Assembly: GCF_022458985.1 (NCBI RefSeq)
Contig: NC_061771.1
Location: 19,231,501-19,295,500 of the forward strand
Source of the DNA: Mugil cephalus
Lineage: Eukaryota; Chordata; Actinopteri; Mugiliformes; Mugilidae
DNA: 64,000 bases
Reading direction: 5' to 3'
Part shown: positions 1-64,000 of the stretch, piece by piece
Layout: every line of letters begins with the position of its first letter
Position numbering within the stretch: the stretch's first letter is position 1
Notes under the pieces: model-generated
Told to the model about the DNA's origin: nothing
The model's database searches: none
The model's input: only the letters and a program-made list of their open reading frames with translations
Program-made: the position numbers and the translations under genes

Positions 1-483
1 ATTGATTCAAAGCGCTGCAGCAAGACCACTAACAGGAATTAACAAGAGAGATAATATTACTCCAGTTTTAGCTTCTTCTCATTGGCTTCTTGGAGCCAGA
101 ATCTATTTTTTGTGTGTGGGTTTTGCATCATGCGGTTGTTGCGTCATGGTGTTGTCACATTCAGGGGTGCAGCTCTTCTCTATTGGTTGTGGTGCATGGT
201 GGCGGGAGTTTTGAGACAATAGAGACAAAAGGGGACTGACCTAATATTTTTTGTTGACCATCACTTTGCCATTATTTTTCACCGTTATAATAATCATTCC
301 TCGACACCCATTTAGTATTATTTACATTTTTTGTTTATGACTGCTCGATGGCTTTTTTTTCTTTTGCCATTTTTGAAACAATAAACCTTTGAAACGAATC
401 ATGGACTTTTGGATTTTGAGACGTGTCACAAAAGACTAGTTCCAGTTATTCAGCAGCTAAAATAATACCAAACAGCCACTTCA

Positions 484-712
484 GCTCCTTTTAAAGAATT
501 GAATTTAAAATCCTAATACATACTTACATACAAGGCCCTCTGCTCAAGGTTTCTTCCTGTTAAAAGGAAGTTTTTCTTTGCCATGTCGCCTTCAGGCTTG
601 CTCTGGAGGTTTCAGAACAGTTTTTCTCAAGTTTCTTGAGACAATGTATATTGTTATTGGTGCTATATAAATAAAATTGAATTGAACTGGTTTGAATTGA
701 ATTGAATGCTGA
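484..712 (+). repeat. teleost dispersed repeat with (ATTGA)n tail
   Basis: The stretch contains CTCAAGGTTTCTTCCTG, TTAAAAGGAAGTTTTT and a tail GCTATATAAATAAAATTGAA that runs into short ATTGA repeats. I recognise this layout as a very common teleost interspersed repeat; I do not assign a family name. Limits are approximate. Confidence 0.6.
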
Positions 713-1124
713 CTGAAAAATGTCCCTGATTTACCCAACTTTGCAGTAGTGACCCAGATCAGCCAACTGCAGGACTAAAGCTGTCTATTCAGTATTGTTC
801 AGGACATGAAATCCAGCCTTGACTGTGGCACTTTTAACCCAAACGTTCAACTTTATTTTTATGCACATTTGCATGGTTTATTTACTTTGGTCCTGGTACT
901 AGTAGTACTTGTCCTCATGCATCAGCAGACTTATTTTGATAAGCCATTGTGGAGTTCAAATTCCACCCTCCTCGTGGTTGTGCCAATTGGCATTTGCGTT
1001 TCAGTGGTTGGCATAGTGAGCATAGTGAAAAGACGACAAACATAAAGCCAAAAACAAATAAACATCTATCTACCGTTTTGCCAACTATTTTTGTACATTT
1101 TTCATAATGCTAATCTAATTTTAT

Positions 1125-1225
1125 TTTATCTTTCTTTTGTTTACTTATATATGCAACAAAGCTACGGTGACTAAGTAATTTCCCTCGTGGATCGATCATT
1201 AAAGTGTTTCTGGGTCTATCCATCT
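1125..1225 (+). repeat. LINE-like 3' tail, copy 1
   Basis: It reads ATGCAACAAAG, then AATTTCCCTCGTGGATC, then ATTAAAGT and short TCTATC-like repeats. The same order (GCAACAAAG, ATTTCCCT, GTGGATCATTAAAGT) occurs at 33660-33785. Such ends with TCTA-rich tails are typical of the 3' ends of fish LINE elements. Assignment to a specific LINE clade is not possible here. Confidence 0.55.
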
Positions 1226-1297
1226 ATGCGTCGCTTCCCCCTCCTGTCCGACAGGGGGCGCCAACAATTTACTAGCAGCTTCGCTCCCTAGTTGTTT

Positions 1298-1306
1298 ACT
1301 TCCGGG
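1298..1306 (+). promoter_or_regulatory. ETS-type site (ACTTCCGGG) in plrg1 promoter
   Basis: ACTTCCGGG lies about 140 bases before the plrg1 start codon in a locally GC-rich stretch with no clear TATA box. ETS/GABPA sites of this form are common in housekeeping promoters. The role is inferred. Confidence 0.4.
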
Positions 1307-1440
1307 TCGTCTGGCCACTGCGTTGTAGTGTCCGTCATGTTTTCACGTTTGTGATAATTTTTCGAGTGCTCCCAAGTTAGTTTCGCCAAAAACCTATATA
1401 TTATTTATTTTGGGGTAGCAGCGGTACTTTCATCACCACA

Positions 1441-4400
1441 ATGACCGAGGTAAGATGAACATTTTAATTGTTTTATGGCTTTTTGCTTCGCTCCCGCCCT
1501 GGAGCGACCCGGCGCACACACTGTCGGGCCTGACTAATTGCTGGAGGGACTTCGTTTACTGTTTTGTTATCGCTTCTTGTTTATGGTTTATGGAGTTACT
1601 TTTTGGTTGTTTCGTCAGTGTACAACTTTAAATTTGAACTTCTGTCTCCTACAGGATGTCCAGAAACACTCGGTCCACACTCTGGTCTTCAGGTCTCTTA
1701 AAAGGACCCATGATATGTTTGTGTCGGACCATGCGAAGTCTGTCGCCCTGGATGAAGAAAGGTGAGCTCACATTAGTGCGGACTACGGATTTAAACTTCA
1801 TCTTTAATGTTCTCACGCTGCGTTAAATGATGAACAGATCTTGTTTCTGGATGCTCTGCTACCAGGTTTGCTGTGGATTAGACTGTGTGGTTGGTACAGA
1901 AGTGTCATGATTGTAATAAATCAATAAGAATATTTTGGCAAAAGCAAAGGATGAGAGTTTTCTTGCAGGTGAACTAGTTATTTATTAGGCTACACATATC
2001 TCCTGTGTATCAGGTACACTAAACTAAAACAGAGTCCTACAGTCTGAGTTGATGCACAGTTATAGATATATTCAGATTTACGCGTAAAATGTTCCTTAAA
2101 GCGCTTTTTTTTCATACAGTCAAAGCTTTCATGCTTTATCGATTTGTCAGAAAATTGTTGCTAAATTTTCTTTTAGAAGTTTTCGTCTTTATTTTGCTTC
2201 TGCAATCGTGGATAATGTTTCTGGCTTTCTCTGACCACGTCAGTCCAAAACAAAATATATTCAGTCTGCCTCATGTGTAGATAAGTATCAGGTGGTCACC
2301 CTTAAACAGTTCTGTTTTTGTTTCTGAAAATTACAATAAATTAATTTGTAAGTGTAAGTTGAAGTGTTGTTGCGTTCACTTGTCAGGTATTTTATTTACT
2401 TGATGAAATATTTAGCTATAAATTCAAATTAATAAGGTATGTAGAGAACTGTTTATCTATATTGAAACCAAACAAACTGTGTGATAAATCACGTGGTCAG
2501 TGTAAACATTTGAGAGCGCTTGTTTGCTGTCTCTCGTTTTTGCAGCCATAAGATGAAGATGGGTGTGAAACTGAAAGCAGACTACAATGCAGTTTTACAC
2601 ATGCCCGTCCTGAAGGAAGGCAAAGACCGAGTGTCACAGCTTCCAGGCGGCATGCACGGACACCAGAGCTACACACAGCCAGGTGAGGAGGACACTGACA
2701 TCACCCTCAGCATGAGAGCAGCTGATTAGGATTCTGTGCATTAACAATGTCTTGTAGTTTATTTAAGAAATTTTAAGATAATTTCTTCTTCTTCTTGTTC
2801 TGAATACTTTTTTTTTTTACTATTCTTTTTAGGTGATGACCCAGAATACCTGATAACCGGCACACATGCGTACCCCTCTGGACCTGGTAAATACTGGTTA
2901 CTCTAGTTTAAATGTCTTTTTAGCTGCTTTATTCCTGTGTTCATACTTGTACCTTTCATTCAACAGGAGTGGCACTAACTGCTGACACGAAGATGCACAG
3001 AAATCCCAGTGAGGGAGGAGTTCACTCCATGACGTTGGCGTTGCCGCCCTCACAAGCCAGGTAATCTTTTCCTCTACATGTTCTATAAGTTGAGTGGGTT
3101 GTTGGGACTCATTTGGAATAAATACATTGATTGAACAACACAATTTAACCATGTTTGCCTTGTTGGGCACCTTCAGGCAGGACGCCAGCCGCACTGCAGC
3201 CAGCGTTGGAGACATCCATCTACACGCTGGAATACCAGAGAGATCTCGTCCTCATTCGACTGCAGTGGTAGGTCACAGTGGATTTCCACCAAGGGGTAGG
3301 ACAGTTAGACAAATACACATAGACGTCTATGATTGGGTATAAAGAAAGTTATGAGAGTTTCATCTTCATTTATCTTTGTTAACCCGGTGAAGAGGTCAGA
3401 GTTGACCATTGTTGTGCTTATTTTAGTCGATCTTGGAAGGAGGTGGCACCAGAAACTCTGCACTCATGAGGAGAGCACCAACGATGCCCAAACCTCAGTG
3501 GCATCCGCCATGGAAACTGTTTCGGGTAACTATGGATCGTTTCTCCAATTTAAATGTTATTTGGTTATTTCTTAAATGTATTTTATTGTAAACAGTGATA
3601 ATATTTATCTGACAGGTTATCAGTGGTCACCTGGGCTGGGTGAGGTCCATTGCTGTGGAGCCTGGAAATCAGTGGTTTGTTACAGGGTCCGCTGATAGAA
3701 CAATTAAGGTAAACGTTGCTTGATTATTATTCCGTGTATAACATGTCTTCTTCTTCTTCTTCTTTATTAAATCACATCTTATGTTCATCTATAGTAAACA
3801 TCACTTGACATTTTTAGAAAGACAATAAAACATATAATGCATGAGCACATTTAGCCTTTGTATTTCTTTGTATTTCTGTTGTGAAAAATTCATTTCTTTA
3901 GTTGATCGTCCTCTTCTTATTTAATTATAGACTCATTATTTCCATTTACAGAGTTTTCTGTGGGAGATAGTAATGTTTTGTGTAGACACTAAGCTGTGAG
4001 ACTTTGCTGAACCATCACAAAAAATATATATTATAACACAACAAAGGGACGGAAAACCTTCCAAAAACCTGACAAAATCTCATTAGACTTATATAAATGA
4101 TCGTGTTCTGTGTAGGTTTATACACATCAGAATGCTCTGCTGTTGATGGACGCAAACTGTTTTATTTTTTCATCATTTGTATCTTACACGTTAAGGTGGG
4201 ATTGTGACTGTGGATACGCTATTTCTAGAAATGTTCCGTCCTGGTGTAACTTAAAGGCCGTTTGTCCCGACAGATCTGGGACCTGGCCAGCGGCAAACTG
4301 AAACTGTCTCTGACCGGACACATCAGTACAGTGCGTGGTGTGGCCGTGAGTAACCGCAGCCCTTATCTGTTCTCCTGTGGAGAAGACAAGCAGGTCAAAT

Positions 4401-6278
4401 GCTGGGATCTGGAGTACAACAAGGTAAGGTCAGCCTTTACACAAAGTTTGTGGGCAGGAGGAGGAAAATGAAATTGAGTCGTTTAAAAAAAAAAAAAAAA
4501 AATCATAAAGGTCATAAACCGGAAGTTAAACTTTTGTGGTTGGTGTACATTCAGGTCATCAGGCACTACCACGGTCACCTCAGTGCTGTATATGATTTGG
4601 ATCTGCATCCCACCATCGACGTACTTGTGACGTGCAGCAGAGACGCTACAGCAAGGGTAAGATCCTGATCTGCATATCTTTTTTCAGATTTAAGGATGAG
4701 AAACTGTCCTCGCATTGAGTTATCTGGTCAGATTTTCATTGTTTATATGGTTAAGAAGGATCGAACGAAAGCATTTAAACAAATCTGTAAAAATTAAGAA
4801 ATTTGATGTTGGGCTAATCATGACGTTTGTCTACCTTTTCAAACACATCAAGCAGTGTGGTTATGGTGTCTTGTGTAGAGGCTGTAGTTGAGCATGTGTG
4901 TCTCTGAGCATGTACCAGGATAAACAACTGGATTTCACTGTCCATACAGGTGTGGGACATCAGGACCAAAGCTAACGTGCACACACTCACCGGTCACACC
5001 AACACTGTGGCTACAGTGAGATGTCAAGCAGCAGAACCACAAGTCATCACAGGTAAATATATATAATTAAATCTAAAAGCATCATCTAAATATTTGCTTT
5101 AATCCCCACAGACGTACCTGTTAGTTGTCTCCCCGCTGACATATGTGACTGATTTTCTGCAGGAAGCCACGATTCAACCATCAGGCTGTGGGATCTGATC
5201 GCTGGGAAAACTAGAGCCACTCTGACCAACCACAAGAAGTCTGTCCGAACTCTGGTGCTGCACCCGAGACAGTGAGTAGACAACATCAACGTGTAGAAAG
5301 ATGGAGGAACCGTCAAGAGGCCATTCAAGACATATTGTTTGATACAATTTTCAATGTGGTGCAGAACATTGCATTCCTGACTCCTAATTACTACATTCAT
5401 GTTGTAAAATAAATAATTATTTTCTAAATGTTTTGCAGGTTCTTTCAGTTTAGGCACTAGGGGGCGTTAATAATAAAGATGTAATGTAGCTAGCGTCACA
5501 GATCTTTCAGAATATGTTTACTGTTGCAGTTTAGTCCTGTGTAGAGAAACAACATAAAGACTTAATCTAGGCTCTGGAACCTGTGATAGACATGAGAGTC
5601 ATATTTAGGATTATAGAATTACCTTCGGTTGTTCCAAATCAATTAAAGACTAGAAGTGACGCGTTATTCTCTTATTTCTCAGATACACATTTGCCTCGGG
5701 ATCCGCCGATAACATCAAGCAGTGGATGTTCCCAGATGGCAACTTCATCCAGAACCTGTCGGGCCACAACGCCATCATCAACACCCTGGCTGTTAACTCT
5801 GACGGCGTCTTGGTGTCTGGAGGTAAAACTAAACGGCTGCATTTGACCATTATCTTCACTCAGGTTAAGAATCATCGGGGATTCGTCTCACGTTTTTTTT
5901 TTTTTTTCTTTTCCCCCCGTGCTCTGCAGCGGACAACGGCACCATCCACATGTGGGACTGGAGGACGGGATACAACTTCCAGCGGATCCATGCGGCCGTG
6001 CAGCCCGGGTCTCTGGACAGCGAGTCGGGAATCTTCGCCTGCATGTTTGACAACTCGGAGAGCCGACTGATCACCGCAGAGGCCGACAAGACCATTAAAG
6101 TTTACAAAGAGGACGACACCGCTGTGAGTTACACATTTATATTTAACGTGTTTTGTATTTTTCCTCTGCTAAATCCCAAGAAGCAGATAATTTGACAACT
6201 GTGTTTTATTTCCTGCAGACCGAAGAAAGCCACCCAATCAACTGGAAACCAGAAATCCTCAAGAGAAAAAGATTCTAA
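1441..6278 (+). CDS. plrg1: pleiotropic regulator 1 (spliceosomal WD40 protein)
   Basis: PLRG1/Prp46 is a core subunit of the nuclear Prp19/CDC5L spliceosome complex, needed for catalytic activation. Fifteen exons: 1441-1449, 1655-1761, 2546-2682, 2833-2886, 2967-3060, 3177-3267, 3427-3525, 3616-3708, 4274-4423, 4555-4656, 4950-5052, 5163-5271, 5683-5822, 5930-6123, 6219-6278. Together they give 513 residues (human PLRG1 is 514). The N-terminus has the family block [20 protein letters not shown] and later WHPPWKL. About residues 195-500 hold seven WD40 units, with clear signatures such as [20 protein letters not shown] and [15 protein letters not shown]. The C-terminus ends in KRKRF. The first exon encodes only M-T-E, so its placement rests on the Kozak context and a good donor. 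All introns are GT-AG. Confidence 0.97.
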
Positions 6279-6431
6279 CCATTGTTTCTTTTTGTTTTTT
6301 TTCCTCTTGTCACAGTAACAACTTACATTGTATTTTTACTGACTCTTGTAGTAGATATGCCCAGCAATTCTCATTTGCTTTAAAATATTACGGCGCCTCT
6401 AACAGAAGCAGCAACAGGATGATTGCGCGCG

Positions 6432-8965
6432 TTATTCTAAAAACCATCTGCAGTCCTCGCTGTATGACGTTAGTCCCGTAAAGTTGCCGTGTTGAACAGC
6501 CAGGAACAACCCGGAGTGTTTGTTCTTGATGACAACGGCTCTCTGATGGCTCTGGTCACTCTGGTCCACCAACAGAAGCCACTTCTCACACTCAGAAGGG
6601 CAGACTTCAGAGTGGACCTGGTTCATATTGGCATCAAATCCTGCAGCAAAGAAAGAAGACGGTGTGTTTGAAAATATTCTTTTTCTTTTTTGTTTGTATT
6701 GACTCAGATTTGCCAGTTGTACAGATGTGGACGTAACTGTTCCTCCTTTTTTTCTGGCTTTGCATTTGAATAAAGACCCACATTTTTTCGACCCCCTCTT
6801 GTCTCAGAGTGTCTGTTCTCACCGAGGTATCTGCTGGTGACGGCGTTCCTGTAGTACTTGCAGGCTTCGCCCTTAATCTCCTCCCAGTAACACTGAGCCC
6901 CGGGCGTCTCGCTGAGATCCACCGGGTTTCTGCTGTCGCCACGCGGCCGGATTATCTGCTCACCTGTGAGGTTAACATGTGGTTGACCACAGTTTGGTCA
7001 TCAGGAGTGCGTTTGACATTTAAGTGTCGCAGAAACAAAACAAAAAATATATACTCATAGATACTAGACTCTACAAAAAAAAATCAAACTTCAAAGTTTC
7101 GGCATCTATTACTGTTTTATGAAATCAGCTTTCAGATGAAAATACAAATCCCAGATGTGTTGCTATTGGACAAACATTTGGGTTTGGTTGGAATTTTATG
7201 ACAAATATAGATCATACTCTTCTTACAGAATAAATATTGGATTTAGTACCAGATCCCAGATCTCCATTGGTAGCATAATGGAGAAGGCTGCTAGAAAACA
7301 GTAGTATTGTGTTTGTGCTGTAATTCCCTCTCAAGTATGTTAAGTTTTGCCTAACTGCTCCATTGAAAGTGTCCATCCTTGACCTCCTGAGAGCCGAGCT
7401 TTTGCTTGGTCTGAATTTTTTATTCTCCACGGTATTTGGGATTAGTAGCACCATTTTTGAACAGGAAGTAGTAGTTGGAAAAAAAAAACTATGTCCTGAT
7501 ATTATTTATATTATAATAAAGTCACCCATATAAAACTATTTATTTTAATTGCTGAACCTGTCTGAGCAGAGACAGATGAAGTCCCAACGTCCTCAAACGA
7601 ATACTTGCTAATTAGCGACGCTGTGGCTCGTTGCTCTTGATAAAATATGGTAAATGTGCGTCATATCAAACGAGAAATGCTAATAAGCATAAATAAGTTT
7701 CAACCGTTCAATTATGTTTTCCACCTCGTCCACATTTGTCCTGTGATCACCTGTGGAATGAACCCACTGTCCTGTTTTTATATTAAGTAGTGTCTTGACG
7801 TTTTGCTACCACTAGATGGCAGACTAAAGCATCCACTAATGAGGAGAGTGGGGTTAAATGAAGCAGAATAAGCTGCGATAAAACCTAAAACTTGGAGTCT
7901 TGGTTTTCTACAGCTGCCATTATTTCATCCATAGACACGACAGGACTTGTGTTTTCTGTGATTCACTTGAACTGATTCTTTAAGCCACAAGGTTCTGAGT
8001 GTTTTGTTAAAGTGTTAATCCTGAAGACCTCCACCTATAACAGTATCCGGACACTGGATCCACCCTCAGTCTCAGGCAGAAACCCTGTTACTACCTGTGC
8101 ACGGCTTGTGGTCTTGTCACCACAGACATCCAGTTTCTAACACTGAGTTACTCTTTATGTTATTTCATCCTTTCATCCTTTTAAACCTCACTCATCAACA
8201 GATAGTGGCAGATGTGTTCATGGAAAACAGATCCTCTTCCTGCTTCCTGTCTCCGTATCCATACCTGAGTCATGGATGTAGAGGTCAGAGAGCGCGTGAC
8301 GAAAACCTCGACCGGGTTTCTTCTTCAGAACAGGTTTAGCTGCTTCTCCCTGGTCCACCTCCTCTCTAGGAGACTCTTCGACTGTGAGCAGGTGACCGGC
8401 GTTAAACATGATCTCCTCCTCCAGAGACCTGACACACTTGTCAAAGTTCTCTTCGTCCTCGTCTGCAATTCTAGGAGGAAACAGCATTAACAGCGTTTAT
8501 GAAATCCCTTAATCGGAGAGAAGAAGGCGTCACATGTCCTCTTCATCCTCACCTGAAGTCCACCCACAGCAGGCCTGCAGTGATCAGCCCCAGCCACTCG
8601 CTGGCCTCCCACTCTTTGCTCAGCATGATCGGCACAATGATGACCTCCCTCGTGTCTGCATAGCTGAGCTCTTTCTTGCAGCTGCGTGAGGCCTGGTAAG
8701 CCGGAGTCATGACCGGACAAATCACCACAGCCTCCTCCACGCCTGCAGCCATCCTAAAACCACACACAGCTTCAATAAAGTCACGCTGTCCTCGACGAAG
8801 ACTGGACGCCAGGTCTTTTCATACTCACGCATCGTTGATGTTCCCTGTCACCCCTCCTTCGATATCCATCCACACGGGCAGGCCGTCATCTTTCAGGCGG
8901 TCGTATATCTTTTTCACAAGAGCCTGGTCATCCCACTGGTAGGAGAGCATAATATGGGATGGCAT
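6432..8965 (-). CDS. TIR-domain protein with C-terminal beta-trefoil-like repeats
   Basis: Five minus-strand exons (8829-8965, 8553-8753, 8265-8470, 6823-6963, 6432-6640), all GT-AG and frame-consistent, encode 297 residues. Residues 4-113 form a TIR domain: HIMLSYQWDDQ (strand A), VWMDIEGG (BB-loop region), MAAGVEEAVVICPVMTPAY, then SRSCKKELSYA and IIVPIML. E74 in KKEL sits where SARM1 and plant TIRs keep their NADase glutamate; Toll-like receptor TIRs lack that function. Residues 114-180 are an acidic to basic linker. Residues 218-297 hold two repeats, starting YYRNAVTSRYL and VIKNKHSGLFL and each ending with Trp, which resemble beta-trefoil units. No signal peptide or membrane segment is seen, so a cytosolic protein is inferred. 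The start is uncertain: an in-frame AGG AAA CCT (AAA)6 precedes the ATG, and an acceptor at 8993-8994 could join an unseen upstream exon. I do not recognise a gene symbol. NAD cleavage and an immune role are inferences. Confidence 0.85.
6769..6774 (+). terminator. candidate polyadenylation signal for plrg1
   Basis: AATAAA lies about 490 bases after the plrg1 stop codon and is the first canonical plus-strand signal I noticed downstream. If used, the plrg1 3' UTR would run antisense across the whole last exon of the neighbouring TIR gene. It could also be chance, since AATAAA is common in AT-rich DNA. Confidence 0.4.
7371..7895 (+). repeat. dispersed repeat family A, copy 1 (intron of TIR gene)
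   Basis: It shares several ordered blocks with the reverse complement of 41225-41615: CCTCCTGAGA, GAACAGGAAGTAGTAGTT, GAAGTCCCAAC, CGTCATATCAAAC, TTTGCTACCACT and GGCAGACTAAAGCATCCACT. The two copies have opposite orientation and differ by indels between blocks, so this is an old interspersed element. No coding capacity is seen. Limits are approximate. Confidence 0.75.
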
Positions 8966-8989
8966 TTTTTTTTTTTTTTTTTTAGGTTT

Positions 8990-10283
8990 CCTCTAAAAAG
9001 TACGAGAATATAATTTTGTGACACTAAAAACTGAGAAGTGCTCAAGAAACTAGCCCAGACAAAAAGAGAGGCTGCGTAGCTACACTGATTGTTTACTCAG
9101 GTACACAGCTCAGGTGACTCTGGTTGCTTGGTTACGGCCTGCACCTGAGGGAGGATGCACGATGGCCACCGTGTCCTGCAGGACCAACAATAATAGGCCT
9201 TGTAAAATTAAAGTACACATCAGACTGGCCTCTTTGTCTGTTTCTTAGTCACTATTTAAAAACCATCTCTTCTCCTTATTATATTATATTATATTATATT
9301 ATATTATATTATATTATATTATATTATATTATATTATGTGGATGCTATTGTGTTTTTACTCATGTTTTATGGTCTATCATGTATGTCTTTTATCTACGTC
9401 CTCCGTACATCACTTTGGTTCAGTTTGGTGGTATTTAAAAGGCCTCACACCTAAAGTTGGATCGGATTTTATATACTGACTTTGAGATAAGTGTTTTTAA
9501 CACCTGAGTACCAAATTGAAAATTGTGTGTGGACCTTTCCGCTGTGATGTCACCAAACGGTGACAGCACAAATTTTTTCATTCGTACATATTTTCTTTAC
9601 GCATGAGGCCTCTTTAAGTGTCAGTGATGGGAGTGTTGCTTGCTTATTTTTGCCAGTAGATGGAGCCACAACAACACTGCATGATCTTTTAAGCCCCTTA
9701 AATTTAAGTACCCCATTCTAATATTTGTCTTATTTGTACACTTCACCACAGGCAAAGAGCCAATACGCCCAAGATTGTATTATCTCAAGTCTTACTAACA
9801 CCGACTCATATCTTTGGCTCTTCCTACTTCCAGCTCACTTTATGATCTTCGACAGGTCGGACATAGTCTACTGTGCCACCTGTCCGCGTGGCATAGTAGA
9901 CTATGAATGTAATCTCTGGGCCTAATTACGTCTTAAGCAATCAGGGCCACAGATGGAGCCGATCAGCGTGGGACGTGCCGCCTGGCAGGAGGTGTGTCCA
10001 GCGCGCACACTCGGAGCTCTGTGGCCGCTCAGAAGCGCCGCGTAGCAGCCCAGGACGTTTGTTCTACAAGATGCTTGGATTTCTAGTCTCCAGAAACACG
10101 CAAACAGCTGCTGGAACACGGTGATGGAGAAAATCTGCAGGACTGCTTTCTTGTGCGCAAAAATGCACCGCGCGTTTACCTGCTTCTATCGGGAAAAGTT
10201 GCTAATGGGTGATTGAGGAGTTGGGAGTTTGAAACAGGAATATGTAGCCTATCATTTCTTGGCTAAACCAAAAGCTCAAAGCC
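8990..10283. other. bidirectional spacer between the TIR gene and dchs2
   Basis: This 1.3 kb separates two head-to-head start codons and should hold both promoters. I see an (ATATT)n microsatellite and no coding exon I can support. On the minus strand, a 31-base stretch near 9151-9181 has an acceptor before it (TCCTGCAG) and a donor after it (GTGCAG). It could be a small upstream exon of the TIR gene, but nothing confirms it. Confidence 0.5.
9276..9337. repeat. (ATATT)n microsatellite
   Basis: About twelve uninterrupted copies of the pentamer ATATT lie between the divergent TIR and dchs2 genes. Confidence 0.95.
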
Positions 10284-13200
10284 ATGTGCAAGGGAGGAAT
10301 GGCTCGCAAGAATGCCTCGACGTCGCTCCTCCAGACGCTCGTCCTGTCGCTGCTTTGCGCGCACTCACTCGGGCAGGTCTTCAACCTGACGCTGTCCGTC
10401 AAGGAGGGCCTGCCAGCCAAAACCATCGTTGGAGATCTGGGAGCGGGGTTAAGCAGACCGAGCACCGGGTTCTTCATCTCTGAGAGCAGGGACTCCTACG
10501 TGTTCCGAGACTTGGAAATAGACGCAGACACCGGGATCATCTCCACGGCTGTGATCCTGGACAGAGAGAGCAGAGATAAGTATGAATTTGTGGCAGCCAC
10601 CCTCACGGGGGAGATGATCAAGGTGAAAATAGAGGTGGAGGATGTGAACGACCATTCGCCCGAGTTTCCCTCTGAGGTGGCTGACGTGGAAATATCAGAG
10701 TTAAGCCCACCAGGGAGTCGCTTTCAGCTTGAAGGCGCCGAAGACAAGGATGAGGGGGAGCTCGGTACCCAGGGGTACAGGATCACAGAGAAGGAGATGA
10801 GCGAGTTATTCCACCTGGAGCACCGCAGTGGATCTGAGAACCACCTCAGCCTGGATCTGATCCTCAATAACAAACTAGACAGAGAAACACAGGACTTCTA
10901 CTCGCTGACAATTGAAGCCTTCGACGGTGGGATCCCAGCCAGGACAGGGACTCTACGGGTGAACGTCCACGTTCTGGATGAGAACGACAATCCTCCTGTC
11001 TTCAACCAGACTGAATATCACGCCTATGTGCGTGAGGATGCCCCCACGACGTCCGTTGTGTGTCAGGTGCACGCCATTGACCTTGACCTGGGCGACAACG
11101 GTAGGATCACGTATGAGATCAACAGGCGGCAAAGTGACCCCAGCGAAGTGTTCTCCATCAACGAAACCACAGGTGTGGTTTATCTCAACAAGCCGCTCGA
11201 CTTCGAGACTCAGGCCTTTCATGAGTTGATCATCAGCGCGAGAGACAACGGGGCACAGCCGGAGTACAGCAGCACTTTCGTGAGTGTGAAGGTGCTTAAT
11301 ATCAATGATAACAGTCCCTCCATCAGCGTGCTGTTTCTCAGTGAGACAGGGGACGCGGTGGTGTCGGAGGCAGCAGCCATTGGCGACTATGTTGCCCGGA
11401 TTTCAGTGTCAGATCCTGACTTTGAGGAGGAGAGAGTCAATGTGGAGCTTGAGGGGGGCGATGGGAAGTTTGTCCTGAAGCAGACCGATGATTTTCTGTA
11501 TGCTTTGTGTGTCCACTCTGAGCTGGACAGAGAAGAGACGGATCTGTATGAGCTGAAGGTGAAAGCCTCAGACTCTGGGAGCCCTCCTCTGAGCAGTGAG
11601 GTGGTCTTCCTCCTGAAGGTGTCAGACACAAATGACTGCCACCCCGTGTTTGAGAGGGATGTGTACACCATACGCATTGCAGAGGATGCCCCACAGGGGA
11701 GCTCCCTCATCCAGTTTCAGGCCCAAGACGCGGACGAAGGCGTCAACTCGGATGTCACGTACTCCATCCTGAGGTCCAACCAGGACAGCCTGATCAGCGT
11801 TGACCCACAGTCGGGCCTCGTCACCACGGCCGCGTCACTCGACAGGGAGACGCAGATGGAGGTGTGGTTCCTGGTGGCGGCAGTGGACGGGGGAGAACCG
11901 GCTTTGTCATCCACGGCTACAGTCACTGTGCTGGTGGAGGACATCAACGACAACGAGCCAGTGTTCCTGCACCAGCTGTACAACGTGTCCATACCAGAGC
12001 ACAGTGACCCTGGGAGCTGCTTTCTACAAGTACGTTGGAGGATAGTTAACATCAGGCATCAAAATATAGGATTTGTGCCGTCAGTGATATACTCAGGCAC
12101 ATACGTTGGTTTTAATTTTTTTCCTGGTTCTTTGCGATGGATAGTATCTTCACAAGCAGTTTTGGAGTGAATAAAAATAAATGAATCAGGAGGAGAAGTA
12201 GATGTGGTGTGGTTATAGTAAATATATAGTAAATTTTTAAATTTATAGGCTATAAACTAAACTGAATATCCATTTCTGTCACGTATCTGCAGGGCTCGAC
12301 TTAAGTTAAATAAAGAATTCATAATTAGGATGAACCACATTCACATCTTTGGTTCATCTCTGCAGAATTCTATAATTCTTCCTGACAATGGAATTAAATC
12401 ATCCTCAACATCTGGGATTTACAACTCGTCAGAGGATCAGTTTAAGTACAGTTGACAATAGTAATGGAGCAAATTGTATTCTTCTTTCTACAAAAAATAA
12501 TTGAGTCTGACATTTCTCGCATTTTTCATTTATCCATCATTGAAGTTAGATTGATATTAAACACTGCAGGAAGACAATCACATGTGCATCTGCTGCGTTT
12601 TCCATGCAGATCATCCGCCACGTGGTGCTCCCTCTTTCCCTCTTGTCTCGTCCGCCTTACGTCACATGAGACAAAAGTAGCCTTCAGATTGTTTGCACAA
12701 AGGCATCAGTGTTCCTCCTGAACGCACGCAATATGCAGCCTCTCCAGGCCGGCGCAGCGTAGCCTTGATATGACAGATGTGATGCCTGGTACCGCAGTCG
12801 TGCAGCCTGGCACAAACTGAAGCCCCGCTACAAAAGGAGTCTTATTTTACAGACTTTTTGTTTTTTATAAACACGAACGAGAGTTGAACTAGCAATGAAT
12901 TACAGTCACTGTTTTGTTTTGCACGAGAGGGTACAGCGCACCTTGATACAAGCAGCAGTAACTGGATTGACTGGGAAAGCATCCATGTCAAGTGTAATCA
13001 GACAGATGCAAATTAACCAATGTGTTTCTTTAAAGAGATAAATGAAACACGTTGTATTCTCAGTAGTGAAACTTTGCTTCCATTCAGACCTTGACCTATG
13101 TCTCCAACTTCCTCCGATCATAAACTGTGAGGTGATATATCTTTATGATGAGAACCTGAACACTCTCTCTGTAAAATGTACCTGCAGTCAGACATGAAAG

Positions 13201-16200
13201 GAGATCAGTCCGATCTAAGGTGTGTTTTTACTGCAGCGCTGGTCGTCTTTTTTTTTTTTTTTTTTTTTCCACCGATAGTGCTCACCCTTTGATTGTGGGG
13301 ATTGTTTTTATGCTTTTATTGTGTTGACCTTCTCTGGCGGCGTAACGCTACTGCTATGATTCATAAAGGTGCCACGAAGGTTAAAAATGTAAAGGAGACG
13401 GTGCGCCGTTTAATAACAGACGCACGGGAACACTGTATCATTTTATGAGTCCCTGCGAAATAAAGTCATACATAGTTCTTTGTTAACTGAAGAGTAAAAT
13501 GTGAACGTTACACATGTGAAAACGGAGGAGGAGGCGCTTGAGACTTTTAATCTAAACAATTATTAAATTAATGAAAATAATCCACTGAAAATAGCAACTA
13601 TGTTTAGAATTGGATTAATTTACCAGGCAACACAATCTAATATGAGAAACTAATATTTTCTAATATTTGTCAAAAAGAAATTGAAGCACAACTTTCTTAT
13701 CTTAAAGTAGTAGTAGTACTAGTACTAGTAGTAGTACTAGACTCAAGAAAATCTGTATTACTTCTACACTGTAAAACGTTCCAGTCCCATAAAGTCATAT
13801 GAACATTTTTCGACAAGTGTTGATACTGAATTCAATTTAATAAGTTTTCAAATCTTAAACTTAAAGTCACCCATCGTCTGTGTGGCCAGTGTTAATTTAT
13901 TCATCATTTAATTCTCATGTCTTCAAGTTTTGAGTTGGAGAAACTGATGGGGGAGGAGGAGGAGGATGTGATATGATATGAATACTGGGAAATATAGTGC
14001 CTTCCATCATTTTTGCATTTTTTATTTTAATTAGAACTATTACTATGAAATGGAGATACCTTTGAAACAAGGCTCTACACAGAGGATTCAACTACTGTAT
14101 TACATCAGCAAAAATAAGCATAATGTACAGGTGAATTTTAGAGAAAGTTTCCCAACCAGGAATAAAAAGTAGCTGTTTTCAATGGGTCGCTTTTTAATTT
14201 AAACAGCCTAAATAAAATAAATGTGAAATTTCGGAACAAACCAGATGTTAGTTGAATCTGTCTGTGGTTTAGGTCAAACTTTAAAACTTGCCATTAGTCG
14301 TCAAGATGAAGTAGAAACAGCAGTGCTCCCGACTGAGAATGACACAAATGATATGAATACATTCGTATCGTTGGAAATGTTATGGAAATGTTAATATATA
14401 GTTAATATAGTGAGGAACTGTGAGTTCATTAGACAAGAGTAAATGAGTTTTCATTGGTGGATAATGAATGAGTTAATGAATGAAACAACCCAATAAGTTG
14501 TATTAACTCACAGAATCAAGTTGAATCAATAAATAATCATTAGCTATAAGTTATGAGTTATGAATTAGTTATGAGTTTGAAGGCAGCAGATGACATTTGA
14601 CATAATGAATGGAAATCATTCAAACGATCAGCACCACAAATGACGAGACAGAGAGTCCCGTTGCAATTCACAGCGGAAGATCATGATGATGTCAGTGGGG
14701 AATCGGATGAAAGTGAAAATGAAAGTGATTACGTCACTGCTCATGTAAAAAGTACACATTTAATCAACTTATTAAGTTACGTGATGATCACCTGTTGTTT
14801 TAGGAGAAACCCAGTCATGGCAGGATGATGCTCTATATGAACAAGAAGAACTCCTTCCACTCAGTAGGAGTTTGACATCCTCCTCATTAGATGTGTGGAA
14901 AAGATGTCTTAACCCATGCCCAGAAACAATAATGAAGATGGGACATTACCTACACACAGGTTGTTGAATAGTCGTTAACTACTTTGTTGCCCTTAAACTC
15001 TCCATACTCTCGTTTTCAGGTTGTCGCCACAGACGCAGACGGCCCTGACTTCGGCACGCTGCTCTACTCGCTCTCCGATGGCTTTGACAGACAAGACCAA
15101 CACCCCCTCTTCCAGATCCACCCACACACCGGAGAGCTGTGTGTCTCAGAGGACATCGATCGGGACACGGGACAGACGGTCCACGACATTCTGATCAAAG
15201 CTGAAGATCCGGTGAGTCGGCCGTTCCTCATGAGTGATTGACTCTGACACGCAGATAATAACTGTCTCCCTGCACCATTTGACCAAAACTTGGTCTCGTT
15301 CTGTTCCTTTGTTCCTTTCAGGGAGGCCTGAGCACTCAAACCTACGTGCACATTGAAATAGAAGACCTGAATGACAACGCTCCGGTGTTCAACCCTGAAG
15401 AGTACACCGTGAGCATCAGCAGCCATGCGCAGCCCGGCACAGAAATCGTCAGCGTTATCGCCACCGACCGAGACTCTGGCAGGTTCGGACAGGTCACCTA
15501 CGATATCCTTCCTGGAGACATGTCCAGCTTATTTGCACTGGATAAGCAAACAGGTGAGACATTAAGGTACAGCTGGTTTAATAGAAATGAGCAGAAATGA
15601 GGGATTTGGGAGTTTTTTAACTTCTGGAGCTTGATTTGCTCCATAAAGCTGCTGTGTGGTCTTTAATTACCTTGTGTGACTTGTCAGTTCCTGTGTTCCG
15701 GGATAAACAGCTACTTAGTTTGTGTAATTCCCCGTGATATGATTGGCAGCGTCACCGCCCAGCGGGGGTGATGCACAAAGCCCAAAAGCTTTAGATCCCC
15801 ATGTGGCTGAAGGTAAGATCAGATGTGGGCTCAGCCACAGGAAAATAACCAAGTTTATGACATATAACATTTTAAACTGTTTCCAAAAATTCTACCTGCA
15901 CATGAATCAGTTTCAGGAACAATCAGAAAAGACAACTTGATGATTTATTTATTTATTTATTTTTGTTTTAAAGGTGAAGAGTTTTTTTCTCACCCACGTT
16001 TTCTAGCTTGAAAGCCAGACTGACTCCCCCCTACCATTCTGTCATGGGGTTTCATTCTTAAGCCTTCTGTCATCACAAGCAACTGAACAGATTTTAAGTT
16101 GGGTCAAATTAGAAAATATAGTCAGAAAGAGTAAAAAAAAATGTGTACTTACTGCTACATGACATTTTTTAGACCTTTCCCCAACTTTTGCTTCTTTTTA

Positions 16201-18302
16201 AAAGAATATTTAATTCTGTTACAGCTGCAAATAATGATATTTTCATTATAAAATGTGAACCTGATATTAAAGAATAGTATAATAGTAATAGTATAAACAA
16301 TGTATAAATAATAAATGTATAAATTAATAAAAGTAAAAATGTCAATTTATATTGATTAATGAGTCTTGGTCCAATCTAAATTTTTCAAAACAAGACAAAA
16401 AAAGATAGAAATCCTTCATGAAGTAGGTGCTCATGAAAACATGACCCTCCTGTGGCTTGAACTTAACCCGAGCCCCTCTGTCCGTGCAGGGATGCTCTTC
16501 CTGACCTCCACTCTGACCCACCTGGGCGAGGCCGTCGTGAAGCTCTCTGTAATGGCTCGTGATGGGGACGGCTTGACCTCCGTCAGGCCTGCACAGGTCA
16601 CCATCAACGTTCTGCGCAGCGCTCAGGCTCCAGCTGTGTTCCAGAGGTCACGCTACACTTTCACGGTGCCTGAAGACGCCCCACTGGAGACGTCCGTGGG
16701 GACGGTGGAGGCCATCGATCCCACTGGTTAGTGTGCATCCACTCAGAAATCCTGTTAAACCACACGTTTGCACATTTCTAGATTATTTTAGGTAGATGCT
16801 CATGTTAATAATACGAAGTTCTCCTTAAAGTTACATTTAAACTTAGCTGTATGTAGCTGACTCCTATTGTTGTCGATTCAGTAAGTAACTGAGCTGATAT
16901 CCTGATCTAAATGTGTTCTATTTGTCACACTTAGTGCAGATTTAGTGCATTACAGCCTCTTATATTTGGCTCTCAGGAGTTTGATTATAGGCGCCGGATT
17001 CCGCCCACAGTTCACACAGACTTACAGACAGATTTACTCCAGCTAAACTTAAATGAACTCTTAATCTTAACATTTTTGAAAGAAAAAATAATAACAATTT
17101 GGGTGAAAACACTCACAGGAAGTAATATTTTAGATGAATAAGATGCATGTTAATAGAATAAACACTGTGAGCAGGTAGTGTGGGATAAATTAAATGATGT
17201 TAAAGGATTATCTTGAACAATAAAGTAAATATCGAACTCCGAACGGTTGTTGCAGAAAACCTGACAAAAACAAGAGGGCGGTCGCTGAAATCTCCCTCCA
17301 GACATGAAGAGGCGAGCGGTAAAGAAGAGCAGTTAATCTCTAATCTTCTTTAGCCACATGAAGACATAGCACATAATAAAAGGCCAAAGACAGTTATACA
17401 ATATCTGTCATAGTCCTCATCATGGATATACACATAGACCAGGGATTATTAAAAGTATTTATATTTTTATATGGTTTATTTTTATTATTTAAACGTTTGT
17501 GAAATTTATTGATCGCTGGCAAATGTCATTTTAAACCCTGGACATTATAATTTATGATTTGTGTTCTGGGTGATCTAACACTACGTCTCCTCTCTGTGGA
17601 GAGTTTCTCTTTCTCGTCTTCTCGTCTCTTACTCCACCGACCGTTTTCAACCCCTCTGCTACTCTAGACAGTCATTTAAGGCTGTGTAATCACTGAGCAG
17701 ATTAACGCTTCAGTTTAAAGCTGAGACAATAGAACTGAGCCGGTTTGACAGAGGTTGCCATCCCTAATCTCCCTGCCTGTTTCAGTGGTTTTTAGTTACT
17801 GTTGAAGTGCAGCCAACACTTGGAGGGGATTAAGTGGATCTTCTGACCTGTGCTGTAATTACTTGAAGTTGCTTACATGTGTGTCCGTGTGTAGGAGAAA
17901 GAGTGATTTGTGTTAGCATACAGGTACAATAGTGGGGTGTGCGATTCTCTACCTCATTTATATCCTATAACGGGGGTCTTCAACGTTTTTCAGGCCAAGG
18001 AACCTTTAACTGATGGAGAGATTAAGTAGGGGCCCCCTACCTATTGTATGTGGTCTACAATAAATTCAGCCTAGTGCTATTTATAAATATGGATTATTAT
18101 TATCATTTTGCATTCAATATAAAGCTATTTAGATAATACGCAGGTTCAAATATTTTTTTTTTTATTTCAAACATGTGCAGTAATGTTTTCTGACTCCATT
18201 TATCCCTTTACTAAAATATGTTAGACTCATGTTAATGTGTATTTAAAGACATTTTAATTTGTGGGAGAAAATGGTTGGAGAAAATTTAAAAATAAATAAA
18301 TA

Positions 18303-18347
<45 letters not shown>

Positions 18348-21300
18348 AGTAATAGTAATAATGTCTAATTGATCAAAGATGTTGCGACCCCTCTGCAGTA
18401 CCTTTGCAGATGAAGACCTATGTCCCTTTACATTTACCTTATTACATGAGAGCTGTTATTGTTTAAAGCTACAGTGCAGAGGTTTTCACCGCCCCCTTCT
18501 GGCAGAGAGGGGTATTTCTCAAACACTGTGGATGCTGGATGCAGTAGCCTGTGTGTCTACAGCATCTCAGTCTCTAATGTTATTTTTGAAGAAAAGACAA
18601 CTTGATTATTTATTTATATACAGGCCATAATAAGTTTTTCTCCATTTCCTAGCTTTAAAGTCAGACCACCTCCCCTTTACCACTAGTTTTTAATGTCAAA
18701 ACTAAATGTGTGCTTCAACGAATTGTTGTTTCTTCACAGCCGCCGTGGAATCTGTATCTTACCGTATCTCTTCTGGAGACCCTCAGGGTTTGTTCTCCGT
18801 TCACCCCAAGTCCGGTCTCATCAGCAACGTCAAACCTCTGGACCACGAGTCTCAGCCGTACGCCCTGCTGGTCCTCCAGTCCTACACCGACGCCTCCCCC
18901 GTCTACAGCACCACCCAGGTCAACATCACTATAGCTGACGTCAATGACAACGCCCCCGTCTTCCCAAAACGCAGCGATACCGTCACGGTGTCACAGAACA
19001 CTGTGCCGGGCACGGTGCTGTTCATCGCCCACGCTCACGACTATGACAGCGGTGCCAATGGGAGGTTGCAGTATTACCTGGAAAGCAGCACCAATGGCAC
19101 GTTTGTTGTTGACCTCAACCTCGGGACGGTTACATTAAATCAGAGCTTACAGACTGATCACCAGCACAGGTACAGCCTGGAAATCGTGGCTAAAGACGAA
19201 GGGGAGCCTTCCTTGAGCTCCACCTTGACACTCACAGTGAATGTGGACCGAACAGCTGCAGAGGACGGCCTGGCCTTCGAGACGTTGGTCTACCAGGTGG
19301 AGATTGGTGAGGGCTACCGGAAAGACTCCCGGGTCATCCAGGTCAGGGCGCACCGGACACGTAGCGCTCACATGTCCAACTCGGGCCTCACCTACTCTTT
19401 AGAGGCGGAAGCTGGGTTTTCTCCTGCTCCGTTTCGAGTTCACCCCAAGACCGGATGGTTGTATCTGTCCCACAACCTCGACTACGAGACTGAGTCCAAT
19501 TATCGCTTTCGGGTGTTGGCCACTGCCAGCGAGGCCTCACTGGCGAACGCCACAGCCACAGCCACCGTGATAGTTCTGGTGCTGGACATTAATGACAACG
19601 CCCCGGTGTTCAGCAGCGAAGTCTACTACTTCAGTGTGTCTGAGGGCTCGTCGCCACAAGGCCTGGTGGGAACGGTCAAGGGCCTCGATAAGGATTCTGG
19701 GAAAAATGGCCAGCTGTCCTACATCCTGCTCTCAGATGGCAAATTCTTTCGCATTAATTCTAAAACTGGTAAAGACGAAACATTTACAACGACAAGTGGA
19801 TTAGGTGTGCAGCCGTGCATCCTCATCTTTTCTCTCTCATCTCATATTTTTAGGCGAAATCATCAACTGGGTGGCGTTAGACCGGGAGCAGCACAGCCAG
19901 CACAGTCTGAAGGTGATGGTGACGGACCAGGGTCACCCTCGACTCAATGCCACCGCCACCGTTCACATCCTGATCACCGACATCAACGACAACGCTCCGC
20001 AGTTTACACACCTGCCGGCCACCAAAGAGCTGAACGTGCGGGTGAGAATGACTTCATCACTTCATCACTTCCTTTCAGACCACCACATGTTCTGTTAAAG
20101 TCTGAAGCTGCTGCCACTATGAAAAAGAAGCAGAGCGTAGATTTAAGCTAACCTGACACATGTGAATTAGTCCCAGTTTATTCTTGATTTCAATGGGCGG
20201 AAACCAGAATGACACTGGGGGGGGTGTCCCTGTTATCCCAGTGGAGATGAATATACTGTAGGAGTGGAAATGCAATTCCCCTACCTGCATTTCAAGGCAT
20301 ACATCTCTTCACTGCAGATCTGGGCTGATCTTCCAGCAGGATCCCTGGTGACAAACGTGTTTGCCAAAGATTTGGATGCAGGAGAGAATGGAACCGTTAC
20401 CCATTCACTGGTCACAGGTGAGGTGTAAACGTGCGTTTTGCAGTATGAGATATTTAATGTGTACCGTTGCGCACCAGTTAGCGATAAGTGCCTGAGTTTC
20501 ACCACCTTCCACGTTTCTGTTCGGCTCATTTAGAAGATGGGGATCTCGGACACTTTGAGATCGACGGTGACAGCGGAGACATCAGAACAACGCAGCTTTT
20601 TACCCAAAACGCTGAACCGTACTACACTTTGAAAATAAGGGCCAAAGACAGCGGGGCCGTACCACTAGAGGACACTGCAGTCATTCACATACAGGTAGGG
20701 GTGGCGCGTGCCCTCCAAATAATCACTGTGACAGGTTATAGAGGCACCTCTGCTACGAGGAGGCGTATTTGTCTGAGATTCAAATATGAGGCTTGAAATT
20801 TAGTTTAGGAGACAGTGAGCACAGAGATTTGCTTCCTGATGACAGTGAATTCAGAGGGAAAAGAGAATGAAAGCAGAGTCAGATGACAGATCCTGGCAGT
20901 GTGTCCAAGATCTTGGCAAGAAAATCAAACAGACTGTTCATGATTTACAAAATAAATAAAATTATATTACAAAGAAAGACTGGAAGAAACGACAAGATGG
21001 ACAAACAAGCAATACACGACAAAAGTTAAACTCATAAAATTCTTGAAGGAAAAAAAACGATAGCGGATAATTACTGAGGTCATGGATCAGAGTTCAGCTC
21101 CCACAGCTTTCAACACATCACTATTATATTAGGGTACATTTTTTATCACTATATCTACTTTGGTTCCAAAAAAAAAAGGTAAAGACATTCTCATTAGTTA
21201 GCTTTAAGTTTAGCACCCAAGCAAGAGATTTATGTATTAATTTATTTTTGTGGTAAAAATGTAATTTTTTATTTATTTATTTTTTACTCATGTCGATAGG

Positions 21301-24300
21301 AAGATATTTTCTTTTCTCAAGCTGAACCATGTGATTCTGATTGTGATCTTTTTTTCTTCATATATCAGTGACTTTCAGTGTTTCTGTACCACTTTAAAGC
21401 GGCCCTAAAACCAAACAAATGACATTCATGCTTTTTTCCCTTCAGATTCATGACCTGGAGGATCTGTACGGACGCTCCAACCAACAAATTCTCCGTCGTT
21501 TTTCAGTGAGGGAGGACACGGAGCCAGCGACAGTCATCGGCTCTGCCAGCGTTTCGGACAAAGGCAGGTTTCACTATTCCATCACTGAGGGCGATGGGAG
21601 CGTTCACTTCAGTATTGACGGCTCTTCTGGGGACATTTATGTCAACCAGCCGCTGGACTACGAGGCGGCCATGCAGTACTTTCTCCTGGTTCGTGCCGAG
21701 GATGTGGGCGCCCCCTCTGGTGTCAACGTGTCTGTGCTGGTCAGTGTGATAGTGGAGGATGTCAACGACCACACGCCCTGGTTCCCGGACAAACTGGTGA
21801 TGTTTGGTCTGAGAGAGGACGCTGCTGTGGGCTCACAGGCGTTTGCTTTTCACGCCAGAGACGCTGACGGGACCTTTTCAAACAGTGCCCTCCGCTACAC
21901 CCTGACCTTTGACCCCGAGGCCAGCGGGTCACTGTCACGCTTCCCCTTCCAGATCAACCCTTACACAGGGAGCCTGACCGTGACGGCACCTTTAGACCGC
22001 GAGAGCACCCCCAGCTTTGCCTTCACTGTAAGTGCCACGGACCAGGCCAAGAGGAAGGAGGAGCGCAAACAGGCGTCGGTGACGGCTCAGCTCTTCCTGC
22101 TAGACGTGAACGACAACCGGCCGGTGTTTGTGTCAGCAGACTCGGCTCAGGTGACGGAGGACGCAGAGGTGGGGAGTCTGCTCCACCATTTCGTGGCAAT
22201 AGACGGAGATCAGGGTGAGAATGGGGTCGTCTCCTTCTCCATCGTGGCCGGAAACAAAAACGGGTTCTTCACACTGGAGGAGAAAACAGGTATTCACAGT
22301 TTGTCTCTAAAAAGGAGATTTAGATTCTGAACAAAAAGTGGCAGAGCTATTTTTTTTTTGATGGTGTTGATTTGTTTGGATTGTTCACAATACTTTGGAA
22401 CCTTTATTGTTGTAAAAAGTTGCAGTGTACAATTTAATTCTTAGTTTGTAGTTTTATTGCTGTCACACATTCAATGCAATCCAGATGTTTTACTTCTGCG
22501 CTTTCCGTTTACAGCACCAGAATATCAGTCAGAACTGGCCTAAAAGTCTGAATGATCTACATTTACTGACTCAGAAATCAAGCCCACGAGGCCCCTTTCA
22601 ATCTTTATTCTCTCACCACTTTGCCATTTTCCGTAGGTCTCTTGTTCCTGTCGGCCCCTTTGGACTACGAGACGCAGCGTCTCCACCGTCTGACCATCCG
22701 TGCGGTGGACAAAGGTCTCCCCGCGCTGACCTCCACCCAGACTCTGACCGTGGAGGTTGGGGATGTGAACGACCAGACGCCTTTGTTCAGTCAGACCGTC
22801 TACAACGCCAGCGTGGCGGAGAACAGAGACCCAGGAGAACCCGTGATCAGGGTCTCTGCCACCGATCAGGATTCAGGTAAATATGATCAGATATTTATAG
22901 ATATTAATGGAATAGAATAGAATACAATAGAATAGAATAGTATAGAATAGAAGTACTGACATATATACAAAAGCTATTGATTGCAACAAAAGTAATTGAA
23001 TTGCAAACAGATAGGGATTGTTGGTTACTGTACATGACAAGATAATAAGCTAGTCTGTAGATGAGGTATAAGATGAGGCAGTACCCCTCCACTGTGCCTA
23101 GATGGCAGCACTAGCACGTGTCCTTGAAACCCCACCGTCCTCAAACCATTTAAATCCACATGTGACACGTAGAAATAAAATAAACCTCCCAAAATCCAAG
23201 CTAAGACCTTTTCTCTTTAAGCAGTAGTACGACAGTCTGTGCTTATTATCTTTAATGCATAGTCCCACATGACTAAATACAGCTGAGCAACAGCTCTCCC
23301 TGCCATGTTTTGGTTGAACCTCAGGTCTGCTTACAGTCAAGGTTATCACGAGGTTTTCTTTACTCCATTAGCAGTTTAACTGAAACCGTATCCCCCCGTG
23401 CGCTGTTGTGTCTTTTCCGTGCGCTCTGTTCATTGTGCATCCCACCAGATCTCATTCATCTGACCCCTAAATCTCATCCACAAATCTGCACATCATCCCT
23501 GTTTATTTTAACACACCGCGCACGGGGGCCCCCTAAGTCCCGGTCCGCCTGGTCATGTTGACAGTAGGAGTTTTTTTTAAATGCTGGAGGTAGAGGGAAT
23601 GTGACAGGAGGATCTGTACAGGAGGGGTGTTAATGGGAACTTACATTTTTTGGGGGTGAGAATTGTCCAAGAACAGCAAGCACACACCTCCTCTGGGAGA
23701 TCTGAAAGGTCCTCTCTCAGGATGATTTCCATAACTCAAGCCACCTGTGCCAATAGGCGCCTTGTTTTCATCAGTCTCTTCAAATCGGCTCATCTGGCAG
23801 CTCGGCTTCAGCTCAGCTCGCACTCAACACCGCTCTTATTTGATTATCATTTGTGCTGCTTTCTTTTTTTTTTAACACAAATTCTCACTAAAGACGAGCA
23901 TCATTTTTGGGCCTGTGTTGGCACCATAGTTACAGTCAGTCACAGGAGACGATCCTCGATTTCGCTTTGCTGATTTGTTAGTTGATCTGTCTTTAGGATC
24001 ATAAGAAGACAGATGCTATTTTATTATTTAGAGCAAAGTTCAGACCTTGGAACTCAGTTTATGGTGACATCTTTCACCCAGTCAGCTTAAATTAACAACG
24101 ATGTTAGTACACAAATGGGAACCACAAAGTGCACAAACACTTCGTAGACACAGTCTCCGTCAAATTCTAAAATTAAGAGTAGACGTCTTGCTCTGTGACG
24201 CATCTCGGTAGTCATGAGCGGTCACACGGCACGATTTTAAGACTTTAAAAACACCTTTTCTAGTCGCGTCTGGACCCAGTTTCATTGCAGAGCCACAGGC

Positions 24301-27300
24301 AGGAATTCTACATTGGCCAGGTTGGTTTATTCAGACGTGACAACAATACACAGTTTCTCACAAGTCCAGAAACAAAGTGAAACACTCCAGAGAAGCATCT
24401 GTTAGCTTTCACTGTGGCCGTTTCTTCAGCAGACAGCGGTGATGACAGTGAAGTCAAGTCGGCTCTAACGAGTCGACTGAAAAGAACTGCTTTTGTAACA
24501 CTCCAGTAATTTATTATCCATACTTACACTTACAGTTTCTGTAGAGGTCTTCGTCCAAGATAATTGTCCAAAATAATGCAACACATGCATAACTGTGCTG
24601 CAGCTGCTGGGAAACAACAAACTGTCTGTGTGTAACATCGAGGCGAACCTGTTGTGTGGTTAGCAGTAGAAGAACCATGTAAGCTGGAGACAGCCGAGGC
24701 TCAGAATAAGGCTTCTCCTCTGCTGTTTTGCATTTTAAAGACGACACGTTAAGTCTTGCATTTATCCTCCCTGTCATTCAGTTCTGAATGAGACATTAGG
24801 AAGAGGACTGTCTGAAACAGAAGCAGCCATAAAACATGAACTCACTCGAACAGACGCTAAGCGTCAGACTGACGGACTGTAAATGCACAAACTGAAGCAA
24901 TACTAAAGTTTTAGGATTATTTCTCTTGTAAGTAAATGTATTGCAATGTGCAACTTTGTATAGACCGATCAGGCATAACATTATGACCACCTTCCTAATA
25001 TTGTGTAGGTTCATCAGAGAGTGGACACGGTCCTTCTGAGGGTGTTAGTGGGGGTCTTTGGGTCCTATGGGTTTAGGGAGGGTCCTCTTTGGATCAGGTG
25101 TGTTCCAGTGCATCCTACAGATACTACTACTGCTACTATTGAGTGTCATTACTATGGGGGGGCTTGCATGGTCTGGTCTAGGTGGGTGGTAAATGTCTAA
25201 GTAACAGCTGCATAAATGTCAGGTCCAAAAGTTTCCCAGCAGAACATTCTGGTAGGGGTGGGAAAAAATATCAATATGTCCCAATATTTTTTTCTTCCAA
25301 TATAATATTGATTTTGAATGTTTTAATATCAAGACAAAAAGTCACAGTCCACCACCACTTTTTCTGTAAATGGAACGAATTATCACTGTCATCTGATGTA
25401 CATATATACAACGTGTATTTTAAGCTGCATTTAAAATGTCTCAGTGAACTATGTAGAATATGACAGTATATCGCAATATCATAATATCGCAATATCGTGT
25501 TGTGACTCAAATATCGTGATACGTATCATATCACCCCGACATTGTATGGTCAATTTTATTTACTTCTCCAGTCAGTGGAGAATTATACAGTACCCATATG
25601 TATCATATGGGTACTGTATAATTACATTATTATTTATATTACCCTGTGTGTTCACCTCCCCCCCTTCAGAGGAGAATGCCGTGGTGTGGTACAGTCTGCT
25701 GCCAGGTACCGGCTACGAGCTCTTCAGCATCAACCCATACACCGGACTGATCACCACCACGTCTTACCTGGACAGAGAACAGCAGCAGCATTATACTCTC
25801 AGAGGTAGGACACATGAGCAAAATATAATCACAGATGAAAACCTGTTCAAAACTTTGTTGTTTAGTTGTTGTTGTTGTTTATTTAAAAATTCTAATTTAA
25901 GATGGGAGACATACACAGACCGTTCATAGAGGAGGCTCTCCTCTAAACGTTTCAGGCTGAATGAAGCGCCGGGGAAAATTAGCAATTGCGCAACATCATG
26001 CACTAAAAGTCATGGTTTTAATAATATGAAAATTAAACCATCATCTCATAACTGCAAGATGTAATATGTCATTGTGCTGATTTGTCTTACTCAACTTGGA
26101 AGGCGAGCAATTGATTGATCACTAGCTTATTTATTTTTTTATTTGATTTTATTATTAATCATATTGCAACATCAGTGGGAAAAAAGGAGTTGGGAAATGT
26201 TGGAGATAAATACCTAAATTAACCAGAAACTTGTTCTGATATGTCTGATTGTTGCACTGCGGTTTAATGGGAAGGATTTACAGCTGACCGTATTTAAAGT
26301 CAAGCATCTGTAAGTGTGTTTGGGTCAGTTATTTATCTTCAGTTACTCTTATCGGGGTGTTCTGGGGAATCATTTTTAAAATAAAATCCCCTTTGATGTG
26401 ACGTTTATAATAAAACCTGCCTTTTGATTCTTTCCACCTCACAGCTACGCATTTCAGTCAATAAGCGTCTCAGATCTACCTACTAAAGGCACATATAGAT
26501 ATCAAAGACTATCTTACATAGATCCAAACCAGATGAAACAAAACGTATAAAGTGGTTTTCTACAGTTTCGATCAAACGCGGACATTTCTTTCGTTCCCTG
26601 CCCCTTTCTGTTTCTCATTCTCTCTCATTCTCTCGCATGTCACGCTTCACCGCTCAACTCATAAAGAATTCAAGGTCCGCCTTCCGTATAAAAGCAACAT
26701 TATTCAGCAGGTTGATTTATGTTAAGGAAACAGAGGACTTTTAAAGGGCTGAGCTACAGTATATATCTAACCTCCGCTGACTGCGCTGCTCCAGCCTCCA
26801 TCGACTCAAGTGTTTGCTTTCGCTCTCACTTGGGTACACACAGGAATTACACTCAACCTATTCAGCAGTGTTTAGTGATGAAACTGCTTTCAGATGTTTT
26901 GTCATAATATTTGTACAGTTGCCAGTATGATGGACAATTAAGTCCAACAATAAAATATAATAACAGGAAAGGCTAAACTTCTTGATGTCGGGCCAAACTC
27001 ACACAGGGCTTGTTTGGAAACACTGAAATATGTGGAGACAATTTTCTCTGGCTGCAGATGAATTTGGAAAGAAATAAAATACCACATTCTTTTCAGCACA
27101 TATTAAAGGCTGTCTGTGTATACTTCATGTTGACAGGATTATTTTTTCTTTTTCATTCTGTGGAGTTTGCGCTGCCGTTAAAAAATCTAATCTTGCCTCG
27201 GTCTATGGTGAGCAGATGGTGATCGGAGCCAATAATTGCTCCACTGCTGTGCTTTCAGTGACTGTCAGTCAATCGGTTCACCATTTTGGCCCAGTTTAAA

Positions 27301-30300
27301 ATATAATAAGTCTTAAATAGACAGACACTAAATCTTCTACAGGCATTCAAGTTGCAGAGGCAAATGACGAAAGTCTAATGACATTTGCATCACATCTGCA
27401 GCTCCAGCTCGTGTTTAGTGCCAGTTTGCAGATGGTGACATTGTGGTAAAGATGGTGGTTATGGGAGATGTTTTATTTGCATTTTACTATCCAATGTGCT
27501 GATTCTGCACTTTGACCCAGTGAACAGAAGCAGACAAAGACATGCGTGTTCTTTCAGCCCTGTCCAAACTACCGTAATCTGTCAGCGTAGATAGAAGATG
27601 AGCCCTAGAGATGTGGAGTATTTTCGATGCACTATAGCGGCATTCAAAGGTCTAAAGTCTTGGTTGTGCTATGAGGTTGCCACCTTGGAGCTTCTCATTC
27701 TCAGTATTTATAGGGTTTGAATATAGCGAAGGCGCAATGAAGACACAATGCCAAAAACATAATCTAAGGAAAGGATCACAGCTTAATAGAGTCTGCAGCA
27801 AAACATAAAAATGTGCACAGAAGTGTTTAAATGCTGTGAATGTGTGCAGGAAAAGAAAGCGAGCACTGACTAAGCGTGAGCTCCATCTGATCTCTGTTTG
27901 CAGTCCAGGCCCGTGACAGCGGCGCTCGGCCTCTTTCCAGCACAGCGACAGTGCTGTGCTCTGTGCTCGATGACAACGACAACCCTCCAGAGTTCATGCA
28001 GTCATCGTTCCGAATCAGCCTGCCAGAAAACCTTCCTCCTGGGGTCGTCCACACCGCTCAGGCCTCCGACCCGGACCACGGAGAAAATGGCACCATATTC
28101 TACTCTATACTAGGTTAGGAACTCTCACACGGTTCTACATATCAAGTAGTGACTTTTCATTGTGACACAGCAGCTTGAAAATGATCTGTTATAAATATAG
28201 GTCACAGTTTGTGACACCGATCTACCATATGTAGCACAGCTGTGCGCATATAGTTCTTCTGCAAAGTTTTGATAGTCTAAACTATTGGCAGTAAACATGT
28301 TTGATTGCTTGTGGTGAACTGAGACAAGCTATGTACTGAGTTATTAGGAAAGTACCACTTCACCTTAGCTGGTTAAACTTTTTGACAAAGCTATAAAAAC
28401 CTTCTTCACTCAGTGTTCCTTTAAATCCACTGTTATCGTATCTCTGAATGTCTTCAGGTGAGGACTACCGAGGTCGGTTCACCATCAACAGTCACACAGG
28501 TGTTGTCAGCACCACGCAGGTTCTTGACCGGGAGGAAACTCAGAATTACACCCTCACCATACAGGCCCGGGACAATGGTTCCACTCCACTCAGCTCCTCC
28601 ACACAGCTCCAACTGGTGCTGTTGGACCAGAATGATAACATCCCCTCCTTCAGCCGCAAGACCTATCAGGCCTCCGTCAGCGAAGGTCTACCTGCTGGAG
28701 CTGAGGTTCTTCAGGTTGCTGCCTTTGATCCTGACGAGGGGTCCAATGGGGATGTGACGTACTCGCTGACAGAGGACAGCAGCCAGGGTGCCTTTTCAAT
28801 GGACGCCTTCACGGGAGTGATCCGCACCACCAGGACTCTGGACAGAGAGACCAGGGCTCAGTACACCCTCAGAGCTGTGGCTACTGACGGCTGCACTCAG
28901 GGCCCACTGAGCTCTATGGCATCAGTAACAATACAGGTGGAGGATGTGAACGACAACATGCCGGTCTGCGACCAGAATCCCTTAAACGCCTGGGTTTCCA
29001 TGAGGACTCCGCCAAACCAGATCGTTACCACGGTCATGGCAACAGATGCCGACCAGGGTGAGAACGGAACGGTTCAGTTCGCGTTATACGATGAGGAAAA
29101 TCTGTTCGACATCAACACTGAATCCGGAGACATTGCTCTGAGAAGACGAGTGAGAGCGGGCTTCTCTGGGAGGAAGTTGCAGGTCGCGGTTTCAGACCGA
29201 GGGCATCCCGTTCTGACCTCCACCTGCCTCGTTTTCATCCATCTGAAGGGAGAACATGAAGGTCTTCAGTTCACAAATAAAGTGTACAATGCCACCATCA
29301 AGGAGAACAGCAGAGCTGGTACGATATACCACTTGAATTCCTGTTTTTCCCTCCGATATCAAATAATAACCTCATCAGTCTGTTCACATTTTTCTCCAGG
29401 CACTTGGATTGCGAAGGTGGAGGCCAGCGACCAAACTAACAGCAGGCAGAGAATCACATACACCATATTTAGTGGTGACGAAAACCACATTTTCTCCGTT
29501 AACCGACACACAGGTAATCACGTTTTGCTTAATATTTGCTTTTGTTCTCTTCCCTTCGATTCAAAGCTGTGTAGCAGATGGCAGTCGTGTTAGGCATTTG
29601 CAGGAACATCATGCAAGCTTTCATTACTTAAATTTTCCTAACTTCACAAATTCCATTGCACTCATCCATTTTATTTTCCAGAGAAATACCCATAAAATTA
29701 CTGTCGAACCAATTAGACCCAACTGTGTGGAGGCACTTTTTATTTTTTTGCATCCGTCTTCATACTATCCCTCAACCTTATCTGTTTCATCTGGCTCTCT
29801 ATTTTCTGAAGACGTACGACGTATTGTATTTTACCCAAACTCTTCTTCTTGCATTCATGTCTACAAAGTTAAAGACAAAGTTTGAAGTGGGACAAAATAC
29901 CGCAAGAACCGCAACATGCAGCTTCATTGAGAGTCATCAAAAGTTCTGTTTTTCTTTCCGCTACTTTAACTTAATTTCCTTCATTTAATAGAGAGAAACG
30001 ATTAAAGAAGTCTGACAACAGTTGGCCTTTTAGGTTACCTCTCTGTCAAGTGTGCAGCTCTTCATCTAACAGCTCACTGCTGCTTCTCATCCCATTGCTC
30101 CCTGCAATTATGTCAAACTGATGTCAGAAAGTGACAAAAATGACCTGTTTTTTGATAAACAATAGTGGTAATGGACTCATTGCATGTGCTGTGACTTTCT
30201 TCATAATAAAAGTCAACACTTGTAATGTTCAGTTTATATTAGTGACTATATTGGAATCCATTAACTGTTGGCACTTATTCTGCAAATGCTGCAAAAGACG

Positions 30301-31920
30301 TGATGGCAATATATAGTATAGTGATATAAAATTATTTTATTTAATAAAAACCTTTGAGACTGGCACTTTAATATTACAATTTGTAAAATATTCTTCAATT
30401 TTCACGGAGTCTTCCCTCTTACGTAGGCGAGATCCGAGTGCAGAAGGACAACTCTCTGGACTTTGAAGTGAGCCCCCAGATCCAGCTGGTGGTGCTGGCT
30501 GACAACGGGCTTCAAACGGCTCACTGCAGGGTCTCCATCACCCTGCTGGACGTCAATGACAACCCACCGTTGTTTGAACACAGCAGCTACAGAACAGCCG
30601 TCTGGGAGGGTCAAGTACACAACACCTACATTATGCAGGTAAAGATAATATTTAATTATTATTATATTACAGCAACACAATTGGATTTATTTTGATGACA
30701 CTGACCACCTCACGTATTCTGAACAGGTGTTTGCGTCCGACGCCGACAGCGGTATGAATGGGCAAGTTGAATTCTCCATCCTGTCCGGTAACTATAATGA
30801 AGCATTCATTTTGGACTCTGTGAGAGGAATCCTCGCCACGAATGTTTTGTTGGACCGTGAGATTACTCCCTCGTACAAGTACGTTACATTTGTAATTTCA
30901 CTAATGTGAAGTCAACTTTTATCGCCTGCCTGGTTGTTTTGTCTTTGGTAAGAGGATGTTTCGAGACATATGTATTAGTTTGAATTAGTTTAAAATGGAT
31001 GTCAGTTACTGCTGTGTGTGACTGTGATATTGTAGGGCCACTGCTTACATGCATTTTAAATAGCAGCAGTATTATGTTTGCAGATGCATGTGTGATTTCT
31101 ACAAGACTCGTGGTAATTTATGCAATACATGAAGTTAGTAAATATGTAAACGCTGACTGTGCAGTACTTTTCTATTGCAGGCTGGTTCTGCAGGCGGTAG
31201 ACAAAGGAAAACCTCCTCTCAGCAGCACCGCCACCGTTAGAGTCCAGGTGGTGGATGTCAATGACAACAGCCCCGCAATCCCACCCATGGACCCCGCGGT
31301 TATAGCTGAGAGTAAGCCTCCACCCTAGTAATTGATTTCTTTCACAGTCTCGATTAGTGATAAATTATTCACTGTACAACACGATTTAAATGTGACTAAA
31401 ATACGTTTTTTCCACTTCCCAGATCTGCCAGCAGGTTACGTGGTCACACAGGTGACCGCTAACGACGTCGACCTGAGCCCAACAATCACCTACAGCTTTT
31501 CAAACAACAGCAGCACCAGCGTTCCTTTTGCTATTGACCGATACACCGGCGTCATCACACTGACTCAAGCCCTGGACTACGAGGAGGAGACGGAGTACGC
31601 TCTGACAGTCTGGGCGTCTGACTCCCTCCACCAGACATCTGGAGAGGTTAAAGTTCAAGTGCTTGATGTCAATGACAACGCCCCAGTCTTCACCCAGGTC
31701 TCCTACCAGGTACACAGAAGTCATCTATCAGTAAATAGGGAGGCAGCATTTGCAAGTTGTATAAATTATTATTGTTCTGTCATAAGACATGAATAATCAT
31801 TACGTAATGCGAAGTAAAAATGCATGTGTCTAACTCAGTGTGTCTTTTTAACTACAGAATTTCACGAGTCAAGTGTCTTCCTAATGACTTCCTACCTAGA
31901 AATAATAGCTATTTGATTGC

Positions 31921-31961
<41 letters not shown>

Positions 31962-34900
31962 GCGTCACTTTAGAAGTTCTGTAGTAATTTGATCTGGCAC
32001 AAAAAAAAAGATGGAGAACTCACAATAGATCCATTAGTAGCAGCTTAGATGCATATCTGTCCAGACTCGTATGCGAGGCGAAGACATAGAAGCCATTTTT
32101 GCAGATAATTATTACAGTACGTTTCAATGAATTTGACATCACTTCATCGTTTCATCCTGTTGGACACTTTGAAAACTTGTCATAATGTGCTGTGGTTAAA
32201 AGTTTGTTTTATTATTTTATTTGTGACCTCTGACCAATGACCACCAAATTCACACTGGTTCATCCCTGAGTCCAAGTGGCTCACGGTGCCAAATTTGAAG
32301 TCGTTCCCTCAAAGTGTTCCTGAGAACAATGAGTATAATGTTAAAAAAATGGACAATCCTCCAAACACTAAGTCTCTGACTACAGCTGCTGCAGGCACAG
32401 AAGCATAAAAATGAATGATCACGATTAAAGCTGCAGTTGAGGTACTTTTAATCCCTACTGTAGCGTTAGTCATTCTTTAAAAACACTGAATATGCACACG
32501 TCCCATACCGTTACCTGACTCTCTTAAATTTCGTGTGATTTATTGTCTGTTTGCTCTTTCAGGTTGAGTTGTCAGAGCTGGTCTCAGCAGACACCTCAGT
32601 TCTGTCAGTGTTTGCTACCGACAGAGATTCTGGACTCAGTGGAAAGATCAGCTACAGGCTGCTTTCATCTCCTCTACAGGGCTTCTACATACTGCCAGAC
32701 AATGGTAAGGACAGTTTAAATGCCAATAAAACTAACATCACACACAGAGCAGAATCTACTGTATAATGTGATATAGTGTGATTCTGTGAAAGCCATTACT
32801 TCATGCTTTATAGTTTCATGAATTATGTCTGATTTTCATATGCATTAGTCTCATTCTGTCCATTAAAATCAAGTTGTCTGGCACCGTTTAAAGGACGCGT
32901 GCCAAAGTAAAGGGCACAGAGAAAGTCTTGGCTTGGCGAACAGCACCAAAGGTTACCGAGGGTGTTCCTTCTGCCAGTAGCAGTATATTCACCACTGTTG
33001 ATATTTTTGACATCTTGTGAGCGTGAGTTCCATGGATACGCTATTGTGTCCATTTTAAAAAAATCCACAAACCCTTACAAATAAGGTAAATCCTACAGGG
33101 CGGAAATCAGGCCTCTTTTCCAGACGCTAATTTTCTCTCTGGTTTATAGGCCTCTATCAAGTTTGAACCCAAGATTTAATATTACTGAAGCACATTTGTC
33201 CCATTATGTGGTGAGTAACACAAATGGGAATTCGCATCGATGTTGACTAAAACTCTCTAGCTAAAATCCAAAGATGTGATGTGGGTCTTTCTGTGGTTGG
33301 GTACTCCTCTGTTTTTCCATGCTAATATGTTTCATAAACAGTGAATGGTGCTGCCTTAAACCGAAGCCCAAGAATGAGTAAAGTCATCCTTTAGAAAAGA
33401 AGCAGTGAAGCGGAACAATAAAGTGGATGGACAAACTCTTTGTTGCCATCCAACAAGAAAATTGCTCTTACAGTCCACACATGGGTTTTATTTGAGAATT
33501 GTCAGGAAATTATGTTTCGTTGCGGTGTCTAATTAACGGGGTAATTTAAATTTAACTCTCTCAAATGTTGTCACACAGTCAGACATACTTTATAGTCCTT
33601 CCTCCTAAGAGAAACATATCTAGGAAAACTGTGTCTTTATACCAATGTACCATATTATTTTATCTTTTTATATTTTATCTTTCTTGTGTTTCTTATGATT
33701 GTTTAATCTTATGTGCAACAAAGTATTTCCCTCGTATGTGACAAAGTATTTCCCTTGTGGATCATTAAAGTCTGTCTAAGTCTAAAGCAACTGAAATACA
33801 TTATGATTTTGCATCGGTGAGACCACATTTTTATTTAATGATTTAACTTAATACAATATAAAAGTGTAATGTACTATCTTGTATCCATTTGTACTTTTGG
33901 TTATAATGGAATCAGCACCTGAGATCCTTGTACCTACAAGTTAGCTCAAACCAGAGCATCCATGTTATCCCAATCTCTGACAATATTCAAAAGAGTTTTT
34001 TTGTGAAGTTGAGTTCAGGTGAATGTGGAAAGGACATGGCAGTCAGGAGTGTCTTTTTGTAGTTCTTCAAAGCTTTGAAGTTGAGCCGGTAGTCTGTCAG
34101 TGGGTCCATTATTATGAGCAACTCCCACCACATCATAGTTATAGATCAGATGGTAATTGGATGGTATTTGTTGTCTTGCAGGGTCTATTTTCACCAACAA
34201 GCCATTAAAGGCCATCACAAACGGTAACCTAATCCATCTTCTGGTCGAGGCGAGAGATGGAGGCGATCCCGTGCGCTCTGCCGTCACATCTATTGACGTG
34301 CTGATTCAGGACACCAACGACCACCAGCCTTTGTTTCACCAGGACGTCTACACGCTGTCTGTCCCCGAGGACATGGTCACAGGCACTACCCTACTGACGC
34401 TCTCTGCAGAGGACAAAGACTGGAGCCCCGAAAATACCCATTTGGACTACACCATCATCAGGGGAAATGAGGAGAAAAGATTCTGTCTGGAAGTAAAAAT
34501 GATACAAGCTGAGAGCCAGATGAAAAATGTTGGAAAACTTGTTCTGTGTAACCCTTTAGACCGTGAGACCACTGACAGCTATGTGCTGACAGTGAGTGTG
34601 TCCGATCGAGGAACGCCTCCGCTGAACAGCTCTGCTGATATCATGGTGACCGTGACAGACTGCAATGATAATGTCCCTGTTTTTACCAGCACCGAGTACC
34701 ACGCACAGGTGAGCGAAAGTGGCCCGATAGGTACTAAGCTGGTCCAGGTCAGGGCTCAGGATCCTGACCTGGGAACCAATGGTTTGCTCCGGTATCACAT
34801 TGTATCTGGGAACAGCAAAGGTCATCTCAAGCTAGACGATCGGTCTGGTCTTCTGGTGGTCAACCACTCGCTCGACTATGAGGAAGATTCAAAATACACT

Positions 34901-36787
34901 CTCACCATCAGAGCTTCCGATGGGGGAGGATCCTCTGAAAACCACAATGTGGCTTTCACAGTTGTGTTCATCACAGTGTTGGATGAGAATGACAACACTC
35001 CATACTTCATGTTCCCTACAGTAAACTGTTCTGTGTTGGAGAACCTCCCAGCATTTACCCAGGTGTGCTCTGTCCATGCCGTTGACAATGACTTAGGTCC
35101 CTATGGCCAGCTCACTTACTCCATTCTGTCCTCGTGCTTCATGGACTATGGCAGCGGCAGCCCGGAAAGGAAGGAGGCCTTCGCAATTGACCCCCTTACA
35201 GGGGACATTCACACTAGACAAACCTTTGATTACGAGCGAGAGAGCGAGTATTGTTTTGTAGTGGAGGCCAGGGACAAAGGCGACAAAGCAGCTACAGTGA
35301 GAGTGCAGGTGGCCATCAAGGGCGTGGATGAGTTCAGTCCCGTCTTCACCCAAAAGCAGTACCACTTCCACCTGCCAGAAAACGTCAAGCCTGGAGAGAC
35401 GTTTGGTTACGTGATGGCGATGGACCATGATGGGGGGATGGATGGGTTGGTGGAGTACTCGCTTGTGAGTTCACCCCCTTTTTTCTCAATTAACAAAACA
35501 ATTGGCGCTATCTTTGTGTCAGGTCCTGTATATCACACAAGAGGCAGCTACACCAGTGAGGACATGGTGGAACTGGTCGTGTCTGCATCTAGTCCCAGAC
35601 TGGGATCCAAGACTACAACCTGCCGGGTTTTTGTCAACATCTCAAGCTCAGCAGAAGCACTTACCGGGGTTCCTCTTGATGCGCACATGCTTAGTCTGAG
35701 TGTCTCGCTAATCATGTTCCTCTTTGTCCTAATCATTTTTGTGGGTTTAGTTCTTAGGTATAAGATCAAGGAAGCTGCCACCAGAAAGGTCGCTAACATC
35801 GCAGCACACTTCAACCATGGTGCTGGCTCGTTCAGTAGATCCAATAGTCAAACGCAAAGCGTATTATCTCTACATGAGATAACGCGACCGAGTGTTCAGT
35901 TGACCAAGAACGACATCTCGAACCCATACACTCAGTCAGACTCGAGTGGCCGTGGATCAGCAGAGGGCGAGACGGCTGAGGACCAGGAGATCAAGTGGAT
36001 TAATGAGTTCCCCTGTCGTAAAAGAGACGGATCCAGCAAACAAACAACGGAGATCCCAGAGTCTACTTTACCTGGAGATAATATCTCCTGCCACTCTATT
36101 GATGTAGGGCCGGAGCACATTTTATCAATCAACAAATGTTTAGCGTCAGCGATGGCCAGCACAGAAAGTATCCATCACTTCAAAGAGGAGGGAGGAGGTG
36201 AGGGGCTACTCTCTGCAATACTTAAGGCGAGGGATTTGGAGGAGAGCATGGGAACAAAAGGCTATGCCCCCCTCTCTGAAGCCCAAGCCTCCGCAGACTC
36301 TCTCTCTTCGCTGCTGTGCCTCGAGGAGCAGCTGCAGGGCAGCTACTGCTGGGACCACCTTTTAGATTGGGAGCCACGCTTTCAGACTTTGGCCTCTGTA
36401 TTCACAGATATCGGGATGCTCCCTGATGAAGAACTTCAGGGCGGCCGCGAGGACTTAGCAGTAGAGTCAAACTGTCTCATGTACCCGCCGCCTCTTTTAA
36501 CGGGAGTAGCCCAGTCTGGCATTAGGACTGTTCCTCCACGAAAACCCGGACGAGTGCCAAGCCTGAGCAGGAGATCCTCTCACCGTAAATATGCATATTC
36601 CCCCTTAGCCAGGAACACAGGACTGACCCCATCAGCTATGACTCCCAGTTTCTCCCCATCACTGTCTTCCCTCACCATTAGGACACCCAGTGCCTCACCA
36701 GTTGTCTCAGATACTGGGGTGGGGGGCATCAGGCTTGACTCTGGGCCCCTTACTGCAAGCCTTTTGGAAGGAGAAATACAGGTGTAG
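10284..36787 (+). CDS. dchs2: dachsous cadherin-related 2 (giant protocadherin)
   Basis: Dachsous-family cadherins bind Fat cadherins across cell contacts and carry planar polarity and growth signals. Twenty exons: 10284-12029, 15020-15211, 15322-15553, 16490-16726, 18740-19768, 19854-20041, 20318-20417, 20534-20694, 21446-22289, 22637-22876, 25670-25804, 27904-28113, 28458-29318, 29400-29513, 30427-30638, 30727-30878, 31181-31311, 31423-31709, 32563-32704, 34182-36787. They give 3272 residues. A hydrophobic signal peptide (SLLQTLVLSLLCAHSLG) is followed by 27 cadherin repeats, counted from 26 inter-repeat linkers (21 DxNDx, 5 degenerate). One membrane span (about residues 2907-2931, SLIMFLFVLIIFVGLVL) leads to a cytoplasmic tail of about 340 residues. 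The 27-repeat layout and position between plrg1 and sfrp2 support DCHS2 over DCHS1. A second in-frame ATG at 10299 is an equally good start. Confidence 0.95.
12030..15019. other. dchs2 intron 1
   Basis: This 3 kb intron is AT-rich, with a poly-T run (about 13247-13269) and short TAG/ACT trinucleotide repeats near 13708-13740. A short acidic open frame at 14640-14828 has no splice or family support. I see nothing else. Confidence 0.5.
15923..16045 (+). repeat. dispersed repeat family B, copy 1 (dchs2 intron 3)
   Basis: It shares GAAAAGACAACTTGAT, a run of TTTATTTAT, AGTTTTT, TTTTCTAGCTT, AAAGCCAGAC and CTCCCCCCTACCA in the same order with 18593-18680 in the next intron, allowing a few changes. 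Limits are approximate. Confidence 0.65.
17965..18420 (+). repeat. probable degenerate DNA-transposon remnant (dchs2 intron 4)
   Basis: The stretch starts GGGGTCTTCAACGTTTTTCA and closes with GCGACCCCTCTGCAGTACC, and it carries an internal AAT microsatellite. The opening resembles a common teleost repeat end. There is no transposase frame. The family is not assigned and the limits are approximate. Confidence 0.4.
18306..18345. repeat. (AAT)n microsatellite
   Basis: About thirteen copies of the trinucleotide AAT/TAA inside dchs2 intron 4. Confidence 0.95.
18470..18690 (+). repeat. dispersed repeat family B, copy 2 (dchs2 intron 4)
   Basis: Its second half matches the copy at 15923-16045 block by block (GAAAAGACAACTTGAT, TAGCTT, AAAGTCAGAC, CCCCTTTACCA). 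Its first half (GTGCAGAGGTTTTCACCGCC) looks like the usual front of the same element. It ends about 50 bases before the acceptor of dchs2 exon 5. Confidence 0.6.
22911..22952. repeat. (AATAG)n microsatellite
   Basis: Imperfect tandem AATAG/AATAC units, about 35 bases after the donor of dchs2 exon 10. Confidence 0.85.
24964..25250 (-). mobile_element. Tc1/mariner-like transposon fossil, copy 1
   Basis: One end starts ACCGATCAGGCATAACATTA, the terminal sequence of a widespread fish Tc1-like element. On the minus strand from 25247 downward the bases translate as MFCWETFGPDIYAAVT followed by a stop and then TFTT. This matches the conserved FCWETxGPxI...VT block of Tc1-like transposases. The rest of the transposase and the second terminal repeat are missing, so the copy is dead. 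The related copy at 48141-48355 lies in the opposite orientation. Confidence 0.75.
25254..25540. repeat. dispersed repeat with AATATCG-rich core
   Basis: It opens GGGGTGGGAAAAAATATCAA and closes with ATCGTGATACGTATCATATC just before ACCCCGAC. This gives crude inverted ends (GGGGTG and CACCCC) around repeated AATATCG units. The layout is that of a teleost DNA-transposon-derived repeat. It directly abuts the Tc1 fossil, whose missing part does not resume afterwards. Confidence 0.5.
25581..25623. other. perfect 20-bp inverted repeat (hairpin)
   Basis: The left arm 25581-25600 (AATTATACAGTACCCATATG) and the right arm 25604-25623 are exact reverse complements around a 3-base TAT loop. It lies 46 bases before dchs2 exon 11, in the acceptor region. 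Perfect identity suggests recent origin or gene-conversion-like correction of a quasi-palindrome. Confidence 0.9.
25805..27903. other. dchs2 intron 11
   Basis: A 2.1 kb AT-rich intron. I see no coding exon, RNA gene or clear repeat family in it. Confidence 0.5.
31921..31961. repeat. (TTA)n microsatellite
   Basis: About fourteen uninterrupted TTA units in dchs2 intron 18. Confidence 0.95.
32225..32355 (+). repeat. teleost dispersed repeat (TGACCTCTGACC type)
   Basis: It contains TGACCTCTGACCAATGACCA, GTTCATCCCTGAGTCCAAGT, GTGCCAAATTTGAAG and TCCCTCAAAGTGTTCCTGAG in this order. I recognise this as a frequent teleost interspersed repeat. The family name is not assigned. Confidence 0.55.
32705..34181. 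other. dchs2 intron 19
   Basis: A 1.5 kb intron holding one LINE-like tail (33660-33785). I see nothing else I can support. Confidence 0.5.
33660..33785 (+). repeat. LINE-like 3' tail, copy 2
   Basis: It carries GTGCAACAAAGTATTTCCCT twice in slightly altered form, followed by GTGGATCATTAAAGTCTGTC and TAAGTCTAAAG. It is the same family as 1125-1225. The doubled AAAGTATTTCCC unit is a local tandem duplication. Confidence 0.6.
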
Positions 36788-37177
36788 ACCTGAACTTTGT
36801 CCGAGTTCACTGGTATTATCCAAAAAAAATACTAAAGAAAGGCAACTGGACTTGTAGAGTTGCCTCTGCATTGATGGATGTACTGTACCATGACCTGGAA
36901 GACTGAGAACCTTCATTTATTCGTACACTCACCATCTGAAGCAATTTAAGGGTCACAGCAGAGTTTGGTTTTGACTTTGGTTTATTTTACGTTCTACTAA
37001 ATTCCCGGACTTATTTCCATTATTATTCCACTGTTCATTAATCTGACTTTAGACTCATGCGTTTCATGAGTCTGGACTCAATGGGGTGTTACCAAACAGA
37101 TTATTCCAATTAAGGTAATAGTAGGTAGTAGTGATTTAATTGCACAGATTTAGTTTGATTTCATAACTCGCTTGTGT

Positions 37178-37183
37178 AATAAA
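37178..37183 (+). terminator. candidate polyadenylation signal for dchs2
   Basis: AATAAA lies about 390 bases after the dchs2 stop codon. A second copy sits at about 37449. Either could end the transcript. Confidence 0.45.
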
Positions 37184-39133
37184 ACTAATATCTGGAAAAG
37201 CCTGTCTTGGTTTATATTCTTATAATGCAGCAGTTTGAAGCAGAGCAGATGTTCTGCTTTGCTGTAAACATTATAAGAGGGGCAGAAAATGAAACACTTT
37301 GTTATTGCACTTGGCCGCGGCATCGAAATGGTGAAACCTTTTCACAGTTGGTTTAACTTTAATAACCAAAGAAAGGCAACATTGTTCTGTGGTTATGTCT
37401 ATCTTCCTGGAATCATAAAAAACAAAAAATATCAAAAAGTATTTATTGAATAAAGGCTCTTTCTCCCTCTAGGTCCTTTCTTTAATATATTCTGCCAGTT
37501 AAATCACAAACAGAACTTATTTTATTCCTTTGATCAAGTTTTTAATGCAATATAATATTTATCTTGTAGAGTAGACATCGCCCAAAACCAACAAACTATC
37601 TAGGATTATACACAATGACAACAGCAATGACACTAATTCTGTGCAGATTTAAGAAATATGAAATATATTGAGCTTGCTGTCATTGTTCATTAAACAATTT
37701 TCAGATTCTGGCTGTTTGCTGACATTTTCTCATTAATAGAAACAATCTGTTCCCTTCATCATTGTTTCTTTGTGCTCATAGCAGACTATGGACACCTTGA
37801 TAAAAAACAGCACTTTATGTACAATTTCCACACGATGGTATAATGTTAAATATTAATTCATTTGCAAAGAAATTTGTATATATAAATATATATACATTTT
37901 TTTCTTCCAGTCTGTAAATGACAATAAGCAAAGTGCACAAATTAGGTTTTTTTTTCTCACCGTACAACTAAGAAAATAAAATAATAAAAAGAATGATCAT
38001 TTGATTATTTAATGCAGTGTTTCCCATTGGGCGCTGGAAGGGATTTTTATTAAATCACTATACAGTTGAAGGTGCAAACTGCAATTTGATTGGGTGGGAG
38101 AGGCGGCAAGTGGTAATTTTAGCTTCATGAATCCTTTTTTGTCACAGTGTCGGCATTTTTGGGTGTTTTTCTCCAACAGCATCTATAATAGTTTTAAAAT
38201 CATTAAAAAATATATATTGTTTCCAGTATTTCTAACTGTCATCACTTCTTGAGGGCCAAACTTCTTGGTTTGGCTTTAGAACTGTATAATCCTGGTGAGC
38301 TGTCACATTATATTTGTTACTATAATTCAATCATTTTCTTTTTTTTTTTTTTTTTTCCTCAGCGTTGCCGCAAAGAGTTGCAACATCCATAGATTTGTGT
38401 CAGGTTTGAAGCCAACCCCCTTTTTTTCCCCGTTTTTGAATGGCCAGTTCCAAACCTCTTCATCCACGTGTCCATTGATTCAAATATGCAAAATTTAACA
38501 TATAAAGCGAAATAACCCCTGTTATTGCATTTTGTCCTGTCTTATTTAAAGGAGACTTTTAATTAGTTTTTTTTTCCTGTAGTCTGCTCAAACAGTTATC
38601 TGAATATATAAGAATTTAGCTTCTCCTAGAAAAGTAATGAAATCGTGGCTCCACTTGGTCTGCTATTAATCCAAATGTGCTGCCTTCAGGCGACACATGA
38701 GCTAAGAAACCACTAAAGTCTTTATCAGGAAGAATCATGAAAGATAATAAACAGTCGGGCCTTGGACTTGTGCCCTGCATGTGATCACTGATTGCTGAAT
38801 AATTATTTATTGACTCAGTTCAGTTCTCTCTTTGGCACCTCGGAGGGTTTTGACAAAGCTCCACACTCCTCTGTATGTGTGTTTTTAGTGGGTCTTTGGC
38901 CTCAGGATCTGGCGATCGAAAAGTCCTCTCGTCATATCGGGTGATCCGGCCAAACAAGCTTCTGTGTCTCAGCCTGTGACTCAGTTGTCTCAAACATCTT
39001 TACACTCGGGAAGAGTTAATTTGTCAAGAAAGGTCAGGAAGTCTCAAGATTCTTTAGCACTTACACAAAGACAAGGTTTCTGAATATTGTTCAGCACGTG
39101 TTTGCGATTACACAAACCAAATCATCTTACAAC

Positions 39134-39533
39134 GAGTGACGTGCGGATCGATACTGAAATGCTCAAATCGATACTTTTAATATTTCAGTCATTCGAGGTA
39201 ATGTAGGAACACAGATGAAACACCTCAGGTTAAACCACAACACAGGCATTTATGATGAGGAGGACAGAAGAGGAGAGCACAGGGTCAGAATTAAGATGCA
39301 AGTTTTCATTTTATAGTAGTTCTTAATAATTAAACAATAGTTTATTTCAATAGTGCTTTTATTTTATTTGTTTCTTTGTTAGAATTTGAAACAGCATTTT
39401 CACATATTTTTGCATGGTAGTGTCCTCTGTTTAGTTTTTCTGTTGTTGTATATATATATAGCTAAATTTTACAGCCTAAATTTTACTCGATATCGGATCG
39501 AAAAGGAAATCGGTGGTATCAAACATCACTACT
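39134..39533. repeat. probable non-autonomous DNA transposon (about 400 bp)
   Basis: One end reads GAGTGACGTGCGGATCGATA. The other end, reverse-complemented, reads GTAGTGATGTTTGATACC. The ends therefore form imperfect inverted repeats of the pattern AGTGAyGT...GATAC. Internal ATCGATAC/GATCG motifs recur near both ends. No transposase frame is present. Confidence 0.5.
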
Positions 39534-41224
39534 TAAAACTAGATTTTGACGCAGACACGGTCACACTGAATATCAACTTTGTTTTTTTGAATGTGTCAAC
39601 CCTCATAGTTTTCTGCTTGAGAGAGGTTACAGATGCTAGATGCTATGCACAAGACTATCTGAGGTAAGCCGGTAACAAATCCAGCAGGTAACATGAGTCT
39701 GTGTTCAGGGAGGGAAACCAGAGCAGGGAGGGAAACCTTTTTTGCTGCACCTTAGAGTTTAGAGAAGAGTAAGAGGAACTGGACCTTAGACCTGGCAATA
39801 ATGCAGGTCTCATCTTAATAAGGCCCTCATAGAGTCGACTGAACTGTGCTGCAGATGAGCATATTTATCTGAGGAAAAGTTTTCATTTAATCACGTAATT
39901 GTGAACCAGTCGACGTCCTGTGAGCCTGAGGCTTTCAGAACACCTGGGAGGTCTTTGAATCTGACAAACACAGTCAAATTAACAACCAACTCATTTTTTT
40001 TTTATACTTTCTGAAAAAATACCAACAACAACAACAAAAAAAAAACTGATTGTAGTGCAATACTGCTGATATTGTGCAAGCTGTTCCAAAGACGTGGTCT
40101 GTAAATGTTTGGGACCTAAATTAAGAGCATATTGTCAGATGAAAAGCAAATGCAGTGCGAAGCCTCGCGTGAATCATAATTGACAATTTAAGGACTGCGT
40201 TACTTCATAAAACGTCCTTAATTCTGACGCATTCAACTGAATCAGTGGATGTTGGGAAACCTCTCGTTTATGTTTGACAAATGTGGCCGCTTGTATAAAT
40301 CAGTAGCTAATTAACAAACTAACTGAAGGATAATGAATTATCATGCTTTACCTTGACCATAATGCACAGCCGTCTGCATCAGATCCCCAGCTGTCAGGTC
40401 CATGGTGTTCCCTCTGAATCAGTTTACCTGTGGAACAAGAAGAAAAGATCTACATCTGATACTCATGTCTGATAGCCAACTGGAAGAAGCGGCATTGCGG
40501 CAAATAAAGCACAGCTGTGTTCTTCTTGTGCTGGCTTGAATTTCATATTTATCTCTATTTGCATTCTGCTGAGATATGTACGGGCCTCTAAACAAGTCCT
40601 GCATTGCGGTTTCTGGCTTGTATCAGAGTGAGACCTGAGGCTGTATGATGCACTGGAGGAATTTAGGTTACATTCATCTGGCAGAGGAACAGCTGTGGAG
40701 CGGGGAAGTGCAGTCGGGGTGACAGCTATAATAAAATGCTTTAAAATGCATCTTGTCCTGTAGATTTTTTAGTTTTAATTTCTGGCAAAAAAAAAAAAGA
40801 AGTGAAAAATAGAAATGTAATTTGATGGACTACACAACAACACACAGAAGTCTGGTACGAATATTTCTTTTGTGTTTATATGTGTGCCTCATGTAAACAT
40901 TTGTGTTTAGTTAAACTGGAAGTTTAAACATAGGCAATTGTACAATCTAATTGAATGTAATTATAACAGCCAGATCCGGGTGTTTTATATTTTCGTGCCA
41001 GAAACACATGGGATTGTGTTGTTGGATTGGGAAAGAAGCTGTATGTCTGTGATAATGATTTGTACCATAAGATACTCATTATGAATTCCACCTGTTGCAT
41101 TTAAGAGAAGTTATTTATTTATTTTTTACTTGGAATAGATATATGTATATATTTTTGTTGAGCCTTTAAAAGGGGTTTGCATTCTTTCCATATATCAGTT
41201 TTAAAAAATTACATATATGTTCAT

Positions 41225-41615
41225 TTAACCTCCTCAGACCCTGCGTCCTCATATGGGGGCGTTAAATTTTAAGTTTAATTGCATCTTATTCTGCTTCATT
41301 TAAACCTATTGTCCCCATTAGTGGATGCTTTAGTCTGCCATTAAGTGGTAGCAAAGCTTCAAACGTATTTATTTATTTATGCCTTTTAACGTTCCTAGTT
41401 TGATATGACGCGCAATTAGCACGTTGGGGGTGTTGGGACTTCATTGTTTGCAATTCCGTCATTGCACAGCCACGTTCAGGCAATAAAATAATTCCAGTGT
41501 GTTTTCTTTTCAAAAACTACTACTTCCTGTTCAAAGATGATGCTTAGTTTTTATACGTCTTTACCTCGGAGAAATGAAAAATGCATAACAAATGAAAGCT
41601 CAGGTCTCAGGAGGT
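41225..41615 (-). repeat. dispersed repeat family A, copy 2
   Basis: Reverse-complemented, it aligns in ordered blocks with 7371-7895, including TTTGCTACCACT, GGCAGACTAAAGCATCCACT, CGTCATATCAAAC and GAACAGGAAGTAGTAGTT. This copy lacks some internal sequence present in copy 1. Confidence 0.75.
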
Positions 41616-44600
41616 TTATCAGTCACTGCTGAAATAATAGAAAGGTTGTGATGAAACACAATAGTGCACAATTTTTGTAACATTATCTTCTATAATGAAC
41701 CTCAAAGCCTCCGTTCCCTTAATTATGCATGACTCTAAACCTTGATATAATGTAAGCAAATGTGATAATTTACATAAGAATTCACTGGGTACATTTACAT
41801 GAATGGCCGTGGAGACCAAAACATGTTTATTGCTGCTGTTAATTTGAACATGTCTACATACACTCTGAATTTAAGATGGGGTTATTTGGGGATGGACTCT
41901 CTATTGGAGCCAAACTCGAGGAGCAGTTGTTGCTACTTTTTTCAGTCCTTGTGGTTTTGCTTTCTCATCTTTCCTGCCAATTACTAGGTAAACTAGAGAA
42001 ATGGCGAAGACCAAGCATCATGTATGTACATCAGTATGTATAGTTGGGTATATCACCATTTATTTATTTATTCAATGTAATATTTGGGGGAAAAAAACAC
42101 ACAAAAAGCTAGGACCACCGGTTTTCCTCAGCAGCTTCTGAATGGAGCCATCTATTTCTTGGCGTTTCAGTTGCCACATCAATCTCTTGAATGAGTAAAT
42201 CACCCGCACCTGAACTTCATTTGATCGTCAGTGGAGCTGGAGCATATAAACCTCAGAAACGAGCATCTCTGGTTGTTTTCTAGTTCAGTTGTTTGTTGCC
42301 GTGCTCTGAAACAGGCTAAAACAACAGAGATGTAGATAGAAAAAAAATCACTGGGGTTGCTGGGATCTGTCATGTCTTTTGATGCAGAGTTTGTGCAAGT
42401 GCTTTATGAAAGCTAATACCCATGAAGATGGCGTTATGTATAAATACATGCGTAAAACACAGATCCCAAACGGCACTAAATTCTTATGTGTTTTATTTGT
42501 GAAACAATCCATAGTTTAATCTTATCAGCGCAGTGTTTCTGTTTAGTTTTTCTTTCGAAGCTGACTCCAGACACTGTTTAGCTTTATCAGGTGGATCGTG
42601 GCCAAAGTAGAAATCACCGTCCTCGCTATCATAAATCACCACGAGGCCCTTTGACTTCATGCAATCAAACACATGTGCAGCGTCCTGATGCGTTTCCACA
42701 AATCCGTACGTCCGTCTGAGCTGTGTTGCTGAAAGACTACATAAACATTGTCACACTGAGAGCACGCTTTATGCTTCATTTGCGAGCTGGAAACAATCCA
42801 AAAAGTTTCCAATATGCTCTCACCCCCCCCTGAAAAAAGGGGGTGGGGGGCACATTTGACAGCATGAGAGAGAAGAGTTAGCCGTTGCAATTCATTAACA
42901 ATGTGGACTCCTTTTAGAATGAAGTTATAACGCAGTCAATTCCTGCGGACGTTTCTAATGGTAACACAAAGATGGCGGATTCAATTTACATAAAGAATTC
43001 ATCACAGAACACGTAAACTGCACTCTGTGACCAAGGCTTACCTCTGTTTTGATCAGAAACATGTGGAACATCCTTTCTATGCTTTTCAGATGTTTGACAA
43101 GTGTGTGGGGCGACGGATGCCAGAGTGCCTCGCTGTGCCTGCCCCTGATGGAAATTAATACAGACATGATGTGGGATAGCTGAGCGGAGAACAAGAGTTT
43201 GAGGAGGGGATGTGTGCAGCATGTAGAAGCTGGACTGTGTCTTGCTGTGTTGTGTCTTATCAAGGCTTTTTCTTTCTTTTTAGCTCTTAAGCGAGGACAG
43301 ACTTTTCAATCCAAAACAACTTGTTGTACATTCATTTTACGAAACCAACATAACGTCAACATAAATATTCCAAACCTTTTGTTTTACTTTATTTCAAAGA
43401 AAATCATGCTTTCCACTCCACTGCTCCTTCTGCATGTTTTTCTTCTTGCATATTAATGGGGTACTCTAATGTCATGATTCAGAATCAGAAAACATAATGT
43501 CTCCCCAGGAGGAACAATTTAAGGCACATGTGAACAGCATGACGTGTATGAATAAAGTGGATAAATTGCAGACAGGGTAGTATGGATAATAAAAAATAAA
43601 TAAATGGCAACAAGAGACGGTTGCGAAAAATGTGTGTGAAAATGATGCCAATAAACTGATTAAAAACAACTGTGAAATCTGGTATAGAGATATGTTTTCT
43701 TTATACTGTCTTTATATTTTCTTTGGAGGATAAATCCCTTAAAATCACTCCTCCCCTCATTAGTTTCACCTGTCCCTCGTTACCCTATGAACCCACATGT
43801 CTGTGTGTCTCTTGGTATTTGTTTTCGGTTTAATCCTACCTCTTTTTGCAATGTCTCTTTGTTACCTTCCTACTACTATGGCTTCATTTAACTGAATTTA
43901 ATCGTCACATCCACCCTTGCTTCCTGGTGTGTGCCTGACTTTGAGTCTTGCCTCCCTCTACGTAACCTAAACTTTGGACTAATCATTTTAAACTCTGAAT
44001 ACTTTTTTTAAAAAAATTTTAACCAAAATACCTTAAAAACTGAAGTGTTTCTCATTATCGTCAGCTGTTGTGAGTGTAGTTTACGTCTCTGTGGAACCTA
44101 CGTGTCCGTAACCTACGTATGTGGCCTACGCCGGTGTGAGCCATTTATACTTGTGCCTCTTCAGTCTGGCTCGTTCTGTAAAAGACACTGGATGGCGCTG
44201 TGTCTTTTTTAAATTTAGTTTATAGTTTTATTGACAATAAGTGAACAAACAACAGCAAAGAGCAAAATATGAATACATAGAGGGGAGTTAAAGAATACAA
44301 ATTTGTCTGGAAATGGTGGATAAGTTAAAGCCCCAATCGCGTAAGACAATGGCCACTGGAACTTTGGTGGCAATTTCGCTAAAGATGAATCGTGCAAATG
44401 CTTGTACCTCCTCTATTAAACTTTCCTTGACGTGTTTCATCTTTCTTTGACGCGTTTCACCTTTATTGATCCAATACATTTGAACAATAGAATCAATTTG
44501 AAAATTGTGGAGATGGAGAAGCAGCCAGAAATCCTAAAGCAGAAAAACACTACTACCTAGCAGACCAATCACAGCTCTTTCTGGGAAGGCAATAATGGTT

Positions 44601-44805
44601 AGCGTTTGAGTTGTCGCCGTAACTATGGTGTCAAAGTGACAGCACATTAGCCAACACTACTTCAGCATCCTAGCTTTGTCACTATGCAGATGTCAGCATG
44701 TTGGTATCAGTATTGGGCTAAGAAAACTGTTTTGTCTCAGCGCTACTTCACAGAGGTGTTAGCATGGCTGTAAACTGAAAAACAAACAAACCAGAAGAGT
44801 GGAAG

Positions 44806-45416
44806 GAGACACTCAGTGCGTTTACATGCAGAGCTTAATCGAGCTATGCTCAAAATTTGACTTTCCGACTACATTTCTTATCCCAGTTTACATGCAGGGC
44901 AAGAAAATCGAATAACTGTTCTCCTCCTCCACACTAGGTGGTGATACGTGTCTTTTCAGCGGGTTAATACCACGTTAATACGGCCCATTTTCCAGTTGAA
45001 CTATTACGTCATATAATAAACAAGAGTCGTTCATGCGGCAGACTGGCATTTCAAACAACAACCAGATGGATAATAGTACATTTTTTAATCTCGTACTTGT
45101 TGTTCGCGCTACTTCTGGTGCAGATAAGCTGCATGATATCCTTCAGACGGTTCTTGTAGCGGCTTTATTTAGCTTCTTCTTCTTCTGCGACCGGCTTTCT
45201 TGCATGTTTTTGTTCTTTGGTCATACAGCAGCGCAGTATTTCTGTATCATGCTCACACACGTTGTTTAGTTAAAGTCCAATTAAGGCGTATACATACCGA
45301 AGAAAATCGATTTCCAATCGCATTATCTGGGTGTCTTAATCGGATAATGGGAAGAAGGCAGAAAAAGAAGGCAATAATTCATTTTTTTCAAGTGCTTGTA
45401 AACCAGTGAGTGTCTC
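44806..45416. mobile_element. MITE-like element with terminal inverted repeats (about 610 bp)
   Basis: The left end starts GAGACACTCAGTGCGTTTAC. The right end, reverse-complemented, starts GAGACACTCACTGGTTTACA. These are near-identical terminal inverted repeats. The interior has no transposase frame. Motifs such as TTAATCGAG, AAATCGA and AATCGGATAA recur inside. Confidence 0.65.
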
Positions 45417-47655
45417 ATAGGATTAGACAGTGATTTTAAGTGGGAAGAGAAATTCCAACAACTTAATGTGTCATGCAAATTAAGAAGCTGACCTCGCTTC
45501 ATTGTTCAAACTAAACTTTTAAATCGGTGTGTGGCGTAGTGAAGGAATCATAGCTGAGATGGAGGACTTTACGGGAATTGGCGCGATACGTCACACTTTT
45601 GCGAAAAAACAAAGGAGCATGTCGGGTAATGCTAGAGTGACCACAAAGAGACGAGTATCGCGTACTGCACCCCCTGGGTAATGTAGTTTAAGTGCCATTA
45701 TGAATCAACAGGAGGAGGTGCAGACTGCTTGTGAGCAGCACTCCAGACACAAAGGGAAAAGATCCAACGCTCCAGAGGGTGAAATTTAGAAGTTGCAGCA
45801 TTGTGTGCTAGACTAACCAGCGAGACTTTTCTAAACCATGGAAAGAGATGCATCTGACTGTGACTGACAAAAATCCATAAAGTTGTCCGACACCCTCAAG
45901 TCTATGGATATGGATATTGAAATTTTGGTTTTCAGCATGGAATAAATCTTAGTTTCAAGCCCAGAAAGCAGGGAAAAGTCTCCCTGTTCCCGCACTCACA
46001 CATACACTCACACACAAAGTCAGGCCTGGAGCCCCTTGAATGAGACCAGTGGGGAGAGGGAAAGGGGCTCTGCTTGTGGAGGGCAGGACAAGGAGGGTCA
46101 AACAGGCTTTCGATGTATGTAGGAGCCTCGAGCGCCACATTTGGGTCCAATCAAATCAGCGATGTTTTTTGGCTGCAATATATAAAACAGATGGACCAAA
46201 AATGGGACAAGTTCCGAGTCTTTTGTACGAAAAGCTGTTTGAAGTAAAAGAAGTAGCGTTCTCTTTCTTTCTGAGGCTGCTGACCCATGCTTTGCAGCTT
46301 TCTCTTTCTTTTTATTATATAAAATGCCGTCTGCTCTCGTTGTTTCACACCATTGAGTTTCTTTGAACTCTCATTGTCTTGTTTGTTCTCCTGCTTTTTT
46401 TTTTTTTTTTTTATTACTTCATAATATTTAATATTTCAGTTTCTTTTGTAGCCGACATGGCCTTCTTTTAACATTAATAATGTCTCGGCCTCTGACCTGC
46501 CTGTAATATGAGCCCCAATAGATTCAACCTAGTGTGAATGTCACATTTAAAGAGTGTCTCTGGACATGCAAAGTTGTCTCACACCCTAAAATGACCTCTA
46601 ACCCCCTCAGGAAAGCGGCGCTTCGTGAAGGGGAGGAGGCTGTGGTTGTTTTAGCCACAAGGTGAAAACAAGAGGGCAGGTGTGCCCTACAGGGGCCTCT
46701 GCTCCCTGCACGAGGGGGCCTGGTTCTCCCGTGATGGATGGGTCGTTCCGAAATGCCAGACCCCTTTGGGACAGGGTCCACAGCAGGGGAGGCACCATCT
46801 GGGAAAAGAATGTCAAGGCTGGCCCGAGGGTGGAGATTTATGCCCCAACCTCAGGTTCAAATGGCTGCGTCTGACACTGCCTAGACGAGGTGGCAATGAC
46901 GGCTTTCCTCCCCTCTTTTATCCAAAAAGAGTCCATCCATTTTTGTCTCTGAGGACATGAAGAGGATGAAGGGGATCAAACAAAGTTGGAGTCAAGTTTC
47001 CTCCGATCTAGCAGTCTTAACATTTAAAACATATTTGGGGTAGCACTAGTTTTGCAGTAATTTGTCCTTCACCAAGAAGAGGTTATGTTGCAAAATAAAA
47101 AATAAGGTTTTCATTTTTTTTTTCATGTCCAACCACCAAAGCGTGCAAAAATGAAGGAAAAACAGATGAAACAAACAACACATGCCCAAGATGTATTTTT
47201 GTTTTTAGCCCCCCGAGGTTGGTCAGAGCAGTTTTCTGAATCGATTTACCATCATCCATACACGTTCACACGCACAATCCAGCCCCTACAGCCTCTGTGG
47301 AGTTGACATAGATAGTATCATCCACTGACCAGAGACATCTCCACTGGTAACATGAATCAGAGGCCCCAGAAGTTGTCTGATTGGCCTGTTAGTGCCTCGA
47401 CTGCACAAGGAGCGTGGAAGAGGCACTAGAGAGGTATTAGAGTCGTAGGCGCAGATGTCGGAGGGAAAAATCTCAGTGTTTGTGTGTGTAGTGTAGTGTG
47501 TGCGGTAAGAAAGCACGGTGTCCCATGTGGAGCTCATTTTATCCCTTCACTTTGTAGATAATCTGGAGAGTGGAGAAGCATAATGCGTCTGTCCATTTAT
47601 TTAGTTTGATGCACAGAAACAAAGACAAATACACTGCCGCTCTTATAATCAGGGA

Positions 47656-47661
<6 letters not shown>

Positions 47662-47707
<46 letters not shown>

Positions 47708-47710
47708 GTG
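47662..47710. repeat. (GT)n microsatellite with TA-rich edges
   Basis: About nineteen GT units followed by TATATATGTGTGTG. Confidence 0.95.
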
Positions 47711-48140
47711 TGTTAGATACAGAAAGAGGAAGTCAATGAATGTGTGTTTTACAACACATGCATTCCCTACAAAAGTGTGAATCTTGCACAAAAGTCATCG
47801 AAAAAGTGACTTGACGGGTACTTGTCGGCAGCCTGGAGTCTGACAACACACCATTTAGATTTTCAGCCAATACAAAGGGAAAAAAATCCCTCCATAAGCA
47901 ATTGAGTAGGTCGAATACCAATCAGGGTCTTTTTTTTATTATAAACAAATTCAACTCCACTGCGTTCTCGATATTGCTGCTATTCTTCTGTCCATAACTA
48001 TGTAAAGTCTCCCCTACCAGTTTCATTGGCCGGCTAGATCAATGCTGGGCCTTGATTAGTTGTCGACGCCAGATCACTTTGTGACATGGGGAAGGGTTAA
48101 ACCTTTATTAACCTTGATTATCTGTTGAATAGGAAACTAC

Positions 48141-48355
48141 ACCGATCAGCCACAAGATTAAAACCACTTATAGGAGAACTAGACAACGTTGACCATCTTG
48201 GGACAATTCCATGTTCTCCTGGGAAACGTCTGGACCTGCTATTCATATGGATGTTACTTAAACATGTACCACCCACCTGGACCAGACCAGACACCCCCAC
48301 CCCATAGCAATGACACTACTTGATGCAGAAGCCATCCCCAGCAGGATGCAGCCTG
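48141..48355 (+). mobile_element. Tc1/mariner-like transposon fossil, copy 2
   Basis: It starts ACCGATCAGCCACAAGATTA, a variant of the end seen at 24964. From 48211 the plus strand translates as MFSWETSGPAIHMDVT followed by a stop and then TCTT, homologous to the transposase block in copy 1. It keeps the terminal repeat on the opposite side from copy 1. Only about 215 bases remain. Confidence 0.75.
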
Positions 48356-49902
48356 ACACAGAGACACACACAGAGACACAAAAAAAACAGCTTAGGAACA
48401 ACTTCAAAGAACAAACAAACATGAAAACATCTCGAGGAAAATCCAAGAATTGTCAGAAAACAGTGCAGCCTTTTAATATGTCTTATAAGCAGATTAAATT
48501 TTCTGTCCGGTGGGCAGAAATTCTCTTAAAAACTGTCCCAACTCCTTGATGCTGAGAAAGTTTGTCATTTCTTCCTTGCCATTTCAGTTGTAATGGCAGC
48601 CTTGACACACAGACATCACGCATGGAATGAATTAGAATAAATGTTACATTCAGCCTTGTATACGCTGGTTGTGTCATCCGATCGGGGATACGTAACCTCT
48701 GGCAGTCTGAGGTATAGAGCCAGTGCGATGTTTTGGTTGGAACGCTCAAACCCGACATCGTGCCATCACCACAACTTAACCAGTGCTCTTGCTGTGATTA
48801 AGCAGCGCAGTGAGAGATAAGCACGCCTATGTTTACTTTCTGGTCGTGTGCTAAACTGTCTTGCGGGCGCAGCCACGACGATGCTTTAAAAAGAAAACGG
48901 CGGGACAGAAGCAGAATGTCAGACGATTAAAGCAGAAGCACTTAGAAGAGGTTGTTTTGCTGGATGTTTGAGGTTGGAAAAGCCCTCGGCATTAAAGAAG
49001 AGCCATCATTTGGTTAACGTGAGGCCAGATTTTTAAGTGTGTGTGCGGTGATGTGTCTCCCCAAAGAGTTTAGGATACCTCTGGATCTTTTCCTCCTCTT
49101 CCCAGCAGGACTGTGGCGGTTTAATGTGCTCTGCCTCGGGCTTGTTCCATTTGCCTATACACACCGAAACAGACCGAAACACACACACACAAACACACAC
49201 ATACAAGGTAGTGATGCTACTCCAAACCACTGGTAACACACTTCTGGGAGTGTGCTGAGGAATAATTAAGGGCTTGGGGATTCTGTCTGAATGTGTCGAG
49301 GTTTCTTTTCCTCCATCGTCTCAGCGGGAGGATTCATGTGGAGTTTTAATGTTGCCTTCTTTGTATGAAAACCGGAAAGTAGTGAAGACTTGTTGGTAGG
49401 TCCATTAGACTACTTAATGTTTGCGCCCACACTTTCACAATTTATTTTTATGGAGGAGAAAATTTTCCACTTTCGGAAATTATCTTTAAATTAAATTGTC
49501 AGCAAAAGAATGCCTCACTTTATATGATGAATTTGTAAAAGCTTATAATTAATGCCGGTTGTTGGAGGCAGAACACACTCATGTTTGATGCTCCAACCTT
49601 TTTGTGTGTGTGGCTCAGAATCTACAATAACTGGTCATTAATCACAGGGTCAGCTTCCACCTCACACAGCCTGCTATCATCTAACGGTGTTCAAGTAGCA
49701 CGGCAGAGCCATGTTGTGTGTTTTTGCTATGCATGTTGTGGGTTTTGGGGTCTTGTTTCTTCTTGTGTAGTCTGGGGGACAGGATGCCTACTTCTGTCTT
49801 CCTAAACCTAAACCCTAGTCGTCCCATAAAATGAGCTGGAAGTACCATGCTGTTTATATGCAATTCCATGACATCACGTAGACCTTGCATTATAACTATG
49901 CA

Positions 49903-49922
49903 GTGTGTGTGTGTGTGTGTGT
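49903..49922. repeat. (GT)n microsatellite
   Basis: About ten GT units. Confidence 0.9.
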
Positions 49923-52476
49923 TTGTAAATAAGAAGCAAATTGCAATGTAATTCAACTGCTGACTTGTTTGAAAAGCTGCCAACAGGGACGTGACAAGTG
50001 GGCTACGATGTTAAATGGCTAAATCTGGGATCACAGACTCTCAGCCTGCTTGCTGTGGAAACCATCCTTTGGCAAATTACATTCAATATAACAATATTCT
50101 CGTTAGTCTCTGGCACTGTGTCTGATTCTGCTTCTGATGTAGCGACCTTTGCTGGCTGACTTGTTGTTGTGTCACTTTTGGGCTACGAACTATAAACAGT
50201 TATCACGATAATAAGATGTTTATTAAAGAAAATGTATAGACCCCTTCACAGCTTGTAAACAATGTGACGTATTTTGAGGGGCGGGGCTTAGCCGGAGGCA
50301 AAAGACCTCAAACGCTATAGCCTATAAAAGCTGGTTAGTATCGGAGTCTGGTCTGTCTTTATCAATTGAAGCCTCTCCAACAAAAAAATATTACAAGTAA
50401 GTGAAACCACTGTGGAGGGTAAAGTAGTAAATGCAACTTCTGCTTGTACACCCCTGAAACATAAAACTAACGTTAGGGTAGCTAGGTTAGCGGTTAGCAT
50501 TAGCATTAACCTATAACAAGAATCAGTAATTACCGTAACATAATGTAACATAACAATTTAGTCTAATCCATAACGTTATCCAGGCTGAAACTAATGATGC
50601 ATTACATACTAATCTGACCTGTTAATAAGTGTCAGTTGCAAGTGTCGTTGTTGTTTGTCTCACTCCAATCCTTTCTTTAAATCGCGTTCAGCCAAAGTTG
50701 TATATGACTGGCAGTGGCTGGTATGCGATAAGCCTTCAAGTTAGTGGTTTTGCTTTTCCGGCTTTGTCCCCCAAAAATACAGCAAGATGACATTTTCACA
50801 GTGGACAGTGACTGTGTTCGCCTCAAGCTTCCCTCTGTTTTGCCTCCAGCTAACCTTGTGATGTCAAAGCGACTTAGGCCATGAAGCAGTCTCCTCTTTG
50901 TATTCTGTAAATGTGGGTTTAATTTTTATTTTTTTTGGACCGCAGATCGAGTGCATTGTGTTGTGTAAAGGTGATTTTACTTCCAAATTCTGTGCAGTAA
51001 AGACAAAGTGTTGTGCATTTAAACATCTTTAACATTTCACAAGTTTATGTTTCTCTCACTAAATTTGGGCGATAACAACTATAAATAAATGTCCCGCGCA
51101 GCCTTTCCCACTGGCAGCTTATTTATACCATAAGGTTTCTGATACCCTTTTGTCAACTATTTGACCTGAACATGAGTGTGCAGATCTGTCTTTGCTTCAT
51201 GTTTACTTTTCCAGATTAACCAGTAAAATCAAACATTATGCCAGGAACATAAAGAAATAAGCCTGATGCATTGTTTTCTTTTTGCTCTCGTCTAAATGAC
51301 GACCATTCCGCAGCGTGTTCAAATTTCCAATACAGTGTATACTCTGTATATTATCTAAGCATGTCTGTAGTTTTTGGCAGGTTGGGTCTGGGTCTGGGTA
51401 AAATTATCTTAAATTACATACTAATGGAGTTATCAACCTTACTCGTAGAAGAAAAACTACATTTCACAGTGTCAGCACCATGCCAAAAATGGATCTAGAT
51501 AGAAGAATAAATAGATTTAGGTGTTGAGCTGTTCTATTTTCTGTCTTTAATTATATTTTGATCGCTCATTTTTGAAAGTGCTGAAAGCGCCTTCGAGTCA
51601 AATCCCGTTTCACAGTCTTGAACAACTGTTTTGAAGTGTAGGGGTTGATTCTGTGAGCATGGCTTCTTCAGAGTTTGGGTCGAACTCGGCTTAAAGTCTG
51701 TTTCAGTTCAGGGCACATTGAGCTACACCGCCGAACAAAACATGTCCTTGTTGTGGTGTCACAACTGTGAATAAATACCAAACCTTTATTTACACTTGAG
51801 CCCGTGTCTGGTATTCCGTGGGTCGCTGTGGGTCATTCGCTAACCTGCTGCCGCCATCACTAAAATACAGAGGGGTGTTTTTTTTTTCTTTTTTCCAACA
51901 CTCAAATTCCTGTGATGAAGGAATGAGAGATTATATTTCACAACACAAACTGTCACAAGGTAGTGATCTATGACTTGTGCCAGAGATGGAATCGTTCATG
52001 TAATGGAGACTGTGGAGTTAATTGAGATCTAATATTGCCATTCATTCAAATTTACATTCTTACAGTTTATTACTTTATAATCAGTGACAGCTTTCTTCTT
52101 TCTCCTAACGTGTGATCACTTAGAAATTCAACCTGTGCATCAAATGTATTTTGAATTAAGTTTAAGTTTGAAACGAAATAGACGTTTGTTTTGTTGTTTT
52201 ATGTGTGTGAAGGTGGAAAAGGGCAAGACTGTGTGGTGACCTTTTTACATATGAGGTGAACATCAGGCACTTGTGTGACTGCAGAGCCGCTTGTACTTTG
52301 GTCTGAGTTGTAAAATATCCCCCGAGAGCCCCCTCACGGTGCGAGTCTTCCAGCTTCAGTGTCGGTCAGGGTTCAAAGACCAAGACCCTACGGAGGGATC
52401 TGCCCTTCACACTTTTCCATGGACATCGTGGTTAAAACTGCCTGGTGTTTGAAGTATTGGGAGCTGTTCAATTTTG

Positions 52477-52478
<2 letters not shown>

Positions 52479-52530
<52 letters not shown>
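52479..52530. repeat. (AT)n microsatellite
   Basis: About twenty-six uninterrupted AT units in the dchs2-sfrp2 spacer. Confidence 0.95.
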
Positions 52531-52533
<3 letters not shown>

Positions 52534-54596
52534 GCAAGATATACAACCTCTAAGTTGAGAAGCCGGATCAATGCCTGCCTGACTGCGAACCGATTATGCT
52601 CCTGCCAATCAAATCGCTTGGGTGAGCTTCATGTGGCGACGGACAGAGTAACGGTGACATCCACGTCATCTGAGCGCTGCTGAGTTGAATCTGTTGACGA
52701 AGAAATTACTTTGGTTGGTTGTAGGACTATCCGGTTGTGTTTCTGTTAAAGGAGCGTTTTACCAGATTCTGCTAAGAGCCGAGTTTGACTGTGTCAGGCT
52801 AACAGCAACCTGCGCCACTCCAGTCCAGTAGGTGGCGATAAACAGAAGATACAACGATACAGTTTAAATCTGCTGAGGAGCTGTAGTAGTGAGGCAGATT
52901 GGGGGGAAAAAAATTCTCCACCTCAAGTAAGCACATAAATTTCACAGTGCATTTTGGAGATTGAGTGATAGGGACCCGGTGCACACACCGCGCTGAGCAT
53001 GGACCGTCTCCAAAGGAAACATTGATAATGACGCTAATAATGTTTGTGTTCAATAAATCTACAACCTGCGCTTAGTGAATTTATCTGGGAATACATCCTT
53101 CAATAACAATATAAGGAATACGCATTTGTCTAATTTCCATTTTAACATTTCAATAACATACTGTACATACAGGAGACCCCCACATATTTGCACTCTAATG
53201 TGGATCTGGTTCATACCAGAGTCTGGCACAGTCATCTGTGTCTCCCACGGCCGCTCTGAAACCCCATACCGAGCCAATTAGTCCTGTACAATAGGTACAT
53301 CAATTACGCCAAGCAGGCACGATCTATATGACTCTGGAGCTCTAATGAGATTAATTCCTCTTGGATGAGTTGAATTCCTTCCCAAACGTCAGCGCAGAGA
53401 TGGAGTTATTGAAGTTAACAAGCTCATTAGTAGAACCTCCGGACAATGCTCAGAGCCGTACGTCGGATTCTCAGTTGGCAGTCTAGTGGAAGATGAGAAA
53501 AGGCCAGTGGTCCTAACAGTGAAGTCTCGTGGTTTGTTTTCATCTTGGACAGCTGAATATTTCTTATTTTATCATGTAACTAGCACCATCTCTGCAAAGC
53601 CAAAACAAAGAATAACAAAGAATCAAGGTTCTACTTTCAAGGTGAAAGCATTACTCTACATTTACACTTTATAAATCTGTCTTTAAATCTATAGATTGAT
53701 ACCTCTGATTTAAAATTAATGAGCCACGGGCAGAGTTGTCTCAAGAGAGACAGCTGGCAACTGTAGGTTTTTATTTAGTTTTTTTTCTTCTACAGGTTAG
53801 TACGCATTTCGTGTCTTTGTGCATTTACTTCAAGATAGAGTATACAAACAAAACTACTGTGACTCTGCTCGTCATAATGAAAAACATGTCACTGTAGTGC
53901 AACAGCGCGGCTCCTCCATGTGTTTTAAATTGCAGTCATGCACATCAGTAAGCTTTGTCTGTCGTCGGCTGCAAGAAAGAAAAAAATAAAATTTAAAAAA
54001 TCATTCTTGGATCAGTTTGTTTTTATGGGATTGGTCAACAAATAAAAAATATAAATGATCCTCAGACTTATCCTTTGATACCCATATCCTTAATCTGATC
54101 TAACGTTTGAATGGAACTGGTCGATATTTTTGGTATGCTCCTCACACTGAGGAGGTTTCTTATGAAGCCTCCTTATTCTCTGATCACATTTGACAGATGT
54201 CTGGACCGACCTCGGGTTCTTTATGAAATGGAGGAAAGAAAAGGGTGTAGCATTATCCTGTAAGAGCAAAGGGTTACTGGGCTTCAGATGAACCAGTAGG
54301 TTCGACAAGCTGTGTTTGATTTTCACACAAGAGTTGTAACAAGAACCTGCTGGGGTGACGGTGAGCGCGGCCCTGGGATCAGCTTACCTCCGCGCTGAGC
54401 CTCTGACCTTACATGTGTGTGTCTTGTAATGGAGATTGCACGGTATTGGTGTTTGGAGACGTTAAAGCCTTAATCGTGGCAAGTCTTGATTCAGTCCCAG
54501 TTATTTTCACTTTCGGATCCAGTTCATCATTTTTAGCCTTTGCTTTCCATAACATAAGGTGAGAGATTCAAGGTCCGTCCCTCTGACTGCTAGACT

Positions 54597-54618
54597 TGTG
54601 TGTGTGTGTGTGTGTGTG
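54597..54618. repeat. (GT)n microsatellite
   Basis: About eleven GT units. Confidence 0.9.
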
Positions 54619-57257
54619 CCCCAAGATAATTTGCAACAACAGGCCTGAAGTGTTTCTGTTTAAATCTGATCACGCCCCTGTACAGTTTAGCCAGTTGACC
54701 TGCTGCTCAGCTAGAAGGAGTCCAGGTGCAGGTTAACAGGGGGCTCCGGGGTTTTAAATGTTTGTTTAGGAAAGTGGGTTACTTGTTTGACACTGACCAA
54801 AAAACGATTTTCTGCTCCCTATGCTACTAACTCTGAGATCTGGAAGATGTTAAGGCTGTTTAAAGGGTCAGCTCACCCAAATTACAAAACCTTGCTGTGG
54901 GCAGTTTTCACTGGACTTTCCCGCACAGAGAAAGATGTTGCTGTTGGATGTATAAGAGTAATAATGAAAGTAATTTACAGATTTTGTGTAAATGAATTAC
55001 ATTGACCTCAGTGAGTGGAAGGATAGGGCTAATCTTTTCAATTCTGTTCTCAGCAAATCCTATCAAAGCCCTAATTGTGTCAGTCATAAAAAGCAATGGA
55101 AATTTCTTAAAACATGAGTACACTATAGTTTATATTACATATTTTCTATATATAAAGTGCCTATTTTGTGCTAGTAGGTAGTGTTCACAGCTTGATAGTA
55201 GATATAGTTCCATTCTAACTATGTATTGAAAACAATTCATGAAATTCATGGAAAAAAAAAAATGTAACGAAATTAAAGAGCATGAGCATTAAATGGCCAT
55301 AAGTAGCGTCTACATTAACAAGAACCATTACATCTGCCCTTTGACCTAATCCTCTGTCTCTCAGAGTTCAGGAGCTGGACCGCTGCGGGGACAAAAGCGT
55401 CCCTCCTCCTTGTGTGTCCTGCAGCGCAGACAATGCAGTCTGTCTGCAGCCTGATGGAACTCAACTCTAACAAAGGGTGTAATTTGTGTGAGGGGTCTTG
55501 TAGGATCCTGTGAGCGGTTCAGAGGGTTTAAGAAGGCGTCCTATGATTTCAAACTTTTGTAACATTATCTAGCCGTAGTCAGGCTAACAGATGATTAAAA
55601 CGAACGGATAAAAGAAAAAGTGGGCACCTTTTAAATAAAAGGTCATAAGAATATGTGTGGTCAGGATCTCGGCTTCCTGAGCGGATATCGCCTCTGATGA
55701 CTTTTTCCAGTCGGGGGAGAATCTTGGAGAGGGATCAGACACCTGTATTCATTCACAATCTGAACCGGCTGCCCTTGTATGGTGATGCTGAGTGCCTCTG
55801 CCCACTGTAGCTGGTTCCATTTCAACTGTGCATTTTCATGATCTTCGGTCTTTTGAACAATGAAAGGAGGTAAACATGTCTTGCCTCTGAATCACGTTTC
55901 TCTATGTGTATAATTTAGGTGCACCTATGAATATAGGGGAGGAAATTGTGACACAACACATTTTTAAGAGCTTCAGTAGCAGAAACCCAGGAAGCACATA
56001 ATACTGTCTTGTTTACTAATGTAAAGGAATTAAAGTGAAAATGGCACCGATGCCAAAATATCAAGTTTGTTCTGTTCTGCAAAACACACATACAGACCTT
56101 TAACCCTTAATGACATGTTAAATTCTAAGCAAATAATCTACAAATGTGATCTCAGTTCAAACACTTCTCCCCCACTCTTTTAAAACAAGTTACCTTATTG
56201 AATTTTGGGGGGAATGTGGGATTACAACACAGGAATCAACATGTGGCATTTTGCACGCTACCCACAAATGTAATTCAATTCAACCCTGTGTCTGTTTATT
56301 GGGGTGGCAGCAGGAGCCTCATCAACAGAGCCTATCTAAATCTGGGTAAAGTTAAAAACCGAAAACATCTGCACTGCTACAATCCACAAGAGCTAAGTGG
56401 GCAAAATGTGTCTCCGTAATTTGGTTGAACTGATCCTGTTAGGAGTGATTCCACAAGTCTTGCATTGAAGATCGATGTGCTCGCTCATTTATGCTTCTTT
56501 CACGGTGGAAGGAGGAAGCCGAAGCCTGAGGAGAACCACGCCGCTGTCTGCGGGCCGGCCGGTTGCTCAGGGGGGTCTGAGAGCGGATAGGAGCCAGAGC
56601 TGCAGAGCCGGAGGAGGCAGATTTGGTTTCCCCCCAGGGTGTGCTGAGTGGAGGTCTGCGTCGCAGGGCAAACAATATTTCACCATGTGGAATGAACCTA
56701 CAGACCTGGCCACAGGGTTTCACCACTCTTAATGATGGAAAATTAACGCTTCACTGAACTGAGCTAAATGCCCCTCACTGACATTTCCAAACTATTAACA
56801 GCAGCAGTCTAAAAACGGCAAGTTAAGGGATCACTCAGGATATATTTCTGTTGATTTGGGCGTAATGAGGAAAACCTGTCAGGACCCATTTTATTATGAT
56901 TTCCATGGAGAGCACGGGATGAAATAGGGAGGGAAACTGTGAAGAAAACGACCAGTGATAAAGTGCTGTAAACCATAATTAGAAATGAAAAATGTCCATC
57001 AGTTGGAATTTGGTGTTTTCTTTGACTGAGGAAAGTTGTGCACACTTTGTTTCTACATATCAGGTGAACCTTACGGACAATGAAGAAGAGGTCTTCAGGA
57101 GCAATGCACTGACTCCTCCCAGACGTGCCTGGAAGAAAACCTCTCGTTACAGACAGGAGCTGGTCACTGAAGGACGCTGCATCCGCGCTGACTGATGCTC
57201 TGCGAGGCTTGAATGAGCGCCCTGGTTCATAATAAGTAAAGTTTACGCACAGTGAAA

Positions 57258-58643
57258 ATGAGAGCCTTCATCTCGACAGTGACAGCGCTATGGGTGATAA
57301 CGATTCCCTGTCTGGAAGCCATCCACGGACTGTACAACTTCGGACAGCACGGTTTATTCCAAAAAAAGAACAACTGCAAGTCCATTCCCGAAACCCTCCA
57401 CCTATGCCGCGACATTGAGTACACGAACATGCGCCTCCCGAACCTGCTCGGCCACGAAACCATGAATGAAGTTCTGCAGCAAGCTTCGTCTTGGACCCCG
57501 CTCGTGCAGAAGCAGTGTCACCCGGACACGAAAAAGTTCCTCTGCTCTCTCTTCGCCCCGGTGTGTCTGGACGACCTGGACGAGCCCATACAGCCGTGCA
57601 GGTCCCTGTGTGAAAGCGTCAAGGACGGCTGCGCGCCCGTGATGTTCTCGTTTGGCTTCCCTTGGCCGAAGATGTTGGACTGCGAACGCTTTCCACTCGA
57701 CAATGACCTGTGCATACCTCCAGCGGCCTTAGAGGACCCGGTTCCAGGCACCAAAGCGGGTACGGTTCAGTCCAGCTGTAGTTTCTAAGCGAATTTTGCA
57801 GGTTTTTAAGTAGAACACCGGGAGAGAAATTATACATTGTCTGCTTCATTCGACTTACATGTGAGCAAGATGATTATTCGTCCAGTGTAGCTTGTGTGTC
57901 TATCAATTACTATGGTTATACCAAATGAATAAGTCCAGTAAATATTATTTTGCATCGATTTATGGCAGAAATTGTAACATTTCTCTTGTATAATTTCTAT
58001 TTTAGTGCCCAGGGTGTGCGATGCCTGCAAAGAAACGGATGAAAATGACAATGAAATTGTTGACAACCTGTGCAAGAATGACTTTGGTAAGTCCACAAAA
58101 AATAAGCAGTTCCCAAGGTGAAGGCTGTAGAGGTCGTTGAATTAGGTTTCAGGGTCCTCGCTTCTTCCTTCACCATTTAATTGCATGCATTTAATCACAA
58201 AGACGTGCAAAAATGTTCAGGCACTCTGTGCGTCCAGTAGCTTTCATAAGGGTAAAAGTAATGATGTGCATGCATTGCTTGTGGAAACTGAGCTATTCTC
58301 CATTCATTATTCTCCCCATCTCTCATGTGATCATTAAGCTCTGAAAATCAAAGTCAAGGAGATTTCTTACATCAACGGTGACACCAAAATAGTGCCAGAG
58401 AACAAGAGCAAGGCCATCTACACGATGAACGGCATGACCGAGCGTGACCTGAGGAAGGTGGTGCTGTGGCTGAAGGACGGGCTGCACTGCATCTGCGACG
58501 AGTTTAACGATATCAACGCCGCCTACCTGGTCATGGGCCAGAAGATGGACGGCAACCTGGTCATCACCTCGCTGAAGCGCTGGCAGAAGGGACAGCGTGA
58601 GTTTAAGAGGATTTCACGCAGCATCCGCAAGATAAAGTGTTAG
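57258..58643 (+). CDS. sfrp2: secreted frizzled-related protein 2
   Basis: SFRP2 is a secreted modulator of Wnt signalling that binds Wnt ligands and matrix proteins. Three exons (57258-57759, 58006-58086, 58339-58643) encode 295 residues, the same length as human SFRP2. A signal peptide (about residues 1-24) precedes a frizzled-type cysteine-rich domain (about residues 35-155), with the hallmark blocks NMRLPNLLGHETM, QCHPDTKKFLCSLFAPVCLD and FGFPWPKMLDC. A short linker leads to a netrin-like domain (about 170-295) with ITSLKRWQKGQREFKRISRS and a terminal KC, including the basic heparin-binding tail. The ATG at 57258 is chosen because it opens the signal peptide; the codon six bases upstream is GTG, not a vertebrate start. 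The three-exon layout matches the SFRP1/2/5 subgroup. Confidence 0.97.
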
Positions 58644-59769
58644 GAAGGGGGACACAATAAAAACTGCATGTCAAGGTTAAAGGTCAAAGTTATTTTGGCT
58701 TGTTCTCATTGTCGCACAACAGTTGCAGTTATGTTTATACTGTATATTCTGCTTTACAGTGCAACAAAGGTGTTTCCCTAGCCTCAGAAGACACACAGCT
58801 TCCACAATCTTCTATTGTTTTATTATTAAATGCCCAGAATTTTTAAAAAGTCATATGGAGATTAAGCTATATGACTCAAAACTGATTACATTAACAAAAC
58901 GCATGCAGGGGCAAACACTATTTTAAAAACTCAGTTTTTGGTGAAATCCACCTATTGACTTGCATTCATTTTGCACTGATCTCGTGCCCCCTAGTGGCCA
59001 GTTTGGAAATGGCGTGTCTTCCTCTGGGGAACAGGCTTTGTCTCATTGGTTGTAGGTAATTGCACTCAGCTGGTGTCCAGAGTGCAGAGGAATAACAAAT
59101 GTCATGGTTAGAGTTAAAACTAGCAGAGCTTTAAAAGCGGGATTAAAAATGAATGACTCCAATAACCATTTACAGATGTGCCCTACTCAACAGAGAAAGG
59201 GTGACTTTATCAGATTTTAAGACATTTTTTTTTCTTTTCTCTTCTGGGGTTAAATCAGGGTTAAAACCAGTAATTGTTATTTGTTTAGGAGGAGGCTCTA
59301 TTGAAAACCACTTCAATATGAGAGTTAAAATTCCTAACAACTTGTCAATTCAGCTCCACAAAGTCAAAACGGATTAATTTTGCATGGTGCATATATGGGT
59401 GAAACTGTGATACCCCTGTGTGTGAGTGTGTGTCAGTGTGTGTGATGTTCAAATAACATTTGTATTTCCACCATTTCCTCAAGCAAACATGAGAGATAGC
59501 TGGCTATATTCTCTAATATCCTTGGTTAACTTTTTGTACGAGAGCCGCATCATAATTTTCTACCACCGTATTAGAAAACAAATATTTTTCTATTCCACAC
59601 TTTCATATTTCATTAAAAACAAAATTTTCACGTCTGTTTTTGCGTAACATGAATTGGTTTTGAGGTACTGGCGAGTATCTGACTTTTGGTTTGTAGCCTT
59701 TTTGATGAGCAGTAACTGTTTGTATGTTTGCAATGTAAAGTTTTGTGTTTTTTGAAGTATTACAGTGTA

Positions 59770-59775
59770 AATAAA
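59770..59775 (+). terminator. candidate distal polyadenylation signal for sfrp2
   Basis: AATAAA sits about 1.1 kb past the sfrp2 stop, with ATTAAA close behind. A very early AATAAA at 58656 also exists but would leave almost no 3' UTR. Confidence 0.4.
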
Positions 59776-62043
59776 TACTGTCATTTATTCTTGTATAAAG
59801 TTTTCAACAATTAAAAGCTGCCAATTACAAGTTTCAAGTGACTGTCAGTTAATGTGTGTGTGTCAATACTGTAAAATGTAAAATATCGGTTGAACACCGC
59901 CATCTAGTGGAATTAAATGATAAGATTTAGTCCAATATAACGCATTTTGGAGGTTTAATGTTTTAATGGCACACAAAGAGATACAAAAAATGTATCATGT
60001 AAGACATAAATGTTTCCTCTTCTTTATTAATCACCCAGTTTAATCGACCTAAAAACAAGGTTCAATTTATGTTGACAATAGTCTGCACGGTGTAGATTAT
60101 GTACACACTAACACTTATAGAACTACAAACTGAAGCTGGTACTTAATTTAATTTGTGTATGTATGTGTATATATATATATATATATACATACATAAATAA
60201 TTTAATTAATAAACCATCACATTGAGTGTTTATTTTGTTAATCTCTTAAGTTTTGTTTTATAAACTATTTTGGCACTGATACCTTTAAATGTCTGAAGAT
60301 AGTCGTCCTATTTCAGATGTTCTGACATTTGCTTATGAGGCTTCTTCCCTCCTGCGGATCATCAGGAAGTCCCAGACATTTCAACTGTCACATGAGCCTC
60401 TGAAGGAGTCAGTCACATGAATTAAGGTGTGAAATCATGTGAAACCAAACCAGAAGAGGTGTTAATACGGAGGTGTAAAAGGGACTTTGTTTACACTACT
60501 TAGTCATGATGTCTATATGGGAAGCGATATCCTCCAGACATAAGTTGTTGTTTGTTTGTTTTTTTTTAAAATAGTTGATCTTTGGACCCACGCATTTTCT
60601 TCAAAGTCCACACCTTGTTGTTTCTCTTTGGTTAGTTGTCACCTGACTCCCATGTGACCTTCATGACTCACCTCCACACCCTTGATGTGTCATTGCTTTG
60701 ATTGACCCAGAAATACCTGGGACTCCCCACTGGCCAATAGACCCGATGTAGCCTCATGAATGAGCACTAGATACTCTTCGGCTCGACTCCTACAGTCTAG
60801 ACAACAGTTTCATTTTGACCTGACAACATCTACAAGTTGTAGTCCGGCATATGCCAAGGAGGGTAGCGGGAGTTTTGCAATTACGTTTTAATTAACAACA
60901 ATTGCCTACATGTGTGAACTCCTACATGTGTAGGAAACTCATGCACATACATGCAGCTGCTTTCTTCATCTTTTTTATATTTTGTATTAAACAATATAAG
61001 TACTATCATTACTAAAACACACTATCTTTTAAGATAAATCTGAAATAATTAGTAAGCGAAGAAACATTAGCAAGAACCAAGCGCCTGAATTCATCTTATA
61101 CCACTGCACTACTGTATAATTATATTTATTTCTTTATAGAAATAAAACTGACTCAAGTACAATAAGGAAGTTTGTATCTTTGGGACATGTGACACATTTA
61201 TGGTTAAGTTGAGATGGTAATGATTATTTGAATTAGTTGGTGAATTAACCAGTGAATCAAACATGATCCCACTGGATGATGTTTTGTATTATTCCCTATT
61301 TACCTGTGCGTCAATAATGTCAACAATATCACAGGTAACACCAGGTGCAAGCCCACCTTCATGGGGTCACAGCTGATGAAGCTGTGCTCCAGGAGCCCAT
61401 GTCCTAGCATGATGCAATCAAACATGAGCACAACCCCACCGTTCACTGGTGTCGCCGCAACTGCGCAATTCGGGGCGTTTAACAGAAAAATTAAATTACA
61501 TCACGTTGAAGAGAGGAGACCTGCATTTGCGATGCATTTAAAACTATCGGAAAATTTAAAGGCGAAAAGAGGGACTGGAGTGTATGGGGAATTTGCTATG
61601 ACACCTTAAATGTGACGTTTAAGGGGGCAGGGGGAATGTGTAGAAACCTTAAAAACTACCGTTGGGAAAATTGGTGTTTTTGAATTTTTTGTGTGTAATT
61701 TCTTGCAATGCTATACTACCTAATAATTTAGTTGAATCATAAAATGTTTTTTGTTTTTGTTTTGTGTAAAAAAAAAAAACGCACCTCCGGCTTGGGGAGC
61801 TCGCGTTTACGACGGCTATGAACGCAGCAATCGCCTGTCGCTTTCCGCCGTCGCCGGGACTTTATCTTAAAACTTTTTTTTTTCTTCTTTAAAGTGTGCA
61901 CTTGAGAATAGTGTTCCTGCGTTTACAAAGTCTGTGCCAACATACTACAAGCACCCCCCTTTTCCCTCCCAATGGCTGCTCAGTAGTGAACCTTTTTGAA
62001 AGCAGGCAGGGCTCCGTCTTGACGAAGCTCGAAAAAGTCCGCG

Positions 62044-62053
62044 GGGAAGTTCC
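62044..62053 (+). promoter_or_regulatory. kB-type site 1 upstream of tnip2
   Basis: GGGAAGTTCC fits the NF-kB consensus GGGRNNYYCC. It lies 177 bases before the tnip2 start codon and 3 bases from a second site. Function is inferred. Confidence 0.5.
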
Positions 62054-62056
62054 CTA

Positions 62057-62066
62057 GGAAATCCCC
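62057..62066 (-). promoter_or_regulatory. kB-type site 2 upstream of tnip2
   Basis: Read on the minus strand the site is GGGGATTTCC, a perfect GGGRNNYYCC match. With the neighbouring site it forms a tight tandem pair in the probable promoter or 5' UTR of an NF-kB inhibitor gene. Confidence 0.55.
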
Positions 62067-62229
62067 CAAGACTGTTCGGGGATATTATTCTGATGCGCCA
62101 AATCTCCGACACAATTGACCTCCTCTGTGTGTTTGTGAAGACGCAGGGCTGGAGGCAGATGCGTCGGATCTGGTGTTATTAAAAAAATAAAGGAGACGAA
62201 CCGTGTTTCAAATCTACGAGAAGCTCGCG

Positions 62230-63998
62230 ATGGACAGCGTCAGTTTGAACGAGGACGGCGACGCGCTGAAGGACAAAATGAGGAGCTACAGCGTCCTGAA
62301 TACTTTGTACCATGAGACGCGGCAGGAAATCGACCTCTTGAACAAACAAATCTGCCTGAAGGACAACATCATTACCGATTTAAAGACCAGGCTGGGCAGG
62401 TACGAGAGGGTCTACATGACGGTGGGCGACGGCGAGTCCGTAGTCGTCGGCCCGTCCGCCTCTTTGGTGGAGAGCTTGATCAAGGAGATATGCAAACTAA
62501 AACAGAAGAGGAGCGATATGGAGTTCAAGGCAACCCGACAGGCAGAGGTAAAAATCTGCTGCAGATGTGCACCGCATCTGTCACACTACAGGGCGAAACT
62601 TAGTCTATCATCTCTGAGGATCAGTGATTTAAATAAAGCCATATATGTCTTGTGAAGGTTCTCAGTCGTACAGGTTATGTTATGTCCAACATTTAAATAA
62701 AACCGTTTAATAATTAAAGGGTTGTTGTCAGTGTTTGTTGTCTTAATTTGACACTCTGTATTGTAAGGTGTATGTGTGTAGGGACACTTTCAGAGACTGA
62801 AATTATAATTTAAAAAAATAATCTCAAAAGTCACATTATGCACTGTTGTTATGCACACCTCGCATATAAAATTCACTGTGCGGCTGCACGTTTGCAAAAC
62901 TGTCGTGGCCACGCTACGGTCTATTCACCGCCCCTCGTCTTGCTCCCAGGAGATCCAGAGGCTGAACCTGCAGCTCAGAGAGAAGGAGCTGGAGCTGGAG
63001 AGTGTCAGGTGTCAGCCGGAGCACGAGAAGGACCAGGAGATCCACAAGCTGCGCGTGGCCCTGGAGGAGAAGGAGCGGGCCGAGGCCACCAAGGCCGTCC
63101 TCTGCACGTCCCTGGCCGAGGAGGCCGAGCAGCTGCGCGGTCAGCTCGGCGAGACGGTCAGGGTGTGCCAGGGGCTGCTGGCCAGGCTGGAGAAAGGGAA
63201 GAAGGGGGGAGAAGACGTGGAGGAGGTGGCCCTCCAGCAAGTGGCTAAGGAGGTGTGTGTGACGCCTTTGGTGCGGTTGCACAACTTGTGTTGACGCTTC
63301 TATTTAAATGGTGGTTAGTGCAACCTTTACACGGGGGACTGTTCTGACTCCTCTTAATGAATTTTCTACAGATGCCAGAGTCCAGTGACAGCAGCACTGT
63401 TAATGTCCAAATCTGTCAGCTTCAGGAGGAGAATAAGCAGCTGAAGCAGCGCGTGGCATATGTGAGTATTCATTGACATCACTTTTAAGCACTCATGAAA
63501 GGACTCATGAGTTCTTTATGGTGTGGTGGAAAGGTCTAACTGTTTGCTCCTTTTAGGTGCAAGGTCTGAATACTCAGTGGCAGAAGTATGACTCGAGCAG
63601 GGAGGAGTACATCAGAGGTTTATATCAAAGGCTTCACCAGGAAATTTCCAGGCTCAATATCCTACTACAGGAGAAAATGAGTGATTGTTCGAGGCTTGAG
63701 AGAAAAGTGGAAGATACACGGAGACTTAACAAGGAACAAATCCAGACACTGGAGCAGCAGGTTGGTTCTCCATCATCATGGTCTTGGTGGCTCTCTCTGA
63801 ATTCTGCTGTGAACATGTGTAACGTCTGTCAACATCTGTGAACACAAAGAATAATAAGGGTTCTTTCTTTTCCTCCCCAAGGTTCTCATCTACGCAGACG
63901 ACTTCCGGTCAGAGCGAGCCGACAGAGAGCGAGCGCAGGGCCAGATTGACGATCTGAAGGAGCAGATCTCTCAGTTGAAGCAGCAGCTATGCAAACAG
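62230..63998 (+). CDS. tnip2: TNFAIP3-interacting protein 2 (ABIN-2), 5' part
   Basis: TNIP2 binds A20 and ubiquitin chains, stabilises TPL-2 and dampens NF-kB signalling in the cytosol. Five exons are visible (62230-62547, 62950-63252, 63372-63461, 63557-63760, 63882-63998), all in phase 0, giving 344 residues. The last two bases of the window are the next GT donor, so the C-terminus, including the family's zinc finger, lies outside. Nearly all visible sequence is coiled coil. It matches human TNIP2 in order: NTLYHETRQ, QPEHEKDQEIHKLR, EKERAEATKAVLCTSLAEE, LQEENKQLKQRV, LNTQWQKYDSSREEYIRGL, then IYADDFRSERADRERAQ. The last is the UBAN (ABIN homology 2) ubiquitin-binding core, DDFxxERxDRE. 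The ATG at 62230 is chosen over an upstream non-ATG open frame. Confidence 0.93.
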
Positions 63999-64000
63999 GT

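Follow-up and report, generated by a model that had tools for sequence, protein, structure and literature searches.

An intact TIR-domain gene of Mugil cephalus with a possible NAD-cleaving function and a putative beta-trefoil tail

A small TIR-domain gene in the fish Mugil cephalus raises the question of whether an enzyme of this kind exists beside SARM1 in vertebrates. As of 2020, SARM1 was described as the sole metazoan TIR with known NADase activity (PMC7075850), and a 2026 preprint draws attention to uncharacterised, overlooked clades of eukaryotic TIRs, stating that routine model organisms encode clades 1, 4 and 8 only (PMC13142454). A compact fish gene with some features of enzyme-class TIRs would lend itself to activity assays and to knockout in a laboratory fish, and such work would show whether non-mammalian vertebrates retain a further route of TIR-based NAD signalling. 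The gene lies in a stretch of 64,000 nucleotides (G000:C2:19231501-19295500), analysed as a whole and referred to below as the window.

The gene runs on the minus strand from 8965 down to 6432 and consists of five exons (Table 1) that form a single open frame of 297 residues, with introns of 75, 82, 1301 and 182 bases that are GT-AG throughout. This model, including its end coordinate, had been proposed in an earlier sequence-only reading, and it was recovered in a splice trial that allowed GT or GC donors and AG acceptors up to 15 bases from the guessed exon ends. The trial produced six combinations with a full open frame, one of them being the proposed model; in four of the five alternatives exon 2 is translated in a frame other than that of the TIR, and the fifth uses a weaker donor and truncates the TIR at its end. 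The Pfam profile TIR_2 (PF13676) matches residues 5-125 of the protein (E=2e-22; 80.4-82.9 bits vs a curated cut-off of 28), where a TIR domain had previously been placed at residues 4-113, and because this match bridges the splice junctions at codons 46 and 113, both the splicing and the domain are far beyond chance. The open frames of the five other combinations speak for gene decay or an incorrect exon model; with all exons open, no departure from GT-AG and a strong domain match over the junctions, such an explanation is very improbable, and the TIR gene is real and intact. Immediately before its start codon, on the coding strand, stands a run of 18 A residues (8966-8983). Inspection of the protein by eye gave no evident signal peptide or membrane segment, so a cytosolic location is reasonable.

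Table 1. Exons of the TIR gene and neighbouring features in the window
Feature	Position	Strand	Remarks
Exon 1	8829..8965	-	Codes for residues 1-45 plus two bases of codon 46, from the start codon through TIR beta-A to the BB loop; carries Y9, D34, G41
Exon 2	8553..8753	-	Remainder of codon 46 to part of codon 113; TIR alpha-B to alpha-D region; carries S70, C71, E74
Exon 3	8265..8470	-	TIR_2 match ends (residue 125); helix 119-140 in a model of low confidence; charged linker; tail domain begins
Exon 4	6823..6963	-	Tail domain; putative trefoil repeat 1 ends and repeat 2 begins; repeat test negative
Exon 5	6432..6640	-	Tail domain; remainder of putative repeat 2, then repeat 3, stop codon
PLRG1 3' end (WD40 protein)	5700..6278	+	Limits by eye; tail to tail with TIR gene
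Giant Dachsous-type cadherin gene	10284..36787	+	Head to head with TIR gene; open frames 10284-12170 and 34157-36787 tested
Secreted frizzled-related gene, open frame	57240..57788	+	Pfam Fz 2.5e-32; best PDB chain sizzled

The gene appears to be present once in the genome of 634.8 Mb in 24 contigs: the whole protein returned no second copy at E<=0.001, and the tail, searched at E<=10, gave a single extra match on contig C9 (E=0.18, 32% identity, two stops) that was judged to be due to chance. Among its neighbours, PLRG1 is identified by 65 residues from about 5930-6123 that match Pleiotropic regulator 1 chains with E down to 2.6e-39, and the stop codons of PLRG1 and the TIR gene are ~150 bases apart. 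Poly(A)-like hexamers at 6769 (plus) and 6205-6210 (minus) each lie within the span of the opposite gene (region 6205-6774), which suggests that the two transcripts may overlap. The two open frames tested from the cadherin gene match Pfam Cadherin at 1.9e-83 and 6.1e-69; we take this gene to be DCHS2 and the frizzled-related frame to be SFRP2. Presumably, then, the gene order of the window matches the order SFRP2-DCHS2-PLRG1 of human 4q31, where PLRG1 and DCHS2 are not known to be separated by a TIR gene. The same contig carries, ~217 kb from the TIR gene, a further TIR gene (L009) that we take to be TLR2-like.

Profile searches place the protein apart from the TLRs. The TLR-type profile PF01582 gave no match to it at E<=1. 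The fish SARM1, located on another contig (C9, L024) and presumed to be SARM1 from its TIR, scores 55.3 bits with TIR_2 and 23.9 with PF01582, and for two of the genome's TLR TIRs the PF01582 scores (71.8 and 75.8) exceed those of TIR_2 (65.2 and 61.0). The preference for TIR_2 is not peculiar to enzymes, because a membrane TIR (L006) has it too (72.5 vs 56.6 bits), and the view that TIR_2 is too broad for classifying a TIR (PMC13142454) limits its use here as a class marker. TIR_2 is the sole Pfam match over cut-off: none was obtained to a death domain or another adaptor module, to the LRR, Ig or death-domain partners of the TLR/IL-1R/MyD88 class, or to the ARM repeats and SAM domains by which a SARM1 orthologue would be recognised. 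In PADLOC, the top match of the protein is a SAVED-TIR model (1.8e-7 to 3e-7), which also leads for SARM1 (2.4e-10). For the TLR TIRs (L007-L009) and L006, the PDC-S66 model ranks first, with L006 reaching the SAVED-TIR model weakly as well (0.0044), and ThsB models match each of the seven scanned proteins to some degree, the TLR TIRs weakly and the protein under study at 9.5e-6. Taken together, the Pfam and PADLOC differences from the TLR TIRs are modest.

Comparison of individual sequences is less clear. Pairwise BLAST does not discriminate and, if anything, favours a TLR2-like TIR (E=0.007) over SARM1 (E=0.15). In a tree of 25 TIRs over 120 columns (the query, six other fish TIRs and 18 bacterial ones), the query falls outside the fish TLR clade, in which L007-L009 group at 99-100 and are joined by L006 at 80, and pairs with the bacterial L045 at a support of only 71. 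Its identity to the 24 aligned reference TIRs is 9-22% over aligned columns, with SARM1 at 15.7%. A search of the PDB with profile A1 retrieved chiefly TLRs and SARM1 and was set aside as uninformative on the query, because these are themselves rows of A1. By its profiles, the gene is best described as an intact fish gene for a TIR of non-TLR profile type, and the earlier reading of the protein as an enzyme is supported in part: the lack of a PF01582 match and of an adaptor module agrees with it, and the better BLAST match to the TLR2-like TIR than to SARM1 counts against it. The same BLAST result favours a non-enzymatic scaffold, in which the TIR does no more than assemble with other TIRs (e.g., those of MyD88 or TLR2-type receptors) and the protein, localised or regulated by its tail, acts as an adaptor or a decoy; the missing PF01582 match at E<=1 and the absence of a death domain or adaptor module over the Pfam cut-off argue in the opposite direction.

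Residues of the active site bear on both possibilities. SARM1 numbering was mapped from the mutants and forward primers in PMC8266388, where E642A, D594A, G601P and Y568A are reported to lower SARM1 activity, and where all examined mutants, W638 and H640 included, lose 100- to 2000-fold in kcat/Km. In the alignment of the 25 TIRs, whose 18 bacterial members were drawn from 19 found in a single phylum sample, Y9, D34 and E74 sit in the columns of SARM1 Y568, D594 and E642. E74 was found within SRSCKKELSYA, as the sequence-only reading had it, but the step taken there from E74 to catalysis fails, because this glutamate is common to most TIRs. According to PMC7075850, it occupies the catalytic position in >70% of all TIRs and in above 90% of TLR1/2/6/10, and its frequency need not correlate with activity; in the present alignment, it occurs in 15/18 bacterial TIRs and five of the six other fish TIRs, including all four TLR or membrane TIRs. 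On this comparison E74 is required for the idea of an enzyme but says little, and its presence in the TLRs speaks for a scaffold.

D34 is a better clue to the enzyme class. Aspartate is found in this column in SARM1 and 15 of the 18 bacterial TIRs and in none of the five TLR, TIRAP or membrane TIRs of this genome, which counts against a scaffold, and its combination with the glutamate is seen in SARM1 and 12/18 bacterial TIRs, again in none of those five. D34 and the SAVED-TIR match in PADLOC lend an enzyme-class assignment modest, separate support. The positions of SARM1 W638 and H640 are S70 and K72 in the query, and the serine counts against catalysis and in favour of a scaffold; tryptophan stands in the W638 column in all six other fish TIRs and in only 4/18 bacterial ones, so that W638 is perhaps no strict requirement. 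G41 aligns with SARM1 G601 in one alignment, whereas the column shifts in the 25-TIR alignment, where glycine is present in 1/18 bacterial sequences. The C-x-x-E-x-x-Y-A pattern of the query recurs in two of the 18 bacterial TIRs (L031, L033) and in 0/6 other fish TIRs. A seventh fish TIR (L016), aligned separately, has none of the residues of the D34, E74 and W638 columns. On balance, catalysis by this TIR is possible and somewhat favoured, and a scaffold retains a considerable, though minority, probability. Base exchange and cyclic-nucleotide reactions have been reported for some plant TIRs, and an enzyme of that sort, with NAD+ cleavage as a minor activity, would fit the low identity to every reference TIR and the changed W638 and H640 positions; since nothing positive indicates any particular chemistry, it is rated quite improbable.

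The C-terminal tail had been read as a tandem repeat with a beta-trefoil fold. The repeat did not withstand examination, as the alignments of the three putative repeats were equalled by 383, 1062 and 680 of 2000 shuffles. The fold fared better in one respect: the best Pfam match of the tail alone is RicinB_lectin_2 (E=0.016), albeit sub-threshold at 16.3 bits vs a cut-off of 25.6, and none of nine shuffled tails had a Pfam match at E<=0.1 (best 0.13). The next match is Cys_rich_VLP, an unrelated family (E=0.07). Because the trefoil was proposed from the sequence alone before this match was obtained, its credibility is raised. Ricin-type beta-trefoils are defined by QxW in their repeats, and this motif is absent from all three putative repeats, which have CYW, EKW and CRW instead. 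In the PDB, the tail has two weak matches, namely HA-33 (E=0.55), which we take to be a trefoil lectin, and chain 6xv2 ('p1'; E=0.17, or 0.43 with the whole protein), the latter rejected as not significant. AlphaFold run without an alignment gave a mean pLDDT of 38.0 for the 297-residue protein and 36.3 for the tail alone, and the full-length model has a TIR-like order of strands and helices at this low confidence. A different beta-rich domain, compatible with any reading of the TIR, would account for the sub-threshold profile match, the non-significant repeats, the missing QxW and the pLDDT below 40, but the best Pfam match being to a trefoil family, the behaviour of the shuffled tails and the appearance of HA-33 weigh against it, and it is considered unlikely. 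The tail thus probably has a beta-trefoil fold, which is a plausible lead, and the likelihood of canonical ricin-like sugar binding is low.

Under the favoured interpretation, which stands only a little short of an even chance, the gene would encode a cytosolic, possibly NAD-cleaving TIR of the bacterial/SARM1-like class that is regulated by its tail and activated by clustering, the tail serving as a beta-trefoil-like sensor. The protein may be a soluble enzyme in which a charged linker joins the TIR to a C-terminal ligand-binding module. The tail could bind a ligand that becomes accessible on damage or infection, such as a glycan, a lipid or a protein partner, and ligand binding would cluster the TIR domains. 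In the clustered TIRs, E74 would act as the catalytic residue of NAD+ cleavage and D34 and G41 would shape the BB loop, yielding ADPR or a cyclic ADPR isomer as NAD+ falls. A broader proposal, tentative and rather doubtful, is that SARM1 is not the only catalytic TIR of ray-finned fish. The second one, lost in mammals and encoded between PLRG1 and DCHS2, would be a small cytosolic sensor of the kind used in bacterial defence, which would cleave NAD+ and carry a trefoil ligand-binding module of its own.

Known systems resemble the protein in part. SARM1 likewise has a TIR_2-type TIR, keeps the positions of D594, Y568 and E642 (and of G601 in one alignment) and shares the top PADLOC model, whereas its ARM and SAM domains, its W638 and H640 and, by inspection, the intron positions in its TIR differ. 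Bacterial defence TIRs, represented by the SAVED-TIR and ThsB models of PADLOC, yield weak but significant matches (1.8e-7 and 9.5e-6); unlike them, the query is a eukaryotic multi-exon gene. The ecTIR-DC families, reportedly the work of Gerdol et al. in 2017, offer a comparison by description. They too are non-TLR TIR proteins, widespread in invertebrates and, as far as the account in PMC6321704 goes, apparently absent from vertebrates. Group 18 of Toshchakov and Neuwald (2020), again compared by description, is a mixed set of protozoan and metazoan TIRs with varied architectures, to which bony fish and early chordates (lancelet, Ascidia) contribute 13% (PMC7075850); the word trefoil is absent from the main text of that study. 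This group is presumably where a fish TIR would fall that belongs to none of the receptor, MyD88, TIRAP, TRIF and SARM1 groups. The nearest two-domain analogue encountered is Arabidopsis PP2-A5, which combines an N-terminal TIR with a C-terminal, presumed carbohydrate-binding domain and has a link to defence. This plant protein may be compared only in the way it works, since the lectin portion has the beta-sandwich of PP2 rather than a trefoil, and its TIR catalysis and sugar recognition are described as uncharacterised in PMC12355970.

Relatives were sought in several collections. Plasmids yielded none by tblastn at E<=0.01. Back-translated patterns made from the single sequence, which reach close relatives only, matched 25 stretches of viral contigs and 26 of prokaryote genome contigs, none confirmed as a relative. 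A three-motif DNA pattern occurred in no viral contig and in one genome contig, whose frames contain no TIR by eye; this was regarded as a chance match. One of 296 genomes of one bacterial phylum matched at E<=0.001. The best PHROGs match was at 0.12, and in NCBIfam Thoeris ThcB4 (0.036) and FxsC (0.058) were both far below cut-off, with none for the tail. A published description of this gene, or of any fish TIR-trefoil protein, was not found in the open-licence literature. It is probably one of the fish TIRs counted without description in published surveys, and we assume that fish genomes annotate it as an uncharacterised TIR protein.

Other TIRs of the genome show features of their own. L006 (G000:C10:20412607-20415936, minus) is a 428-residue open frame with a TIR (TIR_2 5.5e-20); after the TIR come two hydrophobic stretches that, judged by eye, probably span the membrane, and L006 has no evident ectodomain. 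L012 and L013, two TLR-like TIR exon frames of 68 residues located ~33 kb apart on opposite strands (G000:C14), are identical, which suggests a recent inverted duplication.
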